Source: Boseongicola sp. (lineage in GTDB: Bacteria > Pseudomonadota > Alphaproteobacteria > Rhodobacterales > Rhodobacteraceae). From it: DNA of 44,465 nucleotides. This document shows, in pieces, positions 1 to 44,465 of this stretch. The notes under the pieces were generated by a model. It was not told the origin of the DNA. It was given only the letters and a program-made list of their open reading frames with translations, and made no database searches. The stretch spans positions 1 through 44,465 of the forward strand of contig JAPPCV010000079.1 in assembly GCA_028824715.1 (NCBI GenBank), given 5' to 3'. Both the position numbers and the translations under genes were made by a program. Numbering within the stretch: the stretch's first letter is position 1; each line of letters opens with the position of its first letter.

Positions 1-3
1 GCC

Positions 4-234
4 CTAAGGATGCGCTTCTGCAGATCCGTCAATGGCATTGCAGATCCCCTCGAGCTTGCGGGCGAAAGCGTATTCCTCCTTCCAGCCGTGCAGCCTGAGC
101 CGGCGGGCAACAATTCGGAGATTCTCGGTGTTGGGATTGTCAACCGGGCTCATGTTCCAGAGACACTTGGTCCCGTATCGACGGTACGCTTCAAGATACG
201 CATCCCGCATTTCCTGGTGTAAACTTCCGGTCAT
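4..234 (-). CDS. Small conserved-looking hypothetical protein (76 aa)
   Basis: I do not recognise a named family. The frame is open further upstream, but residues before this ATG look like random GC-rich translation, while from here the protein is balanced and well composed (Trp-Asn-Met core, then Arg-rich helices). A segment around residues 10-25 rich in Tyr and Arg and a helical second half suggest a small soluble alpha-helical protein. The stop codon lies three bases inside the window edge, so the gene is complete, but its downstream neighbour is not visible. It points away from the catabolic genes and probably belongs to a different unit. Confidence 0.5.
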   Translation of the reverse strand: MTGSLHQEMRDAYLEAYRRYGTKCLWNMSPVDNPNTENLRIVARRLRLHGWKEEYAFARKLEGICNAIDGSAEAHP

Positions 235-918
235 CGCTTCACCGCCGGCCGACATTGATCGCCAACACTTTTTCCGCCAAGAACGGCGGGGGCTTTCGAG
301 AGGCATCGCGCCTCGAATTGAGGCTACGAAACTGTGCCGGAAAGACAAGCGCGGTCGTGGCGCCCCGATTTGCTGCCCGCCTCGGTGAACGGAACTTGGT
401 CACTTCGCCCGGTGGGGCGGTGTACTGGAGCGTGGCTGATCACGCGAAAATTGCTGCCAGACTCTCGAACGTGAGCCGGTCGGACCGAGCGCCTCGTGTC
501 CGGCGACAGGTGCTGCACATGCCGGCAACGCATGGCCAGGGCTGCATCGCGCAAGGGCCGGGCTCTGCTGAAGTTGCGACCTGCTCCTTTCCCGCTTTGA
601 GATGTCGGGCCGGCGATTCGGACCGGGGAGGGCGGGAACGTCTCTGTCTCTTGATCAGGCATTGCGCCATCGCGCCCCTTGCCGCGATGATCGATGCGGG
701 CACCCTGCCGGAAGACGAACTGGAGATCCATGATGGGGTGTCGGCCGGTTGCCCATGTCTGACATGGCTGCCTGCACGCACGGAATGGAATTCATGGGCG
801 GATCGCTGGTCCACGGGCTTGATGAAGCCTCTGTGCGCTGTCCAACGGAGCGCGGATCGGTCAAAGGAATGTCGAATGACCAAGTCAAGAGAGGAACTGC
901 AGATTGAGGGACATGGTC
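235..918. other. Intergenic stretch without a supportable gene
   Basis: About 680 bases between the small minus-strand gene and the promoter of the acyl-CoA dehydrogenase operon. Frames are open on both strands, but their translations are rich in Arg, Ser, Cys and Pro, overlap each other and show no domain or start signal I trust. It may be a decayed gene or a long leader region. Only the promoter and operator at its right end are interpretable. Confidence 0.4.
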
Positions 919-948
919 TTGACTGCAACTGCCGGAGGCGGCTAAAGT
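919..948 (+). promoter_or_regulatory. Putative sigma70 promoter of the acyl-CoA dehydrogenase operon
   Basis: A -35 like TTGACT (919-924), an 18-base spacer and a -10 like TAAAGT (943-948). The -10 overlaps the left arm of the palindrome at 946-963, the usual geometry for repression by blocking RNA polymerase. The start codon follows at 977. Confidence 0.45.
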
Positions 949-963
949 AACCATACAGTTACT
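946..963. promoter_or_regulatory. 18-bp palindromic operator, site A
   Basis: AGTAACCATACAGTTACT has perfect 6-base arms (AGTAAC / GTTACT). The same motif recurs at 15643, 15745 and 19973 in front of functionally linked genes. TetR-family dimers bind palindromes of this size, and the TetR gene at 5633-6271 is the obvious candidate. That assignment is inference. Confidence 0.65.
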
Positions 964-976
964 AACAGGACTCTCG

Positions 977-2122
977 ATGCAGCTTTCCGACACGAATGCG
1001 CAGGTTCGTGACGCGGCGCGTGCCTTTGCCGAAAACGCGATACGCCCCATCGCGCAGGAACTTGACGCTGAAGAGCGGTTTCCAGGCGAACTCTACGAGG
1101 AGATGGGCAAGCTCGGTCTCTTCGGGATCAGCGTTCCGGAAGAGATGGGAGGTCCTGGACTGGACACGTTGGCCTACGCGCTGGTCATGGAGGAGCTCTC
1201 TCGGGGATATGCCTCGGTCGCAGACCAGTGCGGGTTGATCGAGCTGATCGCGACCCTTCTTGTGCAGCACGGCACTGCGGGACAGCGCGAGCGCCTGCTC
1301 AGCGACGTGATGGCTGCACGGACCAGGGTTGCCTATTGCATAACGGAGGCGGAGGCAGGGACCGATGTTTCTGCAATCCGCACCGAAGCGGTTCGTGACG
1401 GCGAAGGGTGGATCCTGAACGGCAGCAAGATCTGGATACACAACGCGCCGGTGGCTGATGTCGGCTTGGTTCTGGCCCGCACGGACCGGGAGGCCGGGCA
1501 TCGGGGCATGTCAATCTTCATTGTCGACCTCCACGCCTCGGGAGTCGAGAGGGGTCCCAAGGAGCACAAGATGGGCCAGCGGGCCAGCCAGGTAGGGGCG
1601 CTGGCCTTCTCCGACGTGCGACTCGCAGATGATGCGCTTCTGGGCGATGAGGGCCGGGGCTTTTACATCATGATGAGCGTGCTCAACAAGGGGCGCGTTG
1701 GCATTGGTGCGCTCGCCGTCGGCATTGCCCAGGCGGGCCTGGAGGCCGCGCTGGGATATGCGCAGGAACGCCGCCAGTTCAAGCAGGCGATTGCGGAATT
1801 CCAGGGCGTCCAGTTCATGCTCGCTGACATGGCAAAGGACATCCAGGCCGCGCGCCTCCTCGTCCATTCGGCGGCGGAAAGAGTCGACCAGGGCCAGGAC
1901 CCGACAATGGCCTGCAGCATGGCGAAGTGCTTTGCTAGCGACATTGCGGTGCAGCGCACGGCGGATGCAGTTCAGGTCTTCGGCGGTTCAGGGTATATCA
2001 AGGGCATGGAAGTGGAGCGGCTGTACCGAGATGCCAAGATCACGCAGATCTACGAGGGCACGAACCAGATTCAGCGCACGATCATTGCGCGCGAGCTCCT
2101 GAAGAACGGCGCGCAGACGTGA
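977..2122 (+). CDS. Acyl-CoA dehydrogenase
   Basis: FAD flavoprotein that puts a trans-2,3 double bond into an acyl-CoA and passes electrons to ETF. At 381 aa it has the usual length of the short/medium-chain family. The helical N-domain, the middle beta-domain (including the AYCITEAEAGTD segment) and the C-terminal helical domain are all present. The catalytic base motif YEGTNQIQ puts the general-base Glu near residue 359, the short-chain/isovaleryl position or close to it. First gene of an operon overlapping the SDR by four bases, with an operator-controlled promoter just upstream. In this company the substrate is more likely an acyl-CoA derived from a sugar acid or branched hydroxy acid than a fatty acid. 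Confidence 0.92.
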   Translation: MQLSDTNAQVRDAARAFAENAIRPIAQELDAEERFPGELYEEMGKLGLFGISVPEEMGGPGLDTLAYALVMEELSRGYASVADQCGLIELIATLLVQHGTAGQRERLLSDVMAARTRVAYCITEAEAGTDVSAIRTEAVRDGEGWILNGSKIWIHNAPVADVGLVLARTDREAGHRGMSIFIVDLHASGVERGPKEHKMGQRASQVGALAFSDVRLADDALLGDEGRGFYIMMSVLNKGRVGIGALAVGIAQAGLEAALGYAQERRQFKQAIAEFQGVQFMLADMAKDIQAARLLVHSAAERVDQGQDPTMACSMAKCFASDIAVQRTADAVQVFGGSGYIKGMEVERLYRDAKITQIYEGTNQIQRTIIARELLKNGAQT

Positions 2123-2889
2123 GCGGACAGGCGGCGCTTGTGACCGGGTCGACGCGAGGCATCGGTCTGGGCAGTGCCTTGGCCCTCGCCCGGCGGGGGT
2201 TCTCGGTGGCGGTGAACGGGCCAGCCGACGATGACGAGCTGGCGGCGGCAGTGGAGCGGGTCGCCGCAACAGGCGCGCGTGTTGCCGCTATGCCGCTTGA
2301 CGTTGCGGACCTCGATGCCCACGACGCCGCCGTAGCCAGCGCGGAAGACGCGATCGGCCCCCTGACCACGCTCGTGAACAATGCCGGCGCCGGCGTGATG
2401 CATCGCGGTGACCCCGTCGATGTCTCCGAGCAAAGCTGGGACCGGTGCATGACGGTCAATGCCAAGGCGATGTTCTTCATGACGCAGGCATTTGCAAGAA
2501 GACTGCTTGCCCGGAATCGGGACGCATCGCTCTTCCATTCCATCATCAACGTCACGTCGGCCAATGCGGAGGCGGTCGCGGTCACGCGCGCGGAATATTG
2601 CGCGTCAAAGGCGGGAGCGGCAATGGTTTCCAAGGCTTGGGCGGTGCGGCTCGGCACCGAAGGCATTGCAGTCTATGACGTGAGGCCAGGGCTCATTGAC
2701 ACGGACATGACTTCGCCGGTGATCAAGGAGTATGCGCGGCGGGCAAAGAAGGGGCTGACGCTCGTTCCGCGCGTGGGACGGCCCGAGGAAGTGGGCGAAA
2801 TCATCGGCTCGCTCGCGTCCGGGAAGCTTCCCTACACGACCGGGCAGGTCATACATGCCGATGGCGGCATGCTGGTTCCGAGGTTTTGA
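2119..2889 (+). CDS. Short-chain dehydrogenase/reductase, FabG-like
   Basis: NAD(P)-dependent oxidoreductase of the classical SDR family, 256 aa. The Rossmann loop is TGSTRGIG (residues 9-16), NNAGAG follows near 87-92, and the catalytic tetrad reads Asn114, Ser147, Tyr160, Lys164 (YCASK). The C-terminal HADGG motif is typical of 3-oxoacyl-ACP reductase-like sugar or polyol dehydrogenases. The GTG start overlaps the acyl-CoA dehydrogenase stop (GTGA), implying translational coupling. It probably oxidises a hydroxyl on the pathway intermediate; the exact substrate cannot be read from sequence. Confidence 0.88.
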   Translation: MSGQAALVTGSTRGIGLGSALALARRGFSVAVNGPADDDELAAAVERVAATGARVAAMPLDVADLDAHDAAVASAEDAIGPLTTLVNNAGAGVMHRGDPVDVSEQSWDRCMTVNAKAMFFMTQAFARRLLARNRDASLFHSIINVTSANAEAVAVTRAEYCASKAGAAMVSKAWAVRLGTEGIAVYDVRPGLIDTDMTSPVIKEYARRAKKGLTLVPRVGRPEEVGEIIGSLASGKLPYTTGQVIHADGGMLVPRF

Positions 2890-2890
2890 G

Positions 2891-4042
2891 ATGAAGATTG
2901 CGCTTCCAGGCAGTGACGGCTCGCTCATGGACTACGCCGTTCAGGGCACGCCAATCGAGGCCGAGCCGCTCGGACCCGATCCGGTCCGGATCGTGTTTTC
3001 CGCGGCGCACGTGGTCGCAGATTCCCTTGCTGACAACGATCCGTCCGGGCTGGCAACGCTTGACTGGGAAGCGACAATGGCGTTTCGACGCCACTTGGCG
3101 GGTCTGGGGCTTGGCATCGCCGAGGCGATGGACACGGCCCAACGCGGGATGGGTCTCGACTGGCCGGCGGCGCTGGAACTCATTCGACGAACGAAGGCAG
3201 AGTTGCCCGACGCCCGCGTGTTCAATGGCTGCGGCACGGACCACCTGATGCCGGACGACGCGCAAAGTCTCGACGACGTGCGCCGCGCCTACATGGAGCA
3301 GGTCGAGGCAATTCAGGACATCGGCGGACGCCTGATCATCATGGCAAGCCGGGCGTTGGCGCGGGTCGCGGAGAGACCGGAAGACTACGTTCGGGTCTAC
3401 GGGGACGTGCTGGCGGCGTGCGACCGGCCGGTGATCCTTCATTGGCTGGGCGACATGTTCGACCCGGCGCTCGAGGGCTACTGGAGCAGCGATCGCTTCG
3501 AGGACGCGCTCGAAACGGTGCTCGCCGTCATCGACGGGAACGCCGCAAAGGTCGACGGCATCAAGGTCTCGCTCCTGGACAAGGCGAAGGAGATCGCCAT
3601 GCGCCGCCGCCTGCCGGAAGGCGTGAAGATGTACACGGGCGACGACTTCAACTACCCGGAGCTGATTGCCGGCGACGAAATCGGGTACAGCCATGCGCTG
3701 CTCGGCATCTTCGACCCGCTGGCCGTCGCCGCCAGCAAGGCTGTTGCCCAGTTGGGCCGAGGGGACGAGGCAGGCTTTCGCGCGACGCTGGATCCGACAG
3801 TGCCCTTCGCGCGCCTCGTTTTCCGTGCACCCACGCAGTACTACAAGACGGGCATCGTGTTCCTTGCATGGCTGAACGGTTTCCAGAACCACTTCGTGAT
3901 GCCCGGAGGTGCCCAGTCGATGCGGTCCCTGCCTTACTTTGTCGACTGCTTCCGATTGGCGGATCGGGCCGGCCTTCTGTCGGATCCGGATCGCGCCATT
4001 GCCCGGATGCGGACGCTCATGGGACTCTACGGCGTTGCGTGA
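2891..4042 (+). CDS. DUF993 family, dihydrodipicolinate-synthase-like aldolase
   Basis: A 383-aa protein of the DUF993 family (Pfam PF06187), related to the TIM-barrel class I aldolases of the DapA group. Residues 222-228 (DGIKVSL) match the strand carrying the Schiff-base lysine, making Lys225 the likely catalytic residue. PVILHWLGDMFD near 180-192 and GDDFNYPELI near 254-263 are further conserved-looking blocks. I chose the ATG one base after the SDR stop; earlier in-frame codons lie inside the SDR. A retro-aldol or dehydration step on a keto-deoxy compound is likely. It is paired with the isomerase-like gene that overlaps its end. Confidence 0.82.
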   Translation: MKIALPGSDGSLMDYAVQGTPIEAEPLGPDPVRIVFSAAHVVADSLADNDPSGLATLDWEATMAFRRHLAGLGLGIAEAMDTAQRGMGLDWPAALELIRRTKAELPDARVFNGCGTDHLMPDDAQSLDDVRRAYMEQVEAIQDIGGRLIIMASRALARVAERPEDYVRVYGDVLAACDRPVILHWLGDMFDPALEGYWSSDRFEDALETVLAVIDGNAAKVDGIKVSLLDKAKEIAMRRRLPEGVKMYTGDDFNYPELIAGDEIGYSHALLGIFDPLAVAASKAVAQLGRGDEAGFRATLDPTVPFARLVFRAPTQYYKTGIVFLAWLNGFQNHFVMPGGAQSMRSLPYFVDCFRLADRAGLLSDPDRAIARMRTLMGLYGVA

Positions 4043-4883
4043 CTTCACGAGCGATCTCGGCGCATTGGCCCTGAACACGGCGACGCTGGGTCACAACCTG
4101 GACGGCTACGGCGCAGGCTGGCCGGTGGAACGCGTGATTGACGCTTGCGCCGAGCGCGGCATTGGCGGGCTGGTGTTCTGGCGGCGCGAGATCGGCACCC
4201 GTGCGCAAGTCATCGGCGAGCGCGTCCGCGCCAGCGGCATGAAGGTAGTGGGGCTTTGCCGAACCCCGTACATCACCGGTCCTGGCGCTCCTGCAACGCT
4301 CGACGAAGCACGCGAGGCGGTGGACATGGCGGCCGCGCTGGGGACCGACGTGCTTACCATCGTCACCGGGGGCACGGAGCCTGGCACCAAAGGCGTCGAG
4401 GAAAGCCAGAAGCTGTTGTCGGAGCGCGTTGCAATCCTTGCGGAACACGCGGCAAGGTGCGGCGTGTGCCTGGCCCTGGAGCCCCTCAACCCGATGTTTG
4501 GCGGTAACAGGACATGCCTCTTCACCGTGGCCGAGGCCATCCGCATCTGCGACCAGATGGATGCGCAGAACGTGGGCGTGGCGGTCGACGTCTACCATGT
4601 CTGGTGGGACACGACCCTTTCCGACACGCTGAACGCCGCGGGCAGGCATCGAATCCTCGGATACCATCTGTGCGACTGGCTTGCCGACACCACCGACATG
4701 CTTCTGGATCGAGGCATGATGGGCGACGGCGTTGCGGACCTGAAGGGCATCCGCCTCGCCGTCGAGGGCGCGGGATACGATGGCGCGTGCGAGGTCGAGG
4801 TGTTTTCGGCCAGGAACTGGTGGCAACGCGATCCGGCGGAAGTCCTGGACACGGTCGTCGATAGGTTCAGGCACCGATGCTGA
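4035..4883 (+). CDS. Sugar phosphate isomerase/epimerase (xylose-isomerase-like TIM barrel)
   Basis: AP-endonuclease-2 / xylose-isomerase-like TIM barrel, 282 aa. Metal-ligand-type segments are visible: CLALEPLNP (Glu), VGVAVDVYHVWWD (Asp/His), LGYHLCDW (His) and CEVEVFS (Glu). The family interconverts aldoses, ketoses or keto-inositols, usually with a divalent metal. No ATG exists at a sensible place; a TTG at 4035, overlapping the DUF993 stop by eight bases, gives the right N-terminus (RDFTSDLGALALNTATLGHN). Residues coded upstream of it lie inside DUF993 and are not protein-like. Expected to act next to the DUF993 aldolase. Confidence 0.82.
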   Translation: MRDFTSDLGALALNTATLGHNLDGYGAGWPVERVIDACAERGIGGLVFWRREIGTRAQVIGERVRASGMKVVGLCRTPYITGPGAPATLDEAREAVDMAAALGTDVLTIVTGGTEPGTKGVEESQKLLSERVAILAEHAARCGVCLALEPLNPMFGGNRTCLFTVAEAIRICDQMDAQNVGVAVDVYHVWWDTTLSDTLNAAGRHRILGYHLCDWLADTTDMLLDRGMMGDGVADLKGIRLAVEGAGYDGACEVEVFSARNWWQRDPAEVLDTVVDRFRHRC

Positions 4884-5068
4884 CGGGTTTCGGATGCGAC
4901 GCGAGCCCTTGTCCGGGATGCCCCGCACGCAACCTGAAGAGGTTTTCGTTCTTGTCAGCGGTGGCTGGCGCCGCAAACGGCCCTGGTTCCGGCGGAACGA
5001 TCAAGTGAACGGCATGCGCGGTCGGGGCTGGCGTCGGAACCAAGGGACGCTTGCAGACGGAGGCTGCG

Positions 5069-5494
5069 ATGTATGCTAACGACGTGATCGCGCGCCACGG
5101 GCTGGAGCCCCATCCCGAGGGCGGGCACTATCGCGAGACCTTCCGCGCCGAGGCACCCATGGGTGGGCGAGGGGCCGTGTCCGCGATTTACTATCTCTTG
5201 AGAGCCGGAGAGACATCGGCGTGGCACCGCATCGACGCGGTCGAAATCTGGCACCACTATGCCGGCGCATCCCTGCGGCTTTCGCTCTGCTTCGATGGCC
5301 TGACGGTGACCGAGCGGCTGCTCGGCACGGTCGCCGGCACGGAACCGCACGCCGTTGTGCCGACAGGCTGCTGGCAGAGCGCGGTCTCCCTGGGCGAATG
5401 GACGCTTGTCGGTTGCACGGTCGCCCCTGCCTTCGAATTCTCCGGCTTTGAACTCGCTCCGACGGGATGGCGGCCTGGCATGTCGCTGACCTGA
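5069..5494 (+). CDS. Cupin family protein (DUF985/Cupin_5)
   Basis: A 141-aa single-domain cupin of the DUF985 (Cupin_5) type: LEPHPEGGHYRETF at the N-terminus, the AIYYLL strand, the W-H-R-I-D-A-V-E-I-W-H-H core and a C-terminal APAFEFSGFELA strand. Such proteins are small beta-barrels of unsettled function, sometimes compared with sugar epimerases. A TTG at 5051 is open, but ATG 5069 follows GGAGG (5059-5063) by five bases and is preferred. The 185-base gap after the isomerase leaves open whether it belongs to the same transcript. It converges with the TetR gene. Confidence 0.82.
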   Translation: MYANDVIARHGLEPHPEGGHYRETFRAEAPMGGRGAVSAIYYLLRAGETSAWHRIDAVEIWHHYAGASLRLSLCFDGLTVTERLLGTVAGTEPHAVVPTGCWQSAVSLGEWTLVGCTVAPAFEFSGFELAPTGWRPGMSLT

Positions 5495-5632
5495 TGCCGT
5501 GGCTGGCGGCGCGTCCCTGCCCAGTTGCCGGTCCCGGCATGCTGGCTGGCCACCTCATGACGGAGGCCCGTTGCGCGGAACTACGGCCCTGAAGTCCTGA
5601 CCTTCGGGCGCATGCAGGGCACGGCCACGTCG

Positions 5633-6271
5633 TCAGGCAAGCACGAGCCGCATGACGGTGTCGATGTTGAAGTCGAGACGGTTTTCGAGCGCCTTGGGGT
5701 CCATGAAGTCGCGTTCGAAAAGAATCGTGCCGGTGAACCGGTTTGTAAGGTAGTAGTAGCCGATGGCCGCGATCGTGATGTTGAGTTGCACGGGATCGAT
5801 GCCCGGACGGAAGACCCCGTCGGCGACACCGCGGTCAAGGACTTCCTGGACCATGCTGACAAACCTGCGGCTCGCCGACCGCAAACGGTCGGACTCCTTC
5901 AGGTGCTTGCCACGATGCAGGTTCGCGCTGTTGACCAGGGTGATGAATTCCGGGTTGTCGAGGTAGTACGCCCAAGTGAAACGGACAAGACGCTCAAGGG
6001 CCTCGCGAGGAGGCAGGTGGTCAAGCTCCAGTTCCTGTTCGGCGCCGCGAATGTCCAGGTAGGCATCCACGAGGACCGTGCGAAACAGGTCCTCCTTGCC
6101 TCCAAAATAGTGATAGATCATGCGCTTGTTGGCACAGGCCCTCTTTGCGATCTCGTCCACGCGCGCGCCGGCGAGACCGAGTCGCGCAAACTCCGACTTG
6201 GCGGCCGCAAGAATCCTGGCCCTTGTTGCGCTTGCGTCGCGTGCCCGAGGCTGTTCCTCCACAACTCTCAC
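5633..6271 (-). CDS. TetR/AcrR-family transcriptional regulator
   Basis: A 212-aa one-component repressor. The N-terminal helix-turn-helix spans about residues 15-62, with the signature helix reading NKRMIYHYFGGKEDLF. The C-terminal helical domain (about 80-210) should bind the inducer and dimerise. It is transcribed away from the sugar-binding protein gene at 6479. The intergenic region contains a degenerate version of the 18-bp palindrome found before several catabolic operons here, so I infer autoregulation plus control of the regulon. The ligand might be the imported compound or an acyl-CoA intermediate; sequence does not decide. Confidence 0.92.
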   Translation of the reverse strand: MRVVEEQPRARDASATRARILAAAKSEFARLGLAGARVDEIAKRACANKRMIYHYFGGKEDLFRTVLVDAYLDIRGAEQELELDHLPPREALERLVRFTWAYYLDNPEFITLVNSANLHRGKHLKESDRLRSASRRFVSMVQEVLDRGVADGVFRPGIDPVQLNITIAAIGYYYLTNRFTGTILFERDFMDPKALENRLDFNIDTVMRLVLA

Positions 6272-6321
6272 GTGCGCTCCTTCAAGTCCAGGGATCGCGT
6301 CACGCTCTTCTTATAACCCAC

Positions 6322-6351
6322 TTGACAGGAAAGAGAAGCAAGAAGTAACTA
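6322..6351 (+). promoter_or_regulatory. Putative sigma70 promoter of the CUT2 importer operon
   Basis: TTGACA (6322-6327), an 18-base spacer and TAACTA (6346-6351). The -10 overlaps the AGTAAC half-site at 6344-6349, repeating the arrangement upstream of the acyl-CoA dehydrogenase. The resulting leader to ATG 6479 would be about 120 bases. Confidence 0.45.
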
Positions 6352-6364
6352 ACTAGTGCGTTAC
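6344..6364. promoter_or_regulatory. Degenerate operator, site E
   Basis: A perfect left arm AGTAAC (6344-6349). The right side matches the 18-bp consensus only partly, while an intact GTTAC arm occurs at 6360-6364, ten rather than six bases away. It may be a weak or variant TetR site controlling both the TetR gene and the importer. Confidence 0.35.
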
Positions 6365-6478
6365 CGGCCGAATCGCTGCTGCTGCCCGCTGGCCGGGCAT
6401 GCCGGGGGGAATTCGGCCGCAAGCGAGACTGAACCAGAGCCTCATCCTGGGCTCGCGAAAAATGGGAGAGGAACGTCT

Positions 6479-7588
6479 ATGTCCTTCATCAAGAACTTCA
6501 TTGAGCAGGAGACGGTGTCACGTCGGAACTTCCTGCTTGCCTCGGCCTATGGCATTTCAGGTGCGGCGGCGATGCGCATGTTCGGCCCAACGCCGGTGCA
6601 GGCGGCAACCTTTGCCGATCCGACCATTGCCTGGTCCTACCGCAACCGGACGAACCCTTACTGGAACGAGATCGTGTCCGGCGGCGAGGCCTTCGTCGAG
6701 AGCCTCGGCAAGCCGAAGGAATTCCTGACGCACCTGATCAACGAGGGCTCGTCGGAGAAGTCGCTGGCCGATGTCAAGGCGCTGCTGGCAAAGACCAACG
6801 GCGAACTGGCTCTTGCCATCGACACGAACGACGCTCCGAACGCTCGCCCGGTGGTCGAGGCCTGCGTCGAGGCCGGGGCCTATGTGTCCACGCTCTGGAA
6901 CAAGACGGACGACCTGCACCCGTGGGATTTCGGCGACAACTATGTCAGTCACATGTCCTGGTCGGACGAAGGCCCTGCCGAACGCACTGCACGCATTCTG
7001 CTCGATGCGATCGGCGGAAAGGGCGGCGTCGTGCATCTTGGCGGCATCGCCTCGAACAACCCTGCGATCGAGCGCCTGGACGGCCTGAAGAACGCGCTGA
7101 AGGACTATCCGGACGTCGAGCTTCTCGACGCGCAGCCGGCCGACTGGGACACTCAGAAGGCGGCGCAGATCATGGCCTCGTTCATCACGCGCTACGGCGA
7201 CGAAATCACCGGCGTGCACTGCGCAAACGACACGATCGGCTACGGCGTTCTCGAGGCGCTTCGCGCCGAGGGCATGGACATACCGATCGTCACCTATGAC
7301 GGCAACCCGCAGGCGGTCGACCTAGTCGCCGAGGGCAAGATCCTGGCAACCGTCTTCACCAACCCGCATTGGGGCGGCGGCATCACCGCGTCGCTCGCCT
7401 ATCACGCTGCCGTCGGGCACTTCAAGCCGTCGGACGAGCCGCACGAGCATCGGGAGTTCTACGGGCCGACGATCTTCATCACGCCGGACGACGCGCGTGA
7501 GTTCAAGGCGAACTACCTTGACAACGTGCCGACCTACGACTGGCAGGACTTCTGGGGGCCGTCGAACGGCCAGATCATGTACAAGTGA
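6479..7588 (+). CDS. Tat-exported sugar-binding protein of a CUT2 ABC importer
   Basis: Periplasmic-binding-protein type 1 (ribose/inositol class), 369 aa. The N-terminus carries a twin-arginine signal (SRRNFLLAS, residues 13-21) and a hydrophobic stretch ending near AQAAT/VQAA. Tat export is less common for this class and suggests folding or assembly before export. The Peripla_BP_4 fold shows in NEGSSEKSLADVKALLAK, LALAIDTNDAP, GVVHLGGIASNNPAIERLDG and VHCANDTIGYGVLEALRAEG. ATG 6479 follows GGGAGAGG (6464-6471) and is preferred over the open GTG at 6356. First gene of the operon that continues with two permeases and an ATPase. Confidence 0.9.
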   Translation: MSFIKNFIEQETVSRRNFLLASAYGISGAAAMRMFGPTPVQAATFADPTIAWSYRNRTNPYWNEIVSGGEAFVESLGKPKEFLTHLINEGSSEKSLADVKALLAKTNGELALAIDTNDAPNARPVVEACVEAGAYVSTLWNKTDDLHPWDFGDNYVSHMSWSDEGPAERTARILLDAIGGKGGVVHLGGIASNNPAIERLDGLKNALKDYPDVELLDAQPADWDTQKAAQIMASFITRYGDEITGVHCANDTIGYGVLEALRAEGMDIPIVTYDGNPQAVDLVAEGKILATVFTNPHWGGGITASLAYHAAVGHFKPSDEPHEHREFYGPTIFITPDDAREFKANYLDNVPTYDWQDFWGPSNGQIMYK

Positions 7589-7604
7589 CAAGGTGACCAG
7601 TGGG

Positions 7605-7627
7605 CGCGGCCGGGCAAGCCGGCCGCG
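7605..7627 (+). terminator. Intercistronic hairpin after the binding-protein gene
   Basis: A perfect 9-bp stem (CGCGGCCGG / CCGGCCGCG) with a 5-base loop, 17 bases after the stop codon. There is no T-tract, so it is more likely an RNA-stability or attenuation element that raises binding-protein mRNA over the permease mRNA than a full terminator. Confidence 0.6.
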
Positions 7628-7717
7628 TCGCCTTGCCGAACACGCATCGGCTTGACTCTTGACAGGAACCCTGTTGCGGCCCTTCCAACGAGCGGGTCAG
7701 GCACGGAGGGCCGGACG

Positions 7718-8761
7718 ATGACCGACATATCCGCACAGACGGAACCGCTCGGAGGCCTGCTGACGAGGGACCGCATCGTCAAGTGGGCTCCGGTCCTGGT
7801 GCTCGTCGCGCTGGTCCTGCTGTTTCCGTTCTTTGAATTCCTGGAAGATCTTCTCGAGGGCAAGGATCACTTCTACCTTCTAGATTCGCGGTTCTTCTCC
7901 ATTCGGAACGCGGCTCGCATCGGCATCGCGGCCGCGCCGGCGCTCATGGTGGCCGTCGGCGTGACCTTCATCATCATCATGGGCTCCATCGATCTTTCGA
8001 TGGAAGGCACGATCTCGGTCTGCGCCGTGCTCTTCGCCTTTGCATTCCTGGGCTGGGGCGGCACCTTGGCCAGCTGGGCCTGGCTGGCGATCCCGACGGC
8101 CCTCCTGGTCGGGGCGCTGCTGGGCTTCGTCAACGGGCTGATCCATGTCAGGCTCAAGATCCCGAGCTTCATGGCGTCCCTGGCCATGGGTTTCGTGGGC
8201 ACGGGGTTCGCCCTGGTCCTGACCGGCGGCGACCGCCTGCGCGTCGAGGACGAGCTTTTCCGTTCGCTCCTGACGGTACGCTGGCTGAATTTCCCGATCA
8301 TGTGCTACGTGGCGCTCGCCTTCCTTCTGCTTGCCTGGTTCATCCAGTCCCACACCGCTCTCGGCCGGAACTTCTATGCGGTGGGTGGCGGCGAGCAACT
8401 GGCGCAGTCCAGCGGCCTGAACGTGGCCCGCGTGCGAGTCATGGGATTCACGCTTGCCGGCATCTTCTTCGCCGTGGGCGCCCTGCTGGCCGTGGGCCGC
8501 ATCGGCATTGCGGAGACTGCAACCGGCAACAACTTCATGTTCGTGTCGATCACTGCCGTCGTGGTCGGCGGCACGGCGCTTTGGGGCGGGATCGGCGGCG
8601 TCTGGAACACTCTTGTCGGCGTGCTGATCGTCAATGTCATCAACAACGGAATGGTCGTGATCGGGTTGCCGTCGTACGTGCAGGACGGCGTGCTCGGCAC
8701 GCTCGTGATCCTGGCGGTCGCGCTTTCGACCAACCGCAAGTCCGTCACCTTCGTCAAGTAG
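7718..8761 (+). CDS. CUT2 sugar ABC transporter permease (first)
   Basis: Inner-membrane subunit of the BPD_transp_2 (RbsC-like) type, 347 aa, with roughly eight to ten hydrophobic segments. The family block GVTFIIIMGSIDLSMEG (about residues 88-104) and the C-terminal VVVGGTALWGGIGGVWNTLVGVLIVNVINNGM are clear. ATG 7718 follows GGAGGG (7705-7710) by seven bases; an upstream GTG/TTG frame has no comparable signal. It probably forms a heterodimer with the second permease encoded after the ATPase. Ten bases separate it from the ATPase gene. Confidence 0.9.
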   Translation: MTDISAQTEPLGGLLTRDRIVKWAPVLVLVALVLLFPFFEFLEDLLEGKDHFYLLDSRFFSIRNAARIGIAAAPALMVAVGVTFIIIMGSIDLSMEGTISVCAVLFAFAFLGWGGTLASWAWLAIPTALLVGALLGFVNGLIHVRLKIPSFMASLAMGFVGTGFALVLTGGDRLRVEDELFRSLLTVRWLNFPIMCYVALAFLLLAWFIQSHTALGRNFYAVGGGEQLAQSSGLNVARVRVMGFTLAGIFFAVGALLAVGRIGIAETATGNNFMFVSITAVVVGGTALWGGIGGVWNTLVGVLIVNVINNGMVVIGLPSYVQDGVLGTLVILAVALSTNRKSVTFVK

Positions 8762-8771
8762 GACCGGATCC

Positions 8772-10277
8772 ATGTATGCCCTGAACAAGGTAGACAAGCA
8801 CTTTCCCGGCGTTCACGCGCTGAAGGCCGTGGATTTCCAGGTCGGTCGAGGCGAGATCGTGGGTCTCGTGGGCGAGAACGGCGCCGGAAAGTCCACCCTG
8901 ATGAAGATCATCTACGGCGCCTACCAGCCCGACGGCGGCTCGATCACGATCGACGGCACGACCATGCGCTTCCAGAACCCGCGTCAGGCCATGAATCACG
9001 GGATCGGGATGGTGTTCCAGGAACAGTCTCTGATCACCAACCTGACGGTCATGGAGAACATCTTCCTGGGCTACGAGCAGCAGTTCGTGAAGTTCGGCAT
9101 CGTCGACTGGAGGGCCATGGCGAAGGCGGCGCGCCACCAGTTGGCAAAGGTCAAGCTTGACGTCGATCCCTCCGCCGTGACGTCGCAGCTTTCCTTTGCG
9201 CAGCGCCAGCTCGTTGAGCTGGCGAAGGTGCTGACGCTCGAGGAGCGGATCGACGGCGATCTGGTCATCTTGCTGGACGAGCCAACGTCAGTGCTCGCCA
9301 AGGAAGAGGTAGAGCTTCTGTTCCGGCTTGTCCGCGACCTGGCCAAGCGCGCGTCCTTCATTTTCGTCAGCCATCGCATCGACGAGGTCCTGGAGCTTTC
9401 GGACCGCATCTACGTCATGAAGGACGGTGCGGTTGTCGACGTGGTTGGCAGCGACGAGGCCGACGTGGACGACATCCAGCACAAGATGGTGGGCCGGGAA
9501 GTCGACAAGGAGTATTACCGCGAGCAGAAGCAGGCCCCGTACGCGACAGACAAGCCGTTGATTCGATTCGACGGCGTGAGCATGGACAAACGCTACCGGG
9601 ACATCTCTTTCGACCTGCATCGCGGCGAAGTCCTGTGTCTCGTCGGCACGGAGGGTTCCGGTCGCGAGGCGATCCTGCGCACGATCTACGGGCTTGAGGC
9701 ACCGACATCCGGCACCGTCACGATCAAGGGCGAACAGATCACGCGTTTTGCCGCCGCGGACGGGGTGGCACGGGGCGTCGGGTACGTGCCGCGAGAACGC
9801 AAGGTCGAGGGCATCGTGAACGGCATGAACGTCTACGAGAACATGACGCTCAGCCAGTTGAAGAAGTACTCGGACCTGGGCGTTCTGCGCGTTGGCGACG
9901 AAAAGGAGATGGCACGGGACTGGGTGGACAGGCTTGCGATCAAGACGCCGGACATCCGCAAGGACTGCGGCGGCCTGTCCGGAGGCAACCAGCAGAAGGT
10001 CGTGCTGGCCAAATGGCGTTCGGGCGGGTCGGACATCATCCTTCTCGACCATCCCACGCGCGGGCTGGACATCGGCGCCAAGGAGGACGTCTACGAAATG
10101 GTCCGCGAAATGAGCGGCGCTGGCGCAGGAATCGTTCTGGTGGCCGACACGCTGGAAGAGGCAATCGGCCTTTCGCACACGATCATCGTCATCAAGGACG
10201 GCGAGTTCCAGAAACGCTTCGACGGGACGCCCGGCGCGAAGCCGTCGCTCTACGATCTCGTGCACCACATGATCTGA
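8772..10277 (+). CDS. CUT2 sugar ABC transporter ATPase, two fused nucleotide-binding domains
   Basis: A 501-aa RbsA/MglA-type protein. Domain 1 has Walker A GENGAGKST (about residues 36-44), a signature-like LSFAQRQL, Walker B LVILLDEPTS and the switch His in VSHRID. Domain 2 has a degenerate Walker A (GTEGSGREA, no Lys) as usual for CUT2, an intact LSGGNQQK signature, and Walker B reading LLDHPTRG, so the catalytic Glu is His. One hydrolytic site is therefore expected. It energises the importer encoded on both sides. Confidence 0.93.
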   Translation: MYALNKVDKHFPGVHALKAVDFQVGRGEIVGLVGENGAGKSTLMKIIYGAYQPDGGSITIDGTTMRFQNPRQAMNHGIGMVFQEQSLITNLTVMENIFLGYEQQFVKFGIVDWRAMAKAARHQLAKVKLDVDPSAVTSQLSFAQRQLVELAKVLTLEERIDGDLVILLDEPTSVLAKEEVELLFRLVRDLAKRASFIFVSHRIDEVLELSDRIYVMKDGAVVDVVGSDEADVDDIQHKMVGREVDKEYYREQKQAPYATDKPLIRFDGVSMDKRYRDISFDLHRGEVLCLVGTEGSGREAILRTIYGLEAPTSGTVTIKGEQITRFAAADGVARGVGYVPRERKVEGIVNGMNVYENMTLSQLKKYSDLGVLRVGDEKEMARDWVDRLAIKTPDIRKDCGGLSGGNQQKVVLAKWRSGGSDIILLDHPTRGLDIGAKEDVYEMVREMSGAGAGIVLVADTLEEAIGLSHTIIVIKDGEFQKRFDGTPGAKPSLYDLVHHMI

Positions 10278-10288
10278 GGATCCGGCCC

Positions 10289-11233
10289 ATGAATCTAGAA
10301 CGCATCAAGCCGCACTTCCCCTGGCTGACGTTGCTGGCGCTGGTCTGCGTTGTCGGGGCGGCGAACCCGGCGTTCTTCGACCCGCTTGGCCTCCTGTCGC
10401 TGGTCACCGACGTCGTGCCGCTCTTCATCATGGCGCTCGGCATGACGTTCGCGATCTACATCGGCGGCATCGACCTGTCTGCGCAGCAGGTGGCGAACAT
10501 GGTAACGGTCGTGGCTACGGTATATCTTTCGCAGTTCGGCATCGGCGTGGCGGTGATCTGCATTCTCGCAGGCTTCGTCTTCGGGGCGGTGTCGGGTTAC
10601 GTGACCACCCGGCTCTACGTGCCGTCATTCGTCTCGACGCTCGCGATGGGCTTCGTCGCGCTGTCTGCCGCCAAGTACCTGTCTGGCCAGCGGGCGCTTT
10701 CCATGGACGTGACCGAGAGAAACACGAGCTTTGGCTGGATGTTCGACAGCACCGTCGGCGTGCCGCACCAACTGGCCATCGCGGCCGCGCTCCTGGCTTT
10801 CGCGTGGTTTCTCCAGACGCGGACGAGCTTCGGGCGCGCGCTGAAGGCCGTCGGTTCAGGGGAGCTCGCGGCGGTGGCCTCGGGGCTGAACGTCGATCGC
10901 GTGAAGATCCTCGCCTTCGCGATCTCCGGAGCCTTTGCGGGGATTGCCGGGCTGCTGTTCTCGGTCAAGCTGTCGGGAGGCGACGCGAACCTGGCGAACG
11001 GCTTCCTGCTGCTGGCCATCGTGGCCGTGCTCGTCGGCGGCACGCCCCTGACGGGCGGGGTTGGCGGCGTGCTCAACACCGCCATCGGCACGTTGATCGT
11101 CATGGTGATCCGCGCGGCCATGGTCTACCTCGAAATCAGCGCGACGCAGCAGCAGATGGTCTTTGGCGTCGTCCTGATCGTCGCGATCGCGCTGACCATC
11201 GATCGCAGCAAGCTCAGCGGGGTCGTCAAGTGA
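10289..11233 (+). CDS. CUT2 sugar ABC transporter permease (second)
   Basis: A 314-aa RbsC-like membrane subunit. MALGMTFAIYIGGIDLSAQQ matches the conserved TM block of the family, and LVGGTPLTGGVGGVLNTAIGTLIV matches the C-terminal glycine-rich segment. ATG 10289 lies ten bases after the ATPase stop; GAGGA at 10276-10280 serves as ribosome-binding site. Having two different permease genes indicates a heterodimeric channel. Its stop overlaps the next gene's GTG by four bases. Confidence 0.9.
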   Translation: MNLERIKPHFPWLTLLALVCVVGAANPAFFDPLGLLSLVTDVVPLFIMALGMTFAIYIGGIDLSAQQVANMVTVVATVYLSQFGIGVAVICILAGFVFGAVSGYVTTRLYVPSFVSTLAMGFVALSAAKYLSGQRALSMDVTERNTSFGWMFDSTVGVPHQLAIAAALLAFAWFLQTRTSFGRALKAVGSGELAAVASGLNVDRVKILAFAISGAFAGIAGLLFSVKLSGGDANLANGFLLLAIVAVLVGGTPLTGGVGGVLNTAIGTLIVMVIRAAMVYLEISATQQQMVFGVVLIVAIALTIDRSKLSGVVK

Positions 11234-12285
11234 CGTGTTCGATGCGCGCGGCGGTGCTTGTCGAGCCGGGCCGGTTCGAGTTGCGCGAGGTTGCCCGTCC
11301 CGATCCGGGGCCGGGCGAAGCGCTGATCCGAATCGCGCGCACGGGCATCTGCGGCACCGACATGCACATTTTCCACGGGGCCTACGCGGCCGAGAGCCTG
11401 CCGATGGTGCCGGGTCATGAGTTCACCGGCCATGTCGCCGCACTCGGACTGGGTGTCGAGGGCATCGAGGAAGGCCTGCCCGTCGTCGTTGACATGAACA
11501 TCGGCTGCACCCGCTGCTACTGGTGCCGCCAGAACGAGATCCTGAACTGCCCGAAGATGCAGCAGATCGGCATCACCATCGACGGCGCCTTCGCGGAATT
11601 CCTCTCGGTGCCGGCCCGGCTGGTCATACCCGCCCCGGAACACGTGGCGCCGGAGATCCTTGCGCTGACCGAGCCGCTCGCCTGCGTCGTGCGCGCCGCA
11701 CGCAAGTCGAATGTCACCTTCGGCCGATCGGTGGCCGTCATCGGTGCCGGTCCCATCGGCAACCTGCACGTCCAGCTCATGCGCACGATCGGCGCGGTCC
11801 CGATCATCGTTTCGGACATCAGTCCCGAGCGCGTGCAGATGGCTCTCGATGCCGGGGCCGATGTCGGCGTCAGCGAACCCGCGGAGCTGAAGGCGGCCGT
11901 GATGGACGCCACCGCCGGGCGCGGCGCGGACATCGTGATCGAAAGCGTCGGCAGTCCGGCGCTCTACGCCGAAGCCCAGGAACTCGTGCGCAAGGGCGGT
12001 CATCTCATGGCCTTCGGACTGACCGGGCCGGGCGAGTCCCTCAACCTGGACATTCTGACGACGATCCTGGAGGAGAACTCGGTTCGGGGTTCGGTCGCCG
12101 GCATGGGCGAGGACATGCATGACGCGCTGACGCTGCTCGTCCATGGCAGGATCATGACCGCGCCCTTCACGGGCGCGGCCTATCCGCTCGACGACATCCA
12201 GGCGGCATTCGACAGCTTTGCCGATCGGCCGCAGGATCTGAAGACCCAAGTCGTGATGCATGAGGATCAGGAGAAAGCCCCATGA
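11230..12285 (+). CDS. Zinc-binding alcohol dehydrogenase (MDR family, polyol-dehydrogenase-like)
   Basis: Medium-chain NAD(P)-dependent dehydrogenase, 351 aa. The catalytic zinc site is marked by GICGTD and GHE, the structural zinc site by four cysteines in CTRCYWCRQNEILNC (about residues 93-107), and the Rossmann fold by VIGAGPIGNLHVQL (about 172-185). The family oxidises sugar alcohols or aldoses such as sorbitol, galactitol or threonine-type substrates. The GTG at 11230 overlaps the permease stop (GTGA); an ATG at 11242 is the alternative start. Co-transcription with the importer makes the imported polyol or sugar the natural substrate. Confidence 0.88.
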   Translation: MTCSMRAAVLVEPGRFELREVARPDPGPGEALIRIARTGICGTDMHIFHGAYAAESLPMVPGHEFTGHVAALGLGVEGIEEGLPVVVDMNIGCTRCYWCRQNEILNCPKMQQIGITIDGAFAEFLSVPARLVIPAPEHVAPEILALTEPLACVVRAARKSNVTFGRSVAVIGAGPIGNLHVQLMRTIGAVPIIVSDISPERVQMALDAGADVGVSEPAELKAAVMDATAGRGADIVIESVGSPALYAEAQELVRKGGHLMAFGLTGPGESLNLDILTTILEENSVRGSVAGMGEDMHDALTLLVHGRIMTAPFTGAAYPLDDIQAAFDSFADRPQDLKTQVVMHEDQEKAP

Positions 12286-12839
12286 AGACAGAAGCATACA
12301 GCTCCAGGCCGGAAGGCCGCATTCCCAACAGCCGGTTTCCGTTGCTGGTGCATCGCGATGCCATCCCGGGCGGTGGCGCCGACGCGATCAAGGCCCGGTT
12401 TCGCGAGAACAGCTGGTCGAACAACTGGGAGTATCCCGGAATCTACAGGTATGCCCATTTCCATTCCACGAGCCATGAGTGCCTGGGATGCGCCCGGGGC
12501 TGGATGGAGTTTTCGCTTTCCGTCGAGGGCTGGACGCGCGTGAAGCTCGGTGTCGGCGACGTCATCGTGATGCCCGCCGGGGTGAGCCATGAGATGGTGG
12601 ACTGTTCCGACGACATAATGATGGTAGGCGGCTATCCCGATGGGCGCGACTGGGACAACATCCAGGAGAGGTTCTTGACGGACGAACTGTTTCGCCAGGC
12701 GGCGAAGCGAATCATGATGCTGCCGATTCCGCCAAGGGATCCGGTGACTGGAGAGGCGCTCCGTCAGTGGCTTGACGCGCCGTCTTCGGTGGATGGCGGC
12801 TGGAACGGTTTTCGTGACGGGCTGGATGCCACGTCATAG
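12282..12839 (+). CDS. Cupin-domain protein, YjlB-like
   Basis: A 185-aa single cupin. Metal-ligand-type motifs are HFHSTSHE (about residues 59-66) and GDVIVMPAGVSH (about 92-103). The N-terminal FPLLVHRDA resembles the YjlB group, whose function is not settled; sugar isomerisation or protection of labile sugar intermediates are possible roles. The ATG overlaps the alcohol dehydrogenase stop (ATGA), so it is the last gene of the importer operon. Confidence 0.78.
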   Translation: MKTEAYSSRPEGRIPNSRFPLLVHRDAIPGGGADAIKARFRENSWSNNWEYPGIYRYAHFHSTSHECLGCARGWMEFSLSVEGWTRVKLGVGDVIVMPAGVSHEMVDCSDDIMMVGGYPDGRDWDNIQERFLTDELFRQAAKRIMMLPIPPRDPVTGEALRQWLDAPSSVDGGWNGFRDGLDATS

Positions 12840-12926
12840 AGGGGACGAGGCTTCATGCGTCGAAGGTCACTCCATCACGCATTGCCGGGGAGCAAGTGCA
12901 TTGCCGCCGCTTCTGGCCTGAATCAA

Positions 12927-12944
12927 TTTGCACGCGTCGGCAAA
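12927..12944. promoter_or_regulatory. Inverted repeat upstream of the GMC oxidoreductase gene
   Basis: TTTGC and GCAAA arms are separated by eight bases containing ACGCGT. It lies 70 bases before ATG 13014 and could be a regulator site distinct from the TetR palindrome. Weak evidence. Confidence 0.25.
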
Positions 12945-13013
12945 ACTGGTCCCTGCGCTCGGAATCTCTCTTGCACGGCCCGAACTGTGGCCGGGAACCA
13001 TGGGGGTGGATAG

Positions 13014-14615
13014 ATGGCGGAAGCGGGCTTCGATTACGTGATTGTCGGTGGCGGGTCGGCGGGCTGCGTTCTGGCGAACAGGCTGAGCGAGGATCCGGAC
13101 GTGCGGGTTCTTCTCCTTGAGGCAGGCGGCAGGGACCGGCATCCGCTCATTCACATGCCTGTCGGTTTCGCGAAGATGACGGACGGACCGCATACCTGGG
13201 GGTTTGCGACGGCGCCGCAGAAGCACGCCAACAACCGCGAAATCGCCTACGCGCAGGCACGGGTGATCGGAGGCGGCTCTTCCATCAATGCGGAGGTCTT
13301 CACGCGCGGCAACCCGGTGGACTACGACCGCTGGGCGGAACAGGAAGGCTGTGACGGCTGGACGTTCAAGGACATACAGCCGTATTTTCTCCGCTCGGAA
13401 GGCAATGCCATTCTTTCGGGAGACTGGCACGGGACCGACGGGCCGCTCGCGGTCTCGAACATCCCCGACCCGCAGCCGATGACGCGCGCATTCGTGCAGT
13501 CGTGCCAGGAACTCGGCATTCCGTACAACCCGGACTTCAACGGACAGGTCCAGGCAGGGTGCGGCGTATACCAGACCACGACCAGGAACGGTCGGCGCTG
13601 TTCCGCTGCCGTCGGCTACCTGAGGCCGGTTCTGGGGCGGCCGAACCTCACCGTGGAGACTGGCTGTCTCGTCGAGCGAATCATGTTCGAGGGCACGCGC
13701 GCCGTAGGCGTCGCGTATTCGCGCGGCCGCGCACGCAAGACGGTACGGGCGGAGATCGAGATCCTGGTGACTTCCGGAGCGGTCGGGACGCCGAAGATCA
13801 TGATGCTGTCGGGCGTCGGACCCGCGGCGCACCTGCGCGAGCACGGCATCGATGTCGTGCATGACCTGCCGGGCGTCGGCGAGAACCTGAACGATCATTT
13901 CGGCATCGACATCGTGGCCGAGCTTAACGGGCACTACAGCCTGGACAAGTACAACAAGCCGCATTGGGCGCTTTGGGCGGGCATGGAATACGTTCTGTTC
14001 CGCACGGGCCCGATCACGTCCAACGTGGTCGAGGGCGGCGCGTTCTGGTTCGCCGGTGACGGCAGGTCGGTGCCGGACCTGCAGTTCCACTTTCTCGCGG
14101 GTGCCGGAGCCGAGGCCGGCGTTCCCAGCGTGCCCAAGGGCTCGTCGGGCATCACGCTCAATTCCTACACGGTCAGGCCAAAGAGCCGTGGAACCGTGCG
14201 GTTGCGCTCCGCCGATCCGTCGTCACCGCCTGTCGTGGATCCGAATTTCCTGGCCGAGCCGGACGATCTCAAGACGAGCGTCGAAGGCGTGAAGATCAGT
14301 CGCGAGATCTTCTCTCAGCCATCGCTGCAAAAGCACATCAGGGCGATCAGGTTTCCCGATGATGGCGTGAAGACGCAAGCGGACTACGAGGCTTATGCAC
14401 GCCAATACGGGCGTACATCGTACCATCCGACCTGCACATGCAAGATGGGCGACGACGAGATGTCGGTGGTCGATCCGCAGTGCCGGGTTCGCGGCCTGGA
14501 CGGGATTCGCATCTGCGACAGTTCCATCATGCCGAGTCTTGTTGGCTCGAACACGAATGCACCGACAATCATGATTGCCGAGAAGGCAAGCGACATGATT
14601 CGGGGCAATCACTGA
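13014..14615 (+). CDS. GMC-family FAD oxidoreductase (choline-dehydrogenase-like)
   Basis: A 533-aa flavoprotein that oxidises a primary or secondary hydroxyl. FAD binding: VIVGGGSAGCVLANRL at the N-terminus (about residues 9-24), then ARVIGGGSSINAEVFTRG. The catalytic pair is His471 (YHPTCTCKMG) and Asn515 (SNTNAPTIMIAEK). No signal peptide, so cytoplasmic or membrane-associated. It has the same length as its paralogue at 31256-32857. A GGGGGTGG ribosome-binding region precedes the ATG. The 174-base gap after the cupin may hold its own promoter. Convergent with the aldo/keto reductase gene. Confidence 0.92.
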   Translation: MAEAGFDYVIVGGGSAGCVLANRLSEDPDVRVLLLEAGGRDRHPLIHMPVGFAKMTDGPHTWGFATAPQKHANNREIAYAQARVIGGGSSINAEVFTRGNPVDYDRWAEQEGCDGWTFKDIQPYFLRSEGNAILSGDWHGTDGPLAVSNIPDPQPMTRAFVQSCQELGIPYNPDFNGQVQAGCGVYQTTTRNGRRCSAAVGYLRPVLGRPNLTVETGCLVERIMFEGTRAVGVAYSRGRARKTVRAEIEILVTSGAVGTPKIMMLSGVGPAAHLREHGIDVVHDLPGVGENLNDHFGIDIVAELNGHYSLDKYNKPHWALWAGMEYVLFRTGPITSNVVEGGAFWFAGDGRSVPDLQFHFLAGAGAEAGVPSVPKGSSGITLNSYTVRPKSRGTVRLRSADPSSPPVVDPNFLAEPDDLKTSVEGVKISREIFSQPSLQKHIRAIRFPDDGVKTQADYEAYARQYGRTSYHPTCTCKMGDDEMSVVDPQCRVRGLDGIRICDSSIMPSLVGSNTNAPTIMIAEKASDMIRGNH

Positions 14616-14639
14616 TCGAGAGCGCTGCCGCCAAGGAAG

Positions 14640-14667
14640 TTCCGGACAAGCTCCACCTTCTCCGGAA
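14640..14667. terminator. Inverted repeat between convergent genes
   Basis: TTCCGGA / TCCGGAA, a perfect 7-bp stem with a 14-base loop, between the stops of the GMC gene and the minus-strand aldo/keto reductase. A bidirectional terminator is possible, but no T-tract is present. Confidence 0.3.
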
Positions 14668-14715
14668 AGGATCCGCAATCGCCGAGTGCAACCGACCTTG
14701 CATGGAACGGGGCGG

Positions 14716-15534
14716 TCAGTCCCACTTCGGTGCCCACGGCACCAGGTCTTCCCCGACGATCCGATAGCCTGTCCTGGTGAGCTTCTCTATCCGCGCCATG
14801 TCCACGCTGGACAGGGTGAAGTCCATGATGTCGAAATTCGCCCGGATGTTCCCCGGATTGGTCGACATGGTGTTCACGCTGACGCCTTTCTGGACGATCC
14901 ATCGCAGCACCACCTGGCCCGCCGTCTTTCCGTATGCAGCGCCGATCTCGGCGAAGTCGGGGTGCTTGAACACCTCGCCGCGGGCGACCGAGCAATAGGA
15001 TGACAGCGGAATGCCAACCTCGTTGGCGCCAGCGAGCAGCCGGTCCTGGTTAAGGAGCGGATGGAACTCGACCTGGTTGGTCACGATCGGTGCGTCGACG
15101 ATGGATTTCGCGTCCTTCATCATCTGGGCCGTGTAGTTCGACACGCCGATGTTCCTTGCCAGCCCTCGGTCATGCGCGGCCTGCAGGAGCTTCAGCGACG
15201 GCTCGATGTTGCCGTCCATCGGAGGCCAGTGCAGCAGCAGAACGTCCACGCAGTCGACCTGCAGCGCCTTCAGGCTCCGCTCGACCGATGCCATGAACCT
15301 GTCCTCTCCGAAATTGTCCGGATGAACCTTTGTCGTTATGCAGAGATCTTCGCGCGGGACGCCCGTTGCCTTCAGTGCTTGACCGGTCTCGCGCTCGTTG
15401 CCGTACATCTGCGCCGTGTCGAAAGCCCGGTATCCGACCTCGGCCGCGGCAAGAATCGCCTGTTTCGCGACATCTCCTTCCAGCGGAAAAGTGCCGAAGG
15501 CGCGTTGATGGGTCTTTTGGAAATATATGTTCAT
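14716..15534 (-). CDS. Aldo/keto reductase (272 aa)
   Basis: NADPH-dependent (beta/alpha)8 reductase. The catalytic tetrad is Asp39, Tyr44, Lys69 and His102 (FDTAQMYGNE, TTKVH, LLHWPP); the cofactor segment is GVSNYTAQMM. Length fits the 2,5-diketo-gluconate reductase-like subgroup. The ATG at 15534 follows AGGAG closely; a start further upstream (15561) is less likely. Divergent from the CoA-transferase operon, with two TetR-type palindromes between them, so both are probably controlled together. It may reduce a keto sugar, or act in the oxidative direction on an aldose. Confidence 0.9.
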   Translation of the reverse strand: MNIYFQKTHQRAFGTFPLEGDVAKQAILAAAEVGYRAFDTAQMYGNERETGQALKATGVPREDLCITTKVHPDNFGEDRFMASVERSLKALQVDCVDVLLLHWPPMDGNIEPSLKLLQAAHDRGLARNIGVSNYTAQMMKDAKSIVDAPIVTNQVEFHPLLNQDRLLAGANEVGIPLSSYCSVARGEVFKHPDFAEIGAAYGKTAGQVVLRWIVQKGVSVNTMSTNPGNIRANFDIMDFTLSSVDMARIEKLTRTGYRIVGEDLVPWAPKWD

Positions 15535-15642
15535 AGTCTCCTTTCCTGTGCTGGTCAGCATGGGCTCCCGGAACTTTCGTTCCTCAAGCCCCTTCCTTCA
15601 GGGAGGGGTCGCTGACCGGTCGCTCCTCCAATTCCAGCTGGT

Positions 15643-15660
15643 TGTAACTCACTGGTTACT
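15643..15660. promoter_or_regulatory. 18-bp palindromic operator, site B
   Basis: TGTAACTCACTGGTTACT has GTAAC / GTTAC arms six bases apart and an inner CTGGTTACT identical to site C. It lies on the aldo/keto reductase side of the divergent region, about 110 bases before that gene. Confidence 0.65.
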
Positions 15661-15744
15661 TAAAGGGAAGGCTCGCTGGCCAGAGGGTTGACTTTTTTCG
15701 GGCATTCCGTGCTTGTTTCGACACTCCGGGCTTGGCATAGTCCA

Positions 15745-15762
15745 TATAACCAACTGGTTACT
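15745..15762. promoter_or_regulatory. 18-bp palindromic operator, site C
   Basis: TATAACCAACTGGTTACT, with inner TAACCA / TGGTTA arms perfectly inverted. It lies 33 bases before the CoA-transferase start and just past a possible -10 (CATAGT, 15737-15742). Sites B and C are 102 bases apart centre to centre, about ten helical turns, so looping between two bound dimers is conceivable. Confidence 0.65.
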
Positions 15763-15794
15763 TATGGCAGCAGCGCGTCGTTGAGGAGGCCGTA

Positions 15795-17366
15795 TTGACA
15801 AAGCAGAAAAGTGCAGCCGATGCCGTTGCGTTGATCCCGGACAACGCGGTTGTGGCAATCAACTCATCAAGCGGGTTGTGCTGCCCCGACATGGTGCTTC
15901 AGGCGCTAGGGGAACGATTCGAGGCCGAGGGATCTCCGAGGAACCTCACGTCGATTCATCCCATCGCCGCCGGGGACATGTTCGGCGTCAAGGGTGTGGA
16001 CCACATCGCGAAGCCCGGATGCCTCTCGAAGATCATTGGCGGCAGCTATCCCTCCGGCCCGTCCAGCTCCGACCCGCCGCTCGTCTGGCAGATGATCGCC
16101 TCGAACGACGTCAAGGCATATAACCTGCCCTCGGGCATCGTCTTCGACATGTTGCGGGAGGGAGCCGGGCATCGCCCTGGGGTCCTGACCAAGGTCGGCA
16201 TGGACACGTTCGTGGATCCCGACCAGGAAGGCGGTGCCATGAATGCCGCCGCCGCCGCGGAGCCCGTCGTCAGGCGCGTGGAGTTCGAGGGCGAGGACTG
16301 GCTCTATTTCGCCGCGCTTCGCCCGGACGTTGCCATTGTTCGCGCCACGACCGGCGACGAGCGCGGCAATCTCGGCTTCGAGTCCGAGGGCGCCTATCTC
16401 GGCGCAATGGAATTGGCGCTGGCCGCGCACAATTGTGGCGGGACCGTCATTGCCCAGGTGCGGCATGTGACGCAAAACGGATCGCTGCGCCCGCACGACG
16501 TCCATGTGCCCGGCATCCTTGTCGACGTGCTCGTCGAGGCGCCTGACATGCTGCAGACCACGGCAACGGCTTACGATCCGGCGATATCCGGCGAACTGAT
16601 CCGCCCGATCGAGAGTTTTCGGAAAATGGGCTTCGGCGTGCCCAAGATCATTGCCCGGCGCGTCGCACAGGAACTTCGCAGGGGATGGGCTGTGAACATC
16701 GGCTTCGGCGTGTCGGCCAACGTTCCGCGCGTGTTCATCGAGGAAGGCCGCCACGGCGATGTCACCTGGGTGATCGAGCAGGGCGCGATCGGCGGCGTGC
16801 CATTGCTGGACTTCAAGTTTGGCTGCGCGGCCAATGCCGAAGCATTCGTGACTTCGCCGCATCAGTTCACCTATTTCCAGGCCGGGGGCTTTGACGCATC
16901 GCTGCTGTCGTTCCTCGAAATCGACGCGGACGGCTCGGTCAACGTGTCCAGGTTGAAATCGACTCCGCACCGGACAGCGGGTGCCGGCGGCTTCGTCGAC
17001 ATCACGGCACGGGCTCGGCGGATCGTGTTTTCGGGGACGTTCAACGCCGGCGCGAAGATGCGCATCGAGAACGGCAAGCTGGTGATCGACGCCGAGGGAC
17101 ACACGGCCAAGGTCGTGCCAAAGGTTGACCACGTCTCGTTCTCCGGACGACGCGCGGTCGCAACAGGCCAGGAAGTCACCTATGTCACCGAGCGCTGTGT
17201 CATGCGGCTGACGGACGAGGGGCTCGAAGTGTCCGAGATCGCGCAGGGCGTGGACGTGCAGCGTGACGTGCTTGATCAGGCAAAGACGCCGCTCAAGGTG
17301 GCTGAAGACCTCAGCGTGATGGACGCGGCGCTCTTCGATCCGGCCCCGTTCGGGCTCATGCCATGA
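15795..17366 (+). CDS. Acyl-CoA:carboxylate CoA-transferase (family I, YdiF/propionate-type)
   Basis: A 523-aa enzyme with fused alpha and beta halves, moving CoA between a carboxylate and an acyl-CoA through a glutamyl thioester. The catalytic Glu is Glu328 in VIEQGAIGG, matching the E-x-G-x-x-G signature of the family. The N-terminal half starts at IPDNAVVAINSSSG. The start is TTG 15795, five bases after GGAGG. It heads an overlapping operon with enoyl-CoA hydratase and a Dabb protein. Its job here is probably to activate the organic acid made by the dehydrogenases so that acyl-CoA dehydrogenase and hydratase can process it. Confidence 0.9.
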   Translation: MTKQKSAADAVALIPDNAVVAINSSSGLCCPDMVLQALGERFEAEGSPRNLTSIHPIAAGDMFGVKGVDHIAKPGCLSKIIGGSYPSGPSSSDPPLVWQMIASNDVKAYNLPSGIVFDMLREGAGHRPGVLTKVGMDTFVDPDQEGGAMNAAAAAEPVVRRVEFEGEDWLYFAALRPDVAIVRATTGDERGNLGFESEGAYLGAMELALAAHNCGGTVIAQVRHVTQNGSLRPHDVHVPGILVDVLVEAPDMLQTTATAYDPAISGELIRPIESFRKMGFGVPKIIARRVAQELRRGWAVNIGFGVSANVPRVFIEEGRHGDVTWVIEQGAIGGVPLLDFKFGCAANAEAFVTSPHQFTYFQAGGFDASLLSFLEIDADGSVNVSRLKSTPHRTAGAGGFVDITARARRIVFSGTFNAGAKMRIENGKLVIDAEGHTAKVVPKVDHVSFSGRRAVATGQEVTYVTERCVMRLTDEGLEVSEIAQGVDVQRDVLDQAKTPLKVAEDLSVMDAALFDPAPFGLMP

Positions 17367-18145
17367 GCGAGACACGGATATCGCTGACGATTGACGGCGC
17401 GATCGGGCAGCTTCGAATTGCGAGGCCCGAAAAGCTGAACGCGCTTGACGCTGCCATGGTGGACGATCTGGCCGCCCGGTGCAGGGCGATCGAGCACTGC
17501 GACGACATCCGGGTTGTCGTTCTTTCGGGCGAGGGCAAGGCGTTCTCCGCCGGCGGAGACATCGAGGCCTGGTCCGACGAGAGCCCGGAACGGTTCGGGC
17601 GGCACTGGATACGTGACGGGCATGCGGCCTTCGACGCCCTGGCGAGACTGCGCCAGCCTGTCATTGCCGTTCTGGACGGGCATGCGCTTGGCGGCGGGCT
17701 GGAACTGGCTGCCTGCGCGGACATTCGCATCGCCGAGGAACAAGTGAAGATCGGCCAACCGGAATCCGGTCTTGGAATTGTTCCCGGCTGGTCAGGCACG
17801 CAACGTGCCGTCCGGCGCTTTGGTGTGCAGACAGTGCGACGCATGGCGTTGTTCGGCGAGGTGTTTGCGGCCGAGGAGGCGTTGAAGCTCGGAATCGTCG
17901 ATCAAGTCGTGCCTGCCGGAACCGGCGCGGCGGCGGCGGCGGAATTGGCGCAATCCGTCCTGGGTCGCGGGTCGCGGGCGACGGAGCTCGTGAAAATGTC
18001 GATCAATGCTGCCGAAGGCGAGGAACACGAGCGCGTTCTTGAGGCGTTTGCAGGTGCCTTGGCGGCGGGCACGGATGAACTGGCCGAAGGGCTTGCGGCG
18101 TTTCGCGAGGGTCGCAAGCCCAGGTTCGGAAAGGGCGAAGCGTGA
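17363..18145 (+). CDS. Enoyl-CoA hydratase/isomerase (crotonase family)
   Basis: A 260-aa crotonase-fold enzyme. The oxyanion-hole segments are FSAGGDIEAW (about residues 61-70) and GHALGGGLELA (106-116). Both catalytic glutamates of true hydratases are in place, Glu114 and Glu134 (QPESGLGIVPG), so water addition to an enoyl-CoA is plausible. Its start overlaps the CoA-transferase stop by four bases, and its stop overlaps the Dabb start in the same way. With acyl-CoA dehydrogenase (977-2122) and MaoC (18460-18909) it makes a beta-oxidation-like set spread over three units. Confidence 0.92.
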   Translation: MSETRISLTIDGAIGQLRIARPEKLNALDAAMVDDLAARCRAIEHCDDIRVVVLSGEGKAFSAGGDIEAWSDESPERFGRHWIRDGHAAFDALARLRQPVIAVLDGHALGGGLELAACADIRIAEEQVKIGQPESGLGIVPGWSGTQRAVRRFGVQTVRRMALFGEVFAAEEALKLGIVDQVVPAGTGAAAAAELAQSVLGRGSRATELVKMSINAAEGEEHERVLEAFAGALAAGTDELAEGLAAFREGRKPRFGKGEA

Positions 18146-18453
18146 TTCGACATCTGGTTGCCCTGAGATTCAAGGCAGGCACGGCTGACGAGGTTAAGCG
18201 GGGGCTCATGGACGATCTGCGCAGGCTGGACCGGCGGGTCGACGGCATTCTCGACTTTCGGGCGTGCCCGAACATCAGCGTCGAGGATCCGCTGGTGCGC
18301 GGCTATCGCGATCTGTTCTGGTTCGACTTCCGGGATGCATCCGTGCGCGATGCATATCTCGCGGACGAAACGCACCAGAGGATCGGTGCACGGCTGGTCG
18401 CCGAGCTCGAAGGTGGGTCGGATGGCGTGCTCGTTCTCGACTTCGAGATGTGA
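18142..18453 (+). CDS. Dabb (stress-responsive alpha/beta-barrel) family protein
   Basis: A 103-aa ferredoxin-like domain of the Dabb type (PF07876): IRHLVALRFKAGTADE at the N-terminus, a central YRDLFWFDFRDASVRDAYL strand-helix and a VLDFEM ending. Small dimers of this fold are found as monooxygenase-like, cyclase or accessory proteins in degradation operons. The GTG start overlaps the hydratase stop (GTGA). Its stop is six bases from the stop of the convergent MaoC gene. A specific function cannot be assigned. Confidence 0.8.
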   Translation: MIRHLVALRFKAGTADEVKRGLMDDLRRLDRRVDGILDFRACPNISVEDPLVRGYRDLFWFDFRDASVRDAYLADETHQRIGARLVAELEGGSDGVLVLDFEM

Positions 18454-18459
18454 CGCCGT

Positions 18460-18909
18460 TCAGCGATAGGCCAGCAGGCGGTTGGTGCCGGACTGCACTT
18501 TCTCGCCATGTTGGTTGGTGACATCGAAGTAGAGCTTCAGGACAGCCTGATCTTCCCGTCGCGCCCGTTCGATTGCCGCAACGGTGATCGTCACCGCAAT
18601 CCGGTCACCGGCGAGCACGGGCCGGTGGAAGCTCCAGTCCCAGTTCAGCGAAGCCCTGGCGCGAAACTGCGCCGGCGCCCGGTTCTTCAACCCGTCGATC
18701 AAGGACAGCACGAGTAGCCCGTGCGCGACGCGCGCGTCGAATCCATGACGCCGTGCGGCTTCGTCGGACATGTGAATCTCGAACCTGTCGCCCGTCATGT
18801 CGGCGAAGGCGTCGATCATCTTCGCTGTGACCGTCATGGACCCGCAATCGATGCGGTCGCCGCAAGAGAGCGTGGCAGCGCCGTGGCGGCCCGGGGGAAG
18901 GTGGCGCAT
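18460..18909 (-). CDS. MaoC-like dehydratase (hot-dog fold)
   Basis: A 149-aa single hot-dog domain related to (R)-specific enoyl-CoA hydratases. The catalytic Asp and His of the D-x4-H motif are kept (TGDRFEIH, about residues 39-46), followed by VAHGLLVLSLIDG. The usual Asn-Pro between them is Phe-Glu. It sits 31 bases after the aldo/keto reductase on the same strand, so the two form an operon led by palindrome D. It could hydrate or dehydrate a CoA ester in place of, or in addition to, the crotonase. The first ATG is preferred because its N-terminal GDRIDCG fits the family. Confidence 0.82.
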   Translation of the reverse strand: MRHLPPGRHGAATLSCGDRIDCGSMTVTAKMIDAFADMTGDRFEIHMSDEAARRHGFDARVAHGLLVLSLIDGLKNRAPAQFRARASLNWDWSFHRPVLAGDRIAVTITVAAIERARREDQAVLKLYFDVTNQHGEKVQSGTNRLLAYR

Positions 18910-18940
18910 CGCGTCGCCGCGCTGTCGTGCCGGTCCCGCT

Positions 18941-19957
18941 TCAGCCCGGGACGGGCGCGTCTTCGCGCAGCAGTTTCCTTTCCTTGAGTTCCGACCAGAA
19001 GTCAGCCGGGATCGGATGGCTGAACCACGCCAGGTTCTTTTCCAGCTGCTCGACAGTGCGCGTGCCGGCGATGAAGCTCGGAATCACGGGATGGGCGACA
19101 ACGAATTGCAGCGCAGCGGCTGGCAGCGGCACGTCGTGGTCGGCACAGACCTGTTCGATCTTCCCGACCCTTTCGATGATTTCCGGCGGCGCCGGCGCGT
19201 AGTTGTACTTTGCGCCCTCGATCGCGCCCGTCGCCAGGATCCCCGAGTTGAAACCGCCGCCTATGACCACGGCAGCGCCACGTTCCTCGCAGAGTGGCAG
19301 GAACTCTTCGAGCGATTCCTGCTCCAGAAGCGTGTAGCGCCCGGCAAGCAGAAAGCAGTCGAAATCGCGTTGCTTGAGCGCCTCGTGGCAGACCTCCCAC
19401 TCGTTGACGCCGACACCGATGGCCTTGACCGCGCCTTGATCGCGCAGCTCTTCCAGGGCAGCCCAGCAAGTGTCCATGGCCTGCCGAAAGACTGCGGGCT
19501 GTTCGTCACCCCGCGTGAAGCGGTCGACGTCGTGGATGAAGCAGATGTCCATGCTTTCCAGGTTGAGCCTCTGCAGGCTGTCTTCGAACGACCTCATCGT
19601 GCCGTCGTAGCTGTAGTCGAAATGCATCGTGAACCGGCCTGCATTGGTCCAGGGCGCATAGTCGATGTCGTCCTTGCGTGCCGGCTTCAGCACGCGGCCC
19701 ACCTTGGAAGACAGCACGAAGTCATCGCGGTTCCGCCAGCGCAGGCCGTGGCCGGTGCGGAGCTCCGAGAGCCCGTGGCCGTACATTGGTGCGGTGTCAT
19801 AGTAGCGAATTCCGGCATTCCATGCAGTCTGAATCATCCCGTCAGAGGTCTCTTCGTCAATCTCGCGAAAGATGTTGCCGATGGGTGCCGTGCCGAATCC
19901 AAAGGCTGTGACCTTCAGGTCGACGCGACCGAACTTCACCAAGGCATCAGGCTGCAT
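18941..19957 (-). CDS. Aldo/keto reductase, aldose/L-fucose 1-dehydrogenase-like (338 aa)
   Basis: Longer AKR type resembling D-threo-aldose (L-fucose) 1-dehydrogenases and pyridoxal dehydrogenase. The tetrad is Asp54, Tyr59, Lys85 and His142 (YYDTAPMYGHG, SSKVGR, CFIHDVDRF). Such enzymes oxidise the anomeric carbon of free aldoses to lactones with NAD(P), which would supply the sugar acid for CoA activation. GGGGAGGAG precedes the ATG. The operator and a -10 lie directly upstream, so it is very probably part of the TetR-controlled set. First gene of a two-gene operon with MaoC. Confidence 0.88.
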   Translation of the reverse strand: MQPDALVKFGRVDLKVTAFGFGTAPIGNIFREIDEETSDGMIQTAWNAGIRYYDTAPMYGHGLSELRTGHGLRWRNRDDFVLSSKVGRVLKPARKDDIDYAPWTNAGRFTMHFDYSYDGTMRSFEDSLQRLNLESMDICFIHDVDRFTRGDEQPAVFRQAMDTCWAALEELRDQGAVKAIGVGVNEWEVCHEALKQRDFDCFLLAGRYTLLEQESLEEFLPLCEERGAAVVIGGGFNSGILATGAIEGAKYNYAPAPPEIIERVGKIEQVCADHDVPLPAAALQFVVAHPVIPSFIAGTRTVEQLEKNLAWFSHPIPADFWSELKERKLLREDAPVPG

Positions 19958-19972
19958 GCGCGCTCCTCCCCA

Positions 19973-19990
19973 AGTAACTGCCTGGTTATT
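19973..19990. promoter_or_regulatory. 18-bp palindromic operator, site D
   Basis: AGTAACTGCCTGGTTATT, with arms GTAAC / GTTAT six bases apart. It lies 16 bases before the aldo/keto reductase ATG, between the probable -10 and the ribosome-binding site. Confidence 0.6.
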
Positions 19991-20015
19991 TACATTGCTG
20001 GCGACGAACCGGCAA
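19987..20015 (-). promoter_or_regulatory. Putative promoter of the aldo/keto reductase-MaoC operon
   Basis: Read on the minus strand: TTGCCG (20015-20010), a 17-base spacer and TAAATA (19992-19987). The -10 overlaps operator D, as at sites A and E. Confidence 0.4.
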
Positions 20016-20387
20016 GAGAATTTTCCGCTCGGGCATCATCGGCGAATTGCCGGGAAGCCGAGGCGGTCGTCGATGGTGCAGCGCGGAAATCAGGCGCGCG
20101 TAGGGAAAGGCCGAACTTGCGCAACCGCTGCCGAATTGAGATGGGGGTCAGCAGCGGAATCGGGGGCATGACCCTTTGGCAGGTCGTCTGGATTTGAAAG
20201 CTGTGGACCGCAAGTGATCCAGTGTGGACGCGGTCATTACGAAAGCACGCGCGATTCGGTAGTTTGCCAATTGCGCAGAATTCGGAAGACACTCGACGTC
20301 GGGGTATTCTTGCGGACATTTTGTGGATGTTCACGTCAGACAAGGTTCGTAAGGCGGTTCATTCGCCGTTTCGGGGTCCGGTGTTGA
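20016..20387. other. Intergenic region upstream of the second importer
   Basis: No gene that I can support. TGTGGAC occurs twice exactly 21 bases apart (20202 and 20223), with a TGTGGAT at 20322; this could be a site for a regulator bound on one face of the helix, but the repeats are short. Confidence 0.3.
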
Positions 20388-20415
20388 TTGACATCGACCG
20401 CCGCGACGCCGATAC
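20388..20415 (+). promoter_or_regulatory. Possible promoter of the CUT1 importer operon
   Basis: TTGACA (20388-20393), a 16-base spacer and GATACA (20410-20415), about 70 bases before the binding-protein ATG. No TetR-type palindrome is present here. Confidence 0.3.
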
Positions 20416-20481
20416 AGGCGCTTCAGAAACCGCGCCTGCAGAAGCGGGCAACGGAAACAGCCAAAACGTCGGGAGGACAAC

Positions 20482-21732
20482 ATGGCATACATGAAGACCA
20501 GGATTGCCGGAATACTGGCAGCAACGTCGCTTGTGGCGGGTGCAGCAAACGCAGGGGATGTGGAGGTGCTGCACTGGTGGACATCGGGCGGCGAAGCGGC
20601 CGCGCTGAACGTGCTCAAGCAGGACCTCGAAAGCCAGGGCATCGGCTGGCAGGACATGCCGGTAGCAGGTGGCGGCGGAGAGCAGGCAATGACGGTCCTT
20701 CGCGCCCGTGTCACCGCAGGCAATGCGCCGACGGCGGTGCAGATGCTGGGATTCGACATCCTGGACTGGGCCAAGGAAGGCGCGCTTGCCGACTTGAACG
20801 AGATTGCTGCACAGGAAGGCTGGGACGCAGTCGTTCCAGAAGCATTGCAGGCGTTCGCCCGGCACGACGGCAAGTGGATTTCGGCACCCGTGAACGTCCA
20901 TTCCACGAACTGGGTCTGGGCCAACAAGGCGGTGCTCGACGCCAACGGCATATCGGTTCCGCAGACGTGGGACGAATTCGTGGCAGCCGTCGAGAAACTG
21001 GCGGCGGCGGGCGTGACGCCGATCGCACAGGGCGGCCAGGCCTGGCAGGAAGCCACGGTCTTTGACGCGGCCGTCATGTCGGCCGGCGGCCCCGAATTCT
21101 ACAAGTCTGCCTTCATTGATCTTGATGAAGGCGCGCTTGGCTCCGACACCATGAAGGAAGCGTTCGACAGGATGGCCTTCATCCGCGCAAACGTTGACGA
21201 GAACTTCTCGGGTCGTGACTGGAACCTGGCTACCGCCATGGTCATCAACGGCGAAGCTGGCTTCCAGATGATGGGTGACTGGGCAAAGGGCGAGTTCCTG
21301 AACGCGGGCAAGGTGCCGGGAACGGACTTCCTCTGCTTCCGCTTCCCGGGCACGCAGGAGCAGGTGACCTTCAATGCTGACCAGTTCGCGATGTTCGATC
21401 AGGGCGGAATGGTTTCGAAGGAGCAGGCGGCGCTTGCCTCAGCGATTCTGTCGCCGTCCTTCCAGTCGGCGTTCAACGTCGTCAAGGGATCGGTGCCGGC
21501 GCGGACCGACGTCAGCGACGAGGCTTTCGATGCCTGCGGCAAGCAGGGCATGAAGGACCTGGCCGCAGCCGCGTCGAGCGGAAACCTGTTTGGTTCGATG
21601 GCTCACGGCCACGCGGCACCCGCCAGCGTCAAGAATGCGGTCTATGACGTCGTGACGGCGCATTTCAACGGCGAGTATGACAGCGCAACTGCCGTGGAGG
21701 AGCTTGTCGACGCCGTGTCGATCGCCAAGTAA
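20482..21732 (+). CDS. Sugar-binding protein of a CUT1 importer, glucose/mannose type
   Basis: Family 1 extracellular solute-binding protein, 416 aa. A Sec signal peptide of about 24 residues ends ANA before [19 protein letters not shown], a start very like GtsA-type glucose/mannose binders. Aromatic-rich segments ([23 protein letters not shown]) are expected in the sugar cleft. GGAGG lies five bases before ATG 20482; a later ATG at 20491 is less well placed. Downstream are two permeases and an ATPase, a complete importer. Substrate prediction rests on resemblance only. Confidence 0.9.
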
Positions 21733-21740
21733 GTTCATGT

Positions 21741-21768
21741 GCGGGGGCCGCAACGGTGCGGCCCTCGC
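21741..21768 (+). terminator. Intercistronic hairpin after the binding-protein gene
   Basis: GCGGGGGCCGCA pairs with TGCGGCCCTCGC (12 bp including one G-U) around a 4-base loop, nine bases after the stop. No T-tract follows. Same position as hairpins in the other three importer operons. Confidence 0.6.
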
Positions 21769-21789
21769 CGCCCGCCAGGAGCGATAGGC

Positions 21790-22683
21790 ATGGCCGCGCC
21801 GGTCGACGCAGACTTTCGCACTCGGCTTCAGATCTGGCTTCCCAAGCTGGTGCTGTCGCCGTCCTTGGCGATGGCGCTTGTGTTTGTCTACGGCTTCATT
21901 CTCTTCACGGTCTACCTTTCATTCACTGACAGCCGAATCCTGCCGAGTTTCGGTTGGGTCGGACTTGAGAACTACTTCAAGCTGTTTCGCCTGCGCCATT
22001 GGGAGATCGCGGTCACGAACATGGGCGTGTTCGCCGTTCTCTACATGCTGATCTGCACGGCAATCGGGCTGACGCTCGCAATCTTCTTTGATCAGAAGAT
22101 CAGGGGCGAAGGGGTTCTGAGGCCGATCTACCTCTATCCCATGGCTCTGTCATTCATCGTTACCGGAACAGCCTGGAAGTGGATGCTGGATCCCGGAATC
22201 GGGCTTGAGAACACGATGCACGCCCTGGGCTGGGAGAGCTTCGCCTTCGACTGGATTAAGAACCGGAACTACGCGATCTACACCGTGGTGCTAGCAGCGG
22301 TCTGGCAGACCAGCGGTTTCGTCATGGCCATGTTCCTTGCAGGCCTTCGCGGGATCGACAACGAAATCCTGAAAGCGGCTCAGATCGACGGCGCATCAAA
22401 CTGGAATCTCTACCGGAGGATCATCATTCCGCAGCTTCGGCCTGCATTCCTCTCGGCCTTCGTCATTCTCGCGCATCTCGCAATCAAGACATATGACCTC
22501 GTGATCGCCTTGACGGGAGGAGGTCCGGGCAGGGCAACGGAACTGCCTGCCACCTTCATGTATTCCTACACCTTCACGCGAAACCAGATGGGAATTGGCG
22601 CCGCGTCGGCAACGATCATGTTGATGACGATTGCCGCGATCATGATTCCGTACCTCTATTCCGAACTGCGGGAGCGGAAGTGA
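21790..22683 (+). CDS. CUT1 sugar ABC transporter permease, MalF type
   Basis: A 297-aa inner-membrane subunit with six predicted transmembrane segments. The EAA loop reads LKAAQIDGASNWNLYRRIIIPQLRP and contacts the ATPase. ATG 21790 follows AGGAG by eight bases; the frame is open further upstream but lies in the hairpin region. Its stop overlaps the next permease start (TGATG). It resembles GtsB-type glucose/mannose permeases. Confidence 0.9.
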   Translation: MAAPVDADFRTRLQIWLPKLVLSPSLAMALVFVYGFILFTVYLSFTDSRILPSFGWVGLENYFKLFRLRHWEIAVTNMGVFAVLYMLICTAIGLTLAIFFDQKIRGEGVLRPIYLYPMALSFIVTGTAWKWMLDPGIGLENTMHALGWESFAFDWIKNRNYAIYTVVLAAVWQTSGFVMAMFLAGLRGIDNEILKAAQIDGASNWNLYRRIIIPQLRPAFLSAFVILAHLAIKTYDLVIALTGGGPGRATELPATFMYSYTFTRNQMGIGAASATIMLMTIAAIMIPYLYSELRERK

Positions 22684-23564
22684 TGGCCGCCATGCAGCAG
22701 GAGTCCGCAATTCGCACCAGCAATACGGCACGGGTCCTGATCTACCTGCTGCTCCTGCTGTTCGCGTTCTTCTACCTCTTGCCGCTCTTCGTCATGGGCG
22801 TGAATTCGGTCAAGCCGCTTTCGGAGATTACCGGCGGCAACATGATGGCATTGCCGGAGATCTGGACTCTTGAGCCTTGGCGGAAGGCATGGTCCGAGGC
22901 ACAGGTCGGCGTCCAGGCAACGGGACTGAAGCCGTACTTCTGGAACTCGATCAAGATGGTCGTGCCCGCGGTGTTCATTTCGACGATTCTCGGGGCGCTC
23001 AACGGATACGTGCTGACCAAGTGGCGGTTCCGTGGCGACACGATCCTGTTCGGCCTGATGCTCTTCGCCTGCTTCATTCCGTTCCAGATCGTGCTGATTC
23101 CGATGGCGCGTGTGCTCGGCATTTTCGCGCTGGCCGGCACGACCTGGGGCCTGGTGCTGGTGCATGTCGTCTACGGGATCGGGTTCACGACGCTCTACTT
23201 CCGAAACTACTATGCCGCTTTCCCGACGGAACTGGTCAGGGCGGCACAGATTGACGGTGCCGGGTTCTTCCAGATCTTCTGGCGCATCATGCTGCCGTCC
23301 TCGGGACCGATCATCGTCGTCTCCGTGATCTGGCAGTTCACAAACATCTGGAACGACTTCCTGTTCGGTGCGTCATTCGCTGACTTTTCGAGCCAGCCGA
23401 TGACAGTGGCCCTGAACAACCTCGTCCAGTCGTCAACAGGGGTCAAGGAGTACAACGTTCACTTCGCTGGGGCGATTCTTGCCGCGCTTCCAACTCTTCT
23501 TGTCTACATCGTCGCGGGCCGCTTCTTCGTGCGGGGCCTGATGGCGGGTTCTGTGAAAGGCTGA
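22683..23564 (+). CDS. CUT1 sugar ABC transporter permease, MalG type
   Basis: A 293-aa membrane subunit with about six transmembrane helices. The EAA loop reads VRAAQIDGAGFFQIFWRIMLPSSGP. ATG 22683 overlaps the previous stop; a GTG at 22680 is also possible. It has the normal compact length of the family, in contrast to the enlarged permease at 33971-35017. Three bases separate it from the ATPase gene. Confidence 0.9.
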   Translation: MAAMQQESAIRTSNTARVLIYLLLLLFAFFYLLPLFVMGVNSVKPLSEITGGNMMALPEIWTLEPWRKAWSEAQVGVQATGLKPYFWNSIKMVVPAVFISTILGALNGYVLTKWRFRGDTILFGLMLFACFIPFQIVLIPMARVLGIFALAGTTWGLVLVHVVYGIGFTTLYFRNYYAAFPTELVRAAQIDGAGFFQIFWRIMLPSSGPIIVVSVIWQFTNIWNDFLFGASFADFSSQPMTVALNNLVQSSTGVKEYNVHFAGAILAALPTLLVYIVAGRFFVRGLMAGSVKG

Positions 23565-23567
23565 ACA

Positions 23568-24683
23568 ATGGGCTTTCTCGACATCGACAGCGCCTTCAAG
23601 ACCTACGGGTCGGTCGAGGTGCTGCACAACGTGAACATCTCGGTTGGTGAAGGAGAGTTCCTTGTACTCGTCGGACCCTCCGGTTGCGGAAAGTCCACTC
23701 TCCTGAACATGATTGCCGGGCTGGAGGACATTACCAGCGGCGAGATTCGCCTGAAGGGCAATCTCATGAACGGAGTGCATCCGTCCCGGCGAAACATCGC
23801 GATGGTGTTCCAGTCATACGCGCTCTATCCCAACATGACGGTCGCCCAGAACATCACCTTCGGACTTGAAATGCACAAGGTGCCGAAGGCGGAACGCGAA
23901 TCCGCGATGCAGGAAGTGGCGGAACTCCTGCAGATCGGCGGACTTCTGAACCGGAAACCTGCGCAATTGTCGGGCGGCCAGCGGCAGCGCGTTGCCATGG
24001 GCCGCGCGCTTGTCAGGAAGCCGGAAGTCTTCCTGTTCGACGAGCCGCTGTCCAACCTTGACGCGAAGCTCCGCGTCGACATGCGGACCGAAATCAAGAA
24101 GCTCCATCAGAACCTCGGGACGACGATCGTGTATGTGACGCATGACCAGATCGAGGCGATGACCCTGTCGACCCGGATCGCCGTGATGAACGAGGGTCAT
24201 GTTCAGCAGCTCGGGACGCCGAAGGAGATCTACGACACGCCGGCCAATCTATTTGTTGCGACGTTCATGGGATCGCCTTCAATGAACCTCGTGCCGGTCA
24301 CGATCAGCGCGAATGGAGAAGCAGTCTGCGCCGAGACCAGCAACAGCTTCGGCGAGACCGTGAGGCTGGCGGTTCCCGAAGCGGGATCCGATCTCAGGTC
24401 GATGTCCGGAAAGACCGTCACCTTGGGGATCAGGCCGGAGGCCTTGACGGACAAGGATGGCGCGGATCATCGTTCGACCCATGTCGAGCGATGTGCGAGC
24501 GCGGTAGGGGTCACGGAGCCGGCCGGATCGGACACGTTTGTCACGACATCTTTCGGCGAGGCGGAATGCGTGGCGCGGATGAGGGCTGACACGGATGCTT
24601 CTTCGGGTGCAGTGATCGAATTCGCGTTCAACATGGAAAAGGCCGTGTTCTTCGACCCCAAGTCAGGCATCCGCATTGACTAG
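23568..24683 (+). CDS. CUT1 ABC transporter ATPase, UgpC/MsmK type
   Basis: A 371-aa ATPase. Walker A is GPSGCGKST (about residues 37-45), the Q-loop [11 protein letters not shown], signature LSGGQRQR, Walker [13 protein letters not shown] and switch His YVTHDQ. A C-terminal TOBE regulatory domain follows from about 240. It drives the two permeases just upstream. The Ala/Ser-rich TOBE end is less conserved-looking than the ATPase core, which is usual. Confidence 0.93.
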
Positions 24684-24716
24684 CGGGATGCGCCGTCCCA
24701 GGAGGAGATCGTTCTG

Positions 24717-24980
24717 ATGTCGGAGCATTCGAGATCCGTTCCGGTGGTTCCTTGCGATTGCGCTGTTGGCCTCGTGGAAGCCGCAAGGCGCCATGCTCGC
24801 GAAAACGGCTGGTCGGTTGCAGTTGCCGTTGTTGACCCTTGGGGCGCCGTCGTGGCCTCCGGCCGCATGGACGGGGTTCCTCCGGCGGTGCTCGAATTCG
24901 CGGCCGACAAGGCCTACACGGCGGCACTCGGAAAGTCGAGCAAGGCGTTCTTCGAGCGCATGGCGTCGACTCCGGTCTGA
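24717..24980 (+). CDS. Truncated GlcG/HbpS-like (DUF336) protein
   Basis: An 87-aa protein with the N-terminal part of the GlcG/HbpS family: AVGLVEAARRHARENGWSVAVAVVDPWGAVVASGRMDG then FAADKAYTAALGKSSKAF. Family members are about 130-160 aa and go on with a glycine-rich GG-x-PI segment. Here the frame stops before it, and no other frame of the next 138 bases shows it. A GGAGGAG ribosome-binding site sits before the ATG, so it may still be translated. Either a shortened variant or a decaying gene; it lies between the importer and an M24 gene. Confidence 0.6.
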   Translation: MSEHSRSVPVVPCDCAVGLVEAARRHARENGWSVAVAVVDPWGAVVASGRMDGVPPAVLEFAADKAYTAALGKSSKAFFERMASTPV

Positions 24981-25060
24981 TAGGACCGCCACTGATGCCC
25001 CAAGATCCGGCCTGAATCGGAATGGGGATGGGCATTTGACGGCCTATGCCACCATGCGAC

Positions 25061-25096
25061 CGTTCCGTTCGATTCGGGCGCAAGCGATACGGAACG
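25061..25096. repeat. Inverted repeat upstream of the M24 gene
   Basis: CGTTCCG and CGGAACG, a perfect 7-base inverted repeat with a 22-base gap, ending 23 bases before the M24 start. Could be an operator or leader hairpin; weak evidence. Confidence 0.25.
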
Positions 25097-25118
25097 TCAA
25101 CGGACAGGCGAGGTGTCC

Positions 25119-26300
25119 ATGCCGATCGAGCACGCTCCATTCAGCCAGGCGGAATATGATCGTCGAATGGCGAAGACACGCAAAGCCATGGCCGAGGCCG
25201 GGATTGACGTTCTTATCGTGACCGATCCGTCGAACCAGGCATGGCTGACAGGATATGACGGCTGGTCGTTCTACGTGCATCAAGGAGTGATTCTGGGGCC
25301 GGAAGGCGATCCTCTGTGGTGGGGGCGTCTTCAGGACGCCAACGGCGGGCGGCGTACGGTATGGATGGAGGATGACAAGGTGATGGGCTATGCCGAGCGC
25401 TACGTGCAATCCACCACCTGTCATCCCATGGAAGACTTGGCCGAACGGTTGCGGGCGATTGGGCATGAGAAGGCCCGGATCGGGGTGGAGCTTGAGAATT
25501 GCTACTATTCCGCAAAGGCACACATGGTGCTGGATGCAGAGTTGCCGAATGCCGCGTTGGTAGATGCCACCGGGCTTGTGAACTGGCAGCGCGCGGTGAA
25601 GTCGGACGAGGAAATGAATTTCATCCGGAAGGCCGCAAGGATCACCGAGAAGATCGTCAATGTCGCACTGGAAGGAGCCAAGCCGGGCGTCCGCAAGAAC
25701 GAGTTGGTGGCCGAGATATGCCATGCCGGCCTGACGGGGGTGGACGACGACTGGGGCGACTATCCCGCCATCGTGCCGTTGGTGCCTTCGGGGCTGGATG
25801 CAGCCGCGCCGCACCTGACCTGGAACGGCAACGAATTGAAGGCCGGTGAATGCACCTTCTTTGAACTCTCCGGCTGTTACCGCCGCTATCATGCGCCGCT
25901 GTGCCGTTCGATCTTCCTTGGCAAGCCGCCGCAGACCATTTTGGATGCCTCCCAGGCGCTGACGGCGGGGCTCGACGCCGGGCTGGATGCCGCGCGCGCC
26001 GGCAACCGCGCCTGCGACATCGCCAATGCCTTGAATGCTGAGCTGGCCAAGGTTGGCATCGATCGCGGCGGGCGCTGCGGTTATCCGATCGGCTTGGGCT
26101 ACCCGCCGGACTGGGGCGAGCGCACCGTGTCGATCCGCCCATCCGATGAGACCTTGCTGCAACCGGGCATGACCTTTCACTTCATGCCGGGCCTGTGGAT
26201 GGATGGCTGGGGCCTGGAGACGACGGAGTCCATAGTCATCACCGAGAGCGGTCCGGCGGAGGCGTTGTGCAATGTCGAGCGAAAGCTATTTCTTGGCTGA
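25119..26300 (+). CDS. M24-family protein, ectoine hydrolase (DoeA/EutD)-like
   Basis: A 393-aa creatinase/aminopeptidase-P fold: N-domain to about residue 160, then a pita-bread domain. Blocks such as DYPAIVPLVPSGLDAAAPHLTW and ELSGCYRRYHAPLCRSIFLGKPPQ match ectoine hydrolases that open ectoine to N-acetyl-diaminobutyrate. The metal-ligand positions of true M24 peptidases are changed (no Asp-Asp pair, GYPIG in place of GHGIG), as in creatinase-like hydrolases. ATG 25119 follows GAGG by five bases; GTG 25113 is the alternative. None of the usual ectoine genes (eutBCE, doeB) is near, so another cyclic amide or amidine could be the substrate. Confidence 0.8.
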   Translation: MPIEHAPFSQAEYDRRMAKTRKAMAEAGIDVLIVTDPSNQAWLTGYDGWSFYVHQGVILGPEGDPLWWGRLQDANGGRRTVWMEDDKVMGYAERYVQSTTCHPMEDLAERLRAIGHEKARIGVELENCYYSAKAHMVLDAELPNAALVDATGLVNWQRAVKSDEEMNFIRKAARITEKIVNVALEGAKPGVRKNELVAEICHAGLTGVDDDWGDYPAIVPLVPSGLDAAAPHLTWNGNELKAGECTFFELSGCYRRYHAPLCRSIFLGKPPQTILDASQALTAGLDAGLDAARAGNRACDIANALNAELAKVGIDRGGRCGYPIGLGYPPDWGERTVSIRPSDETLLQPGMTFHFMPGLWMDGWGLETTESIVITESGPAEALCNVERKLFLG

Positions 26301-26854
26301 GGAGTCGCCTGAACTGCCAAGATACAGGCCGTCAGCTTCCTTCATGGCACGGCTTCTTCGGTTCTCTGAGTGTTCGGAAACACAAGTCGGTGCCAGCAAT
26401 GGGTTGTCAGGCGATGATCCCGGCGGTTTCAACGGACTTGGCGCGGCACACTTGCCCCATTCTGGCTACCGGAAGGCTGCAATTTCGGAAGACTGGCGGG
26501 CCGCAAGCGGGCCGAACGTGTCGTTGTCGATAATTTGGCGCGGTGCTTGGGCATGTTGAGCCGGTTGCCAGGCAATCTGGTGCAGCACATGCCGTCGACG
26601 AGATGATGCAGCTGCGCGTACCAGTCCTCGGGCCGTCGCCGCCGAAAGGCGCAGGCTGCCTTGGACCCTGCGCATACCGATTTGTGCGTCGGGGTGCCAT
26701 GGCGCCATGAATTCGCACTGCGACACGGCGATTCGGCAGTACGTGATTCCGGAGGCGCGCACCGTGTCGCGCCCTGGCAACGTTCGAATTCACAATGGAC
26801 ACGCGGCTGCATCGGGCGCGGGGGCACGGAACGAATTTGCCCTGTGTTGGACAG
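26301..26854. other. Intergenic region without a supportable gene
   Basis: Open frames exist on both strands, but their translations are Arg/Ser/Pro/Cys-rich, mutually overlapping and lack recognisable domains. I see no transposase or regulator remnant I would defend. The right end carries the promoter and operators of the next importer. Confidence 0.4.
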
Positions 26855-26868
26855 TGCAACCGGTTGCA
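26855..26868. promoter_or_regulatory. LacI-type operator 1
   Basis: TGCAACCGGTTGCA, a perfect 14-base palindrome with the central CG typical of LacI/GalR-family operators. It overlaps the -35 of the proposed promoter. No LacI-family gene is in the window. Confidence 0.6.
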
Positions 26869-26891
26869 AATGTGGAATCGAGAGGTAGACT
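26864..26891 (+). promoter_or_regulatory. Putative promoter of the second CUT2 importer
   Basis: TTGCAA (26864-26869), a 16-base spacer and TAGACT (26886-26891). It would give a leader of about 220 bases before ATG 27117. Within this leader, CACGCGG (26949) and CCGCGTG (26974) form an inverted repeat. Confidence 0.35.
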
Positions 26892-26986
26892 GCCGTCGCG
26901 AACAGGGAGGGCGCGAGTTGTTTTCGGGATTGCGGACGCTGTGGAGCGCACGCGGCCACAGCGTCACCATGCTCCGCGTGAAGTTG

Positions 26987-27001
26987 TGCAATCCAGTTGC
27001 A
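26987..27001. promoter_or_regulatory. LacI-type operator 2 (imperfect)
   Basis: TGCAATCCAGTTGCA: the same TGCAA / TTGCA arms as operator 1, with one extra central base. It lies about 130 bases downstream, in the leader. A pair of sites would allow looping by a tetrameric or paired regulator. Confidence 0.4.
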
Positions 27002-27116
27002 TAGACGTCTCGCTCGACCTGTTGCTTCGGCCTTTCGGCCCCGCCTGGCATGAGGGCCGGGCACTATTCCGGCAGTTGACGGGTGCGCCGGACACCCATG
27101 CAAAGGGAGGAACTCC

Positions 27117-28055
27117 ATGAAGAAATCAATTGTTGCGGCGGGTGTCGCCACGCTCATGGCAACCAGTGCCTACGGGCAGGAGCTCGGTGCATCGATCGCG
27201 CGTTTCGACGACAACTTCCTGACCGTGATGCGGAACGGCATGGTTGACCATGCGGCATCGCTCGACGGCGTTAATCTTCAGGTCGAGGATGCAACCGACG
27301 ACATCGGCAAGCAGATTGACCAGGTGAAGAACTTCGTCGCTTCAGGCGTCGACGCAATCATCGTCAACATTGTCGACACGTCTGCCGGTGCCGCCGTGTC
27401 GGCCGCAGCGGGTGACGTGCCGCTCGTCTACGTCAATCGCGAACCTGACAACGTGAATGATCTTCCGTCGACGCAGGCGTTCGTTGCGTCAAACGAGATC
27501 GAGTCCGGAACGCTCGAGGCTTTCCAGATCTGCCGCAACTTGCGCGCAGCCGGAAAGGCTGGCGGCGCCATGGGATACCTGATGAACGGCCAGCTTTCGA
27601 ACCAGGCTGCCGTTCAGCGGTCCAAGGACGTGCATGACGTTATCGGAATGGACATGTGCAACTTCATGACGCTGATCGACGAACAGACCGCCAACTGGAG
27701 CCGTGACGAGGCACAGTCGCTTATGACGAACTGGCTGTCCGCGGGCGAAGACTTCGACTTCGTCATCGCCAACAACGACGAAATGGCCATCGGCGCAATC
27801 CAGGCCATGAAGGCGGCGGGAATCGACATGGCCGATGTGGAAGTTGGCGGCGTGGACGCGACCCAGGACGCTCTGGTCGCGATGCAGGCCGGCGAACTGG
27901 ACGTGACCGTTTTCCAGGATGCCTTCGGGCAGGGTGCAGGTTCGGTGGATACCGCCATCGCGCTGGTGAACGGCGACGATGTTGACCAGAAGGTCTACAT
28001 CCCGTTCAAGCTGGTTACGCCAGACAACATCGGTGACTTCCTCGACAAGAACTGA
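27117..28055 (+). CDS. Sugar-binding protein of a second CUT2 importer
   Basis: A 312-aa periplasmic-binding protein of the ribose/inositol class with a Sec signal of about 20 residues ending AYGQ. Ligand-cleft motifs are visible: ASIARFDDNFLTVMRNG, VDAIIVNIVDTSAG, PLVYVNREP, VIANNDEMAIGAIQAMKAAG and GGVDATQDAL. The arrangement resembles inositol- or fructose-type binders of alphaproteobacteria; the ligand is not certain. AAGGGAGG precedes the ATG. First gene of a three-gene importer preceded by LacI-type operators. Confidence 0.9.
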   Translation: MKKSIVAAGVATLMATSAYGQELGASIARFDDNFLTVMRNGMVDHAASLDGVNLQVEDATDDIGKQIDQVKNFVASGVDAIIVNIVDTSAGAAVSAAAGDVPLVYVNREPDNVNDLPSTQAFVASNEIESGTLEAFQICRNLRAAGKAGGAMGYLMNGQLSNQAAVQRSKDVHDVIGMDMCNFMTLIDEQTANWSRDEAQSLMTNWLSAGEDFDFVIANNDEMAIGAIQAMKAAGIDMADVEVGGVDATQDALVAMQAGELDVTVFQDAFGQGAGSVDTAIALVNGDDVDQKVYIPFKLVTPDNIGDFLDKN

Positions 28056-28066
28056 GTTTCCGAATG

Positions 28067-28091
28067 CGGGGCGGCAGCCAATGCCGCCCCG
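28067..28091 (+). terminator. Intercistronic hairpin 1 after the binding-protein gene
   Basis: A perfect 10-bp stem (CGGGGCGGCA / TGCCGCCCCG) with a 5-base loop, 12 bases after the stop. No T-tract, so probably an mRNA-stability element or partial terminator. Confidence 0.6.
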
Positions 28092-28094
28092 TGA

Positions 28095-28118
28095 GTCCCG
28101 GACTGTTGTGTCCGGGAC
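28095..28118 (+). terminator. Intercistronic hairpin 2
   Basis: A perfect 9-bp stem (GTCCCGGAC / GTCCGGGAC) with a 6-base loop, directly after hairpin 1 and 24 bases before the permease ATG. Two tandem hairpins in one short gap is unusual. Confidence 0.55.
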
Positions 28119-28141
28119 GTGACGATCCACGGGAGCGGAAC

Positions 28142-29296
28142 ATGTCTGATACATCCCATGGCACCGGCGGCCTTGCATTCGACAAGTCGAAGCGGGCCTG
28201 GCCGAACGAAGTAAACATCTTCATCGCGCTTGTACTGATTGTCCTGATCTTCGAGGCCTTGGGTCAATTGCTTCCCTACATGAAGGGCCAAAGCATGCTC
28301 TTCGACTTCAATTCGAGACGTGACGGCACGATCCTGAACATGGCGCGGATCAAGATCATCATTCTCCAGGTCTCGATCATCGGGATCATCGCGCTAGGTG
28401 TCACGCAGGTCATCATCACGGGAGGGATTGACTTGAGCTCGGGCTCGATCGTCGGCGCGACGGCAATGATCTCGATGAGTTTCGCCCAGACTGAACTGGT
28501 GAACGGCAACCCCAATCCGAAAGCGATATTCGGTCCGTGGGCAATGGACCTTCCGATTCTCGTGCCGATTGCAGTCGGACTGGGATGCGGATTGATTGCC
28601 GGATCGATCAACGGGCTGCTGATCGCCTATACCCGGATTCCGCCGTTCATTGCGACGCTCGGCATGATGGTGAGCGCGCGTGGCGTTGCCAAGTGGTGGT
28701 CGCGCGGCAATCCGATTTCCTTTCCGACCGACGAATATGCGGCGATCTCCAACGGGAACCTCGTGGACGGCCTGACTTTCGGCGTGTTTTCGGAGAGCTG
28801 GATCGTGACGCAGGTCTTCGACGGCCAGAACCCCGCGATCTACTTCCTTCTTCTCGCGGTGCTCTTCCATTTCATCATGAAATACACCGTGTATGGCAAG
28901 CATACGTATGCGATCGGATCCAACGAGGATGCGGCACGCATGTCGGGCATCAACGTGGCGTGGCAGAAGGTCATGGTCTACGCGATCGCGGGCATGCTTG
29001 CGGGATTCGCCGCGATACTCCTGACATCGCGCAACGTGACCGCGCAGGCTGGCATGGGCTTTGTCTATGAGCTTGACGCGATCGCGATGGCGGTGATCGG
29101 TGGCGTTTCGCTGGCCGGTGGCCGCGGCTCGATCATCGGCACCGTGCTCGGAGCCATGATCTTCGGCGTCATCATTTCCGGCTTCACGTATCTGAAGCTT
29201 GACGCCTTCTATCAGGAAATGGTCAAGGGCGGAATCATAGTCGCTGCCGTCGTTCTCGACCAATGGCGTCAGCGGCGTGCGGCATTGAGGTCGTGA
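28142..29296 (+). CDS. CUT2 sugar ABC transporter permease
   Basis: A 384-aa RbsC/FrcC-type membrane protein. Conserved TM block GVTQVIITGGIDLSSGSIVG (about residues 95-114), then RIPPFIATLGMM, GKHTYAIGSNEDAARMSGIN and VIGGVSLAGGRGSIIGTVLGA. The longer loop around residues 185-230 fits the inositol/fructose subgroup. ATG 28142 follows GGGAGCGG; the upstream open frame runs through the hairpins. As the only permease here it should form a homodimer, unlike the two-permease importer at 7718-11233. Confidence 0.9.
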   Translation: MSDTSHGTGGLAFDKSKRAWPNEVNIFIALVLIVLIFEALGQLLPYMKGQSMLFDFNSRRDGTILNMARIKIIILQVSIIGIIALGVTQVIITGGIDLSSGSIVGATAMISMSFAQTELVNGNPNPKAIFGPWAMDLPILVPIAVGLGCGLIAGSINGLLIAYTRIPPFIATLGMMVSARGVAKWWSRGNPISFPTDEYAAISNGNLVDGLTFGVFSESWIVTQVFDGQNPAIYFLLLAVLFHFIMKYTVYGKHTYAIGSNEDAARMSGINVAWQKVMVYAIAGMLAGFAAILLTSRNVTAQAGMGFVYELDAIAMAVIGGVSLAGGRGSIIGTVLGAMIFGVIISGFTYLKLDAFYQEMVKGGIIVAAVVLDQWRQRRAALRS

Positions 29297-29306
29297 GGAG
29301 GGCGAA

Positions 29307-30083
29307 ATGAGTGATGAAATCGTCCTGAAAACGGAAGACCTGACCAAGCACTATGGTGGTGTCCATGCGCTGGAAGCAGCCGACTTCGAACTGAAGAATG
29401 GCGAGCATGTCGCCATCATGGGAGACAACGGCGCGGGCAAGTCCACTTTCGTGCGCCAGATCACCGGCGTGGAGCAACGAACGCGAGGCCGGATATGGCT
29501 CTACGGCGAAGAGGTGAATTTCGCGGGTCCGCTTGATGCACGCGAGGCTGGCATCGAGACCGTCTTCCAGACCTTGGCGCTCGCCGATGACCTCGACGTT
29601 CCCGACAACCTGTTCCTTGGACGCGAGATGACGAAATGGAACTGGCTCGGGCCGTTCCGGATGCTGGACTACAAGGGCATGCGAGATGCAACGGTGGCCG
29701 GGCTTGAAAGGACGGCGGTCAAGATTCCGAACATCCGGAACACGATCCGCAACATGTCGGGCGGCCAGCGGCAGTGCGTCGCCATCGCCCGGACCGCGAC
29801 GTTCCACTCACGGCTGACGATCATGGACGAGCCGACAGCGGCCTTGGGCGTGCAGGAAACCGCCCAGGTCGAGAACATCGTCAGGCAGCTCAAGGAAGCG
29901 GGCGAGCCGTTGATCCTGATCAGTCACAACATGCGCCAGGTCATGGATCTTGTGGATCGGATCATCGTGTTCCGGCGCGGTCGCATCGTTGCAAATCTTG
30001 GCCGCGACGAAACCGATGGTCAGGACGTCGTTGCCTATATCACGGGTGCCAAGACCGGCGCCGAATACGAAGGCGCTGCATAG
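29307..30083 (+). CDS. CUT2 ABC transporter ATPase with a single nucleotide-binding domain (FrcA-like)
   Basis: A 258-aa ATPase: Walker A GDNGAGKST (about residues 39-47), signature MSGGQRQ, Walker B LTIMDEPTAALG and switch His ISHNMR. Most CUT2 systems use a fused double ATPase; single-domain versions such as the fructose importer FrcA work as homodimers. All catalytic residues are present. Ten bases after the permease, last gene of the operon, convergent with the HEPN gene. Confidence 0.92.
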   Translation: MSDEIVLKTEDLTKHYGGVHALEAADFELKNGEHVAIMGDNGAGKSTFVRQITGVEQRTRGRIWLYGEEVNFAGPLDAREAGIETVFQTLALADDLDVPDNLFLGREMTKWNWLGPFRMLDYKGMRDATVAGLERTAVKIPNIRNTIRNMSGGQRQCVAIARTATFHSRLTIMDEPTAALGVQETAQVENIVRQLKEAGEPLILISHNMRQVMDLVDRIIVFRRGRIVANLGRDETDGQDVVAYITGAKTGAEYEGAA

Positions 30084-30288
30084 ACGCAATGTTGCAAATC
30101 CGAATGCCGGCCGGACGGATGATCGTGCCGCAGGCTGCGGTCGCAAAGAGTGGCGGGCCGGACTGAGTTCCTGGGACCGACTTCCTTCAGACCCGCCATG
30201 CGCTCTTCGGACCAAGGCGATTCCGTCACGAATTCGGTTCAGCATCGCGTCGCTCGGCCGGAACCTGGGAGCAGCGGGCACTTCGTGA

Positions 30289-30951
30289 CTACGGCACGAC
30301 GGGATAGAACGGTCGTCCCCAGTCTTCCCGCGGATTGTCCATCATGACGTCAACGAAGACGGGGACCAGGAATTCCAGAATGGCAGCGCCGTCGCGTACC
30401 TGGTCCCGGTTTACGTCACTGTTCCAGGTGGAGCCGCCGTGCACGAGCTGGTTGCGAAGCACGTAGAGGCGGTCGAATACATTGCTCAGGACACGCACGG
30501 TGTCTCGCTTCTTGAAAGCGTCGATGAACTGGTGATTGGATTTGTAGAAGCGTTTGCTCCAGTCTTCATGGCCGGTCATTCCGTTGTAGTGCTGCCAGAA
30601 TGCGTAGAACACGAACCTGTTTTTCATGAGCACGCGAATCGGCCCCGAGAAATTCTCCCAGATCGCGTTGTAGATCCTCTGCCCGGGGTCAAGCGAATCC
30701 ACCTTCCGGAAAAAGTCGGCAAAGGCCTCGCGAGCCGGAGGCGCGATCGTCTGAAACTCGCTCTCGTCCGCATAGGCGGCATTGAACGCGATCCAGAGGA
30801 ATATGAACCGGCCATCGGCGTCCTCCGCCTCTTCCGCTCTTGCAATCCAGCTCAGCGCCCTGTGCACGCGCAGTCCCATTGTCTCCGGGAAGTCATCGCG
30901 GAGAGTCCTTTGCTTCTTCTTGAGGGCTGCGTGCTTGAGGGGCTCCTGCAT
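30289..30951 (-). CDS. Solitary HEPN-domain protein (Apea-like)
   Basis: A 220-aa alpha-helical protein with the HEPN R-x4-H motif at Arg166-His171 (RNQLVHGG), the active-site pattern of metal-independent RNases in this superfamily. FIFLWIAFNAAYA and the C-terminal FLVPVFVDVMMDNP block resemble Apea-type HEPN proteins. Such domains occur in toxin-antitoxin and phage-defence systems, but this one stands alone with no antitoxin or nucleotidyltransferase partner beside it. ATG 30951 is preferred to a TTG at 31008. It appears unrelated to the sugar genes around it. Confidence 0.72.
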   Translation of the reverse strand: MQEPLKHAALKKKQRTLRDDFPETMGLRVHRALSWIARAEEAEDADGRFIFLWIAFNAAYADESEFQTIAPPAREAFADFFRKVDSLDPGQRIYNAIWENFSGPIRVLMKNRFVFYAFWQHYNGMTGHEDWSKRFYKSNHQFIDAFKKRDTVRVLSNVFDRLYVLRNQLVHGGSTWNSDVNRDQVRDGAAILEFLVPVFVDVMMDNPREDWGRPFYPVVP

Positions 30952-31255
30952 CAATTTTCCAGCTCCGAAGATCCTGCCTCCAGCGATCTTCAATACGCGA
31001 CGATCCAATATGCTTGGACCATGAATTCAAGCGGCATGCCGAAGAAGTGTCAACGGCTCCGTTCTGAATTGGTTGTACGCGCCATGCCGTGCGGACGCGA
31101 TGGCCGGAATCAGGGGTGGGTCATTCGGTGCCTGGTGTCGGGGCGTTCCTGGCGTCCATCCATATGGACGGCTTGTTCCGCTTCCGCCGGGCTTCCCATG
31201 TGTTCGGCGCGGCCCTCCGTCCGTGAAACTGCGCGGGCCGTGCACTCGCCGGGAT
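30952..31255. other. Spacer between GMC gene end and HEPN gene start
   Basis: Both flanking genes run leftward. No coding frame I trust. GCGCGGCCC near 31207 can pair with GGGCCGTGC near 31235 (one G-U) and may end the importer-GMC transcript; the loop is long and there is no T-tract. Confidence 0.3.
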
Positions 31256-32857
31256 TCAGCCTGCGTGATCGGCCTTGATCATGTCGGCGGCCTTTTCTGC
31301 GATCATTATCGTTGCCGCATTGGTGTTCGAGGATATGAGTCGTGGCATGACCGAGGCGTCGACGACACGCAGTCGGTCGATGCCGTTGAAACTCAGGCGC
31401 GGAGTGACGACCGCATCCGGGTCCGATCCCATCCTGCACGTGCCGGACGGGTGGTGGTCGGTCTTTGCCATGGCCGCAGCGTAGGCGTGGTAATCCTCGT
31501 CTGTCCTGACATCCGGTCCTGGCAGGACTTCGCGGCTGACATAGGGTGCGAGGGGCGCTGCCGCGAGGATCTTCTGCGCAAGTTTCAGGCCCCGAACCGC
31601 CATGTCGCGGTCATGCGTGTCGGACCAGTAATTCGGGTCGATGAGCGGCGCGTCGGCCGGGTCTGCCGAGGCGAGCCGGACGGTGCCGCGCGAACGCGGT
31701 CGCATGTAAGCAGAATTGAGAGTGAGACCGTCCTTTTCCATTCTGGCGATGCCAGCCTCGATTCCTGAACCGAGGCCGAGATGGAACTGGATGTCGGGTG
31801 ATCTCGCTCCTTCCTCGACGTACCAGAAGCCGCCTGTCTCGAAGAGGCTTGAAGCGACCGGCCCCTTGCGCGTGAGCAGGTAGCGCACTCCGGCAACCGC
31901 CGACCAGAACGGTCGCGCGTACTTGTCGTAGGTGTGTTCGCCGGTGCATTCGGCCATCGTGCAGAAATCCAGGTGATCCTGCAGATTCGACCCCACGCCG
32001 GAATGATCGCAGGCAACTGTCACGCCGTGCGAGCGCAGGTGATCCGCCGGACCTATGCCCGAAAGCATCAACAGCTTTGGCGACCCTATGGAACCTGAGG
32101 ACACGACGATTTCAGTGTCTGCGTGAATGACCATTTCTCCCTTGCCGTCGGCAACGACAACTCCGGTCGCCTGGCCCTTGTCGGTTTCGATCCGCAGAAC
32201 CTGGGCGTTCAGTCGCAAATCGAGGTTTGGACGCTTCAGGGCAGGCCGCAGGTAGGCGATTGCCGCGGATGAACGGCGAGCATTTGACTGCGTGAGCTGG
32301 TAGTAGCCCACGCCTTCCTGGTTTTCGCCGGCAAGGTCGGGATTGCGGGGAATGCCCACGGACTCCGCGGCTTCCAGGAATGCGTCACATATGGGCAGCG
32401 CGGCAGCCGGGCGCGACACCCCCAGTGGGCCATCCGTCCCGTGATACCTGTCGTCATGCGTGTCGTTGCGCTCCGCCTTGCGAAAAAATGGCAGGACGTC
32501 CTCGTAGCCCCATCCTTCACAGCCAAGCTGGCGCCATTCGTCATAGTCGAGCGCGTTTCCCCGGGTATAGACCTGGGCATTGATCGTGGAGCCGCCACCG
32601 ATCACCTTCGCCTGCGTATAGACGAGGGATCTCCCGTCCAGATGCTTCTGGGGAACAGTCGACCAGCCCCAGCTCCCGATGCCCTTGGTCATTTTCGCGA
32701 AGCCGGCGGGAACGTGATAGAACGGGTGCCAGTCCCGTCCGCCGGCCTCGATCAGGCAGACACGACAGTCTTCAAGCTCGGAGAGCCTGGCCGCCAGCAC
32801 GCATCCTGCGGACCCGCCGCCGACAATGACGAAATCATATCCTTCTGCAGTCGACAT
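31256..32857 (-). CDS. GMC-family FAD oxidoreductase (second paralogue)
   Basis: A 533-aa choline-dehydrogenase-like flavoenzyme. FAD motif VIVGGGSAGCVLAARL near residues 10-25 and AKVIGGGSTINAQVYTRG near 82-99; catalytic His469 (HHPSGTCRMG) and Asn513 (SNTNAATIMIAEK). ATG 32857 was chosen because GGAG sits eight bases upstream; ATG 32863 is too close and 32914 lies in the ATPase end. Last gene of the minus-strand CUT1 operon, 53 bases after the ATPase, so its substrate is probably the compound that importer brings in. Confidence 0.92.
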   Translation of the reverse strand: MSTAEGYDFVIVGGGSAGCVLAARLSELEDCRVCLIEAGGRDWHPFYHVPAGFAKMTKGIGSWGWSTVPQKHLDGRSLVYTQAKVIGGGSTINAQVYTRGNALDYDEWRQLGCEGWGYEDVLPFFRKAERNDTHDDRYHGTDGPLGVSRPAAALPICDAFLEAAESVGIPRNPDLAGENQEGVGYYQLTQSNARRSSAAIAYLRPALKRPNLDLRLNAQVLRIETDKGQATGVVVADGKGEMVIHADTEIVVSSGSIGSPKLLMLSGIGPADHLRSHGVTVACDHSGVGSNLQDHLDFCTMAECTGEHTYDKYARPFWSAVAGVRYLLTRKGPVASSLFETGGFWYVEEGARSPDIQFHLGLGSGIEAGIARMEKDGLTLNSAYMRPRSRGTVRLASADPADAPLIDPNYWSDTHDRDMAVRGLKLAQKILAAAPLAPYVSREVLPGPDVRTDEDYHAYAAAMAKTDHHPSGTCRMGSDPDAVVTPRLSFNGIDRLRVVDASVMPRLISSNTNAATIMIAEKAADMIKADHAG

Positions 32858-32910
32858 TGACATCACTCCGGGGATTCTTTCAGCGACACTGTACCCTGTC
32901 GCATTGGCGT

Positions 32911-33966
<1,056 letters not shown>

Positions 33967-33970
33967 GGCC

Positions 33971-35017
33971 TTAACCCTTTACGGCCCCCAGCAGGAGGCC
34001 CTTGGAGATGTAGCGCTGCAGGATGATCGCGAGGATCACGACCGGGATGATCATGACGATTATGACAACCGACATCGACCACCAGAGGATGCCGCGTTCT
34101 CCCGCGTTCATTGCGGCGACAAGGATGGGCATGGTCTGCGCGCGGGATGTCGAGAGGAAGAGCGCGAGAAGGTACTCGTTCCAGCTCAGGATCATGACGA
34201 GGAGCGTCGTTGCGGCGAGGCCGGATCGCGACAGCGGCAGAACGATGTCCCAGAAGACGCCGAACCGGGTTGCCCCGTCGAGCTGCGCGCACTCCTCCAG
34301 GTCGATGGGGATCGACGTGAAGAAATCGTACATCAGCCAGATGACGATGGGCAGGTTGATGACAGTGTAGGTCAGGATGATCGCGATATGGGTGTCGAGG
34401 AGCGAGACCTGCTGGAACATCATGTAGATCGGCACGACGACGACGATGGGCGCGAGGATTCTTTGCGAGATCATCCAGAACAGGATGTCGCCGTTGCCAA
34501 GGCGTGCCTTGAAATGGCGCCCAAGTGCCCGGGCAAGAAAGTAGAAGACCGCGACGCCCGCTGCGCAGGAAAGCCGCCAGTCGACGCCGTAGCGACCGAC
34601 CGCGACGAACGCGCCAACCATGACAAGGACGAACATGAAGACGACGCCGAATCTCGGCTGGTACTCGAAACGGGCCAGCGCGTAGGACGCCATCGAGCCA
34701 ATGATGACGCTCGCTGCAGTGGCGGAAAGCGCGATGATGAGCGAGTTCACGTAGGCGCTGAGCGTGTCCCAGAAGTCGAAGACGAACAGTTCCTTCCAGG
34801 CATGCAGGCTTGGCTGGAAGTCGACGAACGGCAAGTATACGGGTCCCGAATTGACGTCGATCGCGCTCTTGAACGAGGTGATGAGCACCCAGTAGATCGG
34901 GAACAGCACGAACGCCGTCCAGAACGTCAGGATCGCGTAGACGATCACCTTGGTTCCCGGCGCCATGTCCCGGATGGATGGCGGCTCGAAGAGCCATTGC
35001 ATTGCGCTCCTGTTCAT
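33971..35017 (-). CDS. CUT1 sugar ABC transporter permease, MalG type with extra membrane segments
   Basis: A 348-aa permease, about 60 residues longer than usual. After the ASYALARFEYQPR segment come two additional hydrophobic stretches (VVFMFVLVMVGAFVAV and LSCAAGVAVFYFLARAL) before the family resumes at MISQRILAPIVVVVPIYMMF. The EAA loop is EECAQLDGATRFGVFWDIVLPLSRSG. The start overlaps the upstream permease stop (ATGA). The insertion is matched by one in its partner, suggesting an altered channel or an added interaction surface. Confidence 0.9.
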   Translation of the reverse strand: MNRSAMQWLFEPPSIRDMAPGTKVIVYAILTFWTAFVLFPIYWVLITSFKSAIDVNSGPVYLPFVDFQPSLHAWKELFVFDFWDTLSAYVNSLIIALSATAASVIIGSMASYALARFEYQPRFGVVFMFVLVMVGAFVAVGRYGVDWRLSCAAGVAVFYFLARALGRHFKARLGNGDILFWMISQRILAPIVVVVPIYMMFQQVSLLDTHIAIILTYTVINLPIVIWLMYDFFTSIPIDLEECAQLDGATRFGVFWDIVLPLSRSGLAATTLLVMILSWNEYLLALFLSTSRAQTMPILVAAMNAGERGILWWSMSVVIIVMIIPVVILAIILQRYISKGLLLGAVKG

Positions 35018-36168
35018 GCCCGCACCCTCCTCAACACCACGAGATTGAAGAACGACACGCAGGTCACGACAGTAACGAAGAGCAGGAGATATGCGACGGC
35101 TGCCGACTGGCCCAGATCAAGCGAGCGCCAGGCGAACAGCGCGTGAAGCGTCATGGACTCGGTCGCGATGCCCGGCCCTCCCGCAGTCATGATGTTGGGC
35201 AGGTCCACGATCTTGAATGCCTCGATCACCCTGATCAGCAGGACCGTTGCGGCAACGGGCACGACCTGGGGCCAGGTGATGTCCTTGAAGATTTCCCAGG
35301 ACGTCGCCCCATCGACCTGCGCCGCCTCGACATAGTCGCGCGGCACGCTTTCGAGAGCGGCGAGCATGACGACGAAAATGAAGGGAATCCACTGCCAGCT
35401 GTCTCCGATGACTATGAAGAACCGCGCGGCCCAGGCATCGGCCGCCCAGGCGAAATCGCCAAGGCCGGCCCATTGCCAGACGGGCGAGAAGGGCCCCTTG
35501 GTCGTGTCCGCCATCATGCGGAATGCGTATCCGACCCCGATTGGGGTGATCATGAGCGGGATGAAGAAGACCACGCGAAAGAAGGTCCTGCCCCGGATCG
35601 GCAAGGAGCACAGAAAGGCCAGCGCGAGCCCGATCACGAACTGCAGGCCGCAGCCGACAAAGACGTAGAACAGCGTCGTGCCGAGGGTGCCGAACGGGTG
35701 GCCCGAAAACAGGGTGGCCGCGAAGAGCCACCCAAGGCCCAGGCTCAGGCCCCAGGTGAAAAGGCGTCCGACCAGGCCGACCGCCGTGACCGGGCCGCGA
35801 AGATAGCTGATGGCGAGCCAGGCGATCAGGAGCGTGACTGCAAGGCCGACGGCCCATCCCAGAAGCCCAAGGCCGTTGAATGTCCCGAGAAAGTGAAACT
35901 GCTCGGATCCGAAGAGCTGCTTCTCAAAGTTCTGGAACCAGACGAAGCGGACATTGTAGGTGCCGCCCCTGAACCGGATGCGGCTCAGCGCCATGATGAG
36001 AGACGCCACGAGGGGGAAGATCGAGAAGACCAGGATCATGATGACCGCCGGCCAGATGAAGACCTGCGCGGAATGGCGGTCAATCCAGTCGGACAGCCGC
36101 TCGCGCGCCCCTATGGAAGGTGCGGCCCGAGGGGTCCCGGGCCGCACGGATTCTTCTGAACCGGTCAA
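35014..36168 (-). CDS. CUT1 sugar ABC transporter permease, MalF type with extra membrane segments
   Basis: A 384-aa permease, roughly 80 residues above the usual length. Extra hydrophobic stretches (LGLLGWAVGLAVTLLIAWLAISYL and LFTWGLSLGLGWLFAATLF) lie between TM1 and the canonical second helix. The EAA loop reads EAAQVDGATSWEIFKDITWP. The first in-frame start is TTG 36168, three bases after the binding-protein stop; GTG 36147 is the alternative, and both lie at or inside a strong hairpin. That makes the true start uncertain. Confidence 0.87.
   Translation of the reverse strand: MTGSEESVRPGTPRAAPSIGARERLSDWIDRHSAQVFIWPAVIMILVFSIFPLVASLIMALSRIRFRGGTYNVRFVWFQNFEKQLFGSEQFHFLGTFNGLGLLGWAVGLAVTLLIAWLAISYLRGPVTAVGLVGRLFTWGLSLGLGWLFAATLFSGHPFGTLGTTLFYVFVGCGLQFVIGLALAFLCSLPIRGRTFFRVVFFIPLMITPIGVGYAFRMMADTTKGPFSPVWQWAGLGDFAWAADAWAARFFIVIGDSWQWIPFIFVVMLAALESVPRDYVEAAQVDGATSWEIFKDITWPQVVPVAATVLLIRVIEAFKIVDLPNIMTAGGPGIATESMTLHALFAWRSLDLGQSAAVAYLLLFVTVVTCVSFFNLVVLRRVRA
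36121..36146 (-). terminator. Hairpin after the binding-protein gene, inside the permease 5' end
   Basis: TGCGGCCCG / CGGGCCGCA, a perfect 9-bp stem with an 8-base loop, 25 bases after the binding-protein stop. Unlike the other three importer operons there is almost no intergenic space, so the hairpin is built from the first permease codons. It may reduce permease translation and protect the upstream mRNA. Confidence 0.5.
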
Positions 36169-36171
36169 GAC

Positions 36172-37641
36172 TCAGTTCGTGATGCCGAGCGACAGGTTGT
36201 AGATGGTCATCTGGCTGTCACGGCCGAAGTCCTCGGTGATCTCCTCCCAGGCTTCCTCAATGTTCTTGGTTGCCTGCTCGGCCGTGATCTCACCCGCGAG
36301 GAAGCGGGCCAGCTCGCGGTCGAGGACCACGCCGGTGTACTGCTGCGCACCGGGGATCTTGAGGTCGGACGCCATGTTCGGATGGTTCAGGCTGTCCTTG
36401 ATCGCGCCAAGATAGTTCTCGGCGAATTCAGGGCTGAACCCGGCCTTGATCCAGTTCTCGGTGTTTTCGAGCTGCGAGTTCCTGTAGGGATTGTAGCCCG
36501 TCCAGCCGATGGTCACGTCGACGTTCGACTGAGCGGCCTGGTTCACGTAGGACAGGAAGTCGTAGGCAGCCTGCTTGACGTTCGCGTCCGAGTTCTTGTT
36601 GATCGCGCCTGCCCATCCACCGAACGCGGCGAACGGCGCGTAGTTGATGCCGTCAATCGCATGCGGGCAGAGCGACTCGTTGCACTGTTCAAGCTTGCCG
36701 GTTTCCACGTTCAGCGCCATGGGCGAGCCGGGCATGATCACGGCGCCCATCTTGTCCTTGATTGCGGCTCCGGACGGGTCGATCGACAGCGGGCCGATGT
36801 CGCCCCAGTCGATTGCGAGTCCGCACCGGCCCGACTGGACCAGTCCGCGGGTGTCGCCGATATCGTGGTTCAGCTCGTCGGGCGGACCGAATTCACCGGT
36901 CGCCTTGTAGACCCGGAACGCCTCCTGCCATGCCTCGTTGTCGACCTTGGGCTTCATCGTGTCGTTGTGGAAGAAGATGCCCTCTCCCGTGCCCTTGGTC
37001 TGCACGAATCCTGCGGCGATGGATCCCATGGCAAAGTACGACTGTGCATTCCGCTTCTTGAAGATGCACGAGCCGAAGTCGGCTTCGCCGTCTCCGTTCA
37101 GGTCCTTGCCGTGCATCGCGCCGGCGACCGTCATGTAATCGTCCCAGGTGCGCGGCGGCTCGAGGCCCATCTCGTCGAGGATGTCCCGGCGGTAGTAGAG
37201 CATCTGGAAGTCGCCATCGACGGTGATCAGGTAGGTCTCGCCGCCGATTTTCTGATTGAACTCGCGGAAGTAGGGCGCGATGTCGTCAATGTCGATCTTG
37301 TCGTCATTCGCAATGTAGCCGTCGAGAGGCTCGACCAGACCGGCGTCGACCAGCTCGGTCGCCCAACCGGACGCGAAGACACCGACGTCAATCGAGTTCG
37401 TGCCGGTCGCCCAGTCCGTCAGGATCTTCTGAAACAGTTCCGCAAACGGGACCTCGTTGACGCGAATCTCCGCGCCGGTCATGGCGGTGAACTCCTCGCC
37501 ACGCTCGACGAGGCGCTGCGCGATGACGGGTCCCGGACGCGTCAGGATCTCGACGGTCACGCCGCTGTAGTCCTGGGCGCCTGCAGGCACCGAGAACGCA
37601 AGGGCTGAAACGAATCCAAGCCCGATGGATGCTTTCTTCAT
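36172..37641 (-). CDS. Sugar-binding protein of a CUT1 importer (family 1, 489 aa)
   Basis: Large extracellular solute-binding protein with a Sec signal (about 23 residues, ending PAGAQ). The mature part starts VTVEILTRPGPVIAQRLVERGEEF. DLNGDGEADFG (residues 180-190) looks like a calcium-binding loop (D-x-N-x-D-G-x-x-D), seen in some sugar binders of this type. GGGAG lies eight bases before ATG 37641. First gene of an operon with two enlarged permeases, an ATPase and a GMC oxidoreductase. Ligand probably a sugar, polyol or oligosaccharide; not determinable here. Confidence 0.9.
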   Translation of the reverse strand: MKKASIGLGFVSALAFSVPAGAQDYSGVTVEILTRPGPVIAQRLVERGEEFTAMTGAEIRVNEVPFAELFQKILTDWATGTNSIDVGVFASGWATELVDAGLVEPLDGYIANDDKIDIDDIAPYFREFNQKIGGETYLITVDGDFQMLYYRRDILDEMGLEPPRTWDDYMTVAGAMHGKDLNGDGEADFGSCIFKKRNAQSYFAMGSIAAGFVQTKGTGEGIFFHNDTMKPKVDNEAWQEAFRVYKATGEFGPPDELNHDIGDTRGLVQSGRCGLAIDWGDIGPLSIDPSGAAIKDKMGAVIMPGSPMALNVETGKLEQCNESLCPHAIDGINYAPFAAFGGWAGAINKNSDANVKQAAYDFLSYVNQAAQSNVDVTIGWTGYNPYRNSQLENTENWIKAGFSPEFAENYLGAIKDSLNHPNMASDLKIPGAQQYTGVVLDRELARFLAGEITAEQATKNIEEAWEEITEDFGRDSQMTIYNLSLGITN

Positions 37642-37658
37642 TGAGTTTTCTCCCAGAT

Positions 37659-37671
37659 TTGGTGGGACCAA
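37659..37671. promoter_or_regulatory. Short palindrome upstream of the minus-strand importer
   Basis: TTGGTGGGACCAA, perfect 5-base arms with a 3-base centre, 18 bases before the binding-protein ATG. A related TTGGGCCAA lies at 37739. Possible operator pair; weak. Confidence 0.25.
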
Positions 37672-38016
37672 TTGAAACTGCCGAATCTCTATGCCGTCAA
37701 GGGCTGACTTCCATTCGTCCAGCGAAGGCGTGGACCTATTGGGCCAAAGTGGCGACTCCCGTCGAGTTCAGCGGCCCGGCCGCCATGCCCGTTCTCCTCG
37801 GTACGCGGGGCCCAGCTTCGACGATACAGTCCCACTTGCCCCTATTTGGGTTCCCGGGCACGCCCCCCGTGCCCGATCCCGCTGGTGCGGACTTGCAGCG
37901 GTCGCCCTTGCGCCGGTGCACTTTCCGGCCTTGCACATCGACGACGACTGCCGGGTCGCTGCGCAAGGTCGAAAGCTCTGCGAACTTGGCAAACGCTCGC
38001 ACGGTATCGTGACGGT
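37672..38016. other. Intergenic region between importer and dehydrogenase module
   Basis: About 345 bases with no credible gene. It should contain the minus-strand promoter of the importer operon and the end of the E1/lipoyl/hydrolase transcript. Confidence 0.4.
37855..37875 (-). terminator. GC-rich hairpin downstream of the hydrolase gene
   Basis: CGGGCACG / CGTGCCCG, a perfect 8-bp stem with a 5-base loop, about 140 bases past the hydrolase stop on its transcript. No T-tract; a possible 3' end or processing signal. Confidence 0.35.
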
Positions 38017-38733
38017 CTATCCCGTGCCGCCCGCGATCTTGTCTGCAAGCAGCGTGTTCACCTGCTTCTGCGCCTCGACATGGGCAATATGGCCAATTCC
38101 TGGAAGCTCCACCAAGGTTCCGAGCTTCTCGATCCTATCCCGATCCGGGCTGGCTACGTTGTCCTCCGTTCCCCAGATCACCGTGATGTCCAGCCCGCGT
38201 TCGGCCACCCTTGGCAGGAGGGCGCAGAGTTCGGCATCTATGGTCGGAAGCTGGTCTGCAATCTTCGCAAGGGCGTCGCGCGCGCCGTCTCGCTCCAGCT
38301 GCCGGAGCGCGTTGTCTACGACCATTGGCGCGATAACGCCTTCATTCGCCACGAGCGGCTCAAGAAAGCGGCGCATTTCATCCTTGTCCCTCAATTCGGA
38401 ATACTCTTTCAGGGGCACGATGCCCAAGCGCCGGCCAAGTCCGATCGGAGCCAGCAGCACAAGGCCGCGAAAGAGTTCCGGCATCTCTGCAGCGAGCTTG
38501 AGCGCGAGCCCGCCTCCGAGCGAGTGTCCAACCAGCCAGACTGGCGGACCGCGCTTGATGCGGGCGATCAGGCGGGACGCCAAGTCTTCAAGAGAGCCGT
38601 CGCCAAGATCGCTTATGGACTTTCCGTGGCCCGGCAGGTCGGGCGTGATCGCATCGATGCCTGGAATTGCCGGAGTCGTGCCAACCCACGTGAGCCGGTC
38701 GGCGGCGAAGCCGTGCAGGAAGACCGCGCGCAT
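38017..38733 (-). CDS. Alpha/beta hydrolase, AcoC C-terminal-domain-like
   Basis: A 238-aa alpha/beta-hydrolase. Nucleophile Ser71 in GHSLGG, acid Asp191 in WGTEDN, base His215 in GIGHIAH. In AcoC of acetoin dehydrogenases a lipoyl domain is fused to just such a hydrolase-fold domain, which takes the place of the normal E2 acyltransferase. Here the two parts are separate genes overlapping by one base (TGATG). I infer it moves the acyl group off the neighbouring lipoyl protein, to CoA or to water. An intact Ser-His-Asp triad makes hydrolysis a real option. Confidence 0.85.
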   Translation of the reverse strand: MRAVFLHGFAADRLTWVGTTPAIPGIDAITPDLPGHGKSISDLGDGSLEDLASRLIARIKRGPPVWLVGHSLGGGLALKLAAEMPELFRGLVLLAPIGLGRRLGIVPLKEYSELRDKDEMRRFLEPLVANEGVIAPMVVDNALRQLERDGARDALAKIADQLPTIDAELCALLPRVAERGLDITVIWGTEDNVASPDRDRIEKLGTLVELPGIGHIAHVEAQKQVNTLLADKIAGGTG

Positions 38734-38972
38734 CAGGTCTCGATGACCGCGAGGACGGTGCCGACTGCCACGATTTCATCCTCCTCGACGAGCAATTCGA
38801 GAACTGTGCCTGACGCTGGAGCTTCAAGGTCCATCGTGACCTTCGGCGTCGTGATGGTCACGATCTCCTCGCCCTCGGAGACCTCGTCGCCGACGTCTTT
38901 CAGAAAGGCGTCGATCATTGCCTCGGTGATCTCGTTGCCGAGTTCCGGCATCCTGAGCTCTACGCGTGCCAT
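38733..38972 (-). CDS. Stand-alone lipoyl-domain protein (79 aa)
   Basis: A complete biotin/lipoyl-attachment domain and nothing else. VELRMPELGNEITEAMI opens the fold, and the lipoylated lysine is Lys44 in ITTPKVTMDLEAPASG, where most E2 proteins have DKV/DKA. There is no peripheral-subunit-binding or catalytic domain. It sits between the fused E1 gene (11 bases upstream) and the hydrolase, so it should be the swinging-arm carrier reductively acylated by that E1. Its small size is like GcvH or biotin-carrier subunits in concept but not in sequence. Confidence 0.9.
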   Translation of the reverse strand: MARVELRMPELGNEITEAMIDAFLKDVGDEVSEGEEIVTITTPKVTMDLEAPASGTVLELLVEEDEIVAVGTVLAVIET

Positions 38973-38983
38973 TCCGTCCTCTC

Positions 38984-41437
38984 CTAAAGCCCGGACCTGG
39001 CGAGGGCCAGGTCATCCCACCGTCGGCTGCCTTTCCGGTCATGCCCGGCGACGCCCATCAGGTCTGTCAGGATCGCGTCCTCGATGTCGAAGGGCTGCGG
39101 GAAGTAGCCGTGTTCCAGATCCGCGCCGGGGACGATCCAGTTCGGGCTTCCAAGCACTCGGGGCGGAGCCTTCAGCGCGCCGAAGGCGAATCGCGTGACG
39201 TTGGAGGCCAGCGTCATCGCGAAGCTCCCGCGTTCGCAGGCTTCGGTCACCAGCAAGAGTCGTCCGGTCTTCGTCACGGACTCCAGCACCTGGCCGTAGT
39301 CGAACGGGACGAGCGACCGGGCGTCGATGATTTCGAGCGAAACGCCGCGTCCGGCGAGCAAGTCCGCTGCCTCAAGCGCGGGATAGAGCGTCGGACCGAT
39401 GGTCAGGACGGTGACATCGCTGCCGGCACGCTTGATGTCGGGTGCACCGATCGGGATCTTGTAGTTCCCCTCCGGCACTTCGTCCTTGAACAGCTCGACC
39501 TGGTCATAGAGCCGCTGGCTCTCGAAGACGATCACGGGATCGTCCGACGCCAGAGCCGAGGCCATCAGGCCCTTCGCATCACGGGGCGTGGCGGGGTAGA
39601 TGATCTTGAGACCCGGAACATGCGCCGCCAGCCCTGACCAGTCCTGGGAATGCTGCGCACCATACTTGGAGCCGACCGAGCATCTGACCACGACCGGGAC
39701 GCTCAGCAATCCGTTCGACATGGCCTGCCATTTCGCGAGCTGGTTGAACAGTTCGTCTCCCGCTCTCCCGATGAAATCGGCGTACATGAGCTCGACCACG
39801 GGGCGGCCGCCTTCCATCGCCGCGCCAATGGCCGTCGACACGATGGCGGCTTCGGAAATCGGCGCATTGAAGACACGGTCGTGCGGCAAGAGGTCGGCAA
39901 GGCCTCGATAGACGCCGAACGCGCCGCCCCATTCCCGACACTCCTCTCCGTAGATGATGACGCGGGAGTCAGTCAGCGCGGCGTGCAGGATCGCCTCGAA
40001 CAGGCCGTCGCGGAGGGTGATCGCTTTCAACGGCGAGAGAGGCTCGCCGTTGGCATCCCTCCCGCCACGCGATTTCCTTGCGTTCTGCCGGATGCGGGCC
40101 ACCTTCTCGGGGTCGGACAGAGGTTCAGGTGCGGGCCCGTCCGACGGCGTCTCGCTGCCCGCGAACATTTTCCGTCCGATGCCGGCTCCGTCGATTCCGA
40201 GACGGGGAGGCGGGGCGGTCTCGGGGTCGGCAGCAGCCATGAACACCGCGTTCATTCGTGCATCCACCTCGGACTGGATCGCGTCCGCCGCTGCCGTGTC
40301 GAGAATGCCCTCCGAGACCAGGGAATCGCGATAGGTCCTGATCGGGTCAACTGCGCCCCAGGCCGCGATTTCGTCCTTGGTGCGGTAGGCATTGACGTCC
40401 GTCGTCGAGTGCCCGGAAAACCGGTAGCATTCCACGTCGAGAATGGCGGGTCCCTTGCCTTCAAGCAGCACATGGCGCTTGCGCTCAACGGCATCGGCGA
40501 CAGCAAGCGGGTTCGTGCCGTCGACGGTTTCCGCATGAAAGGCGTCATCGCGCAGTCCGGCGCCGATCCGTGCGAGCCGGTCCCAGGACATGGTTTCGCC
40601 GTTCGTCTGTCCGCCCATGGCGTAGAAGTTGTTGGTGAAGAAGAAGAGAACCGGAAGGAAGCCGGCATTGTCCCAGAGGCGTTCGAATTGCGCCATGCCG
40701 GCAAAGTTCAGGGCTTCCCACACCGGGCCGCAGCCCGTGGCCCCGTCACCGACCATCGAGACCGCGATGCAATCGCGACCTTCGGACTTCATCCAGAGCC
40801 CGGCTCCGGTCGCGATGCCTGCAGACGCCCCGACGATGGCATTGTTCGGATATGCGCCGAACGGCGTGAAGAAGGCATGCATGCTGCCTCCCATGCCGCC
40901 ATTGAAGCCGATTTCGCGCATGAACATCTCGGCGAGGAGCCCCACGAGCAGGAAGTTCTCGGCGAGGCCGTGTTCGGTCTCTTCCGCAAGGTGCGTCTCC
41001 ACGGTGCGGAGCAAGGCGCCGTTGCCGTGGGCTTCCATGATCGTGGTGAGCGCGTTGTCGCCCAGCCTTTGGATCGCCGCCAGCCCCTTTGCCAAGAACT
41101 CCCCGTGCGAGCGGTGTGACCCGAATATGTGATCTTCGGGTGTCAGCGCCATGGCCGCGCCGACCGCTGCCGCTTCCTGCCCGATCGAGAGGTGGGCAGG
41201 GCCCTTGTAAGCATAGGTCAGATCGCCGTAACTGCCTTTGGACTTGAGACTTGCAACACCGCTCTCGAAAGCTCGAATGACCATCATGTGACGCAGCGCC
41301 ATGATCAAGGTGTCAGCACCGCGTGCCCGAAGCTCTTCAGCCAGAGGACGCCCGTAGGCATGGACTGGAATTCGTTGCGACGCGAGTTCGGTCGAGCTTC
41401 TGGTCGCGGTCGGATCAACGTGAATTGACTTTGGCAA
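38984..41437 (-). CDS. Single-chain E1 alpha-beta 2-oxo-acid/acetoin-type dehydrogenase (ThDP)
   Basis: An 817-aa fusion of E1 alpha (about residues 40-400) and E1 beta (about 470-810). The thiamine-diphosphate motif runs from GDGA (230-233) to NN (269-270). GGMGGSMHAF, FSGHSTTD, GEECREWGGAFGVYRGL, APISEAAI and KYGAQHSQDW are typical alpha and beta landmarks. About 50 extra residues sit between HGEFLAKG and GGMGGSMH in the alpha half. Start TTG 41437, preceded by GGAAAGG; no ATG is well placed. Likely acts on a 2-oxo acid or, by analogy with AcoAB, an alpha-hydroxyketone, transferring the acyl fragment to the lipoyl protein downstream. Confidence 0.9.
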   Translation of the reverse strand: MPKSIHVDPTATRSSTELASQRIPVHAYGRPLAEELRARGADTLIMALRHMMVIRAFESGVASLKSKGSYGDLTYAYKGPAHLSIGQEAAAVGAAMALTPEDHIFGSHRSHGEFLAKGLAAIQRLGDNALTTIMEAHGNGALLRTVETHLAEETEHGLAENFLLVGLLAEMFMREIGFNGGMGGSMHAFFTPFGAYPNNAIVGASAGIATGAGLWMKSEGRDCIAVSMVGDGATGCGPVWEALNFAGMAQFERLWDNAGFLPVLFFFTNNFYAMGGQTNGETMSWDRLARIGAGLRDDAFHAETVDGTNPLAVADAVERKRHVLLEGKGPAILDVECYRFSGHSTTDVNAYRTKDEIAAWGAVDPIRTYRDSLVSEGILDTAAADAIQSEVDARMNAVFMAAADPETAPPPRLGIDGAGIGRKMFAGSETPSDGPAPEPLSDPEKVARIRQNARKSRGGRDANGEPLSPLKAITLRDGLFEAILHAALTDSRVIIYGEECREWGGAFGVYRGLADLLPHDRVFNAPISEAAIVSTAIGAAMEGGRPVVELMYADFIGRAGDELFNQLAKWQAMSNGLLSVPVVVRCSVGSKYGAQHSQDWSGLAAHVPGLKIIYPATPRDAKGLMASALASDDPVIVFESQRLYDQVELFKDEVPEGNYKIPIGAPDIKRAGSDVTVLTIGPTLYPALEAADLLAGRGVSLEIIDARSLVPFDYGQVLESVTKTGRLLLVTEACERGSFAMTLASNVTRFAFGALKAPPRVLGSPNWIVPGADLEHGYFPQPFDIEDAILTDLMGVAGHDRKGSRRWDDLALARSGL

Positions 41438-41460
41438 AGGTCCCGCCTTTCCAATTGACT
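41423..41460. promoter_or_regulatory. Inverted repeat and direct repeats over the E1 start region
   Basis: TTGG-C-AAAGG / CCTTT-CCAA (41431-41454) is an inverted repeat with a 5-base centre and one bulged base, covering the E1 start codon and ribosome-binding site. It is flanked by two AATTGACT copies exactly 30 bases apart (41423, 41453). Possible regulator site or translation-control hairpin for the E1 operon and the divergent kinase operon. Confidence 0.4.
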
Positions 41461-41558
41461 CCAGAGACCTAATCGCCTGGGCAACATTGAGGCAAGAGGC
41501 AGATTGACCTTTTGTGGGACAGCTTCACTATGGGATTGGCTCAACAGGGAGATGTCCG

Positions 41559-42491
41559 GTGATCCTTTGCGGCGGCGACGCATTGATCGACTTTGTGCCT
41601 TTGGAACAGGCGAACGGTCTGGCCGCGTTCGTGCCGAGGCCCGGTGGTGCCGTGTTGAATGCGGCGACGGCCTTGGCGCGGCTGGAGCAGGATGTCTCCT
41701 TTGTCGGCGCGCTCTCCACCGACCTGTTCGGTGACATGCTTCACGGCCACATGGTCCGCGAGGGCATCGGCACCGCCAACGTCAGCCGAAGCGACGATGA
41801 CAGCACTCTGGCCTTCGTCAGCTTGGTCGACGGTGAAGCGCGCTATGCATTTTATGACAGTGCCTCGGCAGGTCGCCTCTGGACAGGGCTGACGGGGCCG
41901 CTGCCTGCAGCAGAGGCGTTGCACTTCGGATCCCTCACTCTGTTCGCCGACCCTCCTGCAAGCGCATATGTGGAGTTGGCCGAGCAGGCATCATCTCGCA
42001 TGGTCGTGTCACTGGATCCGAATTGCCGTCCGAGCCTGGTACCGGACAAGGAAGCCTATCGCGGGCGCATTGCCCAGGTCTCGATGGCCAGCCACATCGT
42101 CCGCCTGTCGGATGAGGATCTCGCGTTTCTTCATCCGTCAGCAAGGGAGGGGGAAGTGGTGGACGGCCTGCTCGACGGCCTGACGCGCCTGGTGATCGTG
42201 TCCCGAGGAGCCGAGGGCGCGTCGGCCTGGTGGGCCGGAGGTCGGGTGGACGTTGCGGCGCGCGAGACGGACGTTCAGGACAGCATCGGCGCGGGAGACA
42301 CTTTCCATGCCGGCCTGCTTGCGGCCTTGTCTCGCGCCGGGCAACTGCGGGTCGATGCGCTTGACCGGCTGGATCGGGCATCCGTTGAAGCCGTGCTGGC
42401 GTTCGGAACTGCCGCAGCATCCTTGAATTGCATGGAATCCGGGTGCGATCCGCCAAGATTGAGCGCCGTGCTGGAATGCCTTGGAGAATGA
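41559..42491 (+). CDS. PfkB-family carbohydrate kinase
   Basis: A 310-aa ribokinase/fructokinase-fold enzyme. RPGGAVLNAATALARL (about residues 28-43) is the substrate/dimer glycine motif, and DSIGAGDTFHAG holds the catalytic base Asp247. It phosphorylates a sugar or 2-keto-3-deoxy sugar acid with ATP. GTG 41559 follows AGGGAG by seven bases and fits the family N-terminus (ILCGGDALIDFVP). Divergent from the E1 operon; followed after four bases by the amidohydrolase, so the three plus-strand genes form one operon. Confidence 0.9.
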   Translation: MILCGGDALIDFVPLEQANGLAAFVPRPGGAVLNAATALARLEQDVSFVGALSTDLFGDMLHGHMVREGIGTANVSRSDDDSTLAFVSLVDGEARYAFYDSASAGRLWTGLTGPLPAAEALHFGSLTLFADPPASAYVELAEQASSRMVVSLDPNCRPSLVPDKEAYRGRIAQVSMASHIVRLSDEDLAFLHPSAREGEVVDGLLDGLTRLVIVSRGAEGASAWWAGGRVDVAARETDVQDSIGAGDTFHAGLLAALSRAGQLRVDALDRLDRASVEAVLAFGTAAASLNCMESGCDPPRLSAVLECLGE

Positions 42492-42495
42492 TCGG

Positions 42496-43350
42496 ATGAC
42501 GCGTATCGACGCACATCAGCACTTCTGGTCCTTGGCGCGCGGAGACTACGGATGGCTGACGCCGGAGCTGGAGCCGATCTACCGCGACTTCCTTCCGGAC
42601 GACCTGAGGCCACTGTTGGCCGAGGCGGGCATTGACGGCACGATTCTCGTGCAGGCCGCTCCAACTGTTGCAGAGACGGAATTCATGCTTGGTCTCGCGC
42701 GAGACGAACCCTACATCAGGGGTGTCGTTGGCTGGGTCGACTTCGAGGACCCGCACGCGCCTGACGAAATTGCGCGCCTCGCCAGGCAACCGTCCTTGGT
42801 GGGCCTGCGCCCGATGATCCAGGACATCGCCGACGACGGCTGGATGCTGGGCGAAGGGCTCGTCCCCGCGTTTGACGCCCTGATTGCTGCCGATCTCACG
42901 TTCGACGCCCTGACGCTGCCGAGGCATCTGCCGGCTCTGCGAGCGCTCTTGGCGCGCCTCCCGAACATGCGAACGGTCATTGATCACGGCTCGAAGCCGA
43001 TGATCCGAGACGGGACCATGGATGGCTGGGACCGGGACATGGCGGCACTCGCGTCGGAGACGCCGGCGTTCTGCAAGCTGTCCGGGCTTGTGACCGAGGC
43101 GAACGCCGACTGGACCGTCGATGACTTGCGTCCGTACGTGGATCATCTTCTGGACACGTTCGGGCCGGACCGGCTCGTCTGGGGCAGCGACTGGCCGGTC
43201 TGCACGTTGGCGAGTTCCTACGGGCGGTGGGTGGAAGTGACAGGGGAGCTTCTTTCCGGGCTTGTCGAGGACGAAAGGAGCGCGATCCTCGGCGGCAACG
43301 CTGCGCGTGCCTACCGGTTGCGGGCACCTGATTCCGCTGACGCGGAGTAG
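42496..43350 (+). CDS. Amidohydrolase-2 family, sugar-lactonase-like
   Basis: A 284-aa TIM-barrel metal-dependent hydrolase. RIDAHQHFW (residues 3-11) is the metal-binding start of the L-fuconolactonase-like group, TVIDHGSKP gives a later His and VWGSDWPVC the conserved Asp. Members open sugar lactones or related esters made by aldose dehydrogenases. ATG 42496 has GGAG nine bases before it. Together with the kinase and SDR it fits a dehydrogenase-lactonase-kinase route for a sugar. Confidence 0.88.
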   Translation: MTRIDAHQHFWSLARGDYGWLTPELEPIYRDFLPDDLRPLLAEAGIDGTILVQAAPTVAETEFMLGLARDEPYIRGVVGWVDFEDPHAPDEIARLARQPSLVGLRPMIQDIADDGWMLGEGLVPAFDALIAADLTFDALTLPRHLPALRALLARLPNMRTVIDHGSKPMIRDGTMDGWDRDMAALASETPAFCKLSGLVTEANADWTVDDLRPYVDHLLDTFGPDRLVWGSDWPVCTLASSYGRWVEVTGELLSGLVEDERSAILGGNAARAYRLRAPDSADAE

Positions 43351-43369
43351 TTGGGAAGGGGCAGTCGGC

Positions 43370-44143
43370 ATGGGAGAATTCGACGGCAGGGTGGCGGTGG
43401 TCACGGGCTCAAGCGGCATTGGCCTGGGGGCGGCGCTGAAGTTCGCCCGGGAAGGCGCAACCGTGCACGTTTGCGGGAACGACGCGGCGCATAACGAAAG
43501 GGCATGGAGCAAGGCCGATGGGCTGGACGTGACCGTGGCCGAGGTTGATGTGACGCTGCCCGCGCAATTGGGGTCATGGATATATGATGTCGGAAGCAAC
43601 GGCGGGATTGACATCCTCGTGAATGCGGCAGCCGTCCAGACCTACGGAACGACGGAGTCGACGGACATCGGCCACTGGAACCGGGTCATCGCAACCAATC
43701 TGACCTCGTGTTTCCTGACCTCGCACTTTGCCTATCCCTTCATGAAGCAACGGGGCGGCGGCGCGATCGTCCATGTGTCATCGGTCCAGGGCCATGCCAA
43801 CCAGAGCGAGGTCCTGGCCTATGCTACCAGCAAGGGAGGAATTCACGCGTTGACGAGGGCACAGGCCGTTGACGCGGCAAAGGATGGCATCCGCGTGAAC
43901 TCCATAAGCCCGGGCTCGGTGCGTACGCCGCTGCTCGAGTTCGCAGCGCAGACTGTCGCGGGTGAAGGCAATCCGATCGAGGAAGTCATTGAGGGTTTCG
44001 GCAAGGCCCACCCGGCTGGCCGGGTCGGGACTGTCGAGGAGACGAGCGAGTTGATTGCGTTTCTTTGCAGCGACCGTGCAGGGTTTTGCACGGGAGGAGA
44101 CTATTTGATTGACGGAGGGCTGACGGCCGCGATCGGTGTGTGA
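43370..44143 (+). CDS. Short-chain dehydrogenase/reductase with shortened glycine loop
   Basis: A 257-aa classical SDR. The catalytic residues are Asn110, Ser138, Tyr151 and Lys155 (AYATSK). The nucleotide loop reads VVTGSSGIGLG: one residue fewer than the canonical TG-x3-G-x-G. The NNAG motif is VNAAAVQ. It may bind NAD(P) in an altered way, or the missing codon may be a recent in-frame deletion. ATG 43370 follows GGGAAGGGG by eight bases. Last gene of the kinase-lactonase operon; the partner aldose dehydrogenase role would fit it. Confidence 0.87.
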   Translation: MGEFDGRVAVVTGSSGIGLGAALKFAREGATVHVCGNDAAHNERAWSKADGLDVTVAEVDVTLPAQLGSWIYDVGSNGGIDILVNAAAVQTYGTTESTDIGHWNRVIATNLTSCFLTSHFAYPFMKQRGGGAIVHVSSVQGHANQSEVLAYATSKGGIHALTRAQAVDAAKDGIRVNSISPGSVRTPLLEFAAQTVAGEGNPIEEVIEGFGKAHPAGRVGTVEETSELIAFLCSDRAGFCTGGDYLIDGGLTAAIGV

Positions 44144-44465
44144 CGGCGTGGCCTCGGGTCCGCGAAACCAAGATTTCGCACGGCTGAAGCCCTGTTGTGG
44201 CTGGAGGCGGGCCCCGCTCTTGCGAACGGCTTGATCTTCGTGCTGAGGCGCAGGCAGGCATGCCACGTTTGACGGGCAGACGGTGGCGAATGGATTGCGG
44301 TGGCTGGATTCCGGAATGTGAGCGCTTGCAGCATTCCGGGCGTTCAGGAGAAGTGTCCGTCAGCAAGGGCCGTGTTGTGTCCAGGCCGTTAGACGGAACT
44401 TCACTGACCCGAAAGACGGTTTTGGCCAGGCGTGACTGGGTTTTTGCCGGATTCAGCCTGTCACG
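44144..44465 (+). other. Right-hand end without a gene
   Basis: No frame I can support. CCGGAATG (44311-44318) and CATTCCGG (44332-44339) form a perfect 8-base inverted repeat with a 13-base loop, about 170 bases after the SDR stop; it may be a transcription end or processing signal but has no T-tract. Confidence 0.35.

Follow-up and report, generated by a model that had tools for sequence, protein, structure and literature searches.

Three adjacent genes in a Boseongicola sp. genome (GenBank assembly GCA_028824715.1) encode a fused E1, a free lipoyl domain (LIP), and an alpha/beta hydrolase (HYD). The reading that we favor, with a slightly better than even chance of being right, is that this trio is a dissociated acetoin-dehydrogenase-type complex of sugar or polyol catabolism, one that would oxidatively cleave a ketose-like hydroxyketone and depend on a housekeeping E3. 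The genes were located in a window consisting of the whole 44,465-nucleotide stretch of contig JAPPCV010000079.1 that was analyzed:

38984..41437, reverse strand: fused E1, a TPP-dependent dehydrogenase of 817 aa with a TTG start (ORF list, Pfam, alignments)
38733..38972, reverse strand: LIP, a free single lipoyl domain of 79 aa with Lys44 in the motif TTPK (ORF list, Pfam, alignment)
38017..38733, reverse strand: HYD, an AcoC-type alpha/beta hydrolase of 238 aa with Ser71-Asp191-His215 (ORF list, Pfam, alignment, predicted fold)

E1 and LIP are spaced by 11 bases, and LIP and HYD share a single base (in TGATG). A preliminary description of this DNA had proposed these three proteins with their lipoyl lysine and catalytic triad and had noted that a peripheral-subunit-binding domain (PSBD), an E2 core, and an E3 were lacking, and both statements were borne out, the former by the open reading frames, Pfam domains, and conservation among relatives. 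Pfam gave no E3_binding or 2-oxoacid_dh match in E1, LIP, or HYD, and no Pyr_redox_dim on the window's contig, so that no dedicated E3 was found in the operon. A profile search of the genome also gave no PF00198 match on this contig; with neither such a partner nor a PSBD, the trio does not have the makeup of a conventional 2-oxo acid dehydrogenase complex. None of the three proteins reaches the curated cutoff of any NCBIfam model that it matches. Predicted promoter and terminator sites were fewer than in shuffled sequence.

The fused E1 is laid out as an alpha half (about residues 1 to 410), a linker (about 410 to 470), and a beta half (about 470 to 817), with the Pfam domains E1_dh, Transket_pyr, and Transketolase_C. 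Its TTG start is supported by an upstream GGAAAGG and by homologues that align from a shared M-P-K start, the proline being invariant in 45/45. The protein could be aligned with solved PDH and 2-oxoacid E1s, and Asp231 (of GDG), Asn270, His343 (of GHS), Glu529, and His596, the roles of which we presume, were invariant in all 45 fused E1s; the final residue of GDG varied, being Gly in 38 of them and Ala in the other 7. As in AcoABC, this is a TPP-dependent E1 alpha/beta with intact catalytic residues. Scores fell below the NCBIfam PDH E1 cutoffs (235 versus 321 and 200 versus 394 bits), and in a search of solved structures a 2-oxoacid E1 beta led (1e-60), with the best transketolase-type chain at 7e-10. 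In a tree that took in 28 of the 45 aligned fused E1s, the family branched off on a long stem of its own, away from the E1s of L178, L179, and L181, three loci in which the E1 neighbor is annotated as an acetoin dehydrogenase E2 subunit.

LIP is a Biotin_lipoyl domain (PF00364, 64.7 bits versus a cutoff of 22.1) that reached 21.6 bits with the GCV_H model, under the 22.2 cutoff. Lys44 was conserved in 69/69 LIPs, and LIP is presumably lipoylated; LipA and LipB genes are present in the genome, and lipA lies close to the trio in one relative (L086), the sole case among the loci searched. The residue preceding the lysine was Pro or Thr in 69/69 and the usual Asp in none, so standard E1-lipoyl recognition cannot be assumed. 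For residue counts in LIP and HYD, L028 was dropped (its duplicate L084 was kept) and lipoyl ORFs of >420 aa were left out.

HYD contains an Abhydrolase_6/1 domain (Pfam) and is predicted to fold as a clean alpha/beta hydrolase (pLDDT 94.2), and its Ser-Asp-His triad was found in 57 of 58 HYDs, the exception being cut by a contig end. The comparison with AcoC made in the preliminary description held: HYD matched positions 135-370 of the AcoC model (NF011457) at 149.1 bits, with 62 for the next best family, and LIP matched positions 4-78 at 59.8 bits. No single chain exceeded the model's cutoff of 307 bits, the match being divided between the two ORFs. The same description had called the system "E2-less," which is correct in that a conventional E2 core is absent but overstated, because HYD most resembles the catalytic half of AcoC; judged by this likeness, HYD is probably the catalytic part of a dissociated AcoC-type E2. 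In a hydrolase tree of 24 of the 39 aligned HYDs, 8 AcoC-type domains, and 9 others (stretches L189 and L192 had no match and were dropped), the free HYDs grouped near AcoC domains (one change, support 70/91). A single clade of HYD and AcoC was not rejected (AU p 0.268); support was modest, and the tree does not prove descent of HYD from AcoC.

The gene order was compared across 72 proteobacterial-type loci (class A) and 10 loci with a sister E1 group from other phyla (class B: L072, L074 to L078, and L080 to L083). L084 was left out of locus counts, and loci cut before the gene in question were left out of the count for that gene. LIP followed E1 in 65 of the 66 class A loci with enough downstream DNA. 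The laboratory symbiont Rhizobium johnstonii 3841 carries an E1 gene of this kind, RL_RS25565, on pRL8. HYD was present in 55 of 66 testable class A loci and missing near E1 in the other 11, and is therefore not strictly required beside E1. An E2-cluster gene was found within 8 kb in 0/72 class A loci and a full E2 in 7/10 class B loci, a contrast between E2 and LIP that is descriptive because the classes were drawn after the neighborhoods had been seen. Class B loci also had E3 in 4/10 cases, and three of them (L072, L077, and L078), on contigs that are short or one-sided, had neither E2 nor LIP. Chance or miscalled ORFs were ruled out, since residues, E1 start, and gene order are conserved across relatives.

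Elsewhere in the genome, a single draft of 181 contigs that is 98% complete, PF00198 detected two full-length E2s (C36 and C98) and a partial match of 50 residues (30 bits) on C161, which also has an E1 locus. A spare conventional E2 was rejected as a partner, the only two full E2s found each having E1 genes nearby on their own contigs; the C36 and C98 cores could conceivably serve the trio's E1 in trans. As for the E3 used, which the preliminary description had placed outside the locus, Pyr_redox_dim occurred at four places in the genome but at none on the trio's contig. An E3 gene is part of many, not all, aco operons.

In the window, the trio is flanked by the following genes:

31256..32914, reverse strand: GMC-family FAD oxidoreductase, choline-dehydrogenase-like (563 bits, cutoff 605)
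32911..33966, reverse strand: ABC ATPase, UgpC-like (417 bits, cutoff 432)
33971..35017, reverse strand: ABC permease of a CUT1-type importer (likeness to cluster CUT1perm2 of near relatives)
35014..36168, reverse strand: ABC permease of the same importer (likeness to cluster CUT1perm1 of near relatives)
36172..37671, reverse strand: solute-binding protein of the same CUT1-type sugar ABC importer, 345 bases downstream of HYD (SBP cluster in 14/72 loci)
41514..42491, forward strand: PfkB sugar kinase, divergent (PfkB cluster in 39/72 loci)
42481..43350, forward strand: amidohydrolase, L-fuconolactonase-like (222 bits, cutoff 400; cluster in 10/72 loci)
43262..44143, forward strand: short-chain dehydrogenase (an aldose-dehydrogenase model among best matches, under cutoff)

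The true start of the short-chain dehydrogenase may be further downstream. The importer is possibly in the same pathway as the trio. The best solved relatives of its solute-binding protein were sorbitol-type and other sugar-binding proteins, all of them weak (E 1e-12 or worse), so no substrate was assigned from them.

At least one sugar-type gene lay within 8 kb in 68/72 class A loci versus 10/20 control E1 loci, and a sugar kinase was nearby in 46/72 versus 5/20, a comparison that favors the family because the neighbor clusters were derived from the family itself. Labels were assigned to most clusters by eye, and only some of them were checked; the controls were 20 of 22 below-cutoff E1 places, the genome's own C139 and C151 being left out. 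A DUF4432 cluster (one member scanned) was present in five class A loci, each of which has another sugar-type gene, so the 68/72 count is independent of it. Single relatives contributed a ketose-3-epimerase-like gene (143 bits, under the cutoff of 300), as well as genes over cutoff for a xylulokinase and a transaldolase. A sugar setting, in keeping with the earlier suggestion of a sugar-derived ketone as substrate, is seen across many loci but is not unique to this family, because loci in which a split E1 goes with a fused AcoC-type E2 lie among sugar genes, too. For example, L162, L164, L168, and L169 resemble the trio in having E1, lipoyl, and hydrolase sequences beside genes for an FGGY kinase, a SorC-type regulator, and a CUT2 transporter; unlike the trio, they encode E1 alpha and beta separately (31-33% and 37-39% identity to the fused E1, respectively) and E2 as one chain. 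In L162 and L169, this chain comprises lipoyl, PSBD, and hydrolase domains, and the PSBD was shown in both. Beside two other split-E1 loci, L178 and L180, is a DXR-II-like (DRL_cat) gene that pointed to use of deoxyxylulose or methylerythritol; because tblastn detected it in none of the fused-E1 loci, it was kept only as a lead.

For the dissociated acetoin-dehydrogenase-type complex, we infer the substrate, acyl acceptor, choice of E3, and loose assembly as follows. With TPP, the fused E1 would attack an alpha-hydroxyketone (a ketose or deoxyketose being the likeliest) at its carbonyl and cleave the neighboring C-C bond, so that a shorter aldehyde or aldose leaves. The acyl unit that is left would undergo reductive transfer to lipoamide on LIP, which would diffuse rather than swing on a tethered arm. 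HYD, as the counterpart of the AcoC catalytic half, would release the acyl group to CoA (as an acyltransferase) or to water (as a thioesterase), and LIP would be reoxidized by the housekeeping dihydrolipoyl dehydrogenase. A more specific version, which we hold tentatively and consider somewhat unlikely, is a ketose dehydrogenase that would oxidatively split a ketose, free or phosphorylated, at its C2-C3 bond into an aldose of shorter chain and a lipoyl carrier charged with a glycolyl or acetyl group, with freely diffusing parts and no multisubunit E2 core. If true, phosphoketolase would have an oxidative counterpart that depends on lipoamide. Transketolase and phosphoketolase are TPP enzymes that cleave the ketose C2-C3 bond, and neither uses lipoamide; E1 has transketolase-type domains, although its sequence is nearer to 2-oxoacid E1s.

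The closest solved relatives of E1 are 2-oxoacid, PDH, and branched-chain E1s, and their catalytic residues are kept, as expected if E1 were a 2-oxo acid dehydrogenase that decarboxylates a sugar-derived 2-oxo acid (hydroxypyruvate or a deoxy sugar acid) and passes the acyl group to LIP. The fuconolactonase-like gene in the window fits this, as do L-fucose-type oxidative genes adjoining the trio in four of the 72 loci (L036, L044, L050, and L053). In each of the four there is a gene resembling enolase-type sugar-acid dehydratases (two were scanned, with best models of 119-137 bits, under cutoff), joined in L036, L044, and L053 by a 2,4-didehydro-3-deoxy-L-rhamnonate-hydrolase-like gene (401 bits in L044, cutoff 500) and in L050 by an L-fucose dehydrogenase over cutoff (430 versus 300). 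A 2-oxo acid is therefore a possible substrate, but we consider this explanation unlikely: HYD is an acetoin-type (AcoC) partner and not a 2-oxoacid_dh E2, sugar-acid genes occur at 4/72 loci against 46/72 for kinases, and the known fucose-type route needs no E1. It is quite unlikely that LIP works with E1 and a housekeeping PDH or OGDH E2 core while HYD separately hydrolyzes a sugar ester or lactone. The generic hydrolase fold, the two full E2s in the genome, and the 11 loci lacking HYD would allow such a division, but HYD overlaps LIP and accompanies E1 in 55/66 loci, it matches AcoC above every other modeled family, and both full E2s are on contigs with their own E1 nearby.

A plain acetoin (or diacetyl or acetol) dehydrogenase with a split E2, unrelated to sugar use, would account for the AcoC-like hydrolase and for the names acoB, acoC, and aceF given to relatives, yet the sugar-type genes near 68/72 loci and the long stem separating the family from the acetoin-annotated E1s make it very unlikely. 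Finally, E1 might act mainly as a carboligase, like E2-free alphaKADH2 sugar-branching enzymes, with LIP and HYD serving another reaction; E1-type carboligases acting on keto sugars are on record (PMC12247030). We give this scarcely any weight, since LIP, with its invariant lysine, adjoins E1, and since the sister group has often retained genes for E2 and E3; both point to oxidation through lipoamide. In addition, the named neighbor clusters are mostly transport, kinase, and regulator genes, with a single weak match of a Gfo/Idh gene to the UDP-GlcNAc dehydrogenase model (62 bits, cutoff 450).

Among known systems, AcoA-AcoB-AcoC (NF011457/PRK14875) shares with the trio a TPP-dependent E1, a lipoyl domain, and an alpha/beta hydrolase domain, and hydroxyketone chemistry would be expected from this likeness. 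The trio differs in its fused E1 alpha and beta, its separate lipoyl and hydrolase genes, and its lack of a PSBD and of an E3 in the locus. PDH and branched-chain complexes (E1-E2-E3) have the same E1 fold, catalytic residues, and lipoamide carrier, whereas the trio has no 2-oxoacid_dh core or PSBD and a lipoyl motif of T(P/T)K rather than DK. In the glycine cleavage system (P, H, T, and L), a free lipoyl carrier, the H protein, visits separate enzymes and shares the housekeeping E3; in contrast, LIP is an E2-type lipoyl domain, and its partner is a TPP-type E1, not a PLP decarboxylase. LbpA of sHdr sulfur oxidation, a GcvH-like protein linked to hdr-like genes (PMC6067878), is, like LIP, a stand-alone lipoyl-type carrier outside a classical E2. 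LIP differs from LbpA in its greater resemblance to E2 lipoyl domains than to GCV_H and in its location with E1.

In E1-type complexes, E2 forms the scaffold. A conserved trio of a fused E1, a lipoyl carrier free to diffuse, and a detached catalytic protein of AcoC type would show E1-type oxidation without that scaffold and, if the substrate is a ketose, a sugar breakdown route bypassing the usual aldolase, transketolase, and phosphoketolase steps. We know of no member of the family with a known activity, and a literature search found no characterized member; the main text of PMC3333776 (R. leguminosarum) mentions neither acetoin nor three guessed gene tags. The proposal would provide a function open to experiment for genes whose names in public records, such as "alpha-ketoacid dehydrogenase subunit alpha/beta," acoB, and acoC, come by transfer alone. 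At the strict limit of E <=1e-150 the fused E1 is rare, which carries no information on function: it occurred in 1/385 genomes in a broad sample of the class, the window's own.

The E1, LIP and HYD genes were re-found on the minus strand of the window as three separate open reading frames, in agreement with the preliminary description, with an 11-base gap between E1 and LIP and a one-base overlap between LIP and HYD. A gap of 345 bases separates HYD from the genes of a CUT1-type sugar importer, which lie downstream on the same strand.

Genes of the trio and its surroundings in the window
38984-41437, minus strand: fused E1 (ORF call)
38733-38972, minus strand: LIP, the free lipoyl domain (ORF call)
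38017-38733, minus strand: HYD, the alpha/beta hydrolase (ORF call)
36172-37671, 35014-36168, 33971-35017 and 32911-33966, minus strand: CUT1-type sugar importer, four genes
31256-32914, minus strand: GMC oxidoreductase, after the importer and downstream of the trio
41514-42491, divergent from E1: PfkB kinase
42481-43350, divergent from E1: fuconolactonase-like amidohydrolase
43262-44143, divergent from E1: SDR

The window is the complete contig C142 of a 5.24-Mb draft genome in 181 contigs. It also carries, at 25113-26300 and 27117-30083, a gene resembling ectoine hydrolase (576 bits with the DoeA model, whose cutoff is 613) and another sugar importer, of CUT2 type.

The trio is real and conserved. 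Relatives were collected as the best 80 of 414 from a scan of genome contigs plus annotated plasmid loci, minus one duplicate, and the resulting 82 loci were divided after inspection into 72 of class A (mostly Alphaproteobacteria, with Granulosicoccaceae, a Chromatiales MAG, and one MAG labeled Flavobacteriales) and 10 of class B (Armatimonadota, Planctomycetota, Bacillota, Verrucomicrobiota, and one unplaced). The closest named relatives among the best 80 of 414 were Boseongicola/Silicimonas MAGs, with E1 identities of 89 to 95%. In the 66 class A loci with at least 1,200 bases downstream of E1, LIP directly followed E1 in 65, and profile searches placed HYD within 3 kb of E1 in 55 and found it absent in 11. 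Seven HYD-less loci (L060 to L062, L064, and L067 to L069) form one group with genes for E1, LIP, RbsK, and RbsD/FucU, joined by PfkB in six. The locus labeled Flavobacteriales (L060) has the same arrangement as the Alphaproteobacteria-labeled L061, L067, and L068, and its label is probably wrong. At L038, the exception to the E1-LIP order, neither LIP nor HYD was found, yet an E3-cluster gene lies upstream. No characterized member of the trio family was found in the literature searched.

Domain searches identified E1_dh, Transket_pyr, and Transketolase_C in the single E1 chain. In an AlphaFold model made without residue 1 (mean pLDDT, 87.2; pTM, 0.90), the beta half resembled pyruvate dehydrogenase (PDH) and branched-chain E1 beta chains (TM by target of 0.86 to 0.93 in the listed rows of the structure comparison), and the whole chain matched transketolases and SucA more loosely. 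Alignments with solved E1s showed that cofactor and catalytic motifs are retained; Asp231, Asn270, His343, Glu529, and His596 were unchanged in 45 of 45 fused E1s, and the final residue of the GDG motif was Gly in 38 and Ala in 7, positions whose roles we take from E1 biochemistry.

LIP consists of a lipoyl domain alone and scored 60 bits against the lipoyl part of the AcoC model; an E2 model ranked first, with 64. The best sequence-model family for HYD was AcoC (positions 135 to 370; 149 bits, with the next family at 62), and its predicted fold was a clean alpha/beta hydrolase (pLDDT, 94.2; pTM, 0.92), whose top 50 structural neighbors include C-C hydrolases, esterases, and BioH, at 16 to 26% identity. 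Lys44 was kept in all 69 LIPs, and the catalytic triad in 57 of 58 HYDs, the remaining one being truncated. The usual residue before Lys in E2 lipoyl domains is Asp, which matters for E1 recognition. Asp preceded Lys in none of the 69 aligned LIPs, where the residue was Pro (41) or Thr (28). Printed class B E2s mostly had ETDK (L074, L075, L080, L082, L083, and inner domains of L076), with EIEDA in its place in the first domain of L081, and free lipoyl proteins at other E1 loci had ETDK (L177), EAEK (L170), ETEK (contig C139), or VTGK (contig C151). Since every LIP has Pro or Thr before Lys and other motifs occur elsewhere, T(P/T)K is, at the level of sequence, a mark of this LIP family.

A quick tree was built from 57 E1 rows, 28 of the 45 fused E1s included, and drew a long-branch warning from the tool. 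All 28 family E1s fell into one clade on a long stem (SH-aLRT, 100), within which the 20 proteobacterial-type rows (98) and the 8 class B rows (90) each grouped together. An Arthrobacter E1 (L177) was sister to this clade (89). Outside it lay the fused E1s of L163, L165 to L167, and L171, from the same bacterial family as the window (677 to 759 residues read). These are possibly separate fusions, and a single origin is compatible with the well-supported branches; the tree requires two split/fused changes. Class B loci carried an E2-cluster gene in 7 of 10 cases, E3 in 4, and a HYD-cluster gene in none of the 10; the class A counts were 0, 1, and 52 of 72, the last by a cluster count stricter than the profile count. 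Thus, fused E1s of one type have a classical E2 as their neighbor in one branch; in the other, the neighbor is LIP, mostly accompanied by HYD.

Of the 72 class A loci, 68 had one or more sugar-type cluster genes within 8 kb, and 46 had a sugar kinase. By cluster, the neighbors were PfkB (39), a SorC/DeoR-type regulator (35), RbsD/FucU (12), FGGY (8), RbsK (7), and transaldolase (4). Most cluster names were assigned by eye; scanned representatives agree, backing the SorC-type (PF04198), RbsD_FucU, SBP, and CUT2 labels. Xylulokinase in L023 (521 versus 380) and transaldolase in L036 (433 versus 396) exceeded their cutoffs, ribokinase in L043 fell slightly below, and a D-psicose 3-epimerase-like gene beside a Rhizobium trio scored 143 (cutoff, 300). 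As a control, 20 further E1 loci below the cutoff were taken from the same bacterial family; 10 had a sugar-type gene and 5 a sugar kinase. The comparison favors class A, since that class supplied the gene clusters, and the positive control loci are themselves sugar-linked. In four of these (L162, L164, L168, and L169), the E1 is split and the E2 is fused and of AcoC type, with lipoyl, E3_binding, and hydrolase domains in one chain in L162 and L169. The sugar link is therefore not special to this E1 family, and the E1-lipoyl-hydrolase set also occurs in sugar loci with its parts fused. L162 and L164 each have, in a single locus, TIM-barrel epimerase-like, FGGY kinase, and DhaK/DhaL-like genes beside the split E1 and fused E2 (a Dak1 domain was shown for L164); the DhaK/DhaL-like genes could serve the use of released dihydroxyacetone.

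Acetoin dehydrogenase (PMC12247030) cleaves acetoin oxidatively and passes the product through lipoamide to acetyl-CoA. The trio looks like it works in the same way, by analogy, and differs in having no one-chain AcoC, subunit-binding domain, or local E3. The target of E1 would be a ketone with a neighboring hydroxyl; its attack would free the shorter aldehyde and leave LIP loaded with an acyl group, which HYD would transfer or hydrolyze. If this scheme holds, the 11 of 66 HYD-less loci need another acyl acceptor. A free lipoyl carrier is also used by the glycine cleavage system. E3 would come from outside the locus: Pyr_redox_dim places occur on contigs C98, C46, C110, and C93 of the window's genome, the first adjoining an E2 and E1 and the second within a protein that by eye resembles dihydrolipoyl dehydrogenase. 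LipA and LipB are present, and lipA lies near the trio in one Agrobacterium relative. In the window, the GMC oxidoreductase may oxidize a polyol to a ketose, which the trio would cut, with the SDR and lactonase oxidizing the released aldose. On a bolder reading, the trio may be a lipoamide-dependent ketose dehydrogenase.

A sugar acid is another candidate substrate. Sugar-acid dehydratase-like genes lie near E1 in L036, L044, L050, and L053, 4 of the 72 loci of class A. L036, L044, and L053 also carry a 2,4-didehydro-3-deoxy-rhamnonate-hydrolase-like gene, L050 has an L-fucose dehydrogenase that scores over its cutoff, and fuconolactonase-like genes occur in 10 of the 72 and in the window. Together, these genes place an L-fucose-type oxidative route beside the trio in some relatives, and we regard a sugar acid as a possible but less probable substrate.

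Related E1 loci show other arrangements. L170 (G052:C7:27000-45000, 2380-13204) encodes a split E1, a free 80-residue lipoyl protein, and a stand-alone 221-residue E2 catalytic domain (PF00198), a second way to dissociate E2. Its neighbors, whose names were given by eye or from their cluster, are a class II aldolase-like gene, an FGGY kinase, a SorC-type regulator, and a lipoyl-synthase-like gene. At L178 (6730-11397) and L180 (6595-12768), which also carry sorbitol PTS or sugar ABC genes, a DXR-II-like oxidoreductase adjoins a split E1 and E2; DRL_cat was shown for the L178 protein, and the L180 homolog is 56% identical. This setting suggests that a deoxyxylulose-type sugar is cleaved and that relatives of the uncharacterized DLO families take part. 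In the window's own genome, a split E1 and a free lipoyl protein (ETEKVT) precede transketolase-like halves, named by eye, on a contig that ends within the cluster (L119, G000:C139:1-4380). A further split E1 with a free lipoyl-like ORF (VTGKAS; L120, G000:C151:29300-34700) is followed by genes that by eye are FAD-monooxygenase-like and aldehyde-dehydrogenase-like.
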